Positions 1-64,000 of a stretch of 64,000 bases of DNA are shown here, one piece after another (positions within the stretch are counted from its first letter, which is position 1; each line of letters opens with the position of its first letter). Location: contig NZ_JAAIYP010000038.1 in the NCBI RefSeq assembly GCF_011022235.1, positions 124,001-188,000 of the forward strand. The letters run 5' to 3'. The stretch comes from Magnetospirillum aberrantis SpK (GTDB lineage Bacteria; Pseudomonadota; Alphaproteobacteria; Rhodospirillales; Magnetospirillaceae). Under the pieces are notes generated by a model that saw only the letters and a list, made by a program, of their open reading frames with translations, did not search any database and was not told the origin of the DNA. Both the position numbers and the translations under genes were made by a program.

Positions 1-441
1 ACGGCGACGGTCCTGCTCCTCCTGAAGCATCTTCTGCGCCAGCGCCACCAGGACGTCATACTCGCGTTCCAGGTCGTACCACGTGCAGAACGTGCCCTTG
101 CGGCCCTGAGCGTCGTCGATGATCAGCGGATCGTCGGAGAACAGGAACCTCAACTTGACGATGGCCGATTCCACCTCGTCCTGGGCCTGGGCCTTGTACA
201 CCACCATCAGGTCGGCGTTGGCCAGGGTGAACACCTGGGCCTGCAACATCTTGACCAGCCCTTCGAAGGTGCTGGCGGCAATGCGCATGTGATGGTCGCG
301 CCGGTTCTGGCTGAGCAGTTCCGAAAGGTGGATGTGCACCGCCCGGCGTTCGGAACGATGGCGTTCCAGCCGATGCAGGTAGTCGATCAGCAGGTTTTCC
401 TGGGCGTTGGCACGCGGGGCGGCGGAGGGGGAACCGAACAT
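1..441 (-). CDS. Partial conserved protein, paralogue of the adjacent EAL-like protein (C-terminus off the window)
   Basis: The first 147 codons are visible, starting at the ATG at 441 after a GAGCGG-type ribosome site; the gene continues beyond base 1. The visible part (HIHLSELL, RIAASTFEGLVKMLQ, FTLANADLMVVYK, FLFSDDPL, YDLEREYD) aligns block by block with residues about 35-150 of the neighbour at 450-1814 (LHLHLSQLL, RIAFRMFESMVDMFR, FLLTNSDIMLICK, ALFSKDPL, YDLESEYD). The two genes are therefore tandem paralogues, 8 bp apart and probably cotranscribed. Function is unknown; by analogy with the neighbour it may end in an EAL-like domain, but that part is not in the window. Confidence 0.8.
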   Translation of the reverse strand, partial: MFGSPSAAPRANAQENLLIDYLHRLERHRSERRAVHIHLSELLSQNRRDHHMRIAASTFEGLVKMLQAQVFTLANADLMVVYKAQAQDEVESAIVKLRFLFSDDPLIIDDAQGRKGTFCTWYDLEREYDVLVALAQKMLQEEQDRRR

Positions 442-449
442 GGCCGCTC

Positions 450-1814
450 CTATCGCAGCACGCGCAAGGGCGGGAAGGCGTCGAGCATGTCGTTGTTGCC
501 GCATTCCACGCGCGGCCGTCCCGAAATGACGCCGTGACGCTGGGAACATTGCGCCAAGGTGCAGGCGGAAGCCTTGTCGCATTGCGCCATGGTCACCGCC
601 GCCACCATGGAATCGATATAGCGGCCCTGGAAATGGCGAATACCCTGGTTCAGGCCCCAGGCGATGGCGCTTTCGGTGTCGCACCGCGCCAGGATGACCC
701 GCTCCAGGCCAACCGGCCCCAGCGCGTTGTGGATGTCGGCGGTCACCACGTCGTCGGCCATGTCGCCCGACCAGTTCACCTTGACGAAATCGGTCTGGTA
801 AAGCTCGGCGTCGATGAACTGAAGAGTGATCGGACTCATGCCGTCCAGCACGGTCTGATGGCCGCGCGACCGCAGGAAGTCCCGCGCCTTGAAGAAGGCT
901 TCGAGGTTGTTGAAGATGTCCATCAACTGGAACTCCACCACCAGGCCGGCACGGCCACGGATGGCCGCCTCGAAATTCTGGAAGGCCGGCGAGTTGATGG
1001 AAGACATGTTGAGGTTGACCGAGAACGCCGCCGGCAGCTTGCGGAAGCCCGCGTCCTGCAACACCGACAATACCCGCAGGTCCAGGAACTGGCACAGATG
1101 CTGGAACAGCCAGCGGTTGGACAAGATGTTCACGTCGGGCGCCAGCACCTTTTGCAGGTCGGCGATGGACATGAAGAATTCCTGGAACGCCACTTCGGCC
1201 GTCATCTTGTCGGAAAAACGGACACAGGGCTGGCGCCGCACCACGCCGGCGATGTCGGTGGCACCGATGGCCTCCAGCACGCGGTTCAGGTTGCGCGCGT
1301 CAAGCTGTTGGATCTGCGGCGCGGTGCGGGCATCCACCTGACGCTTCTTGGCCTGGTTCAACAACTGGCCGCAGACCGCGAAGAAGGTGTCGTACTCGCT
1401 TTCCAGGTCGTAATACGTCGCGAAACGGTCCTCGCCATGGGCCGCTTCGCTGTAGGTCAGCGGATCCTTGGAAAACAGGGCGCGCAGTTTGTAGACGATG
1501 GCGTCAAGGTCGGCGAGACGCGCGTCCTTGCAGATCAGCATGATGTCGGAATTGGTCAGCAGGAAAAGCTGGCCACGAAACATGTCGACCATGCTTTCGA
1601 ACATGCGGAACGCGATGCGGATCTTGGCGTCCTCGCGATTCGCCGGCAGCAATTGCGACAGATGCAGGTGCAGCGCCAGACGGCCTTCGCGGATTCGACC
1701 GACACGTTCGGCCGCGTCGAAAAGCAGGCTTTCCGACGTGACGATTTCCTGTGGCCTGTCACCGAACGCCGTCGCGTTCATCCCGTCCCCATTCTGGTGA
1801 GCCGGCGCGGACAA
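450..1814 (-). CDS. Protein with a C-terminal degenerate (probably inactive) EAL-like domain
   Basis: A 454-residue soluble protein. The last ~180 residues keep the outline of an EAL cyclic-di-GMP phosphodiesterase: FSVNLNMSSINSPAFQNFE near residue 265 resembles the usual F-VNLS block, a FVKVNWS block takes the place of the IKID strand, and HFQGRYID resembles the closing QGY segment. The EAL signature and the DDFG metal-binding loop are missing (LDGMSPITL stands there), so catalysis is unlikely and a c-di-GMP-sensing or scaffold role is possible. The N-terminal ~150 residues form a separate region shared with the upstream partial paralogue. Start is the ATG at 1814; an ATG 11 codons later is an alternative. 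Confidence 0.75.
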   Translation of the reverse strand: MSAPAHQNGDGMNATAFGDRPQEIVTSESLLFDAAERVGRIREGRLALHLHLSQLLPANREDAKIRIAFRMFESMVDMFRGQLFLLTNSDIMLICKDARLADLDAIVYKLRALFSKDPLTYSEAAHGEDRFATYYDLESEYDTFFAVCGQLLNQAKKRQVDARTAPQIQQLDARNLNRVLEAIGATDIAGVVRRQPCVRFSDKMTAEVAFQEFFMSIADLQKVLAPDVNILSNRWLFQHLCQFLDLRVLSVLQDAGFRKLPAAFSVNLNMSSINSPAFQNFEAAIRGRAGLVVEFQLMDIFNNLEAFFKARDFLRSRGHQTVLDGMSPITLQFIDAELYQTDFVKVNWSGDMADDVVTADIHNALGPVGLERVILARCDTESAIAWGLNQGIRHFQGRYIDSMVAAVTMAQCDKASACTLAQCSQRHGVISGRPRVECGNNDMLDAFPPLRVLR

Positions 1815-1916
1815 AATCCGGCCGCGCCTGGCGATGGTTGTTCTTCGCCGGTGGATGGCGCAAACTTCTTTCTGTCTTGTAATCTACATCGCCGCCCCAG
1901 GGTCTCCTAGAGCGAA

Positions 1917-2681
1917 ATGCAAATGCCCGGTTCGGATCGCCCCAAACTCGCCGCCCGCGTTCCCGCCGGCAACCGCGTCTACGCGGTGGGCGACATCCAT
2001 GGCCGCGCCGACCTGCTGGAACGGCTTTTGATCCGCATCGAGGCGGATTGCGCACATGCCCGGCCCGAACGGGTGGCCGTGGTGTTCCTGGGCGATTACG
2101 TGGACCGCGGCCCCGATTCTCGGCGCGTGGTGGAACGGCTGTCGCATGGCGCCCCGCAAGGCGGCGCCCTGGCCGACGCCCGATGGATCTGCCTGCGCGG
2201 CAACCACGAGGACGAAATGCTGCGCTTCGTGGACGGCGCGGCGAACGGCACCGGCCGGGCATGGTGCCTGAACGGCGGTCTCGACACGCTCAGGTCCTAT
2301 GCCGGCGACGTGCCCGAGCGCCCCCTTGACGACCTGGACGGGCTCAGGCTGACACTGAGCCGCGCCTTGCCGCCCGCGCATCTGCGGTTTCTGTCACGTC
2401 TGCCGCTGACCCATCGCGAAGGCGACTACGTCTTCGCCCATGCCGGCATCCGCCCCGGCGTGCCACTGGACGCGCAACTGGAATCCGACCTTCTGTGGAT
2501 CCGCGAAGGCTTCCTGGACGACGTGCGCCCGGCGGATTTCGTGGTGGTGCATGGGCACACCCCCACCCCCACCCCCGATATCCGCCCCCACCGCATCGGC
2601 ATCGACACCGGTGCCTATTATTCCGGCCATCTGACGGCGCTGGTGCTCGAAGGCGACACCCGCTGCTTCCTGAGCAGTTGA
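1917..2681 (+). CDS. Metallophosphoesterase, PPP-family serine/threonine phosphatase-like
   Basis: The 254 residues show the complete metallophosphatase signature in order: GDIHGRADLLERLL (about residue 25), GDYVDRGPDSRRVVERL (about 60), LRGNHEDEML (about 95), HAGIRPG (about 175) and HGHTPTP (about 210). These supply the Asp, His and Asn ligands of the two-metal centre. Related bacterial enzymes are diadenosine tetraphosphatases or protein phosphatases; substrate cannot be told from sequence. The gene is divergent from the EAL-like gene and followed 63 bp later by hldE. A second ATG two codons in is an equally good start. Confidence 0.85.
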   Translation: MQMPGSDRPKLAARVPAGNRVYAVGDIHGRADLLERLLIRIEADCAHARPERVAVVFLGDYVDRGPDSRRVVERLSHGAPQGGALADARWICLRGNHEDEMLRFVDGAANGTGRAWCLNGGLDTLRSYAGDVPERPLDDLDGLRLTLSRALPPAHLRFLSRLPLTHREGDYVFAHAGIRPGVPLDAQLESDLLWIREGFLDDVRPADFVVVHGHTPTPTPDIRPHRIGIDTGAYYSGHLTALVLEGDTRCFLSS

Positions 2682-2744
2682 GTTTTTCTTGCATCCTTTC
2701 CAGCCGTGGGGTAACGCACCCGAAGACTTGCGACAGGGTGTGAC

Positions 2745-4208
2745 ATGACGGAAATCTCGGCGCTGGTGGAACGGGTGGAGAAGCTCAAGGGAACGCCGGT
2801 GCTGTGCATCGGCGACGCCATGCTGGACCGCTTTGTCTATGGCTCGGTGGACCGCATCTCGCCCGAGGCGCCGATCCCGGTTCTGTGCACCGAACGCGAA
2901 GACGCCATGTTGGGCGGTGCCGGCAACGTGGTGCGCAATCTGGTGGCGCTGGGGGCCCATCCCGCCTTTGTCGCCGTGGTCGGCGACGACGAGGCCGGAC
3001 GCGAGGTCGGACGGCTGTTGGGCGAACATCACGAGATCGACCCCTGTCTGGTGATCGAACCAGGGCGCCAGACCACCATCAAGACCCGCTTCTTCGCCAG
3101 TTCCCAACAATTGCTGCGCGCCGATTGCGAAACCCGCGCGCCGCTGGCTCAGCTCAGCCGCGATCAGGTTCTGGCCCGTGCCGAACACCTGCTCGAGCGG
3201 GCCGGAGTGGTGGTGCTGTCCGATTACGGCAAGGGCGTGCTGGCGCCGCCGGTGGTGAGCGAACTGATCTCCCGCGCCAAGGCCATGGGCAAAAAGGTCA
3301 TCGTCGATCCCAAGGGCACCGACTACACCCGCTATCGCGGCGCCAGCCTTCTGACCCCCAACCGCAAGGAACTGCACGAAGCCACCGGCATGGCGGTGGA
3401 CACCGACGCGGCGGTGGTGGTGGCGGCGCGGCGGCTGATCGAGACCTGCGGCGTCGAGGCGGTGCTGGTCACCCGCAGCCAGGACGGCATGACCCTGGTG
3501 CCCGCCAAGGGCGAGGTGCACCACCTGCCGGCCGAAGCCCGCGAAGTGTTCGACGTGTCGGGCGCCGGCGACACCGTCGTCGCCACCTTGGCGGCGGCGG
3601 TGGCATCCGGCGCGACGCTGCTGGACGCCGCACGCATCGCCAATGTCGCCGCCGGCATCGTGGTCGGCAAGGTCGGCACCGCCGTCGCCTACGCGGCCGA
3701 GGTGGTGGCGGCCCTGCATCACGACGAGATCATGACGGCCGAAACCAAGGTGGCCGACCGCGACACCGCCGCCGACATGCTGGAACGCTGGCGGCGCAAG
3801 GGAATGAAGGTGGGGTTCACCAACGGCTGCTTCGACCTGTTGCACCCCGGCCATGTGTCGTTGTTGAACCAAGCCAAAAACCACTGCGACCGGCTGGTGG
3901 TGGGGCTGAACTCGGATGCCTCGGTCGGCCGGCTCAAGGGGCCGACCCGGCCGGTACAGTCGGAATCGGCCCGCGCCGCCGTCCTGGCCTCGCTGGCCGC
4001 CGTCGATCTGGTGGTGATCTTCGGCGAGGATACGCCGCTTGAACTGATCCGCGCGCTCAAGCCCGACGTGCTGGTCAAGGGGGCCGACTACACCGTCGAC
4101 ACCGTGGTCGGCGCCGCCGACGTCCAGAGCTGGGGCGGCCGCGTCGTGCTGGCCGACCTGGTGGCGGGTCAAAGCACCACCAACACCATCAAGAAAATGA
4201 GCGCGTGA
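2745..4208 (+). CDS. hldE: Bifunctional D-glycero-beta-D-manno-heptose-7-phosphate kinase / heptose-1-phosphate adenylyltransferase
   Basis: HldE makes ADP-activated heptose for the lipopolysaccharide inner core in the cytoplasm. Residues 1 to about 320 are a ribokinase-type kinase, with [19 protein letters not shown] at the start and the catalytic SGAGDT motif (Asp about 276). Residues about 350-487 are the nucleotidyltransferase, with [14 protein letters not shown] carrying the HxGH motif and a terminal TTNTIKKM block. The length of 487 residues matches full two-domain HldE. The stop codon overlaps the queF start (TGATG), so the two are translationally coupled. Confidence 0.97.
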
Positions 4209-4666
4209 TGGCCGATTACCCCCACCTCACCCAACTGGGACAGAAATCCGGCCTGCCGTCCACCCCGGACGAAGCGGTGCTGGAGACCGTGCCCAACCCC
4301 CATCCGGGCACCCATTATCTGGTGCGCTTCGTCGCCCCCGAGTTCACCTCGCTGTGCCCGATCACCGGCCAACCCGACTTCGCCCATATCGTCATCGACT
4401 ACGTCCCCGACGAAACCCTGGTGGAATCCAAGTCGCTCAAGCTGTTCCTGGGCTCTTTTCGCAACCACGGCGCCTTCCACGAGGCATGCACGATCGGCAT
4501 CGCCAAGCGGCTGGTGGACGCGCTGTCGCCGGTATGGCTGCGCATCGGCGGCTATTGGTATCCGCGCGGCGGCATCCCCATCGACGTGTTCTGGCAGACC
4601 GGCGAACCGCCCAAGGGCCTGTTCCTGCCCGATCAGGGCGTCCCCCCCTATCGTGGCCGGGGCTGA
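4208..4666 (+). CDS. queF: NADPH-dependent 7-cyano-7-deazaguanine (preQ0) reductase
   Basis: QueF reduces preQ0 to preQ1 in queuosine biosynthesis. About 152 residues is the short YkvM-type length. The nucleophilic Cys lies in [15 protein letters not shown] (about residue 50) and the family motif [20 protein letters not shown] follows, containing the Glu/Ser/Lys residues that bind substrate and NADPH. A GTG one codon earlier (4205) could also start it. It overlaps hldE by one base and is followed by queG with a 14-base overlap, placing two queuosine steps side by side. Confidence 0.95.
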
Positions 4667-5705
4667 CCCCGCAACCGTAAAGGAAGCCATCCGCGCCAAG
4701 GCGCTGGAACTCGGCTTCGATGCCGTCGGCTTCGCCCCGGCGAACGGCGAGTGGAGCGCCGGACTGGAAGCGTTCGTCGCCGACGGCCGCCATGGCACCA
4801 TGGCCTGGATGGAGGAGCGGAGGGAGCAACGGGCCGCCCCCAAGGGCCTGTGGCCCGACGTCCGCTCGGTGGTGGTGCTGGGCACCAGCTACGCCCCGGC
4901 CGGCGACCCGCTGGCGACCCTGTCCCACCCCACGCGCGGCCATGTCAGCGTCTATGCCCGCAACAAGGACTACCACGATCTGATGAAACGTCGCCTCAAG
5001 GCGCTGGGACGCTGGATGGTGGAAAGTTTCGGCGGCGCACTCAAGGTGTTCGTGGACACCGCGCCGGTGATGGAAAAGCCGCTGGCGGCGCAATCGGGAA
5101 TCGGCTGGCAGGGACGACACAGCAACGTGGTGTCACGACGGTTCGGATCGTGGCTGTTCCTGTCGGAAATCTACACCACCCTGGAGATCGAAGCCGACCC
5201 GCCGGAACCAGACCATTGCGGCAAATGCACGCGGTGCCGCGACGCCTGCCCCACCGGGGCCATCGTCGCCGACGGCCAAGTGGACGCGCGGCGCTGCGTC
5301 AGTTATCTGACCATCGAACACAAGGGCGCCATCCCCGAGGATTTGCGGCCCCTGATGGGAAACCGCGTCTACGGCTGCGACGATTGCATGGCGGCATGCC
5401 CATGGAACAAGTTCGCGCCGCCGACCCGTGAAGCCGACTTCCTGCCGCGCATGGAATTGGTGGCGCCGCGCCTGAGCGACTTGGCGGAACTGGACGATTC
5501 CAGTTTCCGCGAGGTGTTCTCGGGATCGGCGATCAAGCGCGTCGGCCGTGACCGCTGGCTCCGCAACGTCCTGGTGGCCATTGGCAACAGCGACGATATC
5601 CGTCTGATCGATTCCGCCCGCGCCCATGTGGACGACCCGAACGAGACCGTTCGCGAAACCGCACGCTGGGCCGTGAACCGGCTCGCGCCTCATAACGGGA
5701 GATAG
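4653..5705 (+). CDS. queG: Epoxyqueuosine reductase
   Basis: QueG carries out the last step of queuosine synthesis on tRNA, a cobalamin-dependent reduction of epoxyqueuosine. The 350 residues contain two [4Fe-4S] cysteine sets: [14 protein letters not shown] (about 188-201) and [12 protein letters not shown] (about 242-253). They also hold the conserved [10 protein letters not shown] segment and a C-terminal HEAT-like tail ending [10 protein letters not shown]. The start is a GTG at 4653 inside the end of queF, which is in the same small operon. Confidence 0.96.
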
Positions 5706-5745
5706 TGGTCAGACCACTCTCGTTACGGTAGACGTCGCCTCAAAA

Positions 5746-5779
5746 CACTGCGGGGCGGCCTTTCGGCCACCCCGCAGTG
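5746..5779 (-). terminator. Intrinsic terminator of the XRE regulator gene
   Basis: A perfect-armed hairpin CACTGCGGGG...CCCCGCAGTG with an inner GGCC/GGCC pair is followed on the minus strand by TTTT. It closes the minus-strand gene at 5804 and also lies just beyond queG, where the plus strand lacks a T run. Confidence 0.75.
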
Positions 5780-5803
5780 TGATGACGGCACTGAAAAGCA
5801 GCC

Positions 5804-6256
5804 TTATTCCGCAGCGAGAGCCCGAGCCAACTGCGACAGCGCTTCCTGATGCTTTTCGTTGGAAATGCTGGCGAAATTGCGAGCCAGTTCCAGGCACATG
5901 CGCTGACGCGCGGTCAGGTCGGTGCTGCGCTCGCTGTTCAGCCCTTCGAAGAAATAGCTGACGGGCACACCCAAGACCTGAGCGATTTCGTAAAGCCGAC
6001 CAGCAGAAATGCGGTTGATGCCGCGTTCGTACTTGTGGGCCTGTTGATAGGTCACGCCGATCAGATCGGCCATTTGTTGCTGGGACAGTCCAAGCATGAT
6101 GCGGCGCTCGCGAATACGCGCACCCACATGCCGATCCGTGTCGTTTGCCCGATTAGCCGGGCGAGCAGCTTTTGTTTCAGTGTTTGCGGTCATCGTTCTC
6201 AACTGACTCTGGATGTTGGCGTCATAGTCGCGGGGGTTGTCCGCTGTATCAGGCAT
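5804..6256 (-). CDS. XRE-family helix-turn-helix transcriptional regulator
   Basis: About 150 residues with a central Cro/CI-type helix-turn-helix, RIRERRIMLGLSQQQMADLI followed by GVTYQQAHKYERGINRISAG (residues about 47-87), then a short helical C-terminus ending LSQLARALAAE. This domain order is common in alphaproteobacterial regulators of unknown target. I chose the ATG at 6256 because GGGAG lies nine bases upstream; a later ATG at 6193 (preceded by GAGAA) and an upstream TTG at 6289 are alternatives. A palindrome 64 bp upstream may be its operator. Confidence 0.85.
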   Translation of the reverse strand: MPDTADNPRDYDANIQSQLRTMTANTETKAARPANRANDTDRHVGARIRERRIMLGLSQQQMADLIGVTYQQAHKYERGINRISAGRLYEIAQVLGVPVSYFFEGLNSERSTDLTARQRMCLELARNFASISNEKHQEALSQLARALAAE

Positions 6257-6615
6257 AGGCATCAACTCCCGTGCATAGTCTGAATTCAAGAAACAGGCAA
6301 CCCAGATTGTTATTCCATTAACGACTTATATAGTTCGTTCATTTGATCCTGCCGGAAATATACTGTATTTATTTAGTTTATATTAAACAGCGCAATACAC
6401 AACCGGGACGATCCAACCGGCGAAGGAACATCCCCGGACGCTTTCCGCACCAGAGTATATGCATCCTCCCGCGCGGTATTACCAGTGTGGGAATCCGAAA
6501 TAAAGGCGTTGATCAGCGTCAACACGGCCAGGGACGCAACGAGACAGCGCCCGTTGCACCCAGCACAAGGACACAAGGCCTATAGAAACAGCCGACAATG
6601 ACGAGGAAGAAAACG
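6257..6615. other. AT-rich non-coding gap
   Basis: This 359-bp stretch is clearly richer in A and T than its surroundings, mostly at 6290-6400, and contains the two palindromes noted above. The short open frames here have no ribosome site or coding-like third positions. It probably holds the promoter of the XRE gene; nothing else can be supported. Confidence 0.5.
6320..6339. promoter_or_regulatory. Imperfect palindrome, candidate operator of the XRE gene
   Basis: AACGACTTATATAGTTCGTT is a 20-bp near-palindrome (16 of 20 positions symmetric) in AT-rich DNA directly upstream of the XRE gene. A second smaller palindrome, GTTTATATTAAAC, lies at 6376-6388. Such sites fit autoregulation by a dimeric HTH protein, but binding is only inferred. 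Confidence 0.35.
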
Positions 6616-7116
6616 TTAGACGGATAGATCCACCGCCCGCCCGGAAGACAACCGCGGGAAGGCCGGAGACATGACGTCAACGTCTCTATAGTTGCCGGCT
6701 TCAACGGAAGACGCGGTCCGGGCATAGGCCTGAGCCCCAGCGCGGGCAGTCCCTTCGGTGGAGGTGGCGGCATCAGCGGAACCGCTGTCGGCGAACAGGC
6801 GCGCCAGAAAGGAGGTGAAGGCCCCCAACAATCCCGACCCAGCCCAGCCCGAGCCTGTCGAGACGTTGCTTTGGTCGGATTGGCCCGTCTTTTCACTCTG
6901 GGAGGCGACGGCTTCGGCGTCGCTTTGGGAATCGACCGCGGCCCGCTTGGCGGCGTCGCGGTCCTCGACCTCGAAGCGTTGGCGGACAGGATCTATGGGA
7001 CGAACCGGGATGGTCACGGCAAGCCGGTCGGCCTGGGCATAGGCGCCCGCCGCACCGATCTGGCTGGTGATCAATCCGCTGTCGGCCACAGCGCGCCCCA
7101 GTTGTTCTAGCGTCAA
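6616..7116 (-). CDS. Unrecognised hypothetical protein
   Basis: About 166 residues, not recognised. It has a charged N-terminal half (RPIDPVRQRFEVEDRDAAKR) and a Ser/Gly/Ala-rich middle with a short hydrophobic patch (LLGAFTSFLARLF, about residue 95). No signal peptide or clear membrane span is visible. Third-position GC suggests real coding. The start is uncertain: the frame opens with TTG at 7116 and no good ribosome site is present. It follows phaR on the same strand, 61 bp downstream, so it may be cotranscribed with it. Confidence 0.5.
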   Translation of the reverse strand: MTLEQLGRAVADSGLITSQIGAAGAYAQADRLAVTIPVRPIDPVRQRFEVEDRDAAKRAAVDSQSDAEAVASQSEKTGQSDQSNVSTGSGWAGSGLLGAFTSFLARLFADSGSADAATSTEGTARAGAQAYARTASSVEAGNYRDVDVMSPAFPRLSSGRAVDLSV

Positions 7117-7177
7117 CAGGATATTTTACGCGCAAGGCGGGTGAACAGGCAACAGGCCGGTCCACCCGAAACCCCGA

Positions 7178-7753
7178 TTACTTCTTTTTGGTCAGCTCCG
7201 CCAACTGGCTTTGCAGTTGGTTGATGCGGGCCTGCATTTCCTCGAACGGCGAAATCATGCCGCCAGCCCCACCTTCGGTTCCCGGCGGATAGAACGGCGC
7301 GAACATCTTCATGGCGCTTTCAAAGAAAGCCATGTTCTGCTTGCTCATTTCCTCGAAGGAATTGAACGGAAACAGACCATCCAGAGCATTTTGCATGTAA
7401 TGGCGCATCTGTTCTTCGTTGCGCTGGAAAGACGACATGGCGTGTTCCAGGTAACGCGGCACCAATCCCCCCAGGGAATCGCCGTAAAAACCGATGATCT
7501 GGCGCAGGAAGCTGATGGGCAACAGGTTCTGGCCGTTCTTGCCTTCTTCCTCGACGATGATCTGGGTCAGCACCGAACGGGTGATGTCCTCGCCACTCTT
7601 GGCGTCGTACACCACGAAATCGGTGCCCTCCTTGACCATCTGCGCCAGATGGTCAAGCGTGACGTAGCTGGAGGTCGCGGTATTGTACAGCCGCCGATTG
7701 GCGTATTTCTTGATGGTGATCGGCGCCTGGGCGGCGGTGTTGGCTTCGGACAT
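7178..7753 (-). CDS. phaR: Polyhydroxyalkanoate synthesis repressor
   Basis: PhaR is a DNA-binding repressor of phasin and PHB genes that also binds PHB granules. The N-terminus has the PHB accumulation regulatory domain signature IKKYANRRLYNTATSSYVTL (residues about 13-32). The rest is helical and ends in a glycine/proline-rich stretch and a coiled helix (RINQLQSQLAELTKKK). 191 residues is typical. It is divergent from the phaE-like/phaC pair 151 bp away, so that gap is a likely site of PhaR action. Confidence 0.93.
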   Translation of the reverse strand: MSEANTAAQAPITIKKYANRRLYNTATSSYVTLDHLAQMVKEGTDFVVYDAKSGEDITRSVLTQIIVEEEGKNGQNLLPISFLRQIIGFYGDSLGGLVPRYLEHAMSSFQRNEEQMRHYMQNALDGLFPFNSFEEMSKQNMAFFESAMKMFAPFYPPGTEGGAGGMISPFEEMQARINQLQSQLAELTKKK

Positions 7754-7904
7754 CTTGGCGTCACTTCCGGTTTCGGCTTATGGATTCTGAAGATACCAGA
7801 CTTTTCCCAATTGGCGGGATTGGCAACTTTTTTTTCATAGCCCTGCAACCAAACCGCTTGCCGCCCCCCTGGTCAAGCCCCGCCCCGAGGAGTATGCTGC
7901 CCTC

Positions 7905-8336
7905 ATGTCTGAAGCGCCGCCGGATTACAGGATGCTCGCGCGCCGTTACCTGGACCTGTGGCAGGAACAGGTGGCCGCCATGTCCAGCGATCCGGCGTTT
8001 GCGGATGCGTTGGCCCAAGGCGTCGCCTTGATGTCCCAGGTGCCGGCAACCATCCTGCAAGCGGCCGCCGCCGGCGCGGCAAGCCCCGTCAACCAGGCGC
8101 GAGCAGCCGATGCCGGATCGTCGTCCGTCCCATCAGACACCAGCCCCGACACCGGCGCGGCAGGGGCCGCGCCCGCTGCCGCTGCACCTGATGGCCCACG
8201 CCTCGACCTTGATGGGCTCACGCGCCGCCTTGCCGCTGCTGAAGAACGGCTCGCTGCGCTGGAGGCCCGACTTGGCGAGGCAGGCGGAAGCCCTGCGCCA
8301 AAGCCTGGACGACGCCGGACCAAACGCATGGATTGA
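7905..8336 (+). CDS. Small PhaE-like / PHB synthase-associated protein overlapping phaC
   Basis: 143 residues. An N-terminal helix (YLDLWQEQVAAMSSDPAF) resembles the DLW-Q segment of proteins that precede class III-like PHA synthases. An Ala/Pro/Ser linker and a C-terminal heptad helix (LTRRLAAAEERLAALEARL) end in a basic tail. It could be a reduced PhaE subunit or phasin-like partner. GAGGAG lies 12 bases before the ATG. Its last 227 bases are read in another frame as the N-terminus of phaC; both frames look protein-coding. Assignment rests on context and shape only. Confidence 0.6.
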   Translation: MSEAPPDYRMLARRYLDLWQEQVAAMSSDPAFADALAQGVALMSQVPATILQAAAAGAASPVNQARAADAGSSSVPSDTSPDTGAAGAAPAAAAPDGPRLDLDGLTRRLAAAEERLAALEARLGEAGGSPAPKPGRRRTKRMD

Positions 8337-9369
8337 GCTGGACCGGGCACTGGCCGACGAGGGATTGGCCCGGCACGAAGCCATGCTGGCCGGCATCGAG
8401 GCCTATCGCCACCACCCTTACGCCCGCGATCTGCCCGAACCGCCCGTACTGTGGCGCGAAGGGACCAGCCGCGTGCTCGACTATCGCGCGGGCGACGGCG
8501 GCCTGCCGGTGCTGGCCATCCCGTCCCTGGTCAACCGCGCCTATGTGCTGGACCTCACCGCCCGGCGCAGCCTGATGCGCGATCTGGCGGCGCGCGGGAT
8601 GTCGCCGTTCCTGGTGGACTGGGACGCCCCCGGTGCAGAGGAACGCCGTTTCACCCTGGACGATTATGTCGCACGCCTGGGACGGATGCTCGATTCGGTG
8701 GCCGCGACCACCGGCCGCAAGGTGGCGGTCTTGGGCTATTGCATGGGCGGCGATCTGGCCCTGGCCCTGGCCCAGACTCATCCCCGGCACGTCGCGGCGA
8801 TGGCGCTTTTGGCCACGCCTTGGGATTTCCACGCCGAACAAGCCGCCCAGGGCAGCCTGCTCAAAACCCTGGCGCAGCCGCTGGAAACCGTGATCGACAG
8901 CGCCGGATGCCTGCCGGCCGACATGCTGAACTCCCTGTTCGCCAGCCTCGACCCCAATCTGGCGGCCCGCAAGTTCGCCGCCTTCGCCCGGCTCAAGCGG
9001 ACCAGCGCGCGCGCCCGCGACTTCGTCGCCCTTGAGGACTGGGTCAACGACAGCGTCGCCCTGGCCGGCCCCGTGGCCCGCGAATGTCTGTTCCGATGGT
9101 ACGGCGACAACAGCCCCGCCAAAGGTCAGTGGCGAATCGGCGGATTGCCGGTGCTGCCGGAAAAGGTGACAGTTCCAACCCTGGTCATGATCCCGGAACG
9201 CGACCGCATCGTGCCGCCGCAATCGTCGGAACCGCTGGCCCGCGCCATCCCCGGCGCCCGGACCCTGCGCATTCCCGGCGGCCATGTGGGCATGCTGTTG
9301 TCCAGCCGTGCCAAGACCGAGGTCTACGGCCCGCTGGCCCGCTGGCTGACGCGGACCGCCGCACAATAG
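8110..9369 (+). CDS. phaC: Poly(3-hydroxyalkanoate) synthase, class III-like PhaC
   Basis: An alpha/beta-hydrolase polymerase that joins 3-hydroxybutyryl-CoA into PHB. The lipase-box-like GYCMGG carries the catalytic Cys (about residue 211); Asp (PERDRIVPP, about 365) and His (PGGHVG, about 392) complete the triad. VLAIPSLVNRAYVLDL and FLVDWDAPG match class III synthases such as that of Allochromatium. The N-terminal extension (GPRPLPLHL...SRAALPLL) looks like that of other Rhodospirillales homologues, which argues for the start at 8110 over the ATG at 8191. The upstream partner gene overlaps it by 227 bases. Confidence 0.9.
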   Translation: MPDRRPSHQTPAPTPARQGPRPLPLHLMAHASTLMGSRAALPLLKNGSLRWRPDLARQAEALRQSLDDAGPNAWIELDRALADEGLARHEAMLAGIEAYRHHPYARDLPEPPVLWREGTSRVLDYRAGDGGLPVLAIPSLVNRAYVLDLTARRSLMRDLAARGMSPFLVDWDAPGAEERRFTLDDYVARLGRMLDSVAATTGRKVAVLGYCMGGDLALALAQTHPRHVAAMALLATPWDFHAEQAAQGSLLKTLAQPLETVIDSAGCLPADMLNSLFASLDPNLAARKFAAFARLKRTSARARDFVALEDWVNDSVALAGPVARECLFRWYGDNSPAKGQWRIGGLPVLPEKVTVPTLVMIPERDRIVPPQSSEPLARAIPGARTLRIPGGHVGMLLSSRAKTEVYGPLARWLTRTAAQ

Positions 9370-9488
9370 GAGGTTTTCCGGGAGACACAGTTTTTTGCAT
9401 CGCAGTAGAAACCGGCGAGAAATTTGTGGTAAGTTCCACATGAAACGCCGCAATGATCGGAAAGCGTTCAAGGAAGGAGCATAATTTT

Positions 9489-10661
9489 ATGACCGATATC
9501 GTCATCGCCGCCGCCGCCCGCACCGCCGTCGGTTCGTTCAGCGGCTCGCTGTCCGGTTATCAGGCGGCGCAACTGGGTGAGATCGTCATCCGCGAGGTCC
9601 TGGCCCGTTCGGGTGTCGAGGCCGGCCAGGTGGACGAGGTCCTGATGGGCCAGATCCTGACCGCCGGCAACGGCATGAACCCGGCCCGCCAGGCGGCGTT
9701 GAATGCCGGCCTGGCCATGGAATCCACCGCCGTGACCATCAACCAGGTGTGCGGGTCCGGCCTGCGCGCCGTGGCCCTGGGCATGCAGTCGATCCTGGCC
9801 GGGGACGCCTCCGTGGTCATCGCCGGCGGCCAGGAAAGCATGACCAATTCGCAGCATGCGGGCTATTTGCGTGGCGGCGTCAAGATGGGCCCGATGGGCT
9901 TTGTCGACACCATGATCAACGACGGCCTGACCGACGTCTTCAACAAGTACCACATGGGCATCACCGCCGAGAACGTCGCCCAACAGTTCCAGATCGGCCG
10001 CGAGGAGCAGGACGTGTTCGCCGTCGCCTCGCAGAACAAGGCCGAGGCCGCCATCAAGGCCGGCCGCTTCAAGGACGAGATCGTCCCGGTCAAGATCGTG
10101 GTCAAGAAAGAGGAAAAGCAGTTCGACACCGACGAATACGTCCGGTTCGGCGCCACCATCGAAGCCATGGCCAAGCTCAAGCCGGCCTTCATCAAGGATG
10201 GCACGGTGACCGCCGGCAACGCCTCGGGCATCAATGACGGCGCCGCCGCCGTGGTGCTGATGACCGCCGACGAAGCCGCCAAGCGCGGCATCAAGCCGCT
10301 GGCCCGCATCGCCTCGTGGGCCACCGCCGGCCTTGATCCCAAGATCATGGGCTGCGGCCCCATCCCGTCGTCGCAGAAGGCCCTGGCCAAGGCCGGCTGG
10401 ACCGTCCAGGACCTGGACCTGGTCGAAGCCAACGAAGCCTTCGCCGCCCAGGCCATCGCCGTCAACAAGGGTATGGGTTGGGACACCGACAAGGTCAACG
10501 TCAATGGCGGCGCCATCGCCATCGGCCACCCCATCGGCGCCTCGGGCTGCCGCGTTCTGGTCAGCCTGTTGCACGAAATGGCCAAGCGCGACGCCAAGAA
10601 GGGCCTGGCCACCCTGTGCATCGGCGGCGGCATGGGTATCGCGCTCTGCGTCGAACGCTGA
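9489..10661 (+). CDS. phaA: Acetyl-CoA C-acetyltransferase (beta-ketothiolase)
   Basis: This thiolase condenses two acetyl-CoA to acetoacetyl-CoA, the first step of PHB synthesis. 390 residues with the acyl-enzyme Cys in [14 protein letters not shown] (about 88), the [10 protein letters not shown] block, [12 protein letters not shown] and the C-terminal CIGGGMGIA carrying the second catalytic Cys. The ATG at 9489 is preceded by AAGGAAGGA, so a 12-codon longer frame is rejected. It lies 120 bp after phaC and 121 bp before phaB. Confidence 0.96.
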
Positions 10662-10685
10662 TAAGATAAGTCTAATATAAAAATA

Positions 10686-10716
10686 CGGGGAGCCCGGCCC
10701 GCCCGCGGGCTCCCCG
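10686..10716. terminator. GC-rich hairpin between phaA and phaB
   Basis: CGGGGAGCCCG and CGGGCTCCCCG form an 11-bp perfect stem around a 9-base loop. There is no T run on the plus strand, so it may act as a partial terminator or mRNA-stabilising element that sets different phaA and phaB levels. The minus strand does have TTTTT after it. Confidence 0.5.
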
Positions 10717-10782
10717 ACACAATCAACGGGTGGAGACCAAACAGGCCGGGACTAACCGGCCGCCAGGAAACAGGAGATCATC

Positions 10783-11505
10783 ATGGGGCGTGTTGCAATT
10801 GTGACCGGTGGCACCCGCGGCATCGGCCGGGCCATTTCCGAAACGCTGAAGAAGGCCGGCTATCGCGTCGCGGCGAATTATTGCGGTAACGTCGAGGCCG
10901 CCCAGCGCTTCACCGAGGAAACCGGCATTCCCAACTATCGTTGGGACGTGTCCAACTATGCCGAGTGCGAAGCCGCCATCGCCAAGATCACCGCCGAGAT
11001 CGGCCCGGTCGAGATCGTGATCAACAACGCCGGCATCACCCGCGACGCCGTGCTGCACCGCATGACCTACCAGATGTGGGAAGACGTCATCCACACCAAC
11101 CTGACCAGCTGCTTCAACATGGCGCGTCTGGTGGTCGATTCCATGCGCGAGCGCGGTTTCGGCCGTATCGTCAACATCGGTTCGATCAACGGCCAGGCCG
11201 GCCAGTACGGTCAGGTCAACTATGCCGCCGCCAAGTCGGGCATCCATGGCTTCACCAAGGCCCTGGCCCAGGAAGGCGCCGCCAAGGGCATCACCGTGAA
11301 CGCCATCGCGCCGGGCTATGTGGACACCGACATGGTGCGCGCCGTGCCGCCGGCCGTCCTGGAAAAGATCATCGCCAGGATCCCGGTGGGCCGTCTGGGC
11401 CGCGCCGAGGACATCGCGCGCACCGTGATGTTCCTGATCGCCGACGAGGCCGACTTCATCACCGGGTCGACCATCTCGTGCAACGGCGGCCAGCACATGT
11501 ATTGA
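10783..11505 (+). CDS. phaB: Acetoacetyl-CoA reductase (SDR family)
   Basis: Reduces acetoacetyl-CoA to (R)-3-hydroxybutyryl-CoA with NADPH, feeding PhaC. 240 residues with the Rossmann motif GGTRGIG (residues about 9-15), NNAGITRDAVLHRM, the catalytic Ser in NIGSINGQAGQ and YAAAKSG (Tyr/Lys). These positions and PGYVDTDMV are typical of PhaB rather than FabG. AGGAG lies six bases before the ATG. A strong terminator follows. Confidence 0.95.
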   Translation: MGRVAIVTGGTRGIGRAISETLKKAGYRVAANYCGNVEAAQRFTEETGIPNYRWDVSNYAECEAAIAKITAEIGPVEIVINNAGITRDAVLHRMTYQMWEDVIHTNLTSCFNMARLVVDSMRERGFGRIVNIGSINGQAGQYGQVNYAAAKSGIHGFTKALAQEGAAKGITVNAIAPGYVDTDMVRAVPPAVLEKIIARIPVGRLGRAEDIARTVMFLIADEADFITGSTISCNGGQHMY

Positions 11506-11532
11506 TCCCTTCCGCCAGGAAGGACGACAGCG

Positions 11533-11560
11533 GGGCGGGGGGAAACTCCCGCCCTTTTTT
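11533..11560 (+). terminator. Intrinsic terminator after phaB
   Basis: GGGCGGG and CCCGCCC form a stem around GGGAAACT and are followed at once by TTTTTT. It ends the PHB gene cluster and abuts the stop codon of the convergent gene at 11560. Confidence 0.85.
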
Positions 11561-12075
11561 CATCGCCGCTCGATCACCGTGACGACGCCTTGGCGGTCGC
11601 AATCCGCGCCGGTACAGGTCCACACCGGATCAAGCCAGATGTGATCCCAGGGAAAGCCCTTGCCGCCGGTGGCGCGGCGCAACGCCTCGGCACGCTTGCG
11701 GGCAAGCTTGCCTTCGCCGCCCGCCCGCACCCACAGCATGACGACCCCCGGATCGTCCCGCCACAGCCGGGTCAGCATATGCAGGGCATGCTTTTGCCCG
11801 TCGTCCAGTTCCGCGGAACCGGTGGGGAACAGCACGGTGACCCGTGTTCCCGGCACGCCGGCGCGATGGTTGGCGGTCTGCCGCACCCGCCCCCGGCGGT
11901 CCTTGAGCGTCATCTCGGCGTCGGCATCGCGTGGCGGCGGGATGAACAACGACAGATTGGCCGCCGCCGCCTCGACCGCCGCCTTGGCGTTGCCTTCGGC
12001 GATCGGCACCTCGGCCCGGACGGTTCCAGCCGACAGCAGCGCCGCCACGGCCAAGCCCCACGCAGCCGCCCACAT
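11560..12075 (-). CDS. Secreted OmpA-like protein of unknown role
   Basis: 171 residues starting with a clear signal peptide (MWAAAWGLAVAALLSAGTVRA, cut after about residue 21), so the mature protein is periplasmic. The C-terminal half (VLFPTGSAELDDGQKHALHM, then a run ending KRAEALRRATG) has the layout of an OmpA/MotB peptidoglycan-binding fold. Two cysteines near the end (TCTGADC) could pair. The ATG at 12075 overlaps the cca stop by one base (TGATG), so it is translationally coupled. The OmpA comparison is inference from pattern. Confidence 0.7.
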   Translation of the reverse strand: MWAAAWGLAVAALLSAGTVRAEVPIAEGNAKAAVEAAAANLSLFIPPPRDADAEMTLKDRRGRVRQTANHRAGVPGTRVTVLFPTGSAELDDGQKHALHMLTRLWRDDPGVVMLWVRAGGEGKLARKRAEALRRATGGKGFPWDHIWLDPVWTCTGADCDRQGVVTVIERR

Positions 12076-13364
12076 CACACCCCCACCGCCTGACGCAGGC
12101 GGTCCAGGCAAGCGTCGCGGTCGGGGCGGTAGTCGCGTTCCTCCCACCATTGCTCGACCTGCGACAGAAAGGCACCGATGGACGGGCCACGCGGCACCCC
12201 CAACGCCAGGACGTCGGCACCGCGCACCGGCAACGCCACCGGTTGCCAGCAATCGGCCATGTCGAGCAATCGCGTCCATTGCACCGAGGCGGCGGCGCAG
12301 GGCCGCCCCTCGACCGCGCGCTCGCGTGCCCATCCGGTCAGTACCAGATCACGGAAGGTGTCTCCCCCCACCCGGCGCAAGGCCCGGCGCGCCGCAGTGT
12401 CGTCCATGTCGCGGCCGACCAGGACCTGGGGCACGGCGATGGCCGAAAGGCGCGTCACCTGTTGCCCCGACAGCTTGAGCCGCTCGCCGATGGCGGCGAT
12501 GCCGTCGGCGTCGGTTTCCAGCACCACGCCCAGCCGGCGAATGCCGTCCACCTCCACATGGGGACGGACCAAGGCCCGGCTTTCCAGCCAGCTCAGCACC
12601 TTGAGCGCGCCGAAGGCCCGCGCCTCGGGCAGGATGTGCTCCAGCACGCCGTTGCCATGCATGACCAGCAACACCCCGGCCGGGTCGGGAGCCTGCATCA
12701 GACGGATCAATTCGCCGGCCACCCGTTCGCCCGACAACCGCGACAATTGCGGCGCCATGCGCCGGCACGCCGCCAGCGCCTGGGGCTCCATGGGTGGACG
12801 GCCGTAATGGGCGAAGAAGCGGAAGAAACGCAACAGCCGCAGTACGTCCTCTTCCAGCCGCCGCATCGGATCACCGACGAAACGCACGATGCCGGCCCCC
12901 AAATCGGCCAAGCCGTTGAACGGGTCGTAGATGCGTCCCTGGGGGTCGGCGCACATGGCGTTCATGGTGAAGTCGCGCCGCGCAGCGTCCGCCGTCCAAT
13001 CGTCGGTGAACGCCACCTTGGCGTGACGGCCAAAGGTCTCCACATCCTCACGCAAGGTGGTGATTTCGTAATGGGCCTTGCCGACCACCGCCGTCACCGT
13101 GCCGTGCGCCAGCCCGGTGGGAATGACGCGGATACCGGCGCGTTCCAAAAGCGCGGCCACTTTTTCCGGGGCGTCGTGAGTGGCGATGTCGATGTCCTTG
13201 ATCGGACGATGCAGCACCGAATCGCGCACGCAACCGCCGACGAAACGCACGTCGGCGCCATCGGCGGTCAACGCCGCCACCACCGCGCGGGTCTCCGCCG
13301 CCTCCATCCATGGCTGCGGCGACAATTGCCCCAACGGTTCGGTGCTGCCGGGAACGGGACGCAT
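12075..13364 (-). CDS. cca: CCA tRNA nucleotidyltransferase / poly(A) polymerase family
   Basis: Adds or repairs the 3' CCA end of tRNA. 429 residues with the nucleotidyltransferase motif FVGGCVRDSVLHRPIKDIDI (residues about 40-59), the RRDFTMNAM block and the conserved RLEEDVLRLLRFFRFF helix. The length and the C-terminal helical domain fit bacterial class II enzymes. Its start overlaps the Nudix gene's stop by one base and its own stop overlaps the next start. Confidence 0.93.
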   Translation of the reverse strand: MRPVPGSTEPLGQLSPQPWMEAAETRAVVAALTADGADVRFVGGCVRDSVLHRPIKDIDIATHDAPEKVAALLERAGIRVIPTGLAHGTVTAVVGKAHYEITTLREDVETFGRHAKVAFTDDWTADAARRDFTMNAMCADPQGRIYDPFNGLADLGAGIVRFVGDPMRRLEEDVLRLLRFFRFFAHYGRPPMEPQALAACRRMAPQLSRLSGERVAGELIRLMQAPDPAGVLLVMHGNGVLEHILPEARAFGALKVLSWLESRALVRPHVEVDGIRRLGVVLETDADGIAAIGERLKLSGQQVTRLSAIAVPQVLVGRDMDDTAARRALRRVGGDTFRDLVLTGWARERAVEGRPCAAASVQWTRLLDMADCWQPVALPVRGADVLALGVPRGPSIGAFLSQVEQWWEERDYRPDRDACLDRLRQAVGV

Positions 13365-14044
13365 CAGCCCGGCCCCAACACTTCGGACAGATTGACCAGG
13401 ATGCCGGCTGTCGCCCCCCAGATCACCCGCTGTTCCCAGGTCATGGACCAGAACGGCCGGTGCCGCCCCTCGACCACCACCCGGTTCAGGGTATGGTTTT
13501 CCGGGTCCATCAGGAATTCCAGCGGCACCTCGAACGCCTCGGCCACCTCGAACGGGTCGGGCGACAGCTCGAACGGCGGCTCGACCACGCCCACCAGCGG
13601 CGTGATGGCGAAGCCAGTGCCGGTGAGATAGGGATCAAGCCGCCCCAGCACGGTGACCCGCGTCCGCGACAGACCGATTTCCTCTTCGGTTTCGCGCAAC
13701 GCGGCGATTGTCGGGTCGCCATCGTCGGCGTCCTCCAGACGGCCGCCGGGAAAACTGATCTGGCCGGGGTGGTGGGCAAGATGGTCGGTGCGCCGGGTCA
13801 GAAGCACGGTCCAGCCTTCGGACCGCTCCACCAAAGGCACCAGAACGGCGGCCGGGGTCGGCGGCCGGTCAAGGGCGACACGACCGGGACGCACCGCGTC
13901 GGGCGGCCCATCGACCGCCGCTTCCAGCATGGCGTCGCCGCGACCGGCCGGGTCGAAGCCGGCGGTCAGCAAGCGGGCGATATCAGCCCGTTTCAGGCGG
14001 GATCGTCCAACCGTCCCAGGGGGAAAAAGGTTCCGCTGCTCCAT
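13364..14044 (-). CDS. Nudix hydrolase, CoA pyrophosphatase type
   Basis: 226 residues. The Nudix box runs from GGRLEDADDGD through ALRETEEEIGL (about residues 95-118), preceded by LTRRTDHLAHHPGQISFPGG, the extra signature of the CoA/acyl-CoA pyrophosphatase branch (NudL/PCD1-like). It would cleave CoA to phosphopantetheine and 3',5'-ADP in the cytoplasm. The start at 14044 lies inside the end of the DUF1285 gene (52-base overlap). Confidence 0.88.
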   Translation of the reverse strand: MEQRNLFPPGTVGRSRLKRADIARLLTAGFDPAGRGDAMLEAAVDGPPDAVRPGRVALDRPPTPAAVLVPLVERSEGWTVLLTRRTDHLAHHPGQISFPGGRLEDADDGDPTIAALRETEEEIGLSRTRVTVLGRLDPYLTGTGFAITPLVGVVEPPFELSPDPFEVAEAFEVPLEFLMDPENHTLNRVVVEGRHRPFWSMTWEQRVIWGATAGILVNLSEVLGPG

Positions 14045-14565
14045 AATCCGTAATGTTCTTCTCCGTCCACCGTCTCGGTGAAACCCTGCGCCACCAGGTC
14101 ATAGTACACCGAACGGGTCAGGCGCGCCTCCAATCCGTCACGCACCAGGACGTACGGGACAAGCTCGCCGCTTTCCCCGCATTCCCGGATGCACAAGGGG
14201 TGGCCGTCGTCCACCGTGACCAGTTCATCCATGTTGGTGCGAAAACTCACCACCTTGTCGCGGCCACAGCCGCATGTGAACATCTCGACCGCCAGGAACG
14301 GCACGTCGTCCACCTGGATGGTGCCCATCTCCTCGGGTGTCACCAGCCAGTACGACCCGTCGGCGCGCCGTTCCAGCACCGACGCGAACAAACAGACCAT
14401 CTCTTTGCGGTCGATCGGCGAGCCGTGGTAAAACCAACGGCCGTTCCGGTCGATCCTGAGACCAAGGTCACCACAATCGGTCGGCGGCCGGCACCGTTTC
14501 GCGGAGCCGTCGGCGCGGGTCTGAGGCTGGGTCACCAAATCCATGTTCTCCAAGTCGCGTCGCAT
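13993..14565 (-). CDS. DUF1285 family protein
   Basis: 190 residues with the DUF1285 pattern: CGDLGLRIDRNGRWFYHGSP (about residue 31), VCLFASVLERR, YWLVTPEE, FRTNMDELVTV and PYVLVRDGLEARLTRSVYYDL. Family role is unknown; members are cytoplasmic and often sit beside Nudix and CCA genes, as here. First gene of a four-gene minus-strand operon. A downstream ATG at 14544 could also start it. Confidence 0.88.
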   Translation of the reverse strand: MRRDLENMDLVTQPQTRADGSAKRCRPPTDCGDLGLRIDRNGRWFYHGSPIDRKEMVCLFASVLERRADGSYWLVTPEEMGTIQVDDVPFLAVEMFTCGCGRDKVVSFRTNMDELVTVDDGHPLCIRECGESGELVPYVLVRDGLEARLTRSVYYDLVAQGFTETVDGEEHYGLWSSGTFFPLGRLDDPA

Positions 14566-14624
14566 ACCTTCAGTTACGTTTGGTTTTCGCGCCGTTTTTC
14601 AACCGGCAGCCCGGAGCCCAGCCC

Positions 14625-15659
14625 GTGAAATCCATGACCGGTCCTGAAACCATCTCCCGTATCGACGTCCCGGCACCCGAGGCCCAATCCATCGTGCGGG
14701 CGGCCGAAGACCTTTCCGCCCGCGTCCATGCCGCGCGCGACGCCGTCGGGCGCGTCATCTTCGGGCAGTCTCGGGTGATCGATGAAACTCTTATCACGCT
14801 GCTGGCGGGGGGTCACGCCCTGTTGATCGGCGTGCCGGGGCTGGCCAAGACCCGTCTGGTGCAGACGCTGGGCGTGGTGTTGGGGCTCGATGACCGCCGG
14901 GTCCAGTTCACCCCCGACCTGATGCCGGCGGACATCCTGGGGTCCGAGGTGCTGGAGGAAGCGCCCACCGGCGCCCGTTCGTTCCGCTTCGTCAAGGGGC
15001 CGGTGTTCTGTCAGTTGCTGATGGCCGACGAGATCAACCGCGCCAGCCCGCGCACCCAATCGGCGCTGCTTCAAGCCATGCAGGAACACAAGGTTTCCAT
15101 CGCCGGAACCTATCATTCCCTGCCGGCGCCGTTCCATGTGCTGGCCACCCAGAACCCGCTGGAACAGGAAGGCACCTATCCGTTGCCCGAGGCGCAACTG
15201 GATCGTTTCCTGATGCAGATCGACGTCGGCTATCCCGATCTCGAGGCGGAACGCCGCATGTTGCTGGCCACCACCGGCGCCGCCGAGGCCGAGATTCAGG
15301 CGGTGATGGATGCCGACGACCTGTTGGCGGCACAGCAGTTGGTCCGCCGGCTGCCGGTGGGGGAAACGGTGGTCGAGGCCATCCTGACCCTGGTGCGTGC
15401 CGGCCGGCCGGAAAGCTCGCCCCTGGATCTGGTGCGTACCGCGGTGGCCTGGGGGCCCGGACCGCGTGCCGCCCAGGCGCTGATGCTGGCGTCGCGCGCC
15501 CGCGCCCTGCTCGACGGCCGGCTGGCACCGTCGCTGGACGATGTCCTGGCCCTGGCGCCGCCCATCCTGCGCCATCGCATGGCGCTCACCTTCGCCGCCC
15601 GCGCCGACGGAGTCAGCGTGGACCATGTCATCGCCAAACTGATCGAGGTGGTGGCGTGA
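14625..15659 (+). CDS. MoxR-family AAA+ ATPase
   Basis: A chaperone-like ATPase that typically works with the VWA/DUF58 proteins encoded next to it. Walker A is GVPGLAKT, Walker B LLMADEINRA, with sensor ATQNPLEQEGTYPLPEAQLDRF; the C-terminal lid domain follows. The GTG at 14625 has GGAG eight bases upstream; the ATG at 14634 is the alternative, and the longer frame from 14580 is less likely. The stop overlaps the DUF58 gene by four bases. Confidence 0.9.
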   Translation: MKSMTGPETISRIDVPAPEAQSIVRAAEDLSARVHAARDAVGRVIFGQSRVIDETLITLLAGGHALLIGVPGLAKTRLVQTLGVVLGLDDRRVQFTPDLMPADILGSEVLEEAPTGARSFRFVKGPVFCQLLMADEINRASPRTQSALLQAMQEHKVSIAGTYHSLPAPFHVLATQNPLEQEGTYPLPEAQLDRFLMQIDVGYPDLEAERRMLLATTGAAEAEIQAVMDADDLLAAQQLVRRLPVGETVVEAILTLVRAGRPESSPLDLVRTAVAWGPGPRAAQALMLASRARALLDGRLAPSLDDVLALAPPILRHRMALTFAARADGVSVDHVIAKLIEVVA

Positions 15660-16534
15660 GCCTTTCTCCCGCCCAGGGGAAAGCGCAGGAACTGGCGGCG
15701 CGCCTGCCGCCCTTGCTGTTGGCCGCCGAGCGGGTGGCCGCAACGGTGGCCGGCGGCAGCCACGGCCGGCGCCGCGCCGGATCGGGCGAAACCTTTTGGC
15801 AATTCCGCACCGCCCAGCCGGGCGATTCCCTGGGGGCTATCGACTGGCGGCAATCGGCCCGCGCCCAGGGCCTGTTCGTGCGCGAAACCGAATGGGCGGC
15901 AGCCCAGGTGGTGGGAATGTGGCGCGACGCTTCGGCGTCGATGGCGTGGCGGTCGTCGCCGGCCTTGCCGCAAAAGAACGAGCGGGCCGAGCTGTTGCTG
16001 CTGGCCCTGGCGGCAACCTTGCTCAAGGCCGGTGAGAAGGTGGCGCTGGTGTCGGGCGGCCTGCCGCCGGTGACCGGCGGCACGGCGCTGGAGCGCCTGG
16101 CCCTGGCCCTGGACCAGGACGGTGCCGCGCTGCCGCCGCCGGGCCGCCTGCCCCGCCACACCCAACGGGTGCTGGTGTCGGATTTCCTGATGCCCCTGGC
16201 CGAGATCGAGGCCGCGTTGCGCCCTTTGGCGGCCGAAGGCGGCGGCGGCCATCTGGTGCAGGTTTTGGACCCGGCCGAGGAAACCCTGCCCTATCGCGGC
16301 CGCATCCGTTTCCTCGGTCTCGAGGGCGAAGGTGAAATGCTGGCCCGCCGGGCCGAGGATCTGCGCGTACCCTATGCCAAGGCCCTGGCCGCCCATCGCG
16401 ACGGATTGGCCGCGCTGGCGCGCTCCTTGGGCTGGGACTTCGCGATCCACCACACCGACCAGCCGCCCCAGATGGCCTTGCTGGCCCTGCACCAACGGCT
16501 GTCGCAGCCCCGCTTCGAGCGTCGCCGATGCTGA
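15656..16534 (+). CDS. DUF58 domain protein
   Basis: 292 residues with the DUF58 core RRAGSGETFWQFRTAQPGDS then IDWRQSARA, and a VWA-like segment (MWRDASASMAW) carrying a partial metal-site motif. Such proteins are clients or partners of MoxR ATPases. It overlaps moxR by four bases and the next gene by seven, so the operon is tightly coupled. Confidence 0.88.
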   Translation: MSLSPAQGKAQELAARLPPLLLAAERVAATVAGGSHGRRRAGSGETFWQFRTAQPGDSLGAIDWRQSARAQGLFVRETEWAAAQVVGMWRDASASMAWRSSPALPQKNERAELLLLALAATLLKAGEKVALVSGGLPPVTGGTALERLALALDQDGAALPPPGRLPRHTQRVLVSDFLMPLAEIEAALRPLAAEGGGGHLVQVLDPAEETLPYRGRIRFLGLEGEGEMLARRAEDLRVPYAKALAAHRDGLAALARSLGWDFAIHHTDQPPQMALLALHQRLSQPRFERRRC

Positions 16535-19218
16535 GCATCGGCCCCCTGGCCCTGGCCGAACCGTGGGCGTTGACCGCGACCCTGGCGTTACCGGCGCTGT
16601 GGCTGCTGTTGCGCGTCGCTCCCCCCAGCCCGCGCCGGGTCGGCTTTCCGGCGCTGCGGCTGTTGCTGGGGCTCGACGGCCACGAAGACAGCGCCGCCAG
16701 GACGCCATGGTGGGTCCTGGTGCTGCGGCTGGCTCTGGCGACGTTGGTCATCGCCGCCGCCGCCGGGCCGGTTCTGCATCCCGTGCCGGTTTCGGCGTCG
16801 GCCGGCCAGCCGCTGGTGCTGGTGGTCGACGATTCCTGGGCGGCGGCCCGCGACTGGAACGCCCGCCGCGCCTTTCTCGACGCCCGTCTGGCCCGCGCCG
16901 AACGCGAGGGACGGGCGGTGATGGTGGTCCCCACCACCCCCCCGGCCGATGGCGGTCCCCCGGTTCCATCGCAATTGATGCCTGCCGCCCAGGCCCGCTC
17001 GGCGGTGGCGGCGCTGACGCCCAAACCGTGGCCCCCCGACCGGGCGACGGTCGCCGCCCACATCCGCGCCCTGCCCCGCGACCGGGTTGCCGAGGTGGTG
17101 TGGCTGGCCGACGGCGTCGATGACGGACACGGCACCGAACTGGCACAGGCGCTGCAAACCCTGGGCGGCGGCGTCGAGATGGTTCTGGGCCGCAGCGGCC
17201 GGCTGTTGCTGCCGCCGGCCGAAACCATCGCCCACGACCGTCTGGAAATCCGGGTCCAGCGGCTGGAAGGCGATGGTGCCGAAGCGGTCGCGGTCCGCGC
17301 GCTGGACGGCAGCGGCCGCGTCCTGGCCCGTGCCGAGGGAAACTTGGGAGCCACCGCCCGCGAAACGACCCTGACGCTGGTTCTGCCCGGCGACCTTGGC
17401 AACCGTGCCGCCCGCCTGTCCATCGAGGACGAGGACGGCGCCCAGTCCACGCTTCTTTTGGACGAACGCTGGCGCCGCCGGTTGGTCGGTCTGGCGGGGG
17501 AAGACGCCGCCGCCCCCTTGCTGTCGGCCTTGACCTATGTGGAACGCGCCCTGGCCCCCGGCGCCGAATTGCGGCGCGGAACGCTGGCGCAATTGCTGGA
17601 CGGCGCCCCGGCGGCCATGGTGCTGGCCGACATGCCGGTACCGTCGGGCACCACCGGCCAACGGCTGGGGCAATGGGTCGACCAGGGCGGCGTGCTGATC
17701 CGCTTCGCCGGTCCCATGCTGGCCCAGGCGGCCATTGGCGGCGCTGTTCCCGATCCCTTGCTGCCGGTTAGACTCAGGGGCGGCGGCCGTTCGCTGGGCG
17801 GCGCCATGAGCTGGACCACGCCCCAATCCCTGGCCGCCTTCACCGAGAACACCCCGTTCGCGGGCCTTGCCCTTCCCGCCGATGTCACCGTCACCGCCCA
17901 GGTGTTGGCCGAACCGTCGCTGGATCTGGCCGAACGCACCTGGGCCCGGCTGGCCGACGGCACACCTTTGGTCACCGGCGCGCGGCACGGCAAGGGCTGG
18001 ACCGTGCTGGTCCACACCACCGCCAACGCGTCGTGGAGCAACCTTGCCCTTTCGGGATTGTTCGTGGACATGCTGAAACGGCTGGTCGAATTGTCGGATG
18101 GCGGCACCGTACCGGGCGAGGGACCGTTGCCGCCGACCCTGGTGCTCGACGGCTTCGGCCGGCTGGTGGCGCCGGGGGCCGCCGCCACCGCCTTGCCCAA
18201 TGACGGCGTCACGGTGGCACCGGGACCACGACACCCCCCCGGCCTGTACGGTGACGATGGCGGACGGCGAGCGTTGAATCTGGCGCCCTCCCTGCCGCCG
18301 CTGGCGGCGTTGACGCCGCCGGCCGGAGTGGCCCTCGGCCATCTCGGCACCCCGGAACGGGAACGCGACCTGCGCCCGCCGCTGTTGGCCGCCGCCTTGG
18401 CGTTGCTGGCCCTCGACCTGTTGTTGGCGCTGGGCTTGCGCGGCGCCCTGCGAAGCGGCACGGCGGTCGCGGCGATCCTGCTGTCCACCATCCCCGACAG
18501 CCGGGCGGCCGATGTCGCCGCCCTGGAAGCGGCACTGGAAACCCGGCTGGCCTATGTCCGCACCGGCGACGCCGCCATCGACGCCAAAAGCGCCGCCGGT
18601 CTGGCCGCGTTGAGCCGGGTGGTGGGCGAACGTTCCACCGCCAGCCTGGGCCCACCCATGGCGGTGGATCTGGAACGCGACCCGGTGTTGTTCTTTCCCC
18701 TTCTTTATTGGCCGGTCACCCCCAGCCAGACCCCGCCCGGCCCCCAGGCGGTCGAACGACTGAACGCCTATATGCGGACCGGCGGCATGATCGTGTTCGA
18801 CACCGCCGACCAGGCCGACCCGGCTGGCCCCATGCCACAGGCCACGCTGCGTCGGCTGACCGCCGGCTTGGTCCTGCCGCCGCTGGCGCCGGTGGACGAG
18901 GAACATGTGCTGACCCGCTCGTTCTACCTGTTGAAGGACACCCCCGGCCGCTTCGTCGGCGGCAACGTGTGGGTGGCCGATGGCGAGGTTCAAGGCAATG
19001 ACGGCGTCTCGCCGGTGGTGATGGGCGGCAACGACTGGGCCGGCGCCTGGGCCGCCGACAGTGGCGGCCGCCCCCTTTATGCCGCCGTGCCCGGAGGCGA
19101 ACGTCAACGCGAGTTGGCCTACCGCTTCGGCGTCAACCTGGTGATGTACGCGCTGACCGGCAATTACAAGGCCGACCAGGTGCACGTCCCGGCCATCATG
19201 GAGCGGCTGGGCCGATGA
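16528..19218 (+). CDS. BatA-like N-terminal / DUF4159 membrane protein
   Basis: 896 residues. The N-terminus has the aerotolerance (BatA) layout: a first hydrophobic helix (WALTATLALPALWLLL), a second (VLVLRLALATLVIAAAAG) and then a VWA-like start (LVLVVDDSWAA) that lacks a full DxSxS motif. A third membrane span lies near residue 620 (ALALLALDLLLALGL). The last ~230 residues match DUF4159 (FFPLLYWPVTP, AYMRTGGMIVFDTAD, VLTRSFYLL). Probably an inner-membrane partner of the MoxR/DUF58 pair. Confidence 0.88.
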   Translation: MLSIGPLALAEPWALTATLALPALWLLLRVAPPSPRRVGFPALRLLLGLDGHEDSAARTPWWVLVLRLALATLVIAAAAGPVLHPVPVSASAGQPLVLVVDDSWAAARDWNARRAFLDARLARAEREGRAVMVVPTTPPADGGPPVPSQLMPAAQARSAVAALTPKPWPPDRATVAAHIRALPRDRVAEVVWLADGVDDGHGTELAQALQTLGGGVEMVLGRSGRLLLPPAETIAHDRLEIRVQRLEGDGAEAVAVRALDGSGRVLARAEGNLGATARETTLTLVLPGDLGNRAARLSIEDEDGAQSTLLLDERWRRRLVGLAGEDAAAPLLSALTYVERALAPGAELRRGTLAQLLDGAPAAMVLADMPVPSGTTGQRLGQWVDQGGVLIRFAGPMLAQAAIGGAVPDPLLPVRLRGGGRSLGGAMSWTTPQSLAAFTENTPFAGLALPADVTVTAQVLAEPSLDLAERTWARLADGTPLVTGARHGKGWTVLVHTTANASWSNLALSGLFVDMLKRLVELSDGGTVPGEGPLPPTLVLDGFGRLVAPGAAATALPNDGVTVAPGPRHPPGLYGDDGGRRALNLAPSLPPLAALTPPAGVALGHLGTPERERDLRPPLLAAALALLALDLLLALGLRGALRSGTAVAAILLSTIPDSRAADVAALEAALETRLAYVRTGDAAIDAKSAAGLAALSRVVGERSTASLGPPMAVDLERDPVLFFPLLYWPVTPSQTPPGPQAVERLNAYMRTGGMIVFDTADQADPAGPMPQATLRRLTAGLVLPPLAPVDEEHVLTRSFYLLKDTPGRFVGGNVWVADGEVQGNDGVSPVVMGGNDWAGAWAADSGGRPLYAAVPGGERQRELAYRFGVNLVMYALTGNYKADQVHVPAIMERLGR

Positions 19219-21257
19219 ACGTCACCGCCTCGATCATGCTCGCGCCCTTGCTGCCCTGGCCGTGGCTGGCCGGGCTGGCCGCCGTCGCCCTGGCCGTGGT
19301 GGCGCTGGCGCTGATCCGCCGGGCACGCGGCGCCTGGTGGCGGCTTGGGACGGTCGCGGTGCTGGTCCTGGCCCTGCTTGACCCCCGGCTGGTCACCGAA
19401 CAGCGCCAGCCGCTGTCCGACCTTGTCCTGGTGGTGGTGGACGACAGCGCCTCGCAACGTATCGGCGACCGCCGCGCCCAGACCGAAAAAGCCTTGGGCG
19501 AACTGCGCGACAAGCTGGGGCGCCAGCCCAACCTGGACATCCGGGTCGAACGGGTGGGCGGCGACGGCGAGGACGGCACCCGTCTGTTCGCCGCGGTGGA
19601 CCGCGCCCTGGCCGACGTGCCGCGCCGCCGCGTGGCGGCGGTGGTCATGATCACCGACGGCCGCGTGCACGATCTGCCGACGGATGGCGGCGCCAGTTTG
19701 GGGACGCCGCTGCACGCCTTGATCACCGGCCATCCCGGGGAACGCGACCGCCGGCTGGTGGCGACACGCAATCCGGGTTACGCCCTGGTCGGCAAGACGG
19801 CCAGCATCGGCTTTCGGGTGGACGATCCCGGTTACGACGGCCCGGTCGCGGTGTCGCTGCTGGTGGACGGACGGCCACAACCGGCGCTCAGCGTGCCGGC
19901 CAACCACGAAACCCAGGTCGAAATCCCTGTCACCCATGCCGGCGCCACCGTGGTGGAGTTGGAAACCGAAGCCGGAGACGACGAGTTGTCGCTGGCCAAC
20001 AACCGTCTGGCGATCGGCGTTTCCGGCGTCCGCGACCGGCTGAAGGTGTTGCTGGTGTCGGGCGAACCCCATGCCGGCGAACGCACCTGGCGCAACCTGC
20101 TCAAGGCCGACCCGGCGGTCGACCTTGTCCATTTCACCATCCTGCGGCCACCGGAAAAGGACGACCGCACCCCCATCCGCGAACTGGCGCTGATCACCTT
20201 TCCGGTGCGCGAGCTGTTCGAGGAACGATTGAACGATTTCGATCTGGTGGTGTTCGACCGCTACCGCCGGCGCGGCGTGCTGGCCGGCGCCTATTACCAG
20301 GCCCTGGCGGCATATGTGAAGCGCGGTGGCGCGTTGCTGGTCGCCTCGGGCGCGGAATTCGCCGAACCGGGCGGATTGTACGACACGCCGCTGGCTCCCA
20401 TCCTGCCCACCGAACCCACCGGCCGGGTGCTGGAACAAGGTTTCGTCCCCCACCTGACCGATCTGGGCCGGCGCCACCCGGTGACCGCCGCCCTGATCGG
20501 CAACGGTCATTGGGGGGAATGGTTGCGTCAGGTTGCGGCGGTGCCCCGACGCGACACCGTGACCCTGATGTCGGGGGCCGACGGCTTGCCCTTGCTGGTG
20601 CTGGGAAAAGTCGGGGAAGGCCGCGTCGCCCAGCTTTTGTCCGACACCATCTGGCTGTGGGCGCGCGGATACGACGGCGGCGGCCCCCATGACGAAGTGC
20701 TGCGCCGGCTGGCCCATTGGCTGATGAAGGAACCGGAACTGGAAGAGGACTCGCTGTCCGCCGAGATCAAGGGAAACCGCCTTGAGGTGGTCCGCCGGTC
20801 GCTGGCCCCGCCGCCACCCGCGGTCACCGTCACCGACCCCGACGGCACCCGCACGACCTTGCCCCTTTCGCCTTTGCCCGATGGACGCGCCAGCGCCGCC
20901 GCGACCGTCGAACGTCCCGGCCTTTATCGGATCGACGACGGCGAGCGGGTGGCCATCGCCGCCGTCGGCAGTCTGGCCCCGCTCGAGGAAAGCGAACTGG
21001 CGGCGACGGCCGCGACGCTGGCGCCAGTTGCAACCGCGTCGGGCGGGTCGGTCCGCTTTCTGGCCGAAGACGGCGTTCCCGATTTCCGCAAGGTCGGCGA
21101 GAGCCGCACCGCCTCCGGGCGCGGCTGGGCCGGACTGGTCGGGCGTGGCGACAGCACCGTCTCCGGCGTGCGCGAAACCCCCTTGTTGCCGTCCTTGGCC
21201 CTGATGGCGCTGGCATTGGGGGCATTGGCCGCCGCCTGGACCCGCGAGGGGCGTTAA
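19215..21257 (+). CDS. Membrane protein with VWA-like and glutamine-amidotransferase-like regions
   Basis: 680 residues: two N-terminal membrane helices, a VWA-like strand with LVLVVVDDSASQ (DxSxS-like) near residue 72, beta-rich middle, a GATase1-like segment near 350-460 (FDLVVFDRYRRRG, YVKRGGALLVASG, HPVTAALIG), and a final membrane helix. No amidotransferase Cys nucleophile is evident, so it is likely a non-catalytic fold. It starts four bases before the DUF4159 stop and ends the MoxR operon. Confidence 0.82.
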   Translation: MNVTASIMLAPLLPWPWLAGLAAVALAVVALALIRRARGAWWRLGTVAVLVLALLDPRLVTEQRQPLSDLVLVVVDDSASQRIGDRRAQTEKALGELRDKLGRQPNLDIRVERVGGDGEDGTRLFAAVDRALADVPRRRVAAVVMITDGRVHDLPTDGGASLGTPLHALITGHPGERDRRLVATRNPGYALVGKTASIGFRVDDPGYDGPVAVSLLVDGRPQPALSVPANHETQVEIPVTHAGATVVELETEAGDDELSLANNRLAIGVSGVRDRLKVLLVSGEPHAGERTWRNLLKADPAVDLVHFTILRPPEKDDRTPIRELALITFPVRELFEERLNDFDLVVFDRYRRRGVLAGAYYQALAAYVKRGGALLVASGAEFAEPGGLYDTPLAPILPTEPTGRVLEQGFVPHLTDLGRRHPVTAALIGNGHWGEWLRQVAAVPRRDTVTLMSGADGLPLLVLGKVGEGRVAQLLSDTIWLWARGYDGGGPHDEVLRRLAHWLMKEPELEEDSLSAEIKGNRLEVVRRSLAPPPPAVTVTDPDGTRTTLPLSPLPDGRASAAATVERPGLYRIDDGERVAIAAVGSLAPLEESELAATAATLAPVATASGGSVRFLAEDGVPDFRKVGESRTASGRGWAGLVGRGDSTVSGVRETPLLPSLALMALALGALAAAWTREGR

Positions 21258-21420
21258 CCCTGGGTTTCCGCCACCGCCACCCTGTGCGTATCCCATACTT
21301 CGATAATGTCGAACAGCGAGATCGTCTGGAGTTATTACCTATAGATTAACGCCTCCGAGGCGGATACACTGCGCCTCGCCAAAGCGCATCACCAATCCGC
21401 AAACGGCAGGGGTAGTCTCA

Positions 21421-22653
21421 GTGGCGGAATGGAAGTCCAGACAGCTCTTTGGGGATGGGAACGGGGATAGGATCAGGAACACCCTGGCGCGCCTGCTGCC
21501 CGATTGGCAGGTGTTCGTCCGCCACGCTGACGGACGTCCGAACCAGTTCACCATTCGCCGCAAGCATCAGATCGCGTTGCTGGCCAGCGCGGCACTGGTC
21601 GCGGTGTGGGCCGGCATCGCCACCACCGCGCTGGTGGCACAGCCGGATCGTTTGGCCGCACGCGAACGCGAACTGAACGAAATGATCGCCGCCGCCCGCG
21701 CCACCGAAACCCGGCTGGCCTCGACGGAAAAGCTGGTGGGGGACATCGCCCACGAGGTCGAGCAGGTTCACAACACGCTGGTCGCCTTCACGGAAACGTC
21801 GGACAGCCTGTCCAAGGATCCTCCGGGAGCCCGGCTGGCGCGTGGCGGGGCCACCCCCCGCATGCTGGCCGAACCGGCGGCGGCCGAGGGCGAGGACGCG
21901 CTTTCCGCCGGCGGTGCCGACGCCATGCGGGCACAGATGCGCCGGCTCGAGGAATCGCTGGACCGGCTCAAGCTGTCCTATACCCGCGCAGCACAACAGA
22001 CCGCCGAAGCCGCCGCCAACCGCATCAGCCATACCGAGCGCCAGATCGCCCGACTGGGCCTGAACACCGAACGGCTGATCCCCGACGCGCGTCCCGCGGC
22101 GCCGGCGGCCCAGCCGCAAAGCGGCCAGGGCGGCCCCTTCATCCCGGCGCAGCCCAGCGCCGGCGAGGAACTGGCCATGGACGCGCTGGTCCAGCGCGTC
22201 CAGCAATGGAACGGCGTCAAGGCCGCCATGCAGCGTCTGCCGTTGGCCATTCCCATTCGCGGCGACATGCAGATCAACAGCGGCTTCGGCACACGCGCCG
22301 ACCCGCTCAACCATCGCAGCGCCATCCACGAGGGCCTGGATTTCGGCGCCCCCATCGGCACCCCGATCTACGCCACCGGCGAAGGCGTGGTGACCTTGGC
22401 TTCGCCTTGGGACCGTTACGGCAACACCGTCGAGGTCGACCACGGCAACGGCATCGTCACCCGCTATGCCCACATGTCGCGCATCAAGGTCAAGAAAGGC
22501 CAGCGCGTGACCCGCTCCACCGTGGTCGGATTGGTCGGCAACACCGGCCGTTCCACCGGCGCCCACCTTCATTATGAAATCCGGGTGTCCGACGTTCCCA
22601 AAGATCCCATCAAATTCATCTCGGTAGGTCGCGATGTTCGGAAAAACCGCTAA
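21421..22653 (+). CDS. M23-family peptidase with membrane anchor and coiled coil
   Basis: 410 residues: a short cytoplasmic start, one membrane helix (IALLASAALVAVWAGIATTA, about residue 60), a long coiled coil (about 80-240) and a C-terminal M23/LytM domain with HEGLDFGAPIGTP and HLHYEIRV, which carry the zinc ligands (the second His of the HLH motif included). It acts on periplasmic peptidoglycan or activates amidases. Start is GTG at 21421. The end overlaps the bactofilin gene by 20 bases, a common pairing in shape-determining loci. Confidence 0.9.
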   Translation: MAEWKSRQLFGDGNGDRIRNTLARLLPDWQVFVRHADGRPNQFTIRRKHQIALLASAALVAVWAGIATTALVAQPDRLAARERELNEMIAAARATETRLASTEKLVGDIAHEVEQVHNTLVAFTETSDSLSKDPPGARLARGGATPRMLAEPAAAEGEDALSAGGADAMRAQMRRLEESLDRLKLSYTRAAQQTAEAAANRISHTERQIARLGLNTERLIPDARPAAPAAQPQSGQGGPFIPAQPSAGEELAMDALVQRVQQWNGVKAAMQRLPLAIPIRGDMQINSGFGTRADPLNHRSAIHEGLDFGAPIGTPIYATGEGVVTLASPWDRYGNTVEVDHGNGIVTRYAHMSRIKVKKGQRVTRSTVVGLVGNTGRSTGAHLHYEIRVSDVPKDPIKFISVGRDVRKNR

Positions 22654-23104
22654 ACGCCAAGGAGCCAACGGCCAGACCGCCCTGCCGTTGTCGATCATCG
22701 GTTCCGATGTCCGCATCGTCGGCGACATCATCACCCAAGGTGAGATGCAGATCGACGGCCAGATCGACGGCGACATTTCCTGCGCCCGGCTGGTGGTCGG
22801 GGAAAGTGCCTGCATCACCGGCGCCATCAAGGCGGAGATCGTGCGCATCCACGGTCAGGTCAACGGCACCATCGTCGCCGATTCGGTCAAGATCGCCAAG
22901 ACCGCGGTGGTGGTGGGCGACGTCACCCACGACACCATGGAAATGGAAGCCGGCGGCCATGTCGAGGGCCATCTGATCCGCAAGGGCGCCCAGCCGCCGA
23001 CCATGGCGCTGGAAGCCCCGCGCCAAGCCTTGACCGCGCCCGAGGCCGAAACCGAAACCCCCGACGAGAAAGAGCCGGCCGCCGCGGTCCAGGCCGCGCA
23101 ATAA
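22634..23104 (+). CDS. Bactofilin
   Basis: 156 residues with the polymerising beta-helix core (IIGSDVRIVGDIITQGEMQI through HVEGHLIRKGA) and disordered ends, as in BacA/CcmA bactofilins. These cytoskeletal proteins form membrane-bound filaments that position peptidoglycan enzymes. The overlapping M23 peptidase upstream is the expected client. Confidence 0.94.
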   Translation: MFGKTAKRQGANGQTALPLSIIGSDVRIVGDIITQGEMQIDGQIDGDISCARLVVGESACITGAIKAEIVRIHGQVNGTIVADSVKIAKTAVVVGDVTHDTMEMEAGGHVEGHLIRKGAQPPTMALEAPRQALTAPEAETETPDEKEPAAAVQAAQ

Positions 23105-23120
23105 AGCCGCCATCCGCGCC

Positions 23121-24083
23121 ATGATCAGCGTGTATTCCGCCGATGGGCGCCTGTCGCGGGGCGGCCCGGAGATTCTTGTCCCCGACGCGGTGTGGATCGA
23201 CCTGTTGTCGCCCACCCCCGAGGAGGAAGACGCCGTCGAAAGTCTGGTCGGCACCGACGTCCCCACCCGCGAGGAAATGCAGGAGATCGAGGCGTCGAGC
23301 CGGCTGTCGCGTCACGGCGACCATCTGGCGATGACCGTGCCGGTGCTGACCGATTCGTCGGGCCTCAACCCGCAGAACGTAGCCTTGACCTTCATCCTGG
23401 CCGGCGAGCGGCTGATCACCGTGCGCTACGGCACCCCCCAGGCGGTCGCCGCCTATCTGGAACGACTGGAGCGCCCGCATCCGCCCGTTTCCAAAGCCGG
23501 CGAAGTGCTGTTGTCGCTGGTTGAGGCGCTGGTCGACCGACTGGCCGACGTGCTGGAACGCATCGCGGCGGAACAGGACGCCATCTCGCACCGCATTTTC
23601 CACCATCCGAACCGTCCACGGCGCCGGTCCAGTTCCCGCGACCTTGAAGTCATGCTGCGCACCATCGGACGCGGCGGCGACCTTCAGTCCAAGGCCCACG
23701 ACACCATCATGGGCCTGCGCCGCATGGTCGTCTTCCTGCCGGACGAACGTCTGGGCCTGAGCGACGGCAAGGTGCGGATCAAGACGGTGGGCCGTGATCT
23801 GCAATCGCTGGCCGAATACGCCACTTTCCTGGCCAACAAGGTGGCATTCCTGCTGGATGCCACTTTGGGCATGATCAACATCCAGCAAAACCACATCATC
23901 AAGCTGTTCTCGGTGATGGCGGTGCTGTTGATGCCGCCGACCCTGGTCGCCAGCATCTATGGCATGAACTTCCGCCACATGCCGGAACTGGACCATCCCT
24001 GGGGCTATCCGGCCGCGCTGTTGCTGATGCTGGTGGCGGCACTGGTGCCCTATTGGCTGTTCAAGCGCAAGGGCTGGCTCTGA
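23121..24083 (+). CDS. corA: CorA-family magnesium/divalent cation transporter
   Basis: 320 residues: a large cytoplasmic N-terminus, then two membrane helices at the C-terminus separated by the signature YGMNFRHMPEL (GMN at about residue 287). The protein ends in a basic tail (FKRKGWL). An inner-membrane channel for Mg2+, Co2+ or Ni2+. Confidence 0.94.
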   Translation: MISVYSADGRLSRGGPEILVPDAVWIDLLSPTPEEEDAVESLVGTDVPTREEMQEIEASSRLSRHGDHLAMTVPVLTDSSGLNPQNVALTFILAGERLITVRYGTPQAVAAYLERLERPHPPVSKAGEVLLSLVEALVDRLADVLERIAAEQDAISHRIFHHPNRPRRRSSSRDLEVMLRTIGRGGDLQSKAHDTIMGLRRMVVFLPDERLGLSDGKVRIKTVGRDLQSLAEYATFLANKVAFLLDATLGMINIQQNHIIKLFSVMAVLLMPPTLVASIYGMNFRHMPELDHPWGYPAALLLMLVAALVPYWLFKRKGWL

Positions 24084-24090
24084 AAACACC

Positions 24091-24126
24091 GAAAACCCCG
24101 GAACACGCAATGTGCTCCAGGGTTTT
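24091..24126. terminator. Bidirectional terminator between corA and the DUF2934 gene
   Basis: A hairpin with AAAACCC and GGGTTTT arms and an inner GGA/TCC and CAC/GTG stem sits between two convergent genes; it has T runs in both directions. Confidence 0.65.
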
Positions 24127-24139
24127 ACACGATGTTGGC

Positions 24140-24379
24140 TCAGGCCTTGGGCGCCGCCTTCGGCTTGGCCGGCGCCTTGGCCTTGGGGGCCGCCTTGGGC
24201 TTCGGCTCAGCCTTGGGCTTGGCCGCGGCCTTCGGCTTCGGTTCCGCCTTGGGCTTGGCCGGCACTTTCACCTGCGCCTCGGCGGCGAACCAGAATTCCT
24301 GGTCGCGGCCGTCGGGACTTCCGGCGTCCAGCCACAGGCGATACGCGACATCCTTAATTTTTTCCTGCTCCGCACTCAT
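24140..24379 (-). CDS. DUF2934 protein with a histone-H1-like Lys/Pro/Ala tail
   Basis: 79 residues. The N-terminal 35 (KIKDVAYRLWLDAGSPDGRD then QEFWFAAE) is the DUF2934 motif. The remaining ~45 residues are repeats of the type PKAEPKPKAA, as in bacterial H1-like proteins, giving a very basic tail able to bind nucleic acid. Start ATG at 24379 lies after a GGGGGAA site; a longer frame starting 13 codons earlier is less likely. DNA binding is an inference. Confidence 0.8.
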   Translation of the reverse strand: MSAEQEKIKDVAYRLWLDAGSPDGRDQEFWFAAEAQVKVPAKPKAEPKPKAAAKPKAEPKPKAAPKAKAPAKPKAAPKA

Positions 24380-24512
24380 CTCTCGGTTCCCCCGGGGTGC
24401 TGGTCTCGGACCTGACAAAGACTAGCCCAGGACAAGCCCCGGAACAATCCCCGCAACTTCATGCTTGCGTGACGATTCCGTGCAGGAAACACTCCCCCAT
24501 CAGGGGGAGAGC

Positions 24513-25931
24513 ATGAAACGACGCGCACCGCATTCTCACACCAACCGACCGGCCCGAACCGCCCGCCCGGCCCAAGCCACACGAGCTCATGACGAGGCGA
24601 CCCGCGCCTTGGCCGAGGGCGGGCACGCCTGGAGCGCCGGCAAGATCGAAACGGCGGCCACCGCTTTCGCCCATGCGGCATTGCTGGCGCCGGACATGGC
24701 CCAGGCCCATTCCAACCTGGGCGTCGCCTTGCGGAAGATGGGCCGGGTCGAGGCCGCGTTGGCCAGCTATCGCCGTGCATTGGCGCTGACCCCCGACGAT
24801 CCCGCGCTGCATTCCAACCTGGGCAACGCCCTGCGTGCCCTGGGCCGGCTGGCCGAAGCCGAGGAACACCTGTCGCGGGCCGTCGCCGCCCGGCCCGAGG
24901 ACCAGTCCTTCGCCTACAACCTGGCTCTGGTGATCCGCGACCGCCGCCGCCAGAGCGAAGCCCGGCAACGGCTGGCGGCGTTGTGCCAGGCCAATCCCGC
25001 CAACGCCGAGATGATCTGGGATCTGGCGCTGACCGATCTTTACCTCAAGGACTACGTCCGGGGTTTCGCCGGCTACGAGGCCCGCTGGCGTCTGCCCCGG
25101 CTGCAAGCGCGCGACCTGCCCGGCGAGCGCTGGCAACCGGGGGCGGCGACCGCCGGCAAGCGCGTGCTGATCACCGCCGAACAAGGTTTCGGCGACGCCT
25201 TGCAATTCGCCCGCTTCCTGCCGCTGGTGGCACGCCAGAGCGCCGAACTGGTGGTGGAATGCCAACCGGAACTGATGGAATTGTTCGCCGCCATTCCCGG
25301 CGTGGCGCGGATGGTGGAAAAGAACGCTCCCCTGCCCGCCCATGACATGTGGGCGCCGATGATGAGTCTGGCATGGTTGTTGGGGGTGACATGGGAGACG
25401 TTGCCGGCTCCCCGATCCTATCTGACCGCGCCGCGCAAGCTGGCATCCCCCTTGGGACGACCGCCCGGCACGCGGTTGAACGTCGGTCTGGTGTGGGCGG
25501 GCAAGACCACGCCGCGCGACCGTTCGTGGCCGTTGGAGGAGCTGTTGCCGTTGATGGAGGATCCGCGCGTCACCTGGTGGAGCCTTCAGATGGGCGAGCG
25601 GGCCGCCGACCTTGGTACGGTCGGCGCCGACCGTCTGGTGCGCAATCTGGCGCCCCGGCTTCGCAATTTCGCCGACACCGCCGCGGCCATGACCGAACTG
25701 GACATGGTGGTCACCATCGACAGCGGCCCGGCCCATCTTGCCGCCGCCCTGGGGCGGCCGACCTGGATCTTGCTGCGTTACGTTTCCGACTGGCGCTGGT
25801 TGGACGAAGGCGACACCTGCGCGTGGTATCCCTCCGTCCGCCTGTTCCGCCAACCCACCCCCGACGACTTCACCACCCCGGTCACGACGATGAAGGCGGC
25901 ATTGGACAAGGTGCTGGCGGGAATTCCTTAA
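24513..25931 (+). CDS. TPR protein with a GT9-like C-terminal domain
   Basis: 472 residues. About three TPR units occupy residues 35-140 (AHSNLGVALRKMGRVEAALA, ALHSNLGNALRALGRLAEAE). The C-terminal ~250 residues resemble heptosyltransferase-like glycosyltransferases: KRVLITAEQGFGDALQFARF, VGLVWAGKTTPRDRSW and VVTIDSGPAHLAAALGRPTW. Such proteins modify surface glycans or flagellin. The ATG at 24513 has GGGGGAGA upstream, so the frame from 24465 is too long. It converges on the holin gene with a few bases of overlap. Confidence 0.85.
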   Translation: MKRRAPHSHTNRPARTARPAQATRAHDEATRALAEGGHAWSAGKIETAATAFAHAALLAPDMAQAHSNLGVALRKMGRVEAALASYRRALALTPDDPALHSNLGNALRALGRLAEAEEHLSRAVAARPEDQSFAYNLALVIRDRRRQSEARQRLAALCQANPANAEMIWDLALTDLYLKDYVRGFAGYEARWRLPRLQARDLPGERWQPGAATAGKRVLITAEQGFGDALQFARFLPLVARQSAELVVECQPELMELFAAIPGVARMVEKNAPLPAHDMWAPMMSLAWLLGVTWETLPAPRSYLTAPRKLASPLGRPPGTRLNVGLVWAGKTTPRDRSWPLEELLPLMEDPRVTWWSLQMGERAADLGTVGADRLVRNLAPRLRNFADTAAAMTELDMVVTIDSGPAHLAAALGRPTWILLRYVSDWRWLDEGDTCAWYPSVRLFRQPTPDDFTTPVTTMKAALDKVLAGIP

Positions 25932-26362
25932 CGCGCCACCCCTGCCCGTTTCTCGCTGGTGCGCAGCCAGCTCATGCCGAGCAACGAGCCGACCAGCCCC
26001 AGAATGTCGCCGATGCCCATTTCCGGCATGGGCGGCAGGGTCTGTTGCCCCCAGGCGGCCTGCACCCAAAGCGTGGTGCCGACCACGAAACGCGGAATGT
26101 AGTAGACCGCCAGCGAGGCCGCGCACACCCAGCCGATGGCCGGACGCCAGCCGGCGACGAACACCGACGACGACGCGGCCTCGATCTTGTTCAGCTCGAC
26201 CTGCAACTCGTCTTGGTGCTGTTTCAGTTTTTCCAGAACAGCCTGGGCCTGCAAGCGTTCGTCGTCGCTGGTGAACAGCTTGTCGAACACGTTGCCCAAG
26301 GCCTCGATGGGTTTGGCGACGCTGTCGCCGCCAGCCCCCAGCAAGGTGGACAAAAGAGACAT
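25928..26362 (-). CDS. Holin of the 3TM gene-transfer-release type
   Basis: 144 residues: an amphipathic start, a charged helix (DERLQAQAVLEKLKQHQDEL), then the family hallmark SSVFVAGWRPAIGWVCAASL (about residue 62) and further hydrophobic helices. This matches the family named for the gene-transfer-agent holin of Rhodobacter, also found in prophages. It would permeabilise the inner membrane to release particles. Last gene of the particle cluster, five bases after the endolysin. Confidence 0.82.
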   Translation of the reverse strand: MSLLSTLLGAGGDSVAKPIEALGNVFDKLFTSDDERLQAQAVLEKLKQHQDELQVELNKIEAASSSVFVAGWRPAIGWVCAASLAVYYIPRFVVGTTLWVQAAWGQQTLPPMPEMGIGDILGLVGSLLGMSWLRTSEKRAGVAR

Positions 26363-26367
26363 CGTCC

Positions 26368-26832
26368 TTACTCCACGTCGTTGTAGAACAGATGGCTGCC
26401 GATCTCGGCCGAGGGGTCGCGCCCCTTGGCCCAATCGGGCATCAGGCCGCGCACGTGGTAATGGGTGGCCCCCCGCGTGGGATCGTCGAGGCCGCCGCCC
26501 ACCGCCCGGCGCGCCACCCGCAGACAGACGCGAAAGACCCGGTCGGCCTCGGTCACCCGTTCCAGTTTGGCGCGGTTGGGGTCATCGGCGTTCCAGCACG
26601 AGAACTGCCACTTCTTGCGGCACACCGTTTCCACGCTGTTCCCCCACCAGCCGCCCTTGGCCACCCGGTTCATCACCACTGCGGCCACCGCCTCGATGCC
26701 GCGCACGGACTCGCCCCGCGCCTCGCCCCACAAGGTGCGGGCCAGCACGTCCACGGCCGAGCCCGGCTTGGCCGGGGCGGTCTGGCTTTCGCTGTCGGGA
26801 TCGACATCGACGATCAGGATCGGCGCGGTCAT
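26368..26832 (-). CDS. SleB-type cell wall hydrolase, phage endolysin
   Basis: 154 residues with the Hydrolase_2/SleB pattern: LARTLWGEARGES (catalytic Glu), AVAAVVMNRV, the WQFSCWN stretch and ATHYHV near the end. It lacks a signal peptide, so it needs the adjacent holin to reach peptidoglycan. It overlaps the upstream small membrane gene by four bases. Confidence 0.88.
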   Translation of the reverse strand: MTAPILIVDVDPDSESQTAPAKPGSAVDVLARTLWGEARGESVRGIEAVAAVVMNRVAKGGWWGNSVETVCRKKWQFSCWNADDPNRAKLERVTEADRVFRVCLRVARRAVGGGLDDPTRGATHYHVRGLMPDWAKGRDPSAEIGSHLFYNDVE

Positions 26833-27131
26833 GCCCGCCCGCCCGCGCCGACGGCGTCCAACTTGGCTTCGATCCGCACCAGATGTTCGGTCAGGCGGCG
26901 TTCGACCTCGCGCAACGTGCCGGTGGTGGCATAGGTCTTGGCCACCTCCAGCTTGTAGGCGGCCAACGCCTCGCGCATCTGGCTGCCGGCCGCCTCGACC
27001 TTGTGGTCCACTTCGTCCAGGCGGGAATCGGCCTCGGTCCGCGCCCGCCAGATCAACACGAACAGCCCGCCAAGCGCCGGCAGTTCCACCGCCGACACCC
27101 ACCAGGCCAGATTAAGTCCCAGATTTTCCAT
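26829..27131 (-). CDS. Small phage membrane protein with coiled coil, spanin-like position
   Basis: 100 residues: one N-terminal membrane helix (VSAVELPALGGLFVLIW) and a long amphipathic helix with heptads (RLDEVDHKVEAAGSQMREAL, then LREVERRLTEHLVRIEAKLD). It sits between terminase and endolysin, where phages often place spanins or holin partners. The assignment is positional. Confidence 0.7.
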   Translation of the reverse strand: MENLGLNLAWWVSAVELPALGGLFVLIWRARTEADSRLDEVDHKVEAAGSQMREALAAYKLEVAKTYATTGTLREVERRLTEHLVRIEAKLDAVGAGGRA

Positions 27132-27142
27132 GGTTCCTGCTC

Positions 27143-28627
27143 CTATATCTCGAAATCGGTTTGTGCCAGCAAGCCCGCGCCCCCCGGCCGCCAGTCGCGG
27201 CGTTCGCCCAAGACGCCGCCAGCACGGCCAAGGCGCACCGGCTGCGACGCCAGACAGCCGGCGACGGCGTCCAGTCCGTCGTCGCGCCCACGCCCGCCGG
27301 GCCGCCATTCGCGCATCTCGGCGACGAACGGCGTCGCCCACACCGTGCGGTGGGCATGCAGCACTCCCGCCGCCAGCACGGCGTCGAAGGCATCGACGAT
27401 GCGTTGGTCCTTGGCCCGGCTGGAATGAATCTCGACCACCGCGCAGGGCAGACCGGCGGCCGTCATCTCACGCCGCAACAGACCGGGCAGGAAACGGCCC
27501 AGCCCGTTGCTTTCCAGCGTCACCGCCGGCAGATGCATCTCGCGGGCAAAGGTCACCACCTGCCGGCACAATTGGGTAGCCTCGTCCACCTCGCCCCAAT
27601 CGGGGTCGTGCTCCAGATATCGCACCCGGTGCAGCCAATAGCCGCCCTCGGCGTCGGTGAACACCGCCGCCACCACCGAGGCGTCGCCCTTGCCCGGCGC
27701 GCCGTAGGCCGGGGCCCACCAGCACGACGCCGACACCAACCGTTTGCCGTCCAGCGACAGCACCGGCTGGCCGTTGCCTTCGGCGTAACAAAGCTCGGCG
27801 TCGTAAAGCCGCAGCCGGTCGGGATCGAGCCGGCCGTCGGCGACGTTCACCGGTTTCAACAGCATCTGGCTGTCGAACTTGTTGGGGCCGGTGCGGCGCC
27901 GGATGGCCGCCACCTTTTCCGGCGGGAAGCGTTCGGGCCAGGCGCTGTGGCCGGCGGTGTCGAGCAACGGGATTTCCAGCCGCTCGAACCCGGCCAGAAA
28001 GGGTTGCGCCTCGCCGCTCTCAAGGCGCGGTTCGGCGGCGTAGATGGTGTAATAGGAATGGGGCGTGCCGACGTAAAGCTGGGCCCCGCCCGGCACCAGC
28101 ACATAGTCGATCTCGGCCAGCCGTTGGCGCAGGTCGGCCCGCTTGGGCGCGGTGTCGCAGGTGTTGGGAACCTCGACGTCGTCGCAGATGATGATCTCGG
28201 CCCGCGACCCGGTGATGTTGGCCCCGATGCCCTTGGCGACCATGGACGGGTCGCGCAGCTCGCCAGGGCGGTTGACGGTGAACTGGTCGCTGGCCCAATG
28301 CTCGCGACGTTTGGGCTTCAGCCCTTGGGTCAGGGGATGGCGTTCGATGATGCGTTTGACGTTGCGCACCATCTTTTTCGCCAGGGCGAAATCGGCGGCC
28401 AGCACCATGATGCGCAAGTCGGGATCGCCCACCAGCACCCAGGCGCAGAACAGCCCGACGATGGTGGACTTGCCCGACGAGCGAAACGCCATCAACAGCA
28501 TCTCGCGCCGATGCCCGCGCCAATGGCGGGCCAGCCAGCGGGCCATGCGCAGGTGGTGGCGCGGTGTGGTCTGACCCAGACGCGCATTCCACACCCAGAT
28601 GAATTCTGGAAAATCGACGGCGTTCAT
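27143..28627 (-). CDS. Phage terminase large subunit
   Basis: 494 residues. The packaging ATPase has LLMAFRSSGKST as Walker A (about residue 43) and AEIIICDDVE as Walker B; the C-terminal nuclease part has acidic motifs around LESNGLGRFL and DDGLDAVAGCL. The motor threads DNA into the head through the portal. ATG at 28627 is preceded by GGGGAGGAC. The gene lies after the fibre genes, as in T7-like phages; it looks full length. Confidence 0.92.
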   Translation of the reverse strand: MNAVDFPEFIWVWNARLGQTTPRHHLRMARWLARHWRGHRREMLLMAFRSSGKSTIVGLFCAWVLVGDPDLRIMVLAADFALAKKMVRNVKRIIERHPLTQGLKPKRREHWASDQFTVNRPGELRDPSMVAKGIGANITGSRAEIIICDDVEVPNTCDTAPKRADLRQRLAEIDYVLVPGGAQLYVGTPHSYYTIYAAEPRLESGEAQPFLAGFERLEIPLLDTAGHSAWPERFPPEKVAAIRRRTGPNKFDSQMLLKPVNVADGRLDPDRLRLYDAELCYAEGNGQPVLSLDGKRLVSASCWWAPAYGAPGKGDASVVAAVFTDAEGGYWLHRVRYLEHDPDWGEVDEATQLCRQVVTFAREMHLPAVTLESNGLGRFLPGLLRREMTAAGLPCAVVEIHSSRAKDQRIVDAFDAVLAAGVLHAHRTVWATPFVAEMREWRPGGRGRDDGLDAVAGCLASQPVRLGRAGGVLGERRDWRPGGAGLLAQTDFEI

Positions 28628-28683
28628 GCGCCGTCCTCCCCAGGGGGAGCAGGCATGGCAACCTCCTGTGGCGGATGTGAAAA

Positions 28684-28718
28684 GAAAACGCCCCGCCTTT
28701 GGAACCAAAGGCGGGGCG
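28684..28718 (-). terminator. Intrinsic terminator after the second fibre gene
   Basis: GCCCCGCCTTTGG and CCAAAGGCGGGGC form a 13-bp stem with a 2-base loop, followed on the minus strand by GTTTTCTTTTC. It separates the fibre genes from terminase and lysis genes. Confidence 0.85.
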
Positions 28719-28735
28719 GAAGGAAACGGAGCGGG

Positions 28736-30850
28736 TTACGGATTGCCCTGGGCGTTGGCCGGCGCCCGATTCTTGGGCCCGACCGTCGGCTTCCTGTCGT
28801 AGGTGGCGACCCAGGTGTTGTCGCCGCTGACGTTGTAGGCCGAACTGGCGGTCCTGATCTTGAACCCGGTCGCCAGCTTGTCGGCGTGGGTGCCCCAGAT
28901 TACCGCATTGCCGTTGACGCTCAAGGTCTCGGGCACCGCCCCGGTGAAGACGCACGGACCATCGGCATTGGCGTTGCCGGTGAAGGTGCCACCGGTCTGG
29001 CCGGTGGTGGCCGGAAGGTTGGCGGTACAAAGAGATTGGAAGCCATCGGGCGGGGTGAAGGCGAAAGGACGCTGGCCGAAATTCAAATCTGCCACGCCGT
29101 CATTACCATCGACGGATGGAGCATATGCCCCGCTCAAACCTGAAATTGCGGTGCTGAGAACACCGTTCTTGTACCAAGAAAGCGTGCCTGCATCCATATC
29201 CAGGGCCATGCCGATGATGTCGCCGGCTCCCCATGTCCCGTAAGAGACCCCCAGATAAGAGGACCCATTGAAAATCTCTCCATTGAAGCCGTTATACGAC
29301 CAAACGGGACGGCCAATGCTGGATAAGCGATTGGTGATACCCGGCATTTGCGAATACGATGGACGGCTGACACACGACCATTCCCAATACCACTTACCAG
29401 CGGTGACCCAGATACTCGCAACCGCCCAATCATCATTCGTCCAAGTGCAACGCAGATTGCCATCAGAGAGCGTCAAGACGTTGATGGAGGGATTTTGATC
29501 CAACGGATTCAGCGTCGCATACACATTGGTCGGGCTGTCGCCCATCACGTCGGAAGCCGCGAAGCCAGATGCTTGCCACGAGTCTGTAAGACCATTGAAG
29601 CCGGCAGGCGGTGTATACGCAAATTCCGTCGCACCAAAATTATAGGTCAACGATCCTGCGAAAGGCTGGCAGCTTGTGGCCGGATAGACCGATCCGACAA
29701 TGCCAGAATAAGCTGGATTCAGTCCATTGGCAGGATCGGATTGTGAAGACACTCCCATCCAGGTTCCGTTATAACCAAACCACAACTTTCCGGCAGACGC
29801 ATCGTAGGCAAACATGATCGTGCCCCCGACAGCGCCGGCAGAACCGAAAGCCGAATACGAACCGCTGTGGTACTTCCTCGCCTGCCCGGCGGCCCAGCCC
29901 CAACCGCCAGCGGTGTATCCGACATAGTTGCTGAAATCAAATTCAGCCGTACAGATGCCGGAAACAATTCCGTCAAGGCTTAAGGCAGAGGAAATAGCAA
30001 GTTCCCAATAATACTTTCCTCCGACCATCCCTAGAGCAGTGCGGGTTCCACCAGCTGAGCCAGCATCCGCATAATTTAGGGTAAGCCCATCGTTCGTAAG
30101 CCCGAGGTACGTACTGTTCGTCGTCCCGGCTTGCATGGAAGCATACGACACGGGATTGCCGCTGGAATCCATGCCCAGGTTGGCCGCGTCCCACGGCTTG
30201 CCGAGGTAAAAGCCGTTGGTGCCGAAATCGACGCCGGAAACCGCCTTCGGCCGCCACGATCCGGTGACCGGGTCGATCTGTCCGAAGTAGCTTGGGTCAA
30301 GCGCGGAACCGTCGACCAGGATCGGTTCGGCCATGTAACCCTGAAGGAAATTGAGAGATCCACCACCAGTCGTCGTGCTGTCAGTGCGCCCGAGATAATG
30401 AATGACATTAGAACTGTTCACTGCGGTGAGTAGATCCACCGGAATGTCATTGCTCGTCTCAAACGCCGTCACGCGCTCCCCATTGATGTACAGGTCCACA
30501 ATCTGAGACCTAGTGTCCACCGCCAACACGACGTGGTACCAAGCCGTAACGTCCCTGAGTACAGACGTGGTGACTCTCCACGACGAAACCCCACCAGAGA
30601 CCTGAATTTTGTCATTCAGAACCTCAAGGCTGAACAGGCCGCTGTCATCGCCGGCACCGCCGACAAACAACAACCTCTGACGAACACTAAGGGCAGAGCG
30701 TCTGAACCAGCAGTTGAACGTAAACGTCTTGCGATTTCCCTCCACGGCCGGCGTGCGAGTCAGGTATTGCGATCCCCGGAACAACAGGGAATTGTCGATG
30801 GGATAGGCGGCCTTGCGGCCGCCTCCCAGCATCATGGTGTCGCTGAGCAT
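28736..30850 (-). CDS. Phage tail fibre with LamG-like and SPRY-like domains (second fibre)
   Basis: 704 residues. An N-terminal LamG/concanavalin-like domain begins SLLFRGSQYLTRTP. A short conserved linker (GQIDPVTGSWRPK, VSGVDFGTNGFYLG) follows near residue 190, then two SPRY-like modules (GGKYYWELAISS and AGKWYWEWSCVS). The last ~95 residues are nearly identical to the end of the other fibre (32438-34063). The middle (29.05-30.8 kb) is much poorer in GC than the rest of the cluster and probably was acquired separately. Likely receptor-binding. Confidence 0.8.
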   Translation of the reverse strand: MLSDTMMLGGGRKAAYPIDNSLLFRGSQYLTRTPAVEGNRKTFTFNCWFRRSALSVRQRLLFVGGAGDDSGLFSLEVLNDKIQVSGGVSSWRVTTSVLRDVTAWYHVVLAVDTRSQIVDLYINGERVTAFETSNDIPVDLLTAVNSSNVIHYLGRTDSTTTGGGSLNFLQGYMAEPILVDGSALDPSYFGQIDPVTGSWRPKAVSGVDFGTNGFYLGKPWDAANLGMDSSGNPVSYASMQAGTTNSTYLGLTNDGLTLNYADAGSAGGTRTALGMVGGKYYWELAISSALSLDGIVSGICTAEFDFSNYVGYTAGGWGWAAGQARKYHSGSYSAFGSAGAVGGTIMFAYDASAGKLWFGYNGTWMGVSSQSDPANGLNPAYSGIVGSVYPATSCQPFAGSLTYNFGATEFAYTPPAGFNGLTDSWQASGFAASDVMGDSPTNVYATLNPLDQNPSINVLTLSDGNLRCTWTNDDWAVASIWVTAGKWYWEWSCVSRPSYSQMPGITNRLSSIGRPVWSYNGFNGEIFNGSSYLGVSYGTWGAGDIIGMALDMDAGTLSWYKNGVLSTAISGLSGAYAPSVDGNDGVADLNFGQRPFAFTPPDGFQSLCTANLPATTGQTGGTFTGNANADGPCVFTGAVPETLSVNGNAVIWGTHADKLATGFKIRTASSAYNVSGDNTWVATYDRKPTVGPKNRAPANAQGNP

Positions 30851-30854
30851 ATTG

Positions 30855-32015
30855 TTACGCCTCCACGTCGTTATAGGCGTACTCGACGCGGTCGAGGGCC
30901 CGGATGTGATAGTCGATGCGGCCGATCCCGGTGATCTCGCCCGGCGCGCCGGTCTCGCCCACGCGTTTCCACATGCTGCCCATCTCGGTGATGGCGAAGC
31001 CGGCCGGGACGATGCCGATGGTGCCTTTCTGGCCGACGATGGCGGCGGTCAGGGTCGGGTTGGCGAAGGTGACGGCGGCGTCAAGCGTCAGGTCGAAGTT
31101 CTGGTACTGGGCGAAATCCAGGTCCACCGAACCGCCCACGGTAGCGGTCAGCACGGCCTGGGAGCGCTGCGGCTTGCTCCAGTCCTGGGCGACGTTCAGA
31201 TAGGCGACGTCGGACAGGCCCAGATTGCTTCGCGCCGCCGCAACGCTGGACAGGTCGGACAGGTTCTGATCCTTGTGCAGCACCTCGCCCGACAAGGTGG
31301 CGACGGCGCTGGCGATAGCGGCGGTGGTCTCGGCGGAGGAGTTCACCTCAAGGTGACCACGCGCGGTCGCCTTGTTGGCGACGTCGGACAGGTTCTGGTC
31401 CTTGTGCAGAACCTCGCCCGACAAGGTGGCGACGGCGCTGGCGATGGCGGCGGTGGTCTGGCTGGTGGAGTTCACGCCCAGATTGGCCCGCGCCGCATCC
31501 ACGTCCGACAGGCCGGAAAGGTTGCCGGTCTTGAGCAGGGCGGCGCTGCGCACCGCCTGGTCCAGGGCGTCCACCTCGGTCTTGGAATAGACGCCCAAGT
31601 TGGTCCGCGCCGTGGCGACATCGGCCAGGTCGGACAGGTTGGCGGACTTTTCCAGCGAACCCGCCATCTCACCGCCCGTGATGCGCAGACGCTGGACACC
31701 GCCGTCCTCGGTGACGGTCTCCAAGGTGATGTTGGCGCCCGCCACCAGCTTGTCGGCCAGATGGCCGGCGACGGCGTCGGCGACACCGATGGTCACGCCG
31801 CCCAGATAGCGCAGCGACACCACGGCGCCGGAAGCCGGGGCGCTGTCGAACACCACAACGCCGCCATCGGCGCTGCCGGCGCAATTGACGCGGAAGCCCA
31901 CCTCGCGCACCGAATCGTTGACCCGAACCTCCAGCGCGCTGACGGCCGGAATGGCGAAGGGGAAGGGAAAGGCCACCTGGGTTCCGGTGGCGGTATGGTT
32001 GATCATGCAGGTCAT
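30855..32015 (-). CDS. Phage tail fibre adaptor with tandem repeats (second module)
   Basis: 386 residues. The N-terminus (ATGTQVAFPFPFAIPAVSAL, EVRVNDSVREVG) has the shape of the T7 gp17-type attachment domain. The middle repeats NLSDLADVATARTNLGV-like units five times, and two 43-residue copies (from SGEVLHKDQNLSD) form a perfect-period tandem. The C-terminus is beta-rich. It probably connects fibre 28736-30850, which begins four bases downstream, to the tail. A ribosome site AAAGGAC precedes ATG 32015. Confidence 0.8.
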   Translation of the reverse strand: MTCMINHTATGTQVAFPFPFAIPAVSALEVRVNDSVREVGFRVNCAGSADGGVVVFDSAPASGAVVSLRYLGGVTIGVADAVAGHLADKLVAGANITLETVTEDGGVQRLRITGGEMAGSLEKSANLSDLADVATARTNLGVYSKTEVDALDQAVRSAALLKTGNLSGLSDVDAARANLGVNSTSQTTAAIASAVATLSGEVLHKDQNLSDVANKATARGHLEVNSSAETTAAIASAVATLSGEVLHKDQNLSDLSSVAAARSNLGLSDVAYLNVAQDWSKPQRSQAVLTATVGGSVDLDFAQYQNFDLTLDAAVTFANPTLTAAIVGQKGTIGIVPAGFAITEMGSMWKRVGETGAPGEITGIGRIDYHIRALDRVEYAYNDVEA

Positions 32016-32036
32016 GGTTTGTCCTTTCGTGCAGAC

Positions 32037-32066
32037 AAAAAAAAGACCCGCCGACAAAGCGGCGGG
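32037..32066 (-). terminator. Second of two tandem terminators in the fibre region
   Basis: CCCGCCG and CGGCGGG form a stem; on the minus strand it is followed by eight T. Near-duplicate of the hairpin at 32077-32103. Confidence 0.85.
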
Positions 32067-32076
32067 GCAGACAAGG

Positions 32077-32103
32077 AAAGACCCGCCGACAAAGCGGCGG
32101 GTC
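32077..32103 (-). terminator. First of two tandem terminators in the fibre region
   Basis: GACCCGCCG and CGGCGGGTC form a stem around ACAAAG and are followed on the minus strand by TTTCC. It ends transcription from the first fibre module. Confidence 0.75.
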
Positions 32104-32128
32104 GGTGGTCGAAGGAAACGAAGACCGG

Positions 32129-32431
32129 TCAGGGTTCTTCCGTCTCCTCCAATCGCTCGATGGCGTCGCGGGCCTGGGACAGCAGCGCCGCCAGCCCGTC
32201 GTCGGTGGTCGCGGCCGTTTCGGCCTCTCCTCCGGCCCAGCGCAACAGCTTGACCGAGGACTCCACATGTCCCAGCGCCGCCTTGGCCGCCGCGTGCCAG
32301 GCGGCGAAACCCTTGGCATCGGCCGGCGGTTCGTCGGCGGTGAACCGGGCATAGGCGGTCAGGGCGGCATGGATGCTGGCGGGCAGGTCCCGTTCCAGAC
32401 GCCGCCGCAGGATCTCCAGTTCGTCGGACAT
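32129..32431 (-). CDS. Small helical phage protein
   Basis: 100 residues, almost all predicted helix: EILRRRLERDLPASIHAAL at the start, then an Ala-rich stretch and an acidic end (AIERLEETEEP). It lies seven bases after the first fibre gene and before two terminators. Size and shape would fit a fibre chaperone or a small terminase subunit (none is otherwise seen), but neither can be shown. Confidence 0.65.
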   Translation of the reverse strand: MSDELEILRRRLERDLPASIHAALTAYARFTADEPPADAKGFAAWHAAAKAALGHVESSVKLLRWAGGEAETAATTDDGLAALLSQARDAIERLEETEEP

Positions 32432-32437
32432 GGTGCG

Positions 32438-34063
32438 TCAGTTGCTTTGGGCGTTGGCCGGCGCCCGGCCCTTGGGCCCGACCGTCGGTTTCTTGTCGTA
32501 GGTGGCGGCCCAGGAATTGGCACCGCTGGCGTTGTAGGCCAAACTGGCGGTCCTGATCTTGAACCCGGTCGCCAGCCTGTCGGCGTGGGTGCCCCAGATC
32601 ACCGCATTGCCGTTGACGCTCAGGGTCTCGGGCACCGCGCCGGTAAAGACGCACGGGCCATCGGCGTTGACATTGCCGATGAAGGTGCCGCTGGTCGCAC
32701 CCGTGGTGGCCGCAAGGTTGGCGGTGCAGATGTTTTTGTAGCCGGCAACGCTGGGGGCGAAACCTCCAAACCGCGCCGTCGTCGTGCCCGTATCGTAGGC
32801 ATAAATAAACGGGATGGCGAATTCACCGGGGTTTGTTATCGCCCCGCTGTAATAATTCGTACCGTCCCGTTTGACCGTGACTGTATTGCCATCGAAGTCG
32901 AACAGGAATTCAAAGGTGACCGCGCCTGACGTGACGGCTTGATTTGTCAGCCCTGCGCCGAAATTACAGACACATCCGTTGTCCGACACGCCACAATATG
33001 CGGCCTGCCCGCCGCCCCAGATGAGCCCGTCAACACCGGCGCGGCGACCGGCCAGAGACAGTTTGACGATGCCTGCGAACCAATAGGTTCCGGCGAACCC
33101 GGCGCCCGGCGCCCCTGTCGGCGGTTTGTCCACCCTAAACGCCCATTTCCCAGAATTCGGAAAAGCGATGGTCCCAAGCGTCACCGCATAGCCCGCCGCC
33201 GACGTGTTGGTCAGCGCGGTGTTGCCGTTGCCGTAACAGGCATAATCCGTCCCGATGGATTGCGGCGTGAGAGCGTTCAGCGTGGCGAACACGTTAGTCG
33301 GGCTGTCGCCCACCACGTCGGATGCGGCAAAGCCAACCGGCGTCCAGTCGTTGCCCCGGCCGGAAGCGTCGGCACCCAGGCCATCGGTATTCCACGGCCT
33401 GCCGAGATAGAAACCATTGGTGCCGAAATCGACGCCGGAAACCCGCTTCGGCCGCCATGACCCGGTGACCGGATCGATTTGGCCGAAGACATCCGGGGAC
33501 AATGCGGCCCCATCCACGAACGCGGGCTCCGACAGGATACCTCTGAAATACCACACGCTGTTGAAGGTCTGACATCCGACAGCATGTGGCGTTGCTGCCC
33601 CCCACCACCGGCTGACCGTGGTTTCGGGATAGACTGTCGTGCCGCTGTCCGCCGTCAGCAGTTGTCCGTTCAAATAGACGCGAAGCCGGCCAGCGGCCGA
33701 AACATTGTCCAGGTCTCGGACAAAGGTCAGCATGACGAACCCCGTGGGATCGCGGAATTTCGCAGCCCCATGCCACCACCACTGCCGAACTCCGGTGGCG
33801 AAACATCCCCAGGTCAGCGTGTACCCCCCTGAACTTCCCTCGAAATAAGCGTATTCACGATTGTTTATGTCAGTTCCCGCGAAGAACAGACATTGAGCAG
33901 TGGCGATGTCGGAAAGGCGGAGCCAGACGTTGAATGTCGCGGACTTGATTGCTCCAGCCGAAGCCGGCGTGCGGGTCAGATACTGCGCCCCCCGGAACAA
34001 CAGGGAGTTTTCCATTTGGCATCCGCCGCCGACCGCGACACCCAAAAGCGCGTGGTTCAGCAT
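32438..34063 (-). CDS. Phage tail fibre with LamG-like domain (first fibre)
   Basis: 541 residues, a paralogue of the 704-residue fibre. It shares the N-terminal LamG part (SLLFRGAQYLTRTP), the GQIDPVTGSWRPK linker and the final ~95 residues (ADGPCVFTGAVPETLSVNG). It has one unrelated central module where the other has two SPRY-like ones. The start (MLNHALLGV, 34063) follows the adaptor stop by two bases. Probably receptor-binding. Confidence 0.8.
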   Translation of the reverse strand: MLNHALLGVAVGGGCQMENSLLFRGAQYLTRTPASAGAIKSATFNVWLRLSDIATAQCLFFAGTDINNREYAYFEGSSGGYTLTWGCFATGVRQWWWHGAAKFRDPTGFVMLTFVRDLDNVSAAGRLRVYLNGQLLTADSGTTVYPETTVSRWWGAATPHAVGCQTFNSVWYFRGILSEPAFVDGAALSPDVFGQIDPVTGSWRPKRVSGVDFGTNGFYLGRPWNTDGLGADASGRGNDWTPVGFAASDVVGDSPTNVFATLNALTPQSIGTDYACYGNGNTALTNTSAAGYAVTLGTIAFPNSGKWAFRVDKPPTGAPGAGFAGTYWFAGIVKLSLAGRRAGVDGLIWGGGQAAYCGVSDNGCVCNFGAGLTNQAVTSGAVTFEFLFDFDGNTVTVKRDGTNYYSGAITNPGEFAIPFIYAYDTGTTTARFGGFAPSVAGYKNICTANLAATTGATSGTFIGNVNADGPCVFTGAVPETLSVNGNAVIWGTHADRLATGFKIRTASLAYNASGANSWAATYDKKPTVGPKGRAPANAQSN

Positions 34064-34065
34064 GA

Positions 34066-35358
34066 TCAATACCCCGTCTTCGCGCCCATGAAATGCAGCG
34101 CGGTGGAGCCGTAGCCGACAAAAACCAGATAGTCGGTCTTGCCGACGGTGGAACTTAGAGCGGGCGAACCGTCGTCGCCCCAGGCGAAAGCCGCGCCAAA
34201 GGTCGGCACCCGTGCCGCCCCCGAATGGGTCAGGCGCAGTTGATAGACGCGGCCGTCCTCGATGTTGGCGACAGTGATTTCCGGGTTGCCGGTCATGATC
34301 AGCGCCGCCGCCGGCATGGCGCGCACGTCCCAGGTGATGGAAGCGGCATAGGCCAGCGGGGCAAAGGCATACCCCTGTGCCGCGCTCCAGGTTTGGGGCG
34401 CGTTCAGCCGCGCCAGGGTCTGGTCGTCGGGATTGACGATGGCCGTCCAACCGGTGACGCCGGCATTGGCGAACAAAGTGGCCGTGTCGAATTGCTGGAC
34501 GACCGCCAATGTTTCCTTGCCCTCGATATCGTCACCGCTGCCCTCCATCACACTTACGGTGACGGCGTTGTTTCCTGCATCCAGGCGGACGATGCCGACA
34601 CGCCAGTCGGCCACCAGGGACAGGGCGGACGGCAAGGTCAACACCACCGGCCCGGCACTGGCATCGACACGGAACATGGTGCCGTTATCGCCTTCGGTCA
34701 GGTGGCGATCGGCGACGACATCGACGACCACGGCGTAAAGATTCGACACCGCCGCCGATTGCGCGGCCAGGGCATAGGTTTGCGCGGCGGCGGCAGCCTC
34801 GGCGGCGGCGGCGGCGTTGGCGGCGGCCGAATGTTGCGCCGACACCGCCGATTGCATGGCTCCGCCCAACACGTCCGGGTCAAAGGAGGTATTCGTCACC
34901 CCCGATCCGTCGGCATTCCATTTCAACCCCCGCCCGGCAAGCGGTTCCGGCAGCGTCAGGTCGGCCGTGCTGGAACTGGTGAAGGGTCGTTGCAGACACC
35001 GCGACACCCCCTCGGCCACCTGCTGTACCGCCGCCACCTGGTAGTCTAGTTCGTCGTTCAACGTCTTGGCGCGGATGATGCCGTCCGCCTGAAAGTCGCT
35101 GACACGCTCCAGCACCATGTGGCGGCGTAAGGTAATCCGGGTGCCGGCGGCTGGCGGAATGGCAAACAGCACGCTTCCGCCCCCGGAAATACCCGCCCCC
35201 GACACGGTGAAACCACCCGACACCAGGGTTCCGTCCTGCCACACCTGAAGGTCGGCGGATCTGAGCACCGCGAAGGGATAGACGAAAGCGGTCTGGACGC
35301 CGTCGGCCACGTAATGGACGTTCGGCACCACCGCGTTGATATGGATGTGTTCGTTCAT
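34066..35358 (-). CDS. Phage tail fibre protein with T7 gp17-type N-terminus (first module)
   Basis: 430 residues. The N-terminal ~150 (VHYVADGVQTAFVYPFAVLR, LQVWQDGTLVSGGF, ITLRRHMVLERVSDFQADG) is the T7 fibre tail-attachment domain. An Ala-rich helix (about 175-205) leads to a beta-rich C-terminus. Start is ATG 35358; an upstream TTG is rejected. It lies 15 bases after the nozzle gene. Confidence 0.85.
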   Translation of the reverse strand: MNEHIHINAVVPNVHYVADGVQTAFVYPFAVLRSADLQVWQDGTLVSGGFTVSGAGISGGGSVLFAIPPAAGTRITLRRHMVLERVSDFQADGIIRAKTLNDELDYQVAAVQQVAEGVSRCLQRPFTSSSTADLTLPEPLAGRGLKWNADGSGVTNTSFDPDVLGGAMQSAVSAQHSAAANAAAAAEAAAAAQTYALAAQSAAVSNLYAVVVDVVADRHLTEGDNGTMFRVDASAGPVVLTLPSALSLVADWRVGIVRLDAGNNAVTVSVMEGSGDDIEGKETLAVVQQFDTATLFANAGVTGWTAIVNPDDQTLARLNAPQTWSAAQGYAFAPLAYAASITWDVRAMPAAALIMTGNPEITVANIEDGRVYQLRLTHSGAARVPTFGAAFAWGDDGSPALSSTVGKTDYLVFVGYGSTALHFMGAKTGY

Positions 35359-35373
35359 TTTATGTTCCAACCC

Positions 35374-37272
35374 TCAGTTGGCCACCTTCATTTCGGTGGC
35401 GACGGCCAGCACGGTACAAGGCAAGGGCACGTCCTGGGCGACACGCCACAGCGGCTGCATGGCGTCGCGGCGCCAGCCGATGGCGCGGACCTGCACGTCG
35501 CCGGAAAACAGCGGCGGCGCCGCGTCGAAGGCGTGGCGGCCGAACCGCCGGAAGGGGATTGCCGTCAAACCCTTGCCGGTGTCGAGATGCAGCGCCTGAG
35601 TGTCGAGCAGACGGAAATGGGCGCGCACCAGACGCATCACCGCCCCCGGCCCGGCACCGCTGGCGCTTTGCACCACCGGCGGCAGGGGTTCGATCTCGTG
35701 GGCATAGGACAACCCGACCTGAACGGTCTTCGCCGGTTCGGACAAGGTGACGGCACCGTTCGCCACCACCGCGTCCTCGATGGCGCCGCCATCGGCCAGG
35801 ATGCGCACGCTCTGGCCTTCCAGGTGGTCAAGGCCGCTCCAGGTCGCCTTGGCTTCCTGTGCGGTACCGGTCATGGCGCAATCCAAGGACAGCGTGTCGT
35901 CGAAACACTCGACCATCACGCCGCCCGCGCGTTCCACCAGCACATAGACCTCGCCTTCGACCACCGCCACCGAGCAAAAGGCGCCAAGAGTGGTGTGTCC
36001 GGCCCAGGCCGTGACCTTTTCCGAACGGTAGACGGTGACCGTCGCCAAGCTGCCATCGGCCATCACCACATGGAACAGCCGCCGGCCGGAATCGTAATCC
36101 TGGTCCACCGGCGCCACCATCAGGTGCTTGGCCAACATGGCAAGGTCGGTGGACTGATAGGCCTGCTCCACATCGGCGAACAGGAACTCGCGCAGGTCGC
36201 GGCCACCGCGTGACACGTAAAGCGTGGCGCCGTCCACGTCGCGCGGCGGCACCTGACGGTCCACCGGCGAGCCGACGCGGGTCTGCCGCGTCAACTGGAT
36301 ATTGGACGGCGTCAACGGATCCCCCGACACCATCCATTCCGCCCCCGAGGTGAACACCTGAAGATGACGCCCCGAGAACACCGCCCGAATAGCGTTGACC
36401 TGGTCGGACAACAAGGCGAATTCGATGGCTTCGTCATCCAGGGCCTCGCCCAGGTCGAAATTGAACAGATCCGACGATTTCGACATCCACAGCCGGTTTG
36501 GAAGGTCGCGCGAACCGCCGATGACCAGCCGATCCTGATGGAAACACACCGACACCGGCCACCCGCGCAGGGCGGAAAACGCCTGTTCCTCCCAATCGGT
36601 GTTGGCGGTGGTGTCCACCAGGGTCTGCTTGACCAGCGCGGTGGCCTGGGTGGACGAAGCGATTGCGGTGATCTCCACTTCCTTTTGCTGAAGGCGAAAC
36701 CGCAAACCCACATGTCCCGTCTGGAACACCTCGGCCGAAGCCGTCAAGGTCACCGTGCCCGACGTGCCCGATGGCTGCATCGTCACCGCGTCGTCGGCGA
36801 ATTTGTGGGTGGGCTGGTAGATCACCCCATCCTTGCCGTAGAAGCTCCACTCGGTGATGGTCCACTTGGTGTGCGACGTGCGGGTGATCTTGCGCGGGGC
36901 GACATCGGGATGGACCAGCAACAACGTATCGGCGGTCTGGCTCCAGCGCAGTTGCTGGATTTGATCGGTGCTCCACGGCGCATCGAAATCGGCCATCAAG
37001 GTGCCGTCGGCATAGACGTCCACATGGCCGTCGCTCAGCACCAGCAGATAGGTTTGTTCGGTGTTGAACTCGAAGGCGATCAGGCGTCCCGGTCCACGGG
37101 CGGTGGCGACGAAGCGCAAGCCGGGCCGGCGCGACACCCCGCCGACCGGGGCGATGGTGACGTTGCGCAGCCGCATGGCGCCATTGGCATAGGCGGTGAG
37201 GTCACCCCGCCCCAGCATGTCGAGACTGAGTTCGCCGGCGGTGAAGTTGGTCTTGGTCAAGGTCATGTTCAT
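35374..37272 (-). CDS. Tail tube/nozzle protein, T7 gp12-like
   Basis: 632 residues. Hallmarks of the family are NFTAGELSLDMLGRGDLTAY at the start, VGGVSRRPGLRFVA (about 40), VLSDGHVDVYADGT, GWPVSVCFHQDRLVIGGSRD and FTSGAEWMVSGDPLTP. A beta-propeller nozzle forms the tip of podovirus tails. The start overlaps the gp11-like stop by four bases. Confidence 0.88.
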   Translation of the reverse strand: MNMTLTKTNFTAGELSLDMLGRGDLTAYANGAMRLRNVTIAPVGGVSRRPGLRFVATARGPGRLIAFEFNTEQTYLLVLSDGHVDVYADGTLMADFDAPWSTDQIQQLRWSQTADTLLLVHPDVAPRKITRTSHTKWTITEWSFYGKDGVIYQPTHKFADDAVTMQPSGTSGTVTLTASAEVFQTGHVGLRFRLQQKEVEITAIASSTQATALVKQTLVDTTANTDWEEQAFSALRGWPVSVCFHQDRLVIGGSRDLPNRLWMSKSSDLFNFDLGEALDDEAIEFALLSDQVNAIRAVFSGRHLQVFTSGAEWMVSGDPLTPSNIQLTRQTRVGSPVDRQVPPRDVDGATLYVSRGGRDLREFLFADVEQAYQSTDLAMLAKHLMVAPVDQDYDSGRRLFHVVMADGSLATVTVYRSEKVTAWAGHTTLGAFCSVAVVEGEVYVLVERAGGVMVECFDDTLSLDCAMTGTAQEAKATWSGLDHLEGQSVRILADGGAIEDAVVANGAVTLSEPAKTVQVGLSYAHEIEPLPPVVQSASGAGPGAVMRLVRAHFRLLDTQALHLDTGKGLTAIPFRRFGRHAFDAAPPLFSGDVQVRAIGWRRDAMQPLWRVAQDVPLPCTVLAVATEMKVAN

Positions 37273-37838
37273 GACCGCACCTCGACCAACGGAAAGTCGG
37301 TGAGGGCCTGGGGCGTGTCCTGCTGCCCGTCGGCCAGTTTGGCACGGCGGAACTCGTCCTCGGCCAGCCTGAACAGCATCTCGGCCCGCGTGGTGCTTTC
37401 GGTCAGCGGAATACAGAACTCGGCGGCCAGACGCGCGATCAGGGACTGGTCGAAGAAAGGCGGGAACGACACTTCCTCGGGCCGGAACACATAGGTCAGC
37501 ACCAGATTGTCGACGTCGGCGTGCAGCCGGTTCTCGGCAATGCGATAGGACACGCCGAAACCGCGGCCGCCGATGCCCGCCGACAGCGCCCTCAGGAAAT
37601 CCGCCGGCAATTGGTAGGCGTAGGCGTAATCGGCCACCGGCGCCGTCACCAGCTGCGGCAAGGAAATCTGGCCGGTGGCGAAGTTCCACGGATGGGCCGA
37701 CAAAAGCGCGTCGCGGATGGACGGATAAAGGTTGGCCGCCACCTCGGCCTCGGCCGAGCCCTCCTCGAACGAGGCGATGGTGGCGGCTCCGATCTTCAGC
37801 AGCGCGCGCGAACAAAGAGCGATGGCCGACAACGCCAT
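37269..37838 (-). CDS. Tail tube/gatekeeper protein, T7 gp11-like
   Basis: 189 residues: helical N-terminus (AIALCSRALLKIGAATI, ASFEEGSAEAEVAANLYPSI), HPWNFAT, and a C-terminal helix. This is the classic gp11 pattern. It links the portal to the nozzle. Start ATG 37838 has GGAGATTCCGCC upstream. Confidence 0.87.
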   Translation of the reverse strand: MALSAIALCSRALLKIGAATIASFEEGSAEAEVAANLYPSIRDALLSAHPWNFATGQISLPQLVTAPVADYAYAYQLPADFLRALSAGIGGRGFGVSYRIAENRLHADVDNLVLTYVFRPEEVSFPPFFDQSLIARLAAEFCIPLTESTTRAEMLFRLAEDEFRRAKLADGQQDTPQALTDFPLVEVRS

Positions 37839-37856
37839 GGCGGAATCTCCTTTGCA

Positions 37857-37897
37857 AAAGCACACGGGCCGGCCTTCCCAAGGAAGCCGGCCCGTGT
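37857..37897 (-). terminator. Hairpin after the capsid genes
   Basis: ACACGGGCCGGC and GCCGGCCCGTGT form a 12-bp stem and a TTTT run follows on the minus strand. It likely lowers read-through from the abundant capsid transcript into tail genes. Confidence 0.8.
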
Positions 37898-37915
37898 GGT
37901 CAGGTCAGCGAATTG

Positions 37916-38185
37916 TCAACGGTTGTCGGTCGTGCCGATCTGGGTCATGTCGTTGACGTCGACCACGCCCGACGCCGCCTGGGACACCAGGAACAGGCCG
38001 GCCTTGGGGGTCGAGCCGGTGTCGATGTTGGCGACGATGATGTCGCCAACCCGCAGCATGTCGGCGGCGGCGTTGAAATACCCCGCCGCGTCGACGACAT
38101 CGGCGGCGTCGGCGGTGACGTAATGCCACAGCGTGAAGCCGTTGGCATAAGCCAGCACCGACAGGTCCTTGGACAAATAGGCCAT
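37916..38185 (-). CDS. Small capsid-linked phage protein
   Basis: 89 residues, mainly beta (LSVLAYANGFTLWHYVT, then DAADVVDAAGYFNAAADML, IIVANIDTGSTPKAGLFLVS). It follows the capsid gene by 14 bases with its own ribosome site. Position suggests a head decoration or fibre protein, but I do not recognise the family. Confidence 0.75.
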   Translation of the reverse strand: MAYLSKDLSVLAYANGFTLWHYVTADAADVVDAAGYFNAAADMLRVGDIIVANIDTGSTPKAGLFLVSQAASGVVDVNDMTQIGTTDNR

Positions 38186-38199
38186 GACGGAAAACCTCC

Positions 38200-39018
38200 T
38201 TACGATTCCAGGCAACGCAGGCTGACGATGCCGGCGGGGTCGACCAGCACCGCGCCCTGGCTCATCATGTTGTTGATGAACCAGGCGGCACGGTCGCCGT
38301 GATAGGTGATCTCGGACTTCACTTCCGAGCCGATGGCGTGGCCGATGGCGGTCTTGTGGAACCAGAAGCAGCGACGCACGTTGCCCGATTTGGAAAGCCC
38401 GGAATGGGGCATCCACAGCGTTCCCAGCCAGTGCTTGGCCTGGGTGCCCTTCCACGGCAGTTCGTCGGAACCGACATAGTCGGAATCGGCGAATTCCGGG
38501 ATCTGCAACAGGTCGGACCACTGTTTCCACCCCACCACGGCGGTCCGTTCGCCGTCGTCGGGGACGTCGGCCTCGCCCAGCATCTCGAATGCCGCCAGAA
38601 CCTTCTCCTTGGTCAGGCCGGTGGTGGCGTCGAGGGCGTGGTTGGTGGACTTGTCCAGTTCGGCGATGATCAACTCGTCGGTCTTGCGGCCAAGCGCGTA
38701 GGCGCCGGCGTTGACCAGGACGGCACGTTCGTCGTGCTCGATCTTCAATTCGTCCAGCTTGTCCAGCCAGTCGCCGGCGTAATAGTCGTAAAGCTGGCAT
38801 TCGACGGTCTGGTGATCGACATTCATCACCGGCACCTTGCCGTGGCGGGCCTTGGTGCTGGCGGCACCCTTGCCGACCTTCTGGAACACGGCGATGGCGC
38901 CGGTAACGTTGCTGCGCGCACGCACCACGTTGCGCAGTTTGGAGCCCTGGCGCTGATAGGCGGCATGCACCTGGGCGCCATAATCCTTGGAATAGCCGTT
39001 GATAACGGACGTGGACAT
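38200..39018 (-). CDS. Phage major capsid protein
   Basis: 272 residues, beginning MSTSVINGYSKDYGAQVHAA, with the N-terminal arm then the HK97-type core. KLDELKIEHDERAVLVNAGA and ATTGLTKEKVLAAFEMLGE are characteristic of capsid proteins of this podovirus type, as is the C-terminal run with WFHKTAIGHAIGSEVKSEI. ATG 39018 has AAAGGAA upstream. The annotated start keeps the arm and drops a long spurious upstream frame. Confidence 0.87.
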   Translation of the reverse strand: MSTSVINGYSKDYGAQVHAAYQRQGSKLRNVVRARSNVTGAIAVFQKVGKGAASTKARHGKVPVMNVDHQTVECQLYDYYAGDWLDKLDELKIEHDERAVLVNAGAYALGRKTDELIIAELDKSTNHALDATTGLTKEKVLAAFEMLGEADVPDDGERTAVVGWKQWSDLLQIPEFADSDYVGSDELPWKGTQAKHWLGTLWMPHSGLSKSGNVRRCFWFHKTAIGHAIGSEVKSEITYHGDRAAWFINNMMSQGAVLVDPAGIVSLRCLES

Positions 39019-39335
39019 GATCGATTTCCTTTGATCGTGTTCGAGGGAACCGCACGAAAGGCGGTTCTGGCCCCAAAGGGCCGCCGCGTCGCGTGCGCGC
39101 CATCCGCCGGGCCGGGCCTCCGGTTCTCCGGCAGAGGGAAAAGAGAAAAGGGAAAACGCGCGGCCTCCTCTTCCTGCGCACAGACGGCGCGGGAAGAGGA
39201 GGCGAGCGCTCGACGGCCCTGACGGACCGGAGCGCCGAACGTCATGAAAATTCCCGCTGTCGCCTGCGGGGAAAATGGTTATGATCTTGCCCCGAAGGGG
39301 AAAATCCTGGGGCGGCAAGGGATTTACGGAGCATC
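39019..39335. other. Gap between capsid and the chemoreceptor-like gene
   Basis: A 317-bp stretch without a gene. It holds the long stem-loop just listed, a smaller hairpin at about 39251-39273 (CCCGC/GCGGG followed by TTTT on the minus strand), the capsid leader on one side and the promoter region and GGAG ribosome site of the plus-strand gene at 39336 on the other. Confidence 0.6.
39163..39203 (-). terminator. Long stem-loop ahead of the capsid gene
   Basis: GCCTCCTCTTCCTGCGC and GCGCGGGAAGAGGAGGC pair over 16 of 17 positions around ACAGACG. The minus strand then reads TTTTCCCTTTTC. It could end transcripts coming from the scaffold side or be an RNA-processing site that raises capsid expression. 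Confidence 0.6.
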
Positions 39336-40025
39336 ATGACCGAAACTGTGCAAGCCACTCGCACCACCGGCGCCACCCTGCGCACCGAGCGCATCGAGAG
39401 CCGCGCGAGCGCGTTGCTTTCCGATTGCCGCCGCGCCTTCCATGCCTTCGGCGAATTGGACGAGTTGGCGGAAAACCTGCGAATCCTGTCGCTCAACGCC
39501 GAGCTTGCGGCCGGCCGTGCCGGCGACAAGGGACGGGCGGTTCGCGCCCTGACCCAATACACCCGCGAACTGGTCAACCGCCTGGCCCAGATCCGCGGCG
39601 AGATGAACCAGCAGCGGGGGCGCACCGATACCCTGTCCACCCAGATCGAGGACGACCTCAAGCGCCTGCGCTCCATCGAAGAACAATCGGGCAGCGACAG
39701 CCCGGCTTTCGCCGAGTGCATGAAGGCGCTGGTGGACAAGCTCGACACCTTGTCCACCAACGTCGAGGATTTGTCGCGGCGCGCCCACGGCGTCGAGGAG
39801 GTGGTGAGCCAGTCGGACTCGATCGCCACCAACATCGCCATCGAGGCCGCCGCCGCCGGCGTCCACGAAAAGGAGTTCCGCACGGTGTCCGACACCATGC
39901 GCCGTTACGTGGACGATCTGCGCAAGATGATCGACGAGGCTTCGGACTCGGTCCGTCGCGCGCTGGAAAAGACCGAAGCCTTGCGCCGATTGGGCGTCGA
40001 GAACCTGAACGACCTGCGCCGCTGA
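39336..40025 (+). CDS. Chemoreceptor-signalling-like cytoplasmic protein inside the phage cluster
   Basis: 229 residues, almost entirely coiled coil, no membrane helix. Two stretches resemble the tip of a methyl-accepting chemotaxis protein: LRILSLNAELAAGRAGDKGR (about residue 48) and SIATNIAIEAAAAGVHEKEF (about 165). Both keep the NA-IEAA-AG rhythm. It lies on the strand opposite the head genes, 24 bases from the end of the scaffold gene. ATG 39336 has GGAG upstream. Candidate moron gene; role in CheA/CheW signalling is inference, and it could be a domesticated host gene. Confidence 0.75.
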   Translation: MTETVQATRTTGATLRTERIESRASALLSDCRRAFHAFGELDELAENLRILSLNAELAAGRAGDKGRAVRALTQYTRELVNRLAQIRGEMNQQRGRTDTLSTQIEDDLKRLRSIEEQSGSDSPAFAECMKALVDKLDTLSTNVEDLSRRAHGVEEVVSQSDSIATNIAIEAAAAGVHEKEFRTVSDTMRRYVDDLRKMIDEASDSVRRALEKTEALRRLGVENLNDLRR

Positions 40026-40049
40026 GCCCCGCCGGGGAGCAGGGACGCC

Positions 40050-40772
40050 CTATTCCCCCGACAGGCGGCGAAAGCCCGCCGACACCTTGTCGATGAAGGC
40101 CGGATCGCGCTTTTTCCAATAACGCGGGTCCTGGAGCATGCGCTTCAGCTCGGCTTCATCCGGGGTGTCGTCCTTGGGCACCGGAGCCCGGCCCATGGCC
40201 GGCTCGCCCGAAGCCATCATCCGTTCCATGGCGATCACCCCTTCGGGAGAACAGGCCAAGGCCTGATAGACCTCGTCGGGCAGGTTGGCACGTCCCCAGG
40301 CGGACACCTGGCGCGCGGTTTCCGACCAGCGCGCGTCGCCGCCGTAATGGTCCTTGAGACGGTCAAGATGACGGCGCTGGTCGAAATCCTGGTTCAGACG
40401 CGCCAGCATGGGCAACACGCAATCATGGGCCAGGTCATAGACCAGTTGCGCTTGATCCGGGGTAAAACCGCCGGCATGCAGACGACGGTTGACCTCGGCA
40501 TCCGGGGTCAGCAATTCGTGCCGGGTGGCGATCTTGTAGCCATCGGGGCTGTCGGGGACGCCCAGGGCACGATGGAACGCGCAGCGTTCTTCGTCCGAGC
40601 ATTCCGGGCCGGGAACCTTGACCATGGCGTGCATGCGCCGTTCCAGTTCCAGATAGGCCGACAGCAAGGCGTCGGTCCGCAAGCCACCGCTGCGCGGGTC
40701 ACGGAACTTTTCCGGGATGGCCGGCGCGTCCAGCTCGGATTCGCCGGGATCAAGGGAATCTTCGTACAGCAT
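40050..40772 (-). CDS. Phage capsid assembly scaffolding protein
   Basis: 240 residues, acidic and helical. It has the podovirus scaffold layout: PIPEKFRDPRSG-like start (AIPEKFRDPRSGGLRTDALL), GVPDSPDGYKI and ending YWKKRDPAFIDKVSAGFRRL, the helical capsid-binding tail. ATG 40772 with AGGAG six bases upstream. It lies between the Bbp19-like and capsid genes, as expected. Confidence 0.85.
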   Translation of the reverse strand: MLYEDSLDPGESELDAPAIPEKFRDPRSGGLRTDALLSAYLELERRMHAMVKVPGPECSDEERCAFHRALGVPDSPDGYKIATRHELLTPDAEVNRRLHAGGFTPDQAQLVYDLAHDCVLPMLARLNQDFDQRRHLDRLKDHYGGDARWSETARQVSAWGRANLPDEVYQALACSPEGVIAMERMMASGEPAMGRAPVPKDDTPDEAELKRMLQDPRYWKKRDPAFIDKVSAGFRRLSGE

Positions 40773-40781
40773 CAAAATCTC

Positions 40782-41051
40782 CTAGACGATAGGGCCGCCC
40801 TGACGGCCGGTGCGAATCAGGGTTTGCAGATGCAGCACCAGTTGGCGCTGACCTTCCAGGCAGCGAAGCGCCGCGTCCGAGGCGTCCGGCCCCAGACAGC
40901 GTTCGGTGGTCAGTTGCGTGAGATAGGCCAAAGCGGCCTCGCCATCGGCGCCACGGAACATGCGGGCGAAAATACGGGCCAGACCAAGACGGCGACCGTC
41001 GTCCACCTCGTCCGTGGGTTCGAACCAGTCCCAACCGGGTTCAGAGGCCAT
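40782..41051 (-). CDS. Bbp19-like phage protein
   Basis: 89 residues with the pattern of the Bordetella phage Bbp19 family: GLARIFARMFRGADGEAALAYL-type start and the motif RCLGPDASDAALRCLEGQRQ. Role unknown; in phages it sits between portal and scaffold, as here. ATG 41051 after GGGAGG overlaps the portal stop by 11 bases. Confidence 0.78.
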   Translation of the reverse strand: MASEPGWDWFEPTDEVDDGRRLGLARIFARMFRGADGEAALAYLTQLTTERCLGPDASDAALRCLEGQRQLVLHLQTLIRTGRQGGPIV

Positions 41052-42576
41052 CGCCACCTCCCGCCGTCTGCGGTGCGGCCGGTTGCGCGGGCACCATCAA
41101 TTCGGCCGGCACGTTGAACACCCTGGCCAGCCACCGGGCTGCGGCACCGGCGTCCACCGCCTGGGCGGCGGTGCCGCCCACCTGCGACAGCGACGACAGC
41201 CATGTCAGCATGTTCATGGCGTCGCGGCGTGCCTGGGTCTGCGCCAAAGGCGAACGATAAGACAGATCCACGGTGTGGCCATCGACCAGCAATTCGGGGA
41301 TCTCGCCACGGCGACGCAGGATGGCCACGGCCCGCAAGATCAACGGCGTCAGCAACTCGCATTGCAGCCGGCCATAGGTGGCCCCCAACAATCGCGCCAT
41401 CTCGGCCGAACGTTCCAACACCTCGGTCGCGGTCATCTGCGGCGCGTCGGGCTGGCCCAACTTGTCGGCCAGCAGCGCGTGGCGGATACGCCCGCGCAAA
41501 TCGTCCAGCACCAGTTGCGAGATGTCGAAGCGCCCCGGTGCCTCGAGCGGCTGTAACCCGGCCGAGCCCACCGCCTTGGGAATGATGGTTCCAGGCACCA
41601 GCTTGATGTTGGCCGGATTAAGGACGCCGTCGTCGTCGGCCTGCCAGATGCCGGTCACCGCGATGGTGGCGTTCTTCAACACCAGTTCGACCACCTTGTT
41701 GACGGTCTTGATGTCGGGCAGCGCCTTCATCACCGGTGAACGGCCATAGGTTTCCCCAGGCGCCTTGAGCCAGCGGAAATTGATGAAGGGGCTTTGTTCG
41801 AAACGTCCTTCGGCCAGGACCGCCTCGTCCGCGTCCTCATCCTCCAGCACGGCGGCATAGTGGTAATAATGCCCCCCCGTCGCCGGAACCACCGCCTCGA
41901 CCAGGGCGAAACGGCGGTCGGGATCGTCCTCGGCCTGCTTGACCAGACCCTCCGGCAACGTCGCTCCGGGAAAGCGGGTCCGCAGGCCGGAGACGGTCAG
42001 TTCCGAACGGCGAAAGGTGGTGTCAAGCCGCCCGTCCACGCCTTCTTCAAGCACCACCTGCCCCAAGGGAACGGCGGTGAAGCGGAAAGCAGAGGCCTCA
42101 CCCGGCGGCGCTTCCTCGAACAACAACGCGGCGGTGCCGCCGGTGACCACGTCCAGATAGCACTGGTGCATTTCGACGGCGAAGTTGGAACGGTCGAAAT
42201 GCGATTGCAGCACCGTGCCAACCCGCTCCAGGACGACCGCCGCCGCCTCACGCTCACCATCGTCAAGATCCGGGCCGGCGGTCAGCCCGAACCATTGCGC
42301 CCACGGCGGCGTCAACTCGGACAACAGACTGGCGGCCAACTGGTCGACCGCGTCAGGCGCCGTTCCGTCGAACAGACGATCCCCTTTTTTCTCACCGGGA
42401 TTGGGAGCGGACAACACGGCATCGCGCAACGGCAGGGCGAAATCATAGCATTCCTGCCAATGTCCCTCCCATGTCGAGCGGCGCTGACGCGCCTTGGCAT
42501 AACGCCGCAGCAACGGCGCCGGGTCACGGTCAGGCCCCAGCAGGCCCGTTCCTTGGGAATGGCTGGTCATGGTCAT
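41041..42576 (-). CDS. Phage portal (head-to-tail connector) protein
   Basis: 511 residues. Recognisable blocks are WEECYDFALPLRDAVLS-like start (HWQECYDFALPLRDA), LTPPWAQWFGLTAG, GRSPVMKALPDIKTVNKVVE, and TATEVLERSAEMARLLGATY. These match T7-like head-tail connectors. The dodecameric ring is where the terminase docks. Its start overlaps the previous small gene by four bases. Confidence 0.9.
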   Translation of the reverse strand: MTMTSHSQGTGLLGPDRDPAPLLRRYAKARQRRSTWEGHWQECYDFALPLRDAVLSAPNPGEKKGDRLFDGTAPDAVDQLAASLLSELTPPWAQWFGLTAGPDLDDGEREAAAVVLERVGTVLQSHFDRSNFAVEMHQCYLDVVTGGTAALLFEEAPPGEASAFRFTAVPLGQVVLEEGVDGRLDTTFRRSELTVSGLRTRFPGATLPEGLVKQAEDDPDRRFALVEAVVPATGGHYYHYAAVLEDEDADEAVLAEGRFEQSPFINFRWLKAPGETYGRSPVMKALPDIKTVNKVVELVLKNATIAVTGIWQADDDGVLNPANIKLVPGTIIPKAVGSAGLQPLEAPGRFDISQLVLDDLRGRIRHALLADKLGQPDAPQMTATEVLERSAEMARLLGATYGRLQCELLTPLILRAVAILRRRGEIPELLVDGHTVDLSYRSPLAQTQARRDAMNMLTWLSSLSQVGGTAAQAVDAGAAARWLARVFNVPAELMVPAQPAAPQTAGGGDGL

Positions 42577-42776
42577 TCCCCCAACAACGTCTTGGCCGCC
42601 GACGCGACCGGATCAAGAGCGCCGCGATCGGATGTCGCCACCATGCCGGCCCGGCCCCGGCGATTGCGTGCCATGGTTTCCTGACGCTGTTCACGAGCCT
42701 CGGCCTCTGGATCGGTGGTCGAGATGACCGGTGGCGTATAGCTGGGAGCCGAACCACCCCCGAAAAAACCTCCCAT
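42573..42776 (-). CDS. Small Gly-rich phage protein preceding portal
   Basis: 67 residues: MGGFFGGGSAPSYTPP and a charged middle (EAEAREQRQETMARNRRG). It has no recognised domain. A GGAGG site five bases before ATG 42776 fixes the start; longer frames are rejected. Its stop overlaps the portal start. Confidence 0.75.
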   Translation of the reverse strand: MGGFFGGGSAPSYTPPVISTTDPEAEAREQRQETMARNRRGRAGMVATSDRGALDPVASAAKTLLGE

Positions 42777-42821
42777 GGGAGCCTCCGCTATAAGAATTTG
42801 TTCCACATCGCCAAAATGCGA

Positions 42822-42852
42822 AGCCCGGCCAAGTTTTCAGCTTGGCCGGGCT
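42822..42852 (-). terminator. Hairpin in the portal-operon leader
   Basis: AGCCCGGCCAAG and CTTGGCCGGGCT make a 12-bp perfect stem around TTTTCAG. No clean T run follows (TTCGCATTTTG), so it may be a weak terminator of the upstream two genes or a leader hairpin of the portal operon. Confidence 0.55.
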
Positions 42853-42883
42853 CAAGACGCAGTTCCGGTGTTGATGAAATGAC

Positions 42884-42911
42884 TTTATACCTCTAAACCA
42901 ACCGCTGTCAA
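42884..42911 (-). promoter_or_regulatory. Strong sigma70-like promoter for the portal operon
   Basis: On the minus strand, TTGACA (42911-42906) and TATAAA (42889-42884) are separated by 16 bp. The site overlaps the last codons of the preceding gene and would start RNA near 42877, ahead of the small gene and portal. A LexA box lies 8 bp upstream of the -35. Confidence 0.65.
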
Positions 42912-43307
42912 CATTTTTGTTCCTCTTTTGTTCAAGTGACGATACAGCTGCCACGGCGTCAGCACGAATCCGGCGCGAATTCCCAGGATGCGCTTGACGG
43001 ACTCGACGCATGAGTAAGGCCTTAGCGGCATAACTCTCCTTTCAGGAGAAAATTTATTGACAACAACGACCTTCATTTCGTGCTGCCGATACCACGACAA
43101 AAGATCAAATTCCTTGTTATGCGGAAAATGTACAACGAAGGTATAGTGGGACATGGGATCAACGACGACCCAGCCGGACGCCATTTCCAACGCCACGAAA
43201 CAATGCCTGAATCCAGGGCGCAACAATCGCAGCCACCATAGATCCGTGGCATGGGAGAACACGACCAAAGCCCGGTGCCACCCCCTTTCCACATCCCCCG
43301 CGCTCAC
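42885..43307 (-). CDS. Phage protein, probable permuted NlpC/P60 (papain-like) fold
   Basis: 140 residues. The order of catalytic-looking residues is His first (RPGFRHCFVALE, about residue 34) and Cys later (PYSCVESVKRILGI, about 100), the reverse of classical NlpC/P60, as in permuted members. WVVVDPMSH supplies a further polar residue. It could be a head maturation or cell wall cysteine hydrolase; the fold is inferred from pattern only. Its start overlaps the upstream gene by four bases. Base composition is poorer in GC than neighbours in the second half. Confidence 0.6.
   Translation of the reverse strand: MSAGDVERGWHRALVVFSHATDLWWLRLLRPGFRHCFVALEMASGWVVVDPMSHYTFVVHFPHNKEFDLLSWYRQHEMKVVVVNKFSPERRVMPLRPYSCVESVKRILGIRAGFVLTPWQLYRHLNKRGTKMLTAVGLEV
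42919..42933. promoter_or_regulatory. LexA (SOS) box, alphaproteobacterial type
   Basis: GTTCCTCTTTTGTTC fits the GTTC-N7-GTTC consensus exactly. It lies inside the end of the gene at 42885-43307 and just upstream of the TTGACA/TATAAA promoter, so it could control the portal operon. Repression from this offset position is an inference. Confidence 0.6.
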
Positions 43308-43669
43308 GCCACGATCCCCTTTCGACGCAACACCTCAGCCAGGCGCTCCAGCCCCTGACTCCACAGCTCCGCCTCGGTGGAACTGTCTCCACTCCAGGGA
43401 TCCGGCGGCGTCAGACGACATCCGAAGCCCCCCAGAACCTGAATGTGCCGAGCCCCCAGAACGCCCTTGCGACGCAATCCATCAACCGCCCGAAAAATGT
43501 CATCAGGGTCGCAAGGCCGCCCACGATCGCCAGCGTCGGCAACAAACCGCACCCCCTCGATCCGGGCCATCTGGCAACGGCAGAACCATAGCCAAGCCTC
43601 CTCGGCCGAAGCGAAGACCTCGGCCGGCCGCTCACTCAGCGGACGCGGAGCGAATTTCCCCACACCCAT
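43304..43669 (-). CDS. Unrecognised first gene of the particle operon
   Basis: 121 residues; notable segments are FASAEEAWLWFCRCQMARIE, GRPCDPDDIFRAVDGLRRKG and AEVLRRKGIVA, a mixed helical protein with a possible helix-turn-helix in the middle. I recall similar small proteins next to head genes in Rhodospirillales elements but know no function. ATG 43669 has GGAGGG seven bases upstream. A LexA box lies 20 bases upstream. Confidence 0.7.
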   Translation of the reverse strand: MGVGKFAPRPLSERPAEVFASAEEAWLWFCRCQMARIEGVRFVADAGDRGRPCDPDDIFRAVDGLRRKGVLGARHIQVLGGFGCRLTPPDPWSGDSSTEAELWSQGLERLAEVLRRKGIVA

Positions 43670-43688
43670 CGCGACACCCTCCAAACAA

Positions 43689-43703
43689 GAACATATATCG
43701 AAC
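43689..43703. promoter_or_regulatory. LexA (SOS) box in the promoter region of the particle operon
   Basis: GAACATATATCGAAC fits GAAC-N7-GAAC exactly, the alphaproteobacterial LexA target. It sits 20 bp upstream of the first operon gene, between it and the divergent S24 repressor; a TATAAT lies at 43740-43735 on the minus strand. Direct LexA control of the cluster is therefore likely. Confidence 0.75.
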
Positions 43704-43789
43704 ATTGATGCCTAGAGTGCGGCCTTGAGTCAAGATTATAGGCTGATATTCCTGTTGGCCTTAACCGGAGATTGCGAGACCATCTTCCC

Positions 43790-44422
43790 ATGCTGAAGCA
43801 CGCCGACATCTGGGCCGCCATCGACGCCCTTGCCCGTGACCACGGATTGACCGCGTCCGCCTTGGCGCGCCGAGCCGGGCTCGACCCCACCACCTTCAAC
43901 AAGAGCAAACGCATCACCCGCGAGGGGAAGCCGCGCTGGCCCTCCACCGAAAGCGTCGCCAAGGTGCTGGACGCCACCGGCGCCAGCCTGTCCGACCTGT
44001 TGGACCACATCGAAGGAGAGCACAGGGCGAACGGTGCCAATCACCTGCCGCTGATCGGTTTCGCCCAGGCGGGCGACCGGGGCTATTTCGATGACGCCGG
44101 CTATCCGGTCGGCGGCTCGTGGGACGAGATCCCGTTCCCGGAAGTGGGCGACCCCAACGCCTATGCGCTCGAGGTTTCAGGCGACAGCATGGAGCCCCTG
44201 TTCCGCGACGGCGACCGGGTCATCGTCTCGCCTTCCGCCTCGGTCCGGCGCGGCGACCGGGTCGTGGTCCGTACCCTCGAAGGCGAAGTGATGGTCAAGC
44301 AACTGGTTCGACAGACCGCCAAGCGCATCGAGCTGGCGTCGCTGAACCCAGCCCATCCCGGCCGCAGTTTGGCCACTGAAGAAGTTGCCTGGGTCGCCCG
44401 CATCCTGTGGGCCAGCCAGTAG
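43790..44422 (+). CDS. HTH repressor with S24/LexA-type peptidase domain
   Basis: 210 residues. The N-terminal HTH is LTASALARRAGLDPTTFNKS (about 21-40). The C-terminal S24 domain has Ser in SGDSMEP (about 133) and Lys in EVMVKQL (about 170), with a possible Ala-Gly cleavage site in FAQAGDRG (94-95). Like CI and LexA it could lose repression by self-cleavage under DNA damage. ATG 43790 is preferred to TTG 43772. It is divergent from the particle operon, though close relatives also occur as ordinary chromosomal genes. Confidence 0.88.
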   Translation: MLKHADIWAAIDALARDHGLTASALARRAGLDPTTFNKSKRITREGKPRWPSTESVAKVLDATGASLSDLLDHIEGEHRANGANHLPLIGFAQAGDRGYFDDAGYPVGGSWDEIPFPEVGDPNAYALEVSGDSMEPLFRDGDRVIVSPSASVRRGDRVVVRTLEGEVMVKQLVRQTAKRIELASLNPAHPGRSLATEEVAWVARILWASQ

Positions 44423-44436
44423 GCCCTGGACTTCTA

Positions 44437-44451
44437 GTTCGCTTTTTGTTC
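44437..44451. promoter_or_regulatory. LexA (SOS) box upstream of the 44462 gene
   Basis: GTTCGCTTTTTGTTC fits GTTC-N7-GTTC exactly and ends 10 bp before an ATG. It lies between weak promoter elements TGGACT (44427-44432) and TCTAAT (44450-44455), 17 bp apart, so LexA binding would block RNA polymerase; the mRNA would be nearly leaderless. Confidence 0.75.
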
Positions 44452-44461
44452 TAATTGGTGG

Positions 44462-44734
44462 ATGGATTTCACCCGCCGCGACATGTTGGAACGCCGTTAT
44501 GACGGCCCCATCCCCCCCGCCGACCCGGCCGCCACCATGGCCGCGACGGCGGGGCGTGTCCGGTTGTTCCTGCGGCTGGCGGCGGAAACGCGGGAAAAAA
44601 CAGCGACCCGCCGCTCGGAACTGAAAGCCGCCTCGGTCGCCGGCGACCGCCACCTCGGCCGCCTGCAACACGATTTGCGCCTCTATCGCGGACAAAGCGT
44701 GGCTTGGCACGACAACATCCCGGCGCGCCCATGA
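44462..44734 (+). CDS. Small SOS-associated protein of unknown function
   Basis: 90 residues, not recognised. It is strongly charged and mainly helical (VRLFLRLAAETREKTATRRS, then RHLGRLQHDLRLY), without membrane span or signal. High third-position GC supports coding. The LexA box and near-leaderless start mark it as a probable SOS gene; with the S24 repressor it could take part in turning on the particle operon, but that is inference. Confidence 0.65.
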   Translation: MDFTRRDMLERRYDGPIPPADPAATMAATAGRVRLFLRLAAETREKTATRRSELKAASVAGDRHLGRLQHDLRLYRGQSVAWHDNIPARP

Positions 44735-44775
44735 AACCCAGGCACGGCACCGCGTATTCCGCCCAGCGGCAGTTC

Positions 44776-44810
44776 CCCCAAGAAAAAGGGCGCGGATCGC
44801 TCCGCGCCCT
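44776..44810 (-). terminator. Intrinsic terminator of fabI
   Basis: AGGGCGCGGA and TCCGCGCCCT form a 10-bp stem around TCGC; on the minus strand it is followed by TTTTTCTT, 24 bases after the fabI stop. Confidence 0.85.
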
Positions 44811-44833
44811 GGTGCTTTCCCACGAAACCGGCG

Positions 44834-45634
44834 TCAGCCGACGATGTGGTAACCGCCATCGACGAACAGCGTGGTGCCGGTCACCGATTGGGCCAGGTCG
44901 CTGACCAGATAGGCGGCGAACGATCCGCAATCGTCGATGGTCGCCAATTGATGGGTCGGCGCCTTGGCGGCGGCGGCTTCCATCAATTCGTCGAAATGGT
45001 CGATGCCCGAGGCGGCGCGGGTCTTGAGCGGGCCGGGCGACAACGCCACGACACGGATGCCCTTTTCCCCCAGTTCCGCCGCCATGTACTTGGTGGTCGC
45101 CTCAAGCGCCGCCTTGACCGGGCCCATGACGTTGTAATGCTCGACCACCTTGCGACCGCCATAGAACGACACGGTCATCATGCAGCCGCCATCGGTCATC
45201 AGCGGTTCGGCCAGACGGGCCATGCGCACGAACGAATGACACGACACGTCCATGGCCATCATGAAGCCGTCGCGCGAGCAATCGACCACGCGGCCGTGCA
45301 AATCCTCGCGGCTGGCGAAAGCGATGGAATGGATGACGAAATCCAGCTTGCCCCAGCTCTTTTCGATCTCGGCGAACACCGCCTCCATCTCGCCGTCCTT
45401 TTGGACGTCGAGCGGCAGGATCAGCGACGCGTCAAGCCCTTCGGCCAACGGGCGCACCCACTTCTCGGCCTTCTCGTTGAGATAGGTGACCGCCAACTCG
45501 GCGCCATAGGCGCGGCAATGCTTGGCACAGCCATAGGCGATGCTCTGGTCGTTGGCGATGCCGACCACCAGGCCCTTCTTGCCGGTCAGATCCAGGGTTT
45601 TGACCAACTGATAGGGCTTCAGGGAAGCGTCCAT
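44834..45634 (-). CDS. fabI: Enoyl-[acyl-carrier-protein] reductase (NADH)
   Basis: Last reductive step of fatty acid elongation. 266 residues with the divergent FabI Rossmann start KKGLVVGIANDQSIAYG (not the classical TGxxxGIG), AFASREDLHGR, and the Tyr-x6-Lys pair in YNVMGPVKAAL (about 160-170). The family's first active-site tyrosine stands in SFYGGRK. SPGPLKTRAASGI and TLFVDGGYHIVG end the protein. ATG 45634 follows AGAGGAAC. Confidence 0.94.
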   Translation of the reverse strand: MDASLKPYQLVKTLDLTGKKGLVVGIANDQSIAYGCAKHCRAYGAELAVTYLNEKAEKWVRPLAEGLDASLILPLDVQKDGEMEAVFAEIEKSWGKLDFVIHSIAFASREDLHGRVVDCSRDGFMMAMDVSCHSFVRMARLAEPLMTDGGCMMTVSFYGGRKVVEHYNVMGPVKAALEATTKYMAAELGEKGIRVVALSPGPLKTRAASGIDHFDELMEAAAAKAPTHQLATIDDCGSFAAYLVSDLAQSVTGTTLFVDGGYHIVG

Positions 45635-45790
45635 GATGTTCCTCTCGGGTAAGGACGTGCTGCAATGCAACATACCCCGCCCTCTGGTCATACCTCAAGC
45701 CCCCTGCCCCGCTTTTCCCCAAACAGTCACACGTTTCGTATGGTCTTACCACGCTTGACGGCGTGCCAGACCTGACGCTATGACTGACGA

Positions 45791-45846
45791 ACGTGGTGAT
45801 TTGACCGACCGGCTTGCGGCCACGTTAAAATAAACGCTAAAGAGGT
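45791..45846 (+). promoter_or_regulatory. SAM-II riboswitch
   Basis: The leader has the SAM-II pattern: P1 arms CGTGG (45792-45796) and CCACG (45820-45824), the TGATTTGACCG loop strand and the GCTAAAGAGG 3' strand that closes the pseudoknot. It lies 78 bp before the methionine gene metZ, the usual target of this class in alphaproteobacteria. Binding of S-adenosylmethionine should lower metZ expression. Confidence 0.88.
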
Positions 45847-45868
45847 TCCGAGCTTGGCATTTTCCAGG

Positions 45869-45896
45869 CCCCGATCCGCCCCGGTCGGGGTATTTT
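45869..45896 (+). terminator. Attenuator terminator of metZ
   Basis: CCCCGATC and GGTCGGGG form an 8-bp stem (one G-T pair) followed by TATTTTC, between the SAM-II element and the metZ start. It suggests that ligand acts through transcription ending here. Confidence 0.65.
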
Positions 45897-45923
45897 CATG
45901 TCTGCCAGGAAAGGGGCCGATCC

Positions 45924-47117
45924 ATGACCAAGAATACACCCACCAAGCGCCCGCTGCGCCTGCGCACCCGTCAGGTCCGCGCCGGCCTGTCGCGCACCGG
46001 ATTTTCCGAGACCAACGAAGCCATCTTCATGAACTCGGGCTATGTCTACGGCAGCGCCCAGGAAGCCGAGGAAAGCTTCGACGGAACCCGCGACCGCATG
46101 GTCTATTCCCGTTTCAAGAATCCCACCGTCGCGGTGTTCGAGGAACGTCTGGCCGCGCTGGAAGGCGCCGAAGCCTGCCGCGCCACCGCCTCGGGCATGG
46201 CCGCCGTGCACGCCGCCCTGGTGTGCCAGTTGAAAAGCGGCGACCGGGTGGTGGCGCCGCGTGCGCTGTTCGGGTCGTGCACCTGGATCATCGGCGACTT
46301 GCTGCCGCGTTTCGGCATCGAGGTCGAATTCATCGACGGCACCGACACCGCCCAATGGGAACGCGCCCTGTCGCGTCCGACCCAGGTGGTGTTCCTGGAA
46401 ACACCGTCGAACCCGACGCTGGAAATCGTCGATCTGGCCCGCGTCGCCGAGCTGACCCACAAGGCCGGCGGCCGGCTGGTGGTGGACAACGTGTTCGCCA
46501 CCCCCATCTTCCAGGCGCCGCTGTCGCTCGGCGCCGACGTGGTGGTCTATTCCGCCACCAAGCACATCGACGGTCAGGGCCGGTGCCTGGGCGGCGCGGT
46601 CTTGGGCTCGGCCGAGTTCTGCAACGACGTCTTGGGCCCTTACCTGCGCCACACCGGGCCGGCACTGTCGCCGTTCAACGCATGGGTGCTACTCAAGGGA
46701 TTGGAAACGCTGGACCTGCGGGTCGAGTGCCACGCCGCCAACGCGTTTACGGTGGCGCGCTTCCTGGAAAGCCGCCCCGAGGTGGCCCGCGTCCTTTATC
46801 CCGGCCTGGAAAGCCACCCCCAGCACACCTTGGCCAAAAGCCAGATGTGTGGGTACGGCGGCGTCGTCGCCTTCGAGATGAAGGGCGGCAAGGACGCGGC
46901 ATACAAACTGCTGGACGGACTCGAGGTGATCGACATCTCCAACAATCTGGGCGATTCCAAGAGCCTGGTCTGCCACCCCTGGACCACCACCCACCAGCGC
47001 CTCACCCCCGAGCAGAAAGCCGAGCAAGGCATCACCGAGGGGCTGTTGCGTCTGTCGGTGGGGCTGGAAGACGCCGACGATCTGGTGGACGACCTGCGTC
47101 TGGCTTTGGAATCCTGA
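45924..47117 (+). CDS. metZ: O-succinylhomoserine sulfhydrylase
   Basis: PLP enzyme of methionine synthesis that makes homocysteine directly from O-succinylhomoserine and sulfide. 397 residues; the PLP lysine is in VVYSATKHIDGQGR (about 212). TASGMAAVHAAL, ETPSNPTLEIVDL and RLSVGLEDADDLVDDL are typical of the Cys/Met metabolism family. The neighbouring SAM-II riboswitch supports a methionine role. Confidence 0.95.
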   Translation: MTKNTPTKRPLRLRTRQVRAGLSRTGFSETNEAIFMNSGYVYGSAQEAEESFDGTRDRMVYSRFKNPTVAVFEERLAALEGAEACRATASGMAAVHAALVCQLKSGDRVVAPRALFGSCTWIIGDLLPRFGIEVEFIDGTDTAQWERALSRPTQVVFLETPSNPTLEIVDLARVAELTHKAGGRLVVDNVFATPIFQAPLSLGADVVVYSATKHIDGQGRCLGGAVLGSAEFCNDVLGPYLRHTGPALSPFNAWVLLKGLETLDLRVECHAANAFTVARFLESRPEVARVLYPGLESHPQHTLAKSQMCGYGGVVAFEMKGGKDAAYKLLDGLEVIDISNNLGDSKSLVCHPWTTTHQRLTPEQKAEQGITEGLLRLSVGLEDADDLVDDLRLALES

Positions 47118-47157
47118 GCCTCGGGCCTGGATTTCATTTGAAAGCGGTCTAATATTG

Positions 47158-47189
47158 TCCCGGCGCGGCCTGCCCGCGCCGGGATTTTT
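47158..47189 (+). terminator. Intrinsic terminator after metZ
   Basis: CCCGGCGCGG and CCGCGCCGGG form a 10-bp stem around CCTGC, followed by ATTTTTG. It separates metZ from apaG. Confidence 0.88.
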
Positions 47190-47210
47190 GCTTGGAACGG
47201 AACCGTCGCC

Positions 47211-47603
47211 ATGTATACCGAGACCACGCGCGGCATCACTGTCACGGTCCAGCCCATCTTTCTGGAAGACCAGTCCTCGCCGGCTGAAGGCCATTTCGTC
47301 TGGGCCTATCGCGTCCACATCGAAAACAACAGCCGGGAAACCGTGCAGCTGATGCGGCGACACTGGAAGATCGCCGACGCCCTGGGCCGCGTCCAAGAGG
47401 TCGAGGGGGCCGGCGTGGTCGGCGAACAGCCGATCCTCGAACCGGGCGGATCGTTCGAATACACCAGCGGAACGCCGCTTTCGACCGCGTCGGGCATCAT
47501 GATGGGCACCTATCGCATGGAAACCGACGACGGCGAGGCATTCGACGTGGGCATCCCCGCTTTCTCGCTGGACAGCCCGCACGAAGCGCACCGCCCCAAC
47601 TGA
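47211..47603 (+). CDS. apaG: ApaG (DUF525) protein
   Basis: 130 residues covering the whole ApaG fold: GITVTVQPIFLEDQSSPAEG, FVWAYRVHIENNSRETVQL, GVVGEQPILEPGGSFEYTSG and GTPLSTASGIMMGTYRME. Links to cation homeostasis and diadenosine tetraphosphate metabolism are known for the family, but its exact activity is unclear. It stands alone between metZ and folE. Confidence 0.93.
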   Translation: MYTETTRGITVTVQPIFLEDQSSPAEGHFVWAYRVHIENNSRETVQLMRRHWKIADALGRVQEVEGAGVVGEQPILEPGGSFEYTSGTPLSTASGIMMGTYRMETDDGEAFDVGIPAFSLDSPHEAHRPN

Positions 47604-47684
47604 CGGGTTGCATTCGGCCGCCGCCATCGCCACATGGGCAAAGGAAGCAGGCCACCCCGTTTCAGGACAGAGCAGGACAGGTTC

Positions 47685-48326
47685 ATGGACGATCAGATCA
47701 CTTTGCCCGCCGAATTGCGCCCCGCCACCGCCAGTCCCCGCCCCAGCCGCGCCGAAGCGGAAGACGCGGTGCGCGTGCTGTTGCGCTGGGCCGGCGACGA
47801 CCCGACCCGCGAAGGACTGGTCGGCACGCCCGAGCGCGTGGTCCGCGCCTACGAGGAATTCTTCGCCGGCTACGACCAGGACCCGGCCGACATCCTGCAC
47901 CGCACCTTCGAGGAAACCGACGGCTACGACGAAATCGTGCTGTTGCGCGACATCCGTCTGGAAAGCCATTGCGAACACCACATGGTTCCCATCATCGGCA
48001 AGGTGCATGTGGCCTATCTGCCCGATCGCCGGGTGGTCGGCATCTCAAAGCTGGCCCGCGTGGTGGAAATCTTCGCCAAACGCCTGCAAATCCAGGAAAA
48101 GCTGACCAGCCAGATCGCCAACACCATCAACGAGGTGTTGCAGCCCAAGGGCGTCGCGGTGGTGATCGAGGCGGCGCATGAATGCATGACCACCCGTGGC
48201 GTCCACAAGCCGGGCGTGACCATGGTCACCAGCCGCATGCTGGGCGCTTTCCGCAACAACCCGGCAACCCGCCGCGAATTCATGGCGCTGATCCAGGGCC
48301 GCGGCCACGGCCTGTCCAACGCCTAG
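47685..48326 (+). CDS. folE: GTP cyclohydrolase I
   Basis: First step of tetrahydrofolate and pterin synthesis, GTP to dihydroneopterin triphosphate. 213 residues; zinc ligands in SHCEHHM (about residue 93: Cys and His) and the later ECMTTRG (Cys). [39 protein letters not shown] complete the signature. ATG 47685 chosen; the frame opens 17 codons earlier without a ribosome site. Confidence 0.95.
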
Positions 48327-49186
48327 GCCAGCACCATTCCCGCATCCAGCGCCGCCTGTTTCGCCGCCGCCACCTCGTCCGCCGAGGGGTGGCGGTTCAA
48401 TTTCGGGGCCCGCGCCGCACGGTGCAGCGGCCGGTAATCGTCCAACACCTCGACCACGGTGCCGGCGGGCAGGGCGGCGAATGCCGCCCGACTGCCGCCC
48501 AGGTCGTTGGGCAACACCAGATGGCGCACCAAGACCCCACCGATCGCGCGCCCCTGTTCATCCCGCCGAAGCGGCCCCACCTGGGCCGCCATGGCGGCGA
48601 CAGCGGCGGCGGCCACCCGCGGATAATCGGCGACCCCGGCACACATCCGCCCCGCCGCCGCCTCGCCATGCTTGAAGTCCAGCACATAGAGGGCGACCAC
48701 GCCCTCCAGCAACGCCACGGTGTCCAGGCTGTCGTAACCGCCACTGACCCAGGCCAGCGGCAGGGAGAAGCCGCGTCCGACGGCGCGGGCCACCGCATCC
48801 AATATCTGAGCCGGCACATGGCTGGGGCTGGACAGCGCCACCATGCGATGTCCCTGCTCCTGGAGCCGGCACAGCAATCCGGCCAGGGCCTCGCCGTCCA
48901 TGGCCTCGCCGTCTCCATCCCAACTGGCGGCGGCGGTGGAACAGGCGAGACAGCGCAGGTTGCACCCGGCGAACAGGATGTCCGCCGCCCCCGCCAACAT
49001 CCCCTGCCGCGCCGTCACCCCGGCCACCGCCGCTACCGTGCCGGTCTGGCAGGTGGCACGGCGGATTCCCCGTGTGCGGTCGGCACCGCACCGGCGGGCA
49101 CACAGGGTGCACGACGCCAACCGTTCCAACGCCAGGTCGGCGCGGCGGCGCAAATCGGACGGAACCGGAAACAAGGGTGCGGACAT
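48323..49186 (-). CDS. Radical SAM protein, pyruvate-formate-lyase-activase-like
   Basis: 287 residues. CNLRCLACS (about residue 75) is the CxxxCxxC motif that holds the [4Fe-4S] cluster for SAM cleavage. An upstream [15 protein letters not shown] cysteine set suggests a second metal site, as in the PflX-type (PA4467-like) branch. [14 protein letters not shown] and YVLDFKHG follow. The partner enzyme is not in the window. Stop overlaps folE's stop (convergent). Confidence 0.88.
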
Positions 49187-49272
49187 GCCCCATCATAGAC
49201 CGCCCACGAAGTGCTGGACAGTCCGCGCGAAGCGGGCCACCTTTCCCCCTTGCACAAAGGGGTATTCACCGC

Positions 49273-50721
49273 GTGATCGACTTCAAGCCGGTCGTCTTCG
49301 TCAACGGCATCTTGCTGATCATCCTGGCGGCGGCCATGGGGCTGCCGGCCATGGCCGATGCCGTCTCGGGCGATTCCGACTGGCGGGTGTTCGCCGTGTC
49401 GGCCCTGGTCACCGCTTTCATCGGCGCCGGCATGGCCCTGGGCGGACGCCCGGCCGAACACCAGCCGCTGACCACCCGCCAGGCGTTCCTGCTGACCGCG
49501 TCGGTGTGGTACGTGCTGTCGGCTTTCGCGGCCCTTCCCTTCGCCTTTTCCGCCTATGGGCTGTCGCCGGCCGACGCCTTCTTCGAAGCGACCAGCGGCT
49601 TCACCACCACCGGCTCGACGGTGCTGACCGGCCTGGATTCGGCCCCCAAGGGCATCTTGCTGTGGCGGGCCCTGCTTAATTGGCTGGGCGGCGTCGGCAT
49701 CATCGTCATGGCGGTGGCCATCCTGCCGATCCTGCGCATCGGCGGCATGCAATTGTTCAAGATGGAAAGCTCGGACAAGAGCGACAAGGTCAAGCCGCGC
49801 GTCACCCAGGTGGCGGGATCGATCCTTCTGGTCTACCTCACCTTCACCGCCGCCATCTGCCTGGGCTTGTGGCTGAGCGGCATGACGCCGTTCGACGCCA
49901 TGTGCCACGCCTTCGCCGCGCTCGGCACCGGCGGGTTCTCGACCTCCGACCAATCGTTGGGCAAATGGGGGCCGGCGACCCAATGGATCGCCATCGCCGG
50001 CATGCTGATGGGGGCCATGCCCTTCACCTTGTTCGTCAGCCCGTGGAAGCACCAGCGATGGCCGTTCCTGAAAGACAGCCAAATTCGCTGGTTCCTGAAT
50101 TTCGTCGCCTTCTTCGCGCTGGTACTGGCGTTCTGGCAATGGGCCTTCAACGACATGGAGCCCGGAGAGGCACTGACGCACGCGACCTTCAACGTGGTCA
50201 GCGTCGTCACCACCACCGGCTTCGCTTCGACCGACTACAACGCCTGGGGCGGTTTCGCTCAATGCGTGTTCTTCATCCTGATCTTCATCGGCGGCTGCAC
50301 CGGATCGACCGCCGGCGGCGTCAAGGTGTTCCGCTGGGAAGTGCTGTTCAAGCTGGCCGGCGTGCATCTGAAACGCCTTTTGCACCCGCACGGCATTTTC
50401 GTGGTGGACTTCAACCGCCGCCCCATCGCCCAAAGCATCCTGGATTCGGTGCTGGGCTTCATGGCCATGTTCTTCCTGACCTTCGCCATCTTTTCGCTGA
50501 TGTTGACCGTGGCCGGCATGGACCTGATCAGCGCCATCACCGGTTCGGCCCAGGCGCTGTCCAATGTCGGCCCCGGACTGGGACCGGTCATCGGCCCGGC
50601 CGGCAACTTCCAGACCGTTCCCGACCTGGCCAAGTGGATCATGGCCTTCGAAATGGTCATGGGCCGGCTCGAACTGTTCACCGTGGTCGTCTTGTTCACC
50701 CGATCGTTCTGGCGGGAATAA
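49273..50721 (+). CDS. trkH: TrkH-family potassium uptake protein (first copy)
   Basis: 482 residues, an inner-membrane K+ transporter subunit with four pore loops: SGFTTTGSTVLTGLD, AALGTGGFSTSDQS, VVTTTGFASTDYN and SNVGPGLG. It needs TrkA (not in the window). Start is GTG 49273: its VIDFKPVVFVNGILL aligns with MIDFRPVLQIVGTIL of the neighbouring copy. The next gene starts five bases after its stop. Confidence 0.93.
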   Translation: MIDFKPVVFVNGILLIILAAAMGLPAMADAVSGDSDWRVFAVSALVTAFIGAGMALGGRPAEHQPLTTRQAFLLTASVWYVLSAFAALPFAFSAYGLSPADAFFEATSGFTTTGSTVLTGLDSAPKGILLWRALLNWLGGVGIIVMAVAILPILRIGGMQLFKMESSDKSDKVKPRVTQVAGSILLVYLTFTAAICLGLWLSGMTPFDAMCHAFAALGTGGFSTSDQSLGKWGPATQWIAIAGMLMGAMPFTLFVSPWKHQRWPFLKDSQIRWFLNFVAFFALVLAFWQWAFNDMEPGEALTHATFNVVSVVTTTGFASTDYNAWGGFAQCVFFILIFIGGCTGSTAGGVKVFRWEVLFKLAGVHLKRLLHPHGIFVVDFNRRPIAQSILDSVLGFMAMFFLTFAIFSLMLTVAGMDLISAITGSAQALSNVGPGLGPVIGPAGNFQTVPDLAKWIMAFEMVMGRLELFTVVVLFTRSFWRE

Positions 50722-50725
50722 GGCC

Positions 50726-52174
50726 ATGATCGACTTCCGCCCCGTCCTTCAGATCGTCGGCACCATCTTGTGCCTGATGGCCGCATCCATGGCGCTGCCG
50801 GCACTGGCCGACATGGCCTCGGGCCATCCCGAATGGCGCATTTTCGTGATGTCGGGGTTCACCACCGGCATCGCCGGGCTGGGGCTGATGCTGGGAACGC
50901 AAAGCGACTTCCAGTCGCTGAGCGTGCGCCAGACCTATCTGACGGCGGCCCTGGGCTGGGTGGTGCCGTGCCTGTTCGGCGCGCTGCCGCTGATGTTCGG
51001 TGCAGCCGACCTGTCGACCATCGACGCCATCTTCGAATCGACCAGTGGCCTGACCAACACCGGCTCGACGGTGATCGACGGATTGGAGCACATGCCACGC
51101 GGCCTGCTGTTGTGGCGGGCGCAACTGAACTGGATGGGCGGCATGGGCATGATCGCCATGGTGGTGGCCATCCTGCCGACACTGAACATCGGCGGCATGC
51201 AGGTGTTCTGCATGCATGGCGGCTCGTCGGGCGACATGCCGCTGCGCCGCTCGGCACGGGTCGGCGTCGCCATCGTCAGCGTCTACGTGATCCTGACCGC
51301 CGCCCTGGCGCTGGCCTTGTGGCTCGCCGGCATGCCGCGCTTCGACGCCGTCGTCTACGCCATGAGCACCATCTCGACCGGCGGGTTCGGCACCCACGAC
51401 GCCTCGTTGGGGATGTTCAACAGCGCGGCCATCGACCTGATCGCCTGTGTCGGCATGGTGCTGGGCGGCGTTCCCTATCTTTTGTTCCCGCAACTGGCGC
51501 GGGGGCGGTGGCGAACCATCCTGCACGACCAACAGGTACGGCTTTATCTGTGGCTGATGGCCGCAGGCTCGGCGGCGGTGGTGCTGTGGCTGATGGTCGA
51601 ACGCAACTTCTCGGTCCTTGGCGCCATTCATCACGGCGTGTTTACCGTGGTGTCGGTGATGACCGGCACCGGGTTGATGACCATCGACTATAGCGATTGG
51701 ATCGGCCTGCCGGCGGCGGTACTATTTTTCCTGACCTTCGTCGGCGGCTGCGCAGGTTCGGCCACCGCCGGTATCAAGGTATTCCGCCTGCACCTGCTGT
51801 TCGCCAACGCCCGCGTCCAGATGCACCAATTGCTGCGGCCGCACGCCATCGAGGTCCCGACCTTCAACGGTCGGCCGCTGTCCAACGAAATCCTGCAATC
51901 GGCCATGGGATTTCTGTTCGTCTACGTTCTGGGCTTCGCCGTTTTGTCGATGACGCTGGGCTTTCTCGGGCTGGACTTCCTGACCGCCATCTCGGGGGCG
52001 GCGGCGGCGATTTCCAACCTGGGGCCGGGCCTGGGTGAAACCATCGGGCCAGGCGCCACTTTCGGGTCGCTGCCCGACATGGCCAAGATGGCGCTGGCCT
52101 GCGGCATGCTGTTCGGCCGCCTTGAGATGTTCATCCTGCTGGTGCTGTTCGTACCCAATTTCTGGAAGCAATAA
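50726..52174 (+). CDS. trkH: TrkH-family potassium uptake protein (second copy)
   Basis: 482 residues, the same length as the upstream paralogue. Pore loops are SGLTNTGSTVIDGLE, STISTGGFGTHDAS, VMTGTGLMTIDYS and SNLGPGLG. The third filter carries TGTGL where the first copy has TTTGF, so the copies may differ in ion affinity. ATG 50726 is five bases after the first copy's stop: one operon. Confidence 0.93.
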   Translation: MIDFRPVLQIVGTILCLMAASMALPALADMASGHPEWRIFVMSGFTTGIAGLGLMLGTQSDFQSLSVRQTYLTAALGWVVPCLFGALPLMFGAADLSTIDAIFESTSGLTNTGSTVIDGLEHMPRGLLLWRAQLNWMGGMGMIAMVVAILPTLNIGGMQVFCMHGGSSGDMPLRRSARVGVAIVSVYVILTAALALALWLAGMPRFDAVVYAMSTISTGGFGTHDASLGMFNSAAIDLIACVGMVLGGVPYLLFPQLARGRWRTILHDQQVRLYLWLMAAGSAAVVLWLMVERNFSVLGAIHHGVFTVVSVMTGTGLMTIDYSDWIGLPAAVLFFLTFVGGCAGSATAGIKVFRLHLLFANARVQMHQLLRPHAIEVPTFNGRPLSNEILQSAMGFLFVYVLGFAVLSMTLGFLGLDFLTAISGAAAAISNLGPGLGETIGPGATFGSLPDMAKMALACGMLFGRLEMFILLVLFVPNFWKQ

Positions 52175-52191
52175 CCCCCAGAGGGGGCGGA

Positions 52192-52668
52192 TCAATCCGC
52201 CGGATCGGGCCGGTATTCGGTGACCACCCAGGTGCCGTCCTTGGCCTGACAGGCGGTGACGTCGCGCATGAACTTCTGTTCGCCGAAATCCGCATCCTGT
52301 TTGAGGTTGCGACAGGGACGGCCGGAACGGTCGGCGTATTGTGCCCCCAGTGGTGACACCAGCCCCCGGTCGCCGCCCTCGGTCCACGACACCGCCTCGC
52401 CGTCCTCGGCGGCGGCGATGGTGGCGCGGGCGTGCTTTTCCTCGGACGCGCCATCGACGTAGCTTCCGGCGGCATAGCCGACCAAGGCCCCGCCCAGCGC
52501 GCCGACCCAGGTGCCCTGGGTCGCGGTGGCCGCCACGGCGCGGCCGATGCCGGCGCCCACGGCGGCACCACCAGCGGTCCCGTAAATCTGGCCGTTGGTG
52601 GGCGCGGTGGACGAACAGCCCGCCACCATCAGCGCCACCACCGTCACCACCATGCCCTTGCGCGCCAT
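52192..52668 (-). CDS. Glycine-zipper lipoprotein
   Basis: 158 residues with a lipoprotein signal (MVVTVVALMVAGCSS, lipobox VAGC, Cys about 18), then a Gly-zipper stretch (IYGTAGGAAVGAGIGRAVAA and GALGGALVGYAAGSYVDG). The C-terminal domain has two cysteines (RPCRNL, VTACQAKDGTW), similar to 17-kDa surface-antigen-type proteins. Probably outer-membrane inner leaflet. ATG 52668 follows GGAGG. Confidence 0.85.
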   Translation of the reverse strand: MARKGMVVTVVALMVAGCSSTAPTNGQIYGTAGGAAVGAGIGRAVAATATQGTWVGALGGALVGYAAGSYVDGASEEKHARATIAAAEDGEAVSWTEGGDRGLVSPLGAQYADRSGRPCRNLKQDADFGEQKFMRDVTACQAKDGTWVVTEYRPDPAD

Positions 52669-52723
52669 TTCGGCCTCCGTCTGAAACTCTGGCGCCGGAT
52701 CATATCTCAACCCGGCAAGGCCG

Positions 52724-54061
52724 TCATCGTCCGGCGATGGTCAACCCGTCCACCCGCACGGTGGGACAATCGACGCCATAGCGGAATACCAGATCGTTGG
52801 CCGGCACCAGCTTGAGCAGCATGTCCCGAAGGTTGCCGGCGACGGTGATTTCCGACACCGGATAAGCGATTTCCCCACCGTCGATCCAGAAACCGGCGGC
52901 ACCGCGCGAGTAATCGCCGGTGACCATGTTGACGCCCTGGCCGAACAGTTCGGTGACATAGAAGCCCGAGACGATGTCGCCCACCATCTCCGCGACGGTG
53001 ACCGGACCGGCCTCAAGATAAAGGTTGCTGGCCGACGGACTGGGCGGCGAGGCGGTGCCACGGGTGGCATGGCCGGTGCTTTTCATCCCCAATTGCCGGG
53101 CGGACCGGCAATCCAGCAACCAAGATGCCAGCACCCCGTCCTCGACCAGCGCCAGCTTGCGGGTCTCGACGCCTTCGCCGTCGCATGGCCGCGACCGCAG
53201 CCCGCGCACCCGATGCGGGTCGTCCACCACCCGGATGCCATGCGCCATGATGCGCTTGCCCAAGGAATCCTTGAGAAACGAGGTTCCACGCGCCACCGCG
53301 GCGCCGTTGATCGCGCCCGACAGGCTGCCCAACAGGCCACGGCTGACGCGCGGGTCGAACACCACCGGCACCTGGCAACTCTTGACCTTGCGCGCCCCCA
53401 GACGGCGCACCGCCCGGCGGCCGGCTTCGCGCCCCACGTCCTCGGGACTGCGCAGATCGGCCAGATGCACCGCCGAGGTGTAGTCGTAGTCGCGTTCCAT
53501 GCCGGTCGCCCCCTCGCCCGCCAGAACCGAGGCGGAAAGCGACGACGACGTCACCGCATAGGCGTGCGAGAAACCGTTCGAAGCGACGAACGCCACCGCC
53601 GAGCGCCCCCAACCGGCATCGGCCCCTTCGGAATTGGTGACGCCGCTCACCGCACGCGCACTGTCCTCGGTCCGCTTGCATAGCTCCAGCAAGTGCTCGG
53701 CGGTCGGTTCAGCGGCGTCGCAATTGTCCAGTTCGGGAAAGCTTCTGGCCAGTTCCGAGGGATCGGCCAACCCGGCGAAGGGGTCTTCCGGCACCGTCCG
53801 CGCCATGGCGACGGCGCGATCGACCAACTCGCCCAGCGCGGTTTCCGAACGATCCGACGACGACACCATGGCCTGACGTCGCCCGATCAGTACCCGCAAG
53901 CCGATGTCGCCGCCTTCCGAACGTTCAAGCCGCTCCAGCTTGCCCAGGCGCCAGCCCACCGATACCGACACGGAATCCAGGGACACGGCGTCGGCGGCGT
54001 CGGCTCCGGCGGCCTTGGCCTTGCACACCAGATTGTCGAGCAAAGCAAGCGTGTCGGACAT
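52724..54061 (-). CDS. pmbA: PmbA/TldE-family metalloprotease-like protein
   Basis: 445 residues. GGDIGLRVLIGRRQAMVSSSD (about 45), a long central part with QVPVVFDPRVSRGLLGSL (about 225) and a C-terminal VNMVTGDYSRGAAGFWIDG block are typical PmbA. PmbA itself lacks the metal motif and pairs with TldD (not here) to mature peptides such as microcins and to act on antitoxins. ATG 54061 chosen because the frame's first M lacks a ribosome site. Confidence 0.92.
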   Translation of the reverse strand: MSDTLALLDNLVCKAKAAGADAADAVSLDSVSVSVGWRLGKLERLERSEGGDIGLRVLIGRRQAMVSSSDRSETALGELVDRAVAMARTVPEDPFAGLADPSELARSFPELDNCDAAEPTAEHLLELCKRTEDSARAVSGVTNSEGADAGWGRSAVAFVASNGFSHAYAVTSSSLSASVLAGEGATGMERDYDYTSAVHLADLRSPEDVGREAGRRAVRRLGARKVKSCQVPVVFDPRVSRGLLGSLSGAINGAAVARGTSFLKDSLGKRIMAHGIRVVDDPHRVRGLRSRPCDGEGVETRKLALVEDGVLASWLLDCRSARQLGMKSTGHATRGTASPPSPSASNLYLEAGPVTVAEMVGDIVSGFYVTELFGQGVNMVTGDYSRGAAGFWIDGGEIAYPVSEITVAGNLRDMLLKLVPANDLVFRYGVDCPTVRVDGLTIAGR

Positions 54062-54264
54062 GGGGGCTTCCTCCGTTCGGACCGGCAAAGGAAATGGAAA
54101 GGCTGGCGCATGGCTACCGCCACAACACGCCAGCCAACGCTAGCACGGGCGATGGCGCCAGGGAACCCGGCGCGCGCAGCCTCCGCGAAAGCCGGGACTC
54201 AATCGTGGATTGGTGGTATACTTTTCCGTGTCAACCTGTGCCAAGCGCGAAGGGGGAGGGGATC

Positions 54265-54549
54265 ATGGCCACCTCCGCCATATCCGCCGCATCGTCGACG
54301 GACACCCAATACCCGATTTTGATCAACGGCTACCTGTGCTACAGCGCCGCCGAAGTCCGCGCCGCGCGCCAGTTGATCAACCCGCGCACCATCGACAAGG
54401 TCACCGGCCTGCCGGTCCGCGAAAGCGACACGCAATCCACATCGACCCGCCCCAGCTTCATGGAGAGCCTGCGCGGCTACAGCGCCCAAGGCACCAGCGA
54501 CGACGAGACCACCCGGCCGCGTGGCTCGTTGCTGAACATCCTGGCCTGA
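54265..54549 (+). CDS. Small hypothetical protein
   Basis: 94 residues with a strong GGGGGAGGGG ribosome site. Segments QYPILINGYLCYSAAEVRAA and INPRTIDKVTGLPVRES suggest a folded domain with a disordered polar tail. No domain, signal or membrane span recognised. Confidence 0.65.
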   Translation: MATSAISAASSTDTQYPILINGYLCYSAAEVRAARQLINPRTIDKVTGLPVRESDTQSTSTRPSFMESLRGYSAQGTSDDETTRPRGSLLNILA

Positions 54550-54600
54550 GGCGGGGTTCTTTCCTAGAATCGTCCTGCCTTCAATCACAGAGAGCGGATA

Positions 54601-55398
54601 ATGCGCTGGATATGGGCGTGTGCCCTGGCGTGGATCGCCATCATGTCAACCAGCCAGGCAACGGAACTGCGCGGCCGCCTCGAACAAGGCGGGCTGGCGT
54701 TGGGGCAGGCACGGCCGGGTGCCGACATCCGCCTGGACGGCCGCAACGTCCCCACCGATTCCGCAGGACGCTTCGCCTTGGGCTTCGGCCGCGACGCCCC
54801 GGCCCAGGCGGTTCTCGAAATCGATGGACAGCGTCAGATGCTGGCCATCGCCCCGCGTGCGTGGAAAATTCAACGTATCGACGGTCTGCCGCCGGCCAAG
54901 GTCACCCCCGATCCCTCGGACCTTGCCCGCATCAAGGCGGAAAACCAATTGGTGGCGGCGCGGCGGGAAATCGTCACCCCCATCGCCCAGTTCCTGGACG
55001 GAATCGCCGTCCCGGCCGATGGCCCGGTATCAGGCGTGTTCGGTAGCCAACGTGTGTTGAACGGCGAAGGCCGCGCCCCCCATTCCGGCACCGACATCGC
55101 CGCCCCAGCCGGTTCCCCCGTGCGGGCGCTGGCCTCGGGCACCGTCACCTTGGCCCATCCTGGCATGTTCTTCACCGGGCTGACGGCCATGGTCGATCAC
55201 GGCCTGGGGGTGCAAAGCGTCTATGCCCACCTGTCGCGGCTGGACGTGGTCGAGGGGCAGCACGTCGAGAAAGGCCAAGTGATCGGCGCGGTCGGCGCCT
55301 CGGGTCGGGCCACCGGTCCGCACCTGCATTGGGGGGTCAGCTGGCTGGACGTGCGTCTTGATCCCGAGACGGTTCTGGCCGTTCTCGCCACCCCCTGA
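54601..55398 (+). CDS. Secreted M23-family peptidase
   Basis: 265 residues with a signal peptide (IWACALAWIAIMSTSQA, cut near residue 22), an N-terminal beta domain and a LytM domain with HSGTDIAAPAGSPVRA and HLHWGVSWLDV, holding the zinc ligands (His, Asp, His). It should cut peptidoglycan crosslinks in the periplasm. Separate from the membrane-anchored M23 at 21.4 kb. Confidence 0.92.
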   Translation: MRWIWACALAWIAIMSTSQATELRGRLEQGGLALGQARPGADIRLDGRNVPTDSAGRFALGFGRDAPAQAVLEIDGQRQMLAIAPRAWKIQRIDGLPPAKVTPDPSDLARIKAENQLVAARREIVTPIAQFLDGIAVPADGPVSGVFGSQRVLNGEGRAPHSGTDIAAPAGSPVRALASGTVTLAHPGMFFTGLTAMVDHGLGVQSVYAHLSRLDVVEGQHVEKGQVIGAVGASGRATGPHLHWGVSWLDVRLDPETVLAVLATP

Positions 55399-55456
55399 CC
55401 CACCCCATACCTCAGTCATAATTTTACTGTGACGGAGGCGGCAATTTTTGTGCGCC

Positions 55457-55475
55457 AACAATTCCGCGAATTGTT
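55457..55475. promoter_or_regulatory. Perfect palindrome, candidate operator
   Basis: AACAATTCCGCGAATTGTT has two 8-bp perfect arms around CGC, in an AT-richer gap of 226 bp upstream of the two tiny genes. It could be a dimer-binding operator for them. Confidence 0.4.
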
Positions 55476-55624
55476 CTTTCCCACCGTCAGGCCAACACCG
55501 GAGAAGACGCGCGAAGACCTTGTGACAAAGGTAAACGACTCGTAAACACGCACACCCCTTGAGAAATTGACCCCACGATAAGAAAGGAGAATCATTCCAG
55601 ACAGAACGATAACGGGAGGTAATC

Positions 55625-55804
55625 ATGGGGTGCGTCTACCAGCCCGAGGGGAGTGAGAACCGTTGCCGGAGCTGTCGCTACTGGTTCGAGCGGTGCTGCC
55701 ATGCCCTGGCCCTGATGGAACCGGTGGAGCAGCGTTCCCATTGCCGCCACTTCGTCAACGAACGCACGACCCCCACCCCGTTGCTGGAGACCGCATCATG
55801 GTAG
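55625..55804 (+). CDS. 59-residue Cys-rich protein, putative zinc-binding
   Basis: 59 residues starting MGCVYQPEGSENRCRSCRY. Six cysteines (C3, CRSC, CC and HCRHF) suit a zinc ribbon or treble-clef fold. The start has a near-perfect GGGAGGTAATC ribosome site. It overlaps the next tiny gene by seven bases (ATGGTAG). No family recognised; too short for usual gene calling. Confidence 0.65.
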   Translation: MGCVYQPEGSENRCRSCRYWFERCCHALALMEPVEQRSHCRHFVNERTTPTPLLETASW

Positions 55805-55899
55805 GTCGTCTTCCTTTTCCCGACTTGATGCGCGATTCCCTGGTGGCCCTGGCGCCGGCGCTGTGCCATCTGCTGGCCGGCTGGGCCATCCTGGGCTGA
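55798..55899 (+). CDS. 33-residue hydrophobic peptide
   Basis: 33 residues: a short polar start and one hydrophobic stretch (LVALAPALCHLLAGWAILG), enough for a membrane span. Its ATG at 55798 lies inside the end of the Cys-rich gene, so translation is coupled. Small-protein genes are easily false; the overlap is the main support. Confidence 0.5.
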   Translation: MVGRLPFPDLMRDSLVALAPALCHLLAGWAILG

Positions 55900-55949
55900 T
55901 CCCCTTTTCCGGCGGTTGCCGGCCGATGAAACCGGTATAATGTCCTGGC

Positions 55950-56543
55950 ATGGACGACGGTTTCGCCTCTCTTCTGGCCCGCGTGCGCGCCTGCACCTTG
56001 TGCGCCCCCCATTTGCCGCTAGGGCCACGTCCGATCCTGCGCGCCAACCCTGGCGCACGGTTGCTGATCGTGGGGCAGGCGCCGGGAACCAAGGTGCACG
56101 AGACCGGCCTGCCGTGGAACGACCGTTCCGGCGACCGGTTGCGACAGTGGTTGAACCTTGGCCGCGACACGTTTTATGACGAGGACCGCGTCGCCATCGT
56201 ACCGACGGGGTTATGTTATCCCGGCCGCGACCCCAAGGGGGGCGACCTGCCGCCGCGCCCGGAATGTGCGCCGCTTTGGCATCCGCAAATCCTGCCCCTG
56301 CTGACCGAGATCCGGCTGACGCTGGTGGTGGGGTCCTATGCCCAGGCGGCGCTGTTGGGAACACGGCGCGCCGGCACCATGACCGAGACGGTGGCGGCGT
56401 GGCAGGGTTACGGCCCGAACCTGTTCCCCCTGCCCCATCCCAGTTGGCGCACCACCGCCTGGGAAAACAGAAATCCTTGGTTCGCGGCCGAATTGCTGCC
56501 TGATTTACGCTCGCGCGTGCATGCCCTGCTGAATTCGCCGTGA
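55950..56543 (+). CDS. Uracil-DNA glycosylase family protein
   Basis: 197 residues with family motif 1-like VGQAPGTKVHETGLPWNDRS (about 37) and motif 2 LPHPSWRT (about 160, HPSxR). CTLC near residue 15 and GRDP-type linkers resemble family 4/related DUF branches, though only two cysteines are evident, so an Fe-S cluster is doubtful. May remove uracil or be a family member of unknown substrate. Confidence 0.82.
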   Translation: MDDGFASLLARVRACTLCAPHLPLGPRPILRANPGARLLIVGQAPGTKVHETGLPWNDRSGDRLRQWLNLGRDTFYDEDRVAIVPTGLCYPGRDPKGGDLPPRPECAPLWHPQILPLLTEIRLTLVVGSYAQAALLGTRRAGTMTETVAAWQGYGPNLFPLPHPSWRTTAWENRNPWFAAELLPDLRSRVHALLNSP

Positions 56544-56591
56544 CCAATTCCTGGCACGGTGGCGGGCAAAGATGTTAAAGCAGCCGCCACC

Positions 56592-57506
56592 ATGATCGTC
56601 CGCGACAATCCTTCCGCCTGGCAATTGCTGTTCATCCTGCGCGGTTCCATCCTGCCGCGCATCGGCCGGCCACTGGCGCTGACCGTCGGCATCGCGGTGG
56701 CCGCCACCCTTTTGCACGGCCGGCTGTTCGACACCAAGATCACCCTGACCCCCATTCCCTTCAGCTTGATCGGGTTGGCGCTGGCCATCTTTCTGGGCTT
56801 TCGCAACAACGCCACCTACGACCGCTGGTGGGAAGCCCGCAAATTGTGGGGAGAATTGCTGATCCGGGCCCGCAGCCTGACCCGGCAATGGCTGTGCCAC
56901 GTCACCCCCGCCGATGAAGACCAGCACCGCCGTCAGGTCTATCGCCTGATCGCCTTTGCCCACGCCCTGAAACACGCCTTGCGCGGCGAGGGAACGGACC
57001 ATACCGGCGACTTCCTGAACCAAGACGAGCGCCCCGGCTGTGTCGCCGCCGCCAATCCTCCCGACGCCATCCTGCGTCGTGTCGGAGCCGAGTTGGCGGC
57101 GGCGGTAGCTGGCGGCCGGGTCAACCCCATGCTGGCCGCGGCCATCGAGAACAATCTGGACGGCCTTGCCGCCGTCCAGGCCGGATGCGAACGCATCCGC
57201 ACCACGCCGCTGCCCTTCGCCTACACCTTGCTGTTGCACCGCACGGCCTATCTTTATTGCCTGATGCTGCCGTTCGGGCTGGTGGACAGCATCGGCTACG
57301 CCACGCCGGTGGTGGTGGGGCTGATCTCCTACACCTTTTTCGGCCTCGACGCGCTGGGCGACGAATTGGAGGAACCGTTCGGAACCCAGGCCAACGCCCT
57401 GGCCCTGGATACGCTGTGCCGGCGGGCGGAAATCGACCTGCGCGCCGCCTTGGGCGAACAGGACTTGCCCGAGATGCCCAAGCCCGTGGATTTCTGTCTG
57501 ATGTGA
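56592..57506 (+). CDS. Bestrophin-family (UPF0187) channel
   Basis: 304 residues with MIVRDNPSAWQLLFILRGSI at the N-terminus, TPIPFSLIGLALAIFLGFRN (first pore helices), NNATYDRWWEARKLWG and a C-terminal pair with LPFGLVDSIGYATPVVVG. Prokaryotic bestrophins are pentameric ion channels. ATG 56592 chosen because family members begin at this motif; GTG 56559 is an alternative. Confidence 0.9.
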   Translation: MIVRDNPSAWQLLFILRGSILPRIGRPLALTVGIAVAATLLHGRLFDTKITLTPIPFSLIGLALAIFLGFRNNATYDRWWEARKLWGELLIRARSLTRQWLCHVTPADEDQHRRQVYRLIAFAHALKHALRGEGTDHTGDFLNQDERPGCVAAANPPDAILRRVGAELAAAVAGGRVNPMLAAAIENNLDGLAAVQAGCERIRTTPLPFAYTLLLHRTAYLYCLMLPFGLVDSIGYATPVVVGLISYTFFGLDALGDELEEPFGTQANALALDTLCRRAEIDLRAALGEQDLPEMPKPVDFCLM

Positions 57507-58073
57507 TCAGCGCCCCAACAGGCCGTCGATCTCGCCCTGATCCATGGCGCGGTTGGAACCATGGATGATGGCCGAAGCGCAATCCATCAACGCCTGGGCT
57601 GTCCGCGCCAGCACCCGGCACGATTCGCCCAATTGTTCGGGGCCGGCGCCACCGGCGATTTCCGCGTCGATGCGATCCACACCCTCGACGATCAGGGTGT
57701 TCAACTGCCGGATGGTTTCCTCGAACGGCAGACGGTAGACACTGGGCACCCGGTCATAGGCCTCGACGGCCAATTGCTTGTCGCGGAAGGTGGAATCGGC
57801 GAAATGGTCCTTATAGGACTTGGGTTGCCACAGCTTGCATTCCTCGATCATGTCCGGCATGTCCGGCAGCATGTCGAGCAGCATGACGATCTCGTTGAAA
57901 TGGTTGAGGTAATCCGTGGCAAGCAGAGTCTGGGCGCTGATGTTGGTGCCTTCGACCCGCTGGCGATAGTCCTCGAACCCGGCCAGCTCGTCGGACGGAA
58001 TATCGACGTCCACTCGTCCCTCTCCCTTACCTTCCCCCAACCATATCCTGGCTTGCAGGTCTTCTAAATTCAA
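57507..58073 (-). CDS. Conserved hypothetical with FliM-like CheY-binding motif at the C-terminus
   Basis: 188 residues, helical, with a conserved centre (YLNHFNEIVMLLDMLPDMPD, KSYKDHFADSTFRD). The C-terminus AMDQGEIDGLLGR resembles the flagellar switch peptide SQ-EIDALL, normally at the N-terminus of FliM where phospho-CheY binds. It may therefore bind a CheY-like regulator; not shown. The stop abuts that of the bestrophin gene (convergent). Confidence 0.75.
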   Translation of the reverse strand: MNLEDLQARIWLGEGKGEGRVDVDIPSDELAGFEDYRQRVEGTNISAQTLLATDYLNHFNEIVMLLDMLPDMPDMIEECKLWQPKSYKDHFADSTFRDKQLAVEAYDRVPSVYRLPFEETIRQLNTLIVEGVDRIDAEIAGGAGPEQLGESCRVLARTAQALMDCASAIIHGSNRAMDQGEIDGLLGR

Positions 58074-58100
58074 GGAAAACGCGCGGGGGATAAGAACGCA

Positions 58101-58559
58101 TCAGGCGCGATGATAGGGGTGCCCCGAAAGGATCGCCTGGGCCCGCCACAATTGTTCGGCCGCCATGGCACGAACCAGCATGTGCGGCCAAGTCATGGCC
58201 CCGAACGACAGCATCAGGTCGGCACGCGCCCGCACCGCGTCGCCATGGCCATCGGCGCCACCGATCAACAGCGCCAGATCGGCGACGCCGTCGTCACGCC
58301 ACCGCCCCAGGCGACGGGCGAAATCCTCGGAACCCATGGATTTTCCGCGTTCGTCGAGCGCGATCACCACCGCGCCGGCAGGAATGGCGGCCAACAGCAA
58401 TTCCGCCTCGCGCGCCTTGCGGTCAGGCACCGGCAACGGCCGTTTTTCCTCGACCTCGCGCAAGGTGAGCGGCGGCGTCAGACGGCGGGCATATTGCTGG
58501 AACAGGTCAAGCTCGGGGCCGGGCTTGGCCCGACCCACCGCAGCCAACCACAGTTTCAC
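58101..58559 (-). CDS. rlmH: 23S rRNA (pseudouridine1915-N3)-methyltransferase
   Basis: 152 residues, SPOUT-fold methyltransferase: start VKLWLAAVGRAKPGPE, PAGAVVIALDERGKSMGSED, LALLIGGADGH and the C-terminal knot SFGAMTWPHMLVR, HPYHR. GTG 58559 is the start. It lies four bases after rsfS. Confidence 0.95.
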   Translation of the reverse strand: MKLWLAAVGRAKPGPELDLFQQYARRLTPPLTLREVEEKRPLPVPDRKAREAELLLAAIPAGAVVIALDERGKSMGSEDFARRLGRWRDDGVADLALLIGGADGHGDAVRARADLMLSFGAMTWPHMLVRAMAAEQLWRAQAILSGHPYHRA

Positions 58560-58563
58560 CGCT

Positions 58564-58932
58564 TTAGACCGAGGCCTGAACGGCCGAGGCGAAAGCGTCC
58601 TTGGTGCGTGCCCCCAAACTGGCCGGACGGGTGCCGCCCCACATCTTTTCCAGATTGTAGAAGGCGCGAACCTCGGGCCGGAACAGGTGGACGATGATGT
58701 CGCCGCCATCGATCAGCACCCAGTCGCCCTGGGGCAAACCCTCGACCGACACAGGCTGGCCGGCGTCCTTGAGCGCACGCATCAGGTGGTCGGCCATGGC
58801 GCCGACCTGACGCGACGATGCGCCCGACGCCATGATCATGTGGTCGGCGATGGACGACTTGCCGCGCAAATCGACCACGACGATGTCTTCGGCCTTGTCG
58901 TCATCAAGCTTGGCAACGACAAGATCGACCAA
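58564..58932 (-). CDS. rsfS: Ribosomal silencing factor
   Basis: RsfS binds L14 and blocks subunit joining when nutrients are low. About 122 residues with DDDKAEDIVVVDLRGKSSIA, DHMIMASGASSRQVGAMADH, and GDWVLIDGGDIIVHLF. The frame opens only with TTG (58932); the codons upstream include no ATG, GTG or TTG with a ribosome site, so the exact start is uncertain and might lie a few residues upstream. It follows nadD, 38 bases apart. Confidence 0.92.
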   Translation of the reverse strand: MVDLVVAKLDDDKAEDIVVVDLRGKSSIADHMIMASGASSRQVGAMADHLMRALKDAGQPVSVEGLPQGDWVLIDGGDIIVHLFRPEVRAFYNLEKMWGGTRPASLGARTKDAFASAVQASV

Positions 58933-58970
58933 TTCTTCCGCCGAGGCGATGGCGGGCTGGGACCGGGTGG

Positions 58971-59597
58971 TTATGGGTTTGCTCCTTCAAAAAAGCCTGG
59001 CCTTTGGCTGCGAATGGCGGTGGCCGAGGCGGGATGCAGCCGGGTATGCAAATAGACCCAAGCCGGCAACGGACGCTTCACCAGACCGCGCGCAGCCCGA
59101 TCGGCAAGCCGGAAACGCGACAGGCGCCGGGCAGCCTTGGCCGCCAGCGCCTTCTGAGAATAGGGAGCACGCGCCAGAATCGCAACCGGAACAGCCTGGA
59201 AAATACGGGTCCAGCGTGCCCAGCGAGCCATCTGCGCCAGATTGTCCGCCCCCATCAGCCAGACGAAGCGGACGCGGGGGAACCGGGTCGCCAGTTTGCC
59301 CAGCGTATCGACGGTATAGCGGGTGCCCAGGTCCGTCTCGATGGCGGTGGCGTGCAGACGCGGATGCCCGGCCACCACCCGTTGCGCCGAACGCAACCGC
59401 GTCGCCAGGGGGGCCATGCCGGCCGATGGCTTCAGGGGATTTTGCGGACTGACCAGCAACCATACCTGATCCAGCCCCAACAATCCCAAGGCGGTCTCGG
59501 CCACATGGCGGTGGCCGTCATGGGCGGGATTGAACGACCCGCCCAACAGCCCGACCCGAACCCGCCGCCGGTCGCCCCAGGGATTGAGCGGGATCAT
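58971..59597 (-). CDS. nadD: Nicotinate-nucleotide adenylyltransferase
   Basis: NAD synthesis enzyme. 208 residues with GLLGGSFNPAHDGHRHVAET (HxGH, about 16-35), QNPLKPS, LMGADNLAQMARW and a C-terminal IRSQRP block standing for the usual ISSTxIR. ATG 59597 chosen; the longer frame has no ribosome site. First gene of nadD-rsfS-rlmH. Confidence 0.93.
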   Translation of the reverse strand: MIPLNPWGDRRRVRVGLLGGSFNPAHDGHRHVAETALGLLGLDQVWLLVSPQNPLKPSAGMAPLATRLRSAQRVVAGHPRLHATAIETDLGTRYTVDTLGKLATRFPRVRFVWLMGADNLAQMARWARWTRIFQAVPVAILARAPYSQKALAAKAARRLSRFRLADRAARGLVKRPLPAWVYLHTRLHPASATAIRSQRPGFFEGANP

Positions 59598-59616
59598 CGC
59601 GGCAACCTGGAACAGT

Positions 59617-59697
59617 GATACGGATGAACACGGATGAACGCGGAGCGTATCAGCGGCACCACCCATCCGAGTCCATCCGTGTCCATCCGTGTCACCT
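59617..59697. repeat. Interspersed CACGGATG-type repeat
   Basis: Copies of ACGGATGAACACGGATG on one side and CCATCCGTGTCCATCCGTG on the other form an inverted, partly tandem repeat between nadD and proA. Similar short palindromic repeats recur between genes in many bacteria; extent in this genome cannot be seen. Confidence 0.6.
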
Positions 59698-59703
59698 TAT
59701 TCC

Positions 59704-60966
59704 TCAGCCCGGCCGGGTCTGGCCCGAGCCCAGCACCTTGTACTTGAAGGTGCAAAGCTGTTCGACGCCGACCGGACCACGGGCATGCATGCGGCCCGTC
59801 GAAATTCCGATCTCCGCCCCCATGCCGAATTCGCCGCCATCGGCGAACTGAGTCGAGGCGTTCCAGCACACGATGGCCGAGTCGCAGCCGTTAAGGAAGG
59901 TTTCGGCCGCGGCCGGATCCTCGGTGACGATGGCTTCGGTGTGGTGACTGCCGTTGGCGTTGATGTGGTCCACCGCCGCCTGCACGCCGTCCACCACCTT
60001 GACCGAGATGATGGCGTCCAGATATTCGGTGCGCCAATCCTCGTCGGTGGCGGGCACCACGCGGGGATCCACCGCCTGAGTCGCCGCATCGCCGCGCACC
60101 TCGCACCCAGCCTCCAGCAGGTCGCGTACCAGCACCGGCAACAACGCCTGCGCCTGGGCATCCACCAGCAAGGTTTCGGTGGCGCCGCAAATGCCGGTGC
60201 GGCGCATCTTGGCGTTCAGCACCAGCTTGCGCGCCATGTCGGAATCGGCCGCGCCGTCCACATAGGTATGGCAGATGCCTTCCAGATGCTGGAACAGCGG
60301 GATACGGCTTTCCCTGGCGACCCGCTCCACCAGCGACTTGCCGCCGCGCGGCACGATGACGTCGATATAATCGGTCATGGTCAGCATCTCGCCCACTGCC
60401 GCGCGGTCGGTGGTGGGGACCATCTGCACCGCGTCCTGGGGCAACCCGACGGCCTCGATGCCGGCGCGCAACGCCGCCATGATGGCCTGGGACGAATGAT
60501 AGCTTTCCGAGCCGCCGCGCAGGATGGCGGCATTGCCCGATTTCAGGCACAGGGCAGCGGCGTCGGCGGTGACGTTGGGACGGCTTTCATAGATGATGCC
60601 GATCACCCCCAGCGGCACGGCGACGCGCTGGATGCGCAGGCCGTTGGGACGGTCCCATTCGGCCAGCACCCGGCCGACCGGATCGGGCAATTCGGCGACG
60701 ACCTCGAGCCCGGCGGCCATGCCCTCGATGCGGACATCGTTGAGCAGCAGGCGATCCAGCAGCGCCTTGGTCAGGCCCTTGGCCTCACCCGCCGCCATGT
60801 CCTTGGCGTTGGCCGCCTTGATCGACTCGGCCTGAGCCCGCAGAGCCGCCGCCGCGCCGCGCAACGCCGCGTCCTTGGCCGGGCCCGGCACCAGCGCCAA
60901 CTGGCGGGCGGCGGTGCGGGCCTTTTGGCCCAGGTCGGTCATCAGCGTGTGCAGTTCGGTGCTCAC
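59704..60966 (-). CDS. proA: Gamma-glutamyl phosphate reductase
   Basis: Second step of proline synthesis, glutamyl-5-phosphate to the semialdehyde. 420 residues; [38 protein letters not shown] and [20 protein letters not shown] (about 215-240) are characteristic, with the catalytic Cys in GICHTYVD (about 250). Start GTG 60966, just after proB's stop. Confidence 0.95.
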
Positions 60967-60968
60967 AG

Positions 60969-63309
<2,341 letters not shown>

Positions 63310-63324
63310 TTATGTCGAAACGGC

Positions 63325-63357
63325 AAAAAGGGGAACGGTCCTTGACCGTTCCCCTTT
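63325..63357 (-). terminator. Intrinsic terminator of the rplU-rpmA operon
   Basis: GGGGAACGGTC and GACCGTTCCCC form an 11-bp stem around CTT, followed on the minus strand by TTTTT. Confidence 0.88.
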
Positions 63358-63386
63358 CGCAAAACCTTTCCGTCGGGGACGGCCGA

Positions 63387-63653
63387 TTACTCGGCGGCCT
63401 CCGGCAGCGGCGCCACGTCGATGAAGGTGCGCTCGCCGCGATGGCGGAAGCTGACCTGACCGGCGGTGGTGGCGAACAAGGTGTGATCCTTGCCCATGCC
63501 GACATTCACGCCGGGATAGAACTTGGTGCCGCGCTGACGGACGATGATGTTGCCCGAGATGACGAGTTCGCCGCCGAACTTCTTGACGCCGAGGCGCTGA
63601 CCCGCGGAGTCGCGGCCGTTACGGGACGAACCACCAGCCTTTTTATGAGCCAT
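63387..63653 (-). CDS. rpmA: Ribosomal protein L27
   Basis: 88 residues starting [20 protein letters not shown], with [20 protein letters not shown] and [20 protein letters not shown]. 50S subunit protein at the peptidyl transferase centre. Downstream of rplU, as usual. Confidence 0.97.
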
Positions 63654-63681
63654 GGTCTCTTACTCCTAAAACTTCCGCGGC

Positions 63682-63984
63682 TCAGCCGGCGGTGATGTCG
63701 GTGATGCGCAGGATGGTGAGGTCCTGGCGGTGGCCGTTCTTGCGGCGCGAATTCTGGCGGCGGCGCTTCTTGAAGATGATGAGCTTCTCGCCACGGGCCT
63801 GGGCGACGACGGTGGCCTTGACCTGGGCGCCGGCCACGACCGGAGCGCCGATCTTGTCGCCGACCATCAACACCTGATCGAGCACGACCTCGGAGCCCGC
63901 TTCACCGGCCAGCTTCTCGACGCGGATCACGTCGTCCTTGGCCACCTTGTACTGCTTACCGCCGGTCTGAATGACTGCGAACAT
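63682..63984 (-). CDS. rplU: Ribosomal protein L21
   Basis: 100 residues starting [20 protein letters not shown], ending [15 protein letters not shown] then [16 protein letters not shown] 63984 has AGGAC upstream; a GTG one codon earlier is possible. First gene of rplU-rpmA. Confidence 0.96.
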
Positions 63985-64000
63985 CACGATTCGTCCTGAG

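Follow-up and report, generated by a model that had tools for sequence, protein, structure and literature searches.

Conserved LexA-type boxes and a separate S24-associated motif suggest dual SOS control of a podovirus-type, gene-transfer-agent-like cluster in Magnetospirillum

Introduction

In the portions of the literature available here, alphaproteobacterial gene transfer agents (GTAs) are linked to stationary phase, quorum sensing or unknown signals. Efficient production of RcGTA, the particle of Rhodobacter capsulatus, was reported to require LexA, via CckA (PMC6363796, citing Kuchinski 2016). CcGTA is described as a domesticated particle cluster with accessory genes elsewhere in the genome (PMC9632790, PMC11150451). 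Its control, in the excerpts available, includes antitermination (GafYZ) and the 213-aa protein RogA, which has a LexA/CI-like architecture, is reported to be without key cleavage residues and has a trigger given as unknown. FpGTA of Faecalibacterium is, by its description in part of PMC12946183, a podovirus-type, GTA-like element of the Bacillota that is near-ubiquitous in its host group. Also, in Azospirillum lipoferum and Azospirillum sp. B510, mitomycin C induces particles that contain host DNA of 10 kb at random (Boyer 2008 in PMC3899980); that paper assigns them to other, RcGTA-like regions. In the BaGTA (Bartonella) paper PMC6899734, podovir, SOS, LexA, terminase, portal and capsid are all unmentioned.

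Here we describe a particle cluster within a window of 64,000 nucleotides from Magnetospirillum aberrantis SpK. It resembles CcGTA in being a probably domesticated cluster with accessory genes elsewhere, and its adjacent S24 repressor, at 210 aa, shares the LexA/CI-like architecture of RogA. Unlike CcGTA and RogA as far as they are described in these sources, it has LexA-type boxes at promoters and is podovirus-type. Like RcGTA, it is alphaproteobacterial and may be LexA-dependent in its output; unlike RcGTA as reported, LexA would directly repress the particle genes. It can be likened by description to FpGTA, from a different host group. Judged by portal, the nearest named phages include the HTVC010P-type Pelagibacter podoviruses, which are free lytic phages and share only 32-35% identity.

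Results

The particle genes all lie on the minus strand. The portal, or head-tail connector (41041..42576; PF12236, E 2e-153), had matches in 58 of the 99 genomes searched. It is accompanied by a Bbp19-like protein (40782..41057; PF25181), a scaffold or T7 capsid-assembly protein (40050..40775; PF05396), the major capsid protein (38203..39018; PF19821), two tail tubular proteins (35374..37865; phrog_394, phrog_376), a tail fibre with a phage N-terminal domain (34066..35358) and the large terminase (27143..28708; phrog_38). A SleB-type cell-wall hydrolase (26368..26871 from its putative start, with 26395-26871 scanned; PF07486) and a GTA_holin_3TM protein (25928..26362, with 25928-26395 scanned; PF11351) make up the lysis genes. 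Since portal, capsid and terminase fall in podovirus-type families, the cluster is podovirus-type by family assignment. Twelve cluster genes, including portal, scaffold and capsid, with terminase and lysis genes outside the test, gave dN/dS values of 0.09-0.43; the cluster is under purifying selection.

The first gene of the particle operon, gp1 (43304..43669, minus strand), encodes a helical protein of 121 aa (AlphaFold pLDDT 87) without a match in Pfam, PHROGs or NCBIfam, and its profile found none of the solved structures at E 1. The best fold match in the viral library was at E 0.07. Foldseek placed it near the Q21 structures 6p1c, 6jnx and 6p18 (E 4-6, TM 0.38-0.41, not significant), which had the highest TM among the best 50 of 103 matches; from these models, gp1 is a possible, weak candidate for a Q21-like antiterminator. 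Next to it, gp2 (42885..43307, minus strand) encodes 140 aa with an alpha/beta model and an invariant His35-Cys36, and its fold search gave nothing significant. A sigma-70-type portal-operon promoter, TTGACA-N16-TATAAA, is found at 42884..42911 (minus strand); a promoter/terminator scan read it as TTGACA-N18-TAAAGT and listed it as the only promoter (0.5 in shuffles). The portal-operon leader contains a terminator-like hairpin with a T-rich tail (42822..42852, minus strand), which was missing from that listing and was detected by a custom rule. This rule found the hairpin in 15 of 24 loci, and at the lowest threshold, in a control on 20 of the 24, it scored 14 of 20 versus 9 on the opposite strand and 4.0 in shuffles. 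A 67-aa small gene (42573..42776, minus strand) lies ahead of the portal, and a search of L121, L122 and L284 with Rfam returned tRNAs only. On the plus strand are the S24 (LexA/CI-like) repressor gene (43790..44422; HTH_26 and Peptidase_S24 in Pfam) and sm90 (44462..44734), a conserved 90-aa gene with an ERRYDGPIP motif and no family match in Pfam, PHROGs or NCBIfam.

The first-pass annotation had placed three perfect GTTC-N7-GTTC boxes in this region, and all three are present where it put them. Box 2 (GTTCGATATATGTTC, 43689..43703, minus strand) is separated from the gp1 ATG by 19 nt, in line with the context given there, and lies 1 nt 3' of the -10 element of a putative gp1 promoter read by eye (TTGACT-N17-CATCAA, 43705..43733, minus strand). 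The contexts given for the other two were also correct: box 1 (GTTCCTCTTTTGTTC, 42919..42933, plus strand), within the gp2 3' end, is 7 nt upstream of the TTGACA of the portal promoter, and box 3 (GTTCGCTTTTTGTTC, 44437..44451, plus strand) is in the sm90 promoter region. The estimate of about one chance hit per window was too low: both strands together hold 6 matches, where shuffles give 2.2 and 4 of 100 shuffles reach 6. Frequent matches at random sites in a genome-wide scan had been named beforehand as something that would refute the reading, and they are indeed frequent, with 124 matches in the whole genome versus 108 for the reversed control pattern, which indicates that most genomic matches are chance. 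A motif of this kind is therefore no evidence unless it is conserved. Three boxes in 1.53 kb at the genomic density have P = 1.5e-5 for one named interval, P = 6e-4 window-wide and about 0.04 genome-wide, so the clustering taken alone is suggestive and not decisive. The narrower pattern GTTCN5WDGTTC, fitted by all three boxes, is no rarer than chance in the genome (20 matches versus 29 for the control).

Comparison across species, and not the motif count in a single genome, is decisive for the boxes. With the window included, box 2 was found at the orthologous place in 11 of the 12 genus loci with data, and box 3 in 10 of 11. Across 36 control regions, the 7-bp spacing occurred 15 times at gp1 and 16 times at sm90, while each other spacing from 0 to 20 occurred 0-1 times at both main sites. 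The gp1 box was perfect in 28 of 80 named loci (other spacings at most 4) and was present in 24 of 50 viral-collection contigs (other spacings, 0-15, at most 2); these counts are not independent, since the sets of 36, 80 and 50 loci overlap in species and the last includes near-duplicates. Thus, the earlier view that the boxes are unlikely to be chance holds for boxes 2 and 3, given their conserved spacing and position. It does not hold for box 1, which is not conserved at its place in congeners. Box 1 overlaps a decayed copy of the motif described below (motif S), and it may be either a chance match or such a copy itself. At gp1, a perfect box is seen in no more than 15 of the 36 control regions and 28 of the 80 named loci, and in a sister genus (g7) it has decayed, with the sm90 box kept in some members.

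Several other boxes were set aside. In four relatives (L284-L287), a perfect box at the start of a 103-aa gene before SleB was judged a coincidence, because it is composed of the Shine-Dalgarno sequence GGAGAAC and the codons ATGGAAC. A window box at 35353 spans the fibre start codon and is similarly doubtful. Eight genus genomes have a box that precedes the capsid gene by about 1.1-1.4 kb. Six of these contexts were read, and in them the box coincides with a TTGAC promoter followed mostly by a hairpin (by eye), with a convergent gene between box and capsid gene; we took it as a putative small-RNA promoter and did not count it as capsid control. In the window, no perfect box lies ahead of the capsid gene.

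The gp1 box does not differ in form from that of the genus lexA promoters, which carry GTTC-N7-GTTC in 13 of 13 genomes; 2 of 11 recA promoters have perfect boxes and the rest are imperfect. A promoter box as expected for a LexA regulon was thus found in the window, at lexA promoters and in three locus sets. The sm90 site of locus L054 contains GTTCttgttatGTTC, a sequence that two Caulobacter SOS genes have as their LexA box (PMC12700426). An unlinked virion-gene homologue, gp14-like (phrog_418, E 1.4e-4), had a perfect box in all 10 genus loci fetched, and in other genera 0 of 20 loci had one at the gene start.

The S24 protein has the RogA-like arrangement of an N-terminal HTH and a C-terminal S24 domain in about 210 aa. 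The catalytic residues reported to be missing in Caulobacter RogA are present: it has Ala94-Gly95, Ser133 and Lys170, and the self-cleavage residues (Ala-Gly, Ser, Lys) are invariant in 81 of 81 sequences. A second sequence, motif S, AGGAATATCAGCCT (43740..43753, minus strand), is predicted to be the probable operator of this repressor. Of the 36 gp1-S24 intergenic regions, 35 had a match, a result that is partly built in since the motif was defined from those regions. A genome pattern search gave 6 matches versus 2 for the control, two of them being the gp1 and gp14 promoters. At gp14-like loci, motif S starts 38-42 bp upstream of the box in 9 of 10; in L131 the match is weak and displaced, and in L134 it is non-unique (2 of 68 background windows). 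The motif also occurs at the portal promoter in 7 of the 9 congeners examined. These findings agree with the earlier suggestion that the S24 repressor forms a second layer, as a separate conserved motif is common to the S24/gp1 region and an unlinked gene.

Discussion

The explanation that we favor, with a probability of about 0.82, is a domesticated, GTA-like particle under direct LexA and CI-like control. Two repressors would keep the chromosomal podovirus-type cluster off. LexA would bind GTTC-N7-GTTC at the gp1, sm90 and unlinked virion-gene promoters, and the adjacent S24 repressor would probably bind AGGAATATAAACCT at the gp1/S24 region, the unlinked gene and the portal promoter of congeners. 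Upon DNA damage, RecA would trigger the loss of both repressors, and we propose that transcription of the particle genes would therefore need both locks to be open. The boxes, their spacing and conservation, motif S, the repressor residues and the co-divergence described below are features of the sequences themselves. We infer how proteins and sites are paired, that RecA drives cleavage, in what order the events follow and that the particle carries host DNA. The first-pass claim that the particle locus is wired straight to SOS is supported, at the level of sequence comparison, by the conserved box at the head of the operon, and it lost one of its supports, box 1 at the portal promoter. Counting against the favored explanation, 13 of 44 loci in the viral collection were without a divergent S24 homologue.

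A bacteriocin-like, PBSX-like killer in place of a gene-transfer agent would also account for SOS control and lysis genes, which suit a released killer particle. PBSX, as described in part of PMC12946183, is GTA-like without injection of its DNA, and we count this for the killer. However, portal, scaffold and capsid under selection, together with a large terminase, would be needless in a tail-only killer, and we consider this reading unlikely.

Prophages under SOS control are textbook biology, and phage genes run all through the cluster, so an ordinary SOS-inducible or recent defective prophage under normal prophage control must be considered. A prophage relative exists, a contig with an integrase and a Toprim-domain protein adjoining gp1, so some of the family are phages to this day. 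At the present locus, however, the nearest tyrosine integrase is 79 kb from the cluster, in a search for PF00589. All 12 other genomes of the genus have the portal, and portal and RecA distances are correlated (Mantel r 0.84, n=27), indicating from sequence comparison that the cluster is inherited vertically with its host and co-diverges with RecA. The purifying selection on its genes, and their split among unlinked loci in several congeners, also argue against a prophage. As for size, of the 80 viral-collection contigs that carry gp1, 79 are shorter than 26 kb, though these are possibly cut pieces. Overall, a prophage seems quite improbable. Structural, terminase and lysis genes, no PF00589 nearby and vertical inheritance are all found here, as would be expected of a GTA. 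In addition, fabI adjoins the cluster in two genera. Among the 385 genomes sampled, 46 had gp1, as did 38 of 277 genera, and some of those genomes are near-complete at 0.9-1.5 Mb.

Another possibility is that the S24 protein itself, and not LexA, recognizes GTTC-N7-GTTC. The distance from the gp1 box to the S24 start downstream is indeed 92-110 bp in 27 of the 28 named loci that have a box, and this proximity could point to the S24 protein. In contrast, a different motif, motif S, tracks S24; the sm90 promoter has the box, yet just one of the 12 loci scored there had a match to motif S; and the lexA promoters are boxed throughout the genus. Moreover, S24 homologues without adjoining cluster genes had the box in 0 of 12 cases versus 28 of 68 others (Fisher p 0.006). 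We regard S24 ownership of the boxes as very unlikely. That all three boxes are chance matches, as the near-equal genomic and control counts and the genome-wide P might suggest, is hardly credible for boxes 2 and 3, whose spacing is strict and whose position is conserved in three data sets that overlap in part.

A fuller version of the favored two-repressor reading is tentative, and we hold it with more doubt than confidence. It would make the cluster a podovirus-type alphaproteobacterial GTA lineage, different from that of RcGTA, with a direct two-lock SOS switch of LexA and a cleavable CI-like repressor at key promoters, in which gp1, as a Q-like antiterminator, would let RNA polymerase pass the leader terminator into the portal operon, and damaged cells would package their own genome and release it to kin. 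Antitermination, part of CcGTA control in the excerpts available, is here only suggested.

Together, the conserved boxes and the S24 repressor suggest that particles are made upon DNA damage. If this is true, mitomycin C would be a simple inducer for a particle that is widely inherited and whose own promoters have LexA sites, so that production, packaging and transfer would be testable in cultured Magnetospirillum and Azospirillum. Among cultured relatives, Magnetospirillum sulfuroxidans J10 (L208) and M. moscoviense BB-1 (L220) have the module. Other Azospirillum species also have the S24 gene with an upstream box (L260, L266, L273, L280), and the finding may bear on the mitomycin-inducible Azospirillum particles that contain random host DNA.

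The particle cluster and its boxes

The cluster lies on the minus strand at about 25.9-43.7 kb and, by family matches, encodes a podovirus-type particle: a GTA_holin_3TM holin, a SleB-type hydrolase, the large terminase, appendage proteins, a fibre, two tail tubular proteins, capsid, scaffold, a Bbp19-like protein and portal. No family match was found for either protein at the operon head, gp1 or gp2. The gene for the LexA/CI-like S24 repressor is divergent from gp1 and is followed by a small gene, sm90 (90 aa). For the tyrosine-integrase family (PF00589), the closest match lies at a distance of 79 kb. On the opposite strand, 39336-40025 encodes a 229-aa chemotaxis-receptor-like coiled-coil protein (matches weak, below the cut-off), which also adjoins the capsid gene in the seven other loci examined from the genus (Magnetospirillum as defined by GTDB). 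Some genomes in this genus carry an additional S24 or capsid gene that has diverged (L276, L201, L202, L203).

Three GTTC-N7-GTTC boxes are present, as the first-pass annotation described, at 42919-42933 (box 1, portal promoter), 43689-43703 (box 2, gp1) and 44437-44451 (box 3, sm90). Its estimate of about one chance match per window was too low, as shuffles expect 2.2; six were observed, and 4 of 100 shuffles reach that number. It also considered the grouping unlikely to be chance. At the genome's density of matches, three boxes in 1.53 kb would arise with P = 1.5e-5 in one interval, 6e-4 anywhere in the window and 0.04 anywhere in the genome, which is suggestive but not decisive. The genome-wide scan that it proposed showed random matches to be frequent, with 124 for the box and 108 for a reversed control pattern, and the motif by itself is therefore little evidence. 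A further perfect box at 35353-35367 overlaps the tail fibre start codon and is probably due to chance.

Conservation of the box

GTTC-Nk-GTTC was counted for k from 0 to 20 in three regions of 36 loci, those with a complete control region among 41 (40 relatives and the window; L060, L064, L067, L070 and L071 were left out). A spacing of 7 was found 15 times between gp1 and S24 and 16 times 3' of S24, against 0-1 for every other spacing in both regions. Between portal and gp2, the counts were 7 for k = 7, 4 for k = 20 and 0-2 otherwise. Within the genus, the window counted in, the box is perfect at gp1 in 11 of 12 loci and at sm90 in 10 of 11. Among the best 80 of 390 named loci, which overlap heavily in species with the 36, a box precedes S24 in 28 (any other spacing, at most 4) and follows it in 15 (at most 2). 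The gp1-upstream box was seen in 24 of 50 viral-collection contigs (other spacings, at most 2); these 50, which include near-duplicates, were scored out of the best 80 of 213, some being excluded for too short a sequence before gp1. S24 loci without gp1, gp2 or portal had the box in 0 of 12 cases.

In Caulobacter, LexA has GTTCN7GTTC as its published motif, and two SOS genes there have GTTCttgttatGTTC as their box (PMC12700426). The sm90 site of one relative (L054) has the same 15 bases. The lexA promoter carries GTTCTATGCCTGTTC in all 13 genomes of the genus. A pair of perfect boxes, overlapping and offset by 11 bp, is found in 2 of 11 recA promoters; the others, including that of our genome, have only one-mismatch copies.

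Box 1 is a doubtful site, since it overlaps a possible decayed copy of a second motif, motif S, and is not kept in the closest relatives, L032 and L033, which have only one-mismatch copies. In four congeners (L034, L035, L036, L040) a box is found elsewhere, at the start of a small pre-portal gene. In the by-eye alignment, AGGAACAAAAATGT of the window is matched with congener motif S AGGAAAATATACCT, and its AGGAAC forms part of box 1.

Motif S and the S24 repressor

Motif S is a 14-bp near-palindrome (consensus AGGAATATAAACCT) seen in 35 of 36 gp1-S24 regions, partly by construction because the search string was AGGA. We infer that it is the operator of the S24 repressor. An unlinked gene on another contig, here called gp14-like, is preceded by TTGACA and a box; its 138-aa product has no match in Pfam and is a relative of internal virion proteins from phages (phrog_418, E 1.4e-4). 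With a matrix built from the gp1-S24 copies, gp14 promoters outscored all background windows (0 of 61-70 per locus) in 9 of 10 loci; in L134, 2 of 68 windows score as well, and in L131 the motif scores low and at a different position. At the portal promoter, motif S was found in 7 of 9 congeners examined with scores of 16-21, compared with only 8.3 in the window, and at the sm90 promoter in 1 of 12 loci scored. Our genome has six matches to the pattern against two for the control; two are the gp1 and gp14 promoters, and none of the remaining four, when read, lay in a promoter-like context. The Ala-Gly site, Ser and Lys of S24 are invariant in 81 of 81 sequences. The separate motif at the gp1 and gp14 promoters agrees with the earlier suggestion that S24 may act as a second layer.

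The gp14-like gene has homologues in 44 of the 98 genomes that were searched. A perfect box is directly upstream in all 10 genus loci fetched, our own included; outside these are G001 and G003, with weaker matches, and G009, with none. In other genera, 0 of 20 loci have a box at the gene start, and the gene is frequently near the particle cluster.

Perfect boxes also lie at TTGAC promoters in L121 (7750-7764) and L122 (6488-6502); in L176, L178, L179, L180, L181, L182, L184 and L198, such boxes precede the capsid gene by about 1.1-1.4 kb. By eye, a GC hairpin follows within about 100 nt in most contexts inspected. Such sites are candidates for SOS-controlled small RNAs; Rfam found only tRNAs in L121, L122 and L284.

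Inheritance of the cluster

A search for portal in 99 genomes was positive for 58, and each of the 12 other members of the genus has it. Portal distances correlate with those of RecA (r = 0.84, n = 27 genomes), as do those of S24 (0.83, n = 25), capsid (0.63, n = 16) and a tail protein (0.64, n = 13); genomes without a match at E 1e-20 within the fetched stretch are outside the last two. For 12 cluster genes dN/dS is 0.09-0.43 against two congeners, and for neighbouring fabI 0.076, from the single congener having fabI there. Cluster genes are dispersed in several congeners, and in the one-contig genome G007 hundreds of kb separate portal, capsid and the gp14-like gene. Homologues of gp1 were also seen in members of the class with small genomes (0.9-1.5 Mb; G165, G284, G377 and others), where prophages would be unexpected.

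Among the matches listed, the best named phage portal has 35% identity. A far nearer portal (62%) is encoded by MT838907.1, a human faecal 'Bacteriophage sp.' record of 5 kb without annotation. One of 80 viral-collection contigs (L317, a 37-kb metagenome contig of which 20 kb was read) has gp1-gp2-portal-capsid with an integrase, a Toprim-domain protein and an ORF6N protein; therefore, prophages belong to the family too. On L317, no box was seen within 140 nt of gp1, and the 20 kb encode no S24 homologue divergent from it. Of the 44 viral-collection loci that extend far enough upstream, 13 lack such a homologue.

Relation to known systems

In Caulobacter, antitermination of the gene transfer agent is mediated by GafZ (PMC11150451). 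Here, 20 leaders were scanned between the portal promoter and the pre-portal gene. A low threshold gave a terminator-like hairpin in 14 of them, compared with 4.0 in shuffles and 9 on the opposite strand; a strict threshold gave 7, compared with 0.15 and 1. The gp1 model has four helices (pLDDT 87), and the Q21 antiterminator gave the top TM-scores among the 50 PDB matches listed, but with E of 4-6. Antitermination by gp1 at the leader hairpin is hypothetical.

The activators of the Caulobacter gene transfer agent are repressed by RogA, a LexA-like protein of 213 aa whose key cleavage residues are reported missing and whose trigger is described as unknown (PMC9632790). In RcGTA, the effect of LexA runs via CckA (PMC6363796). 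Azospirillum strains release mitomycin-inducible particles that hold random 10-kb host DNA (PMC3899980). In the open-licence PubMed Central papers covered by listings and passages, no account of this cluster or of LexA sites in it was noticed. For this cluster, the direct SOS wiring first proposed is favored by comparative sequence at gp1 and sm90, with the portal box in doubt, and the particle promoters would be putative sites of LexA binding and induction by DNA damage.
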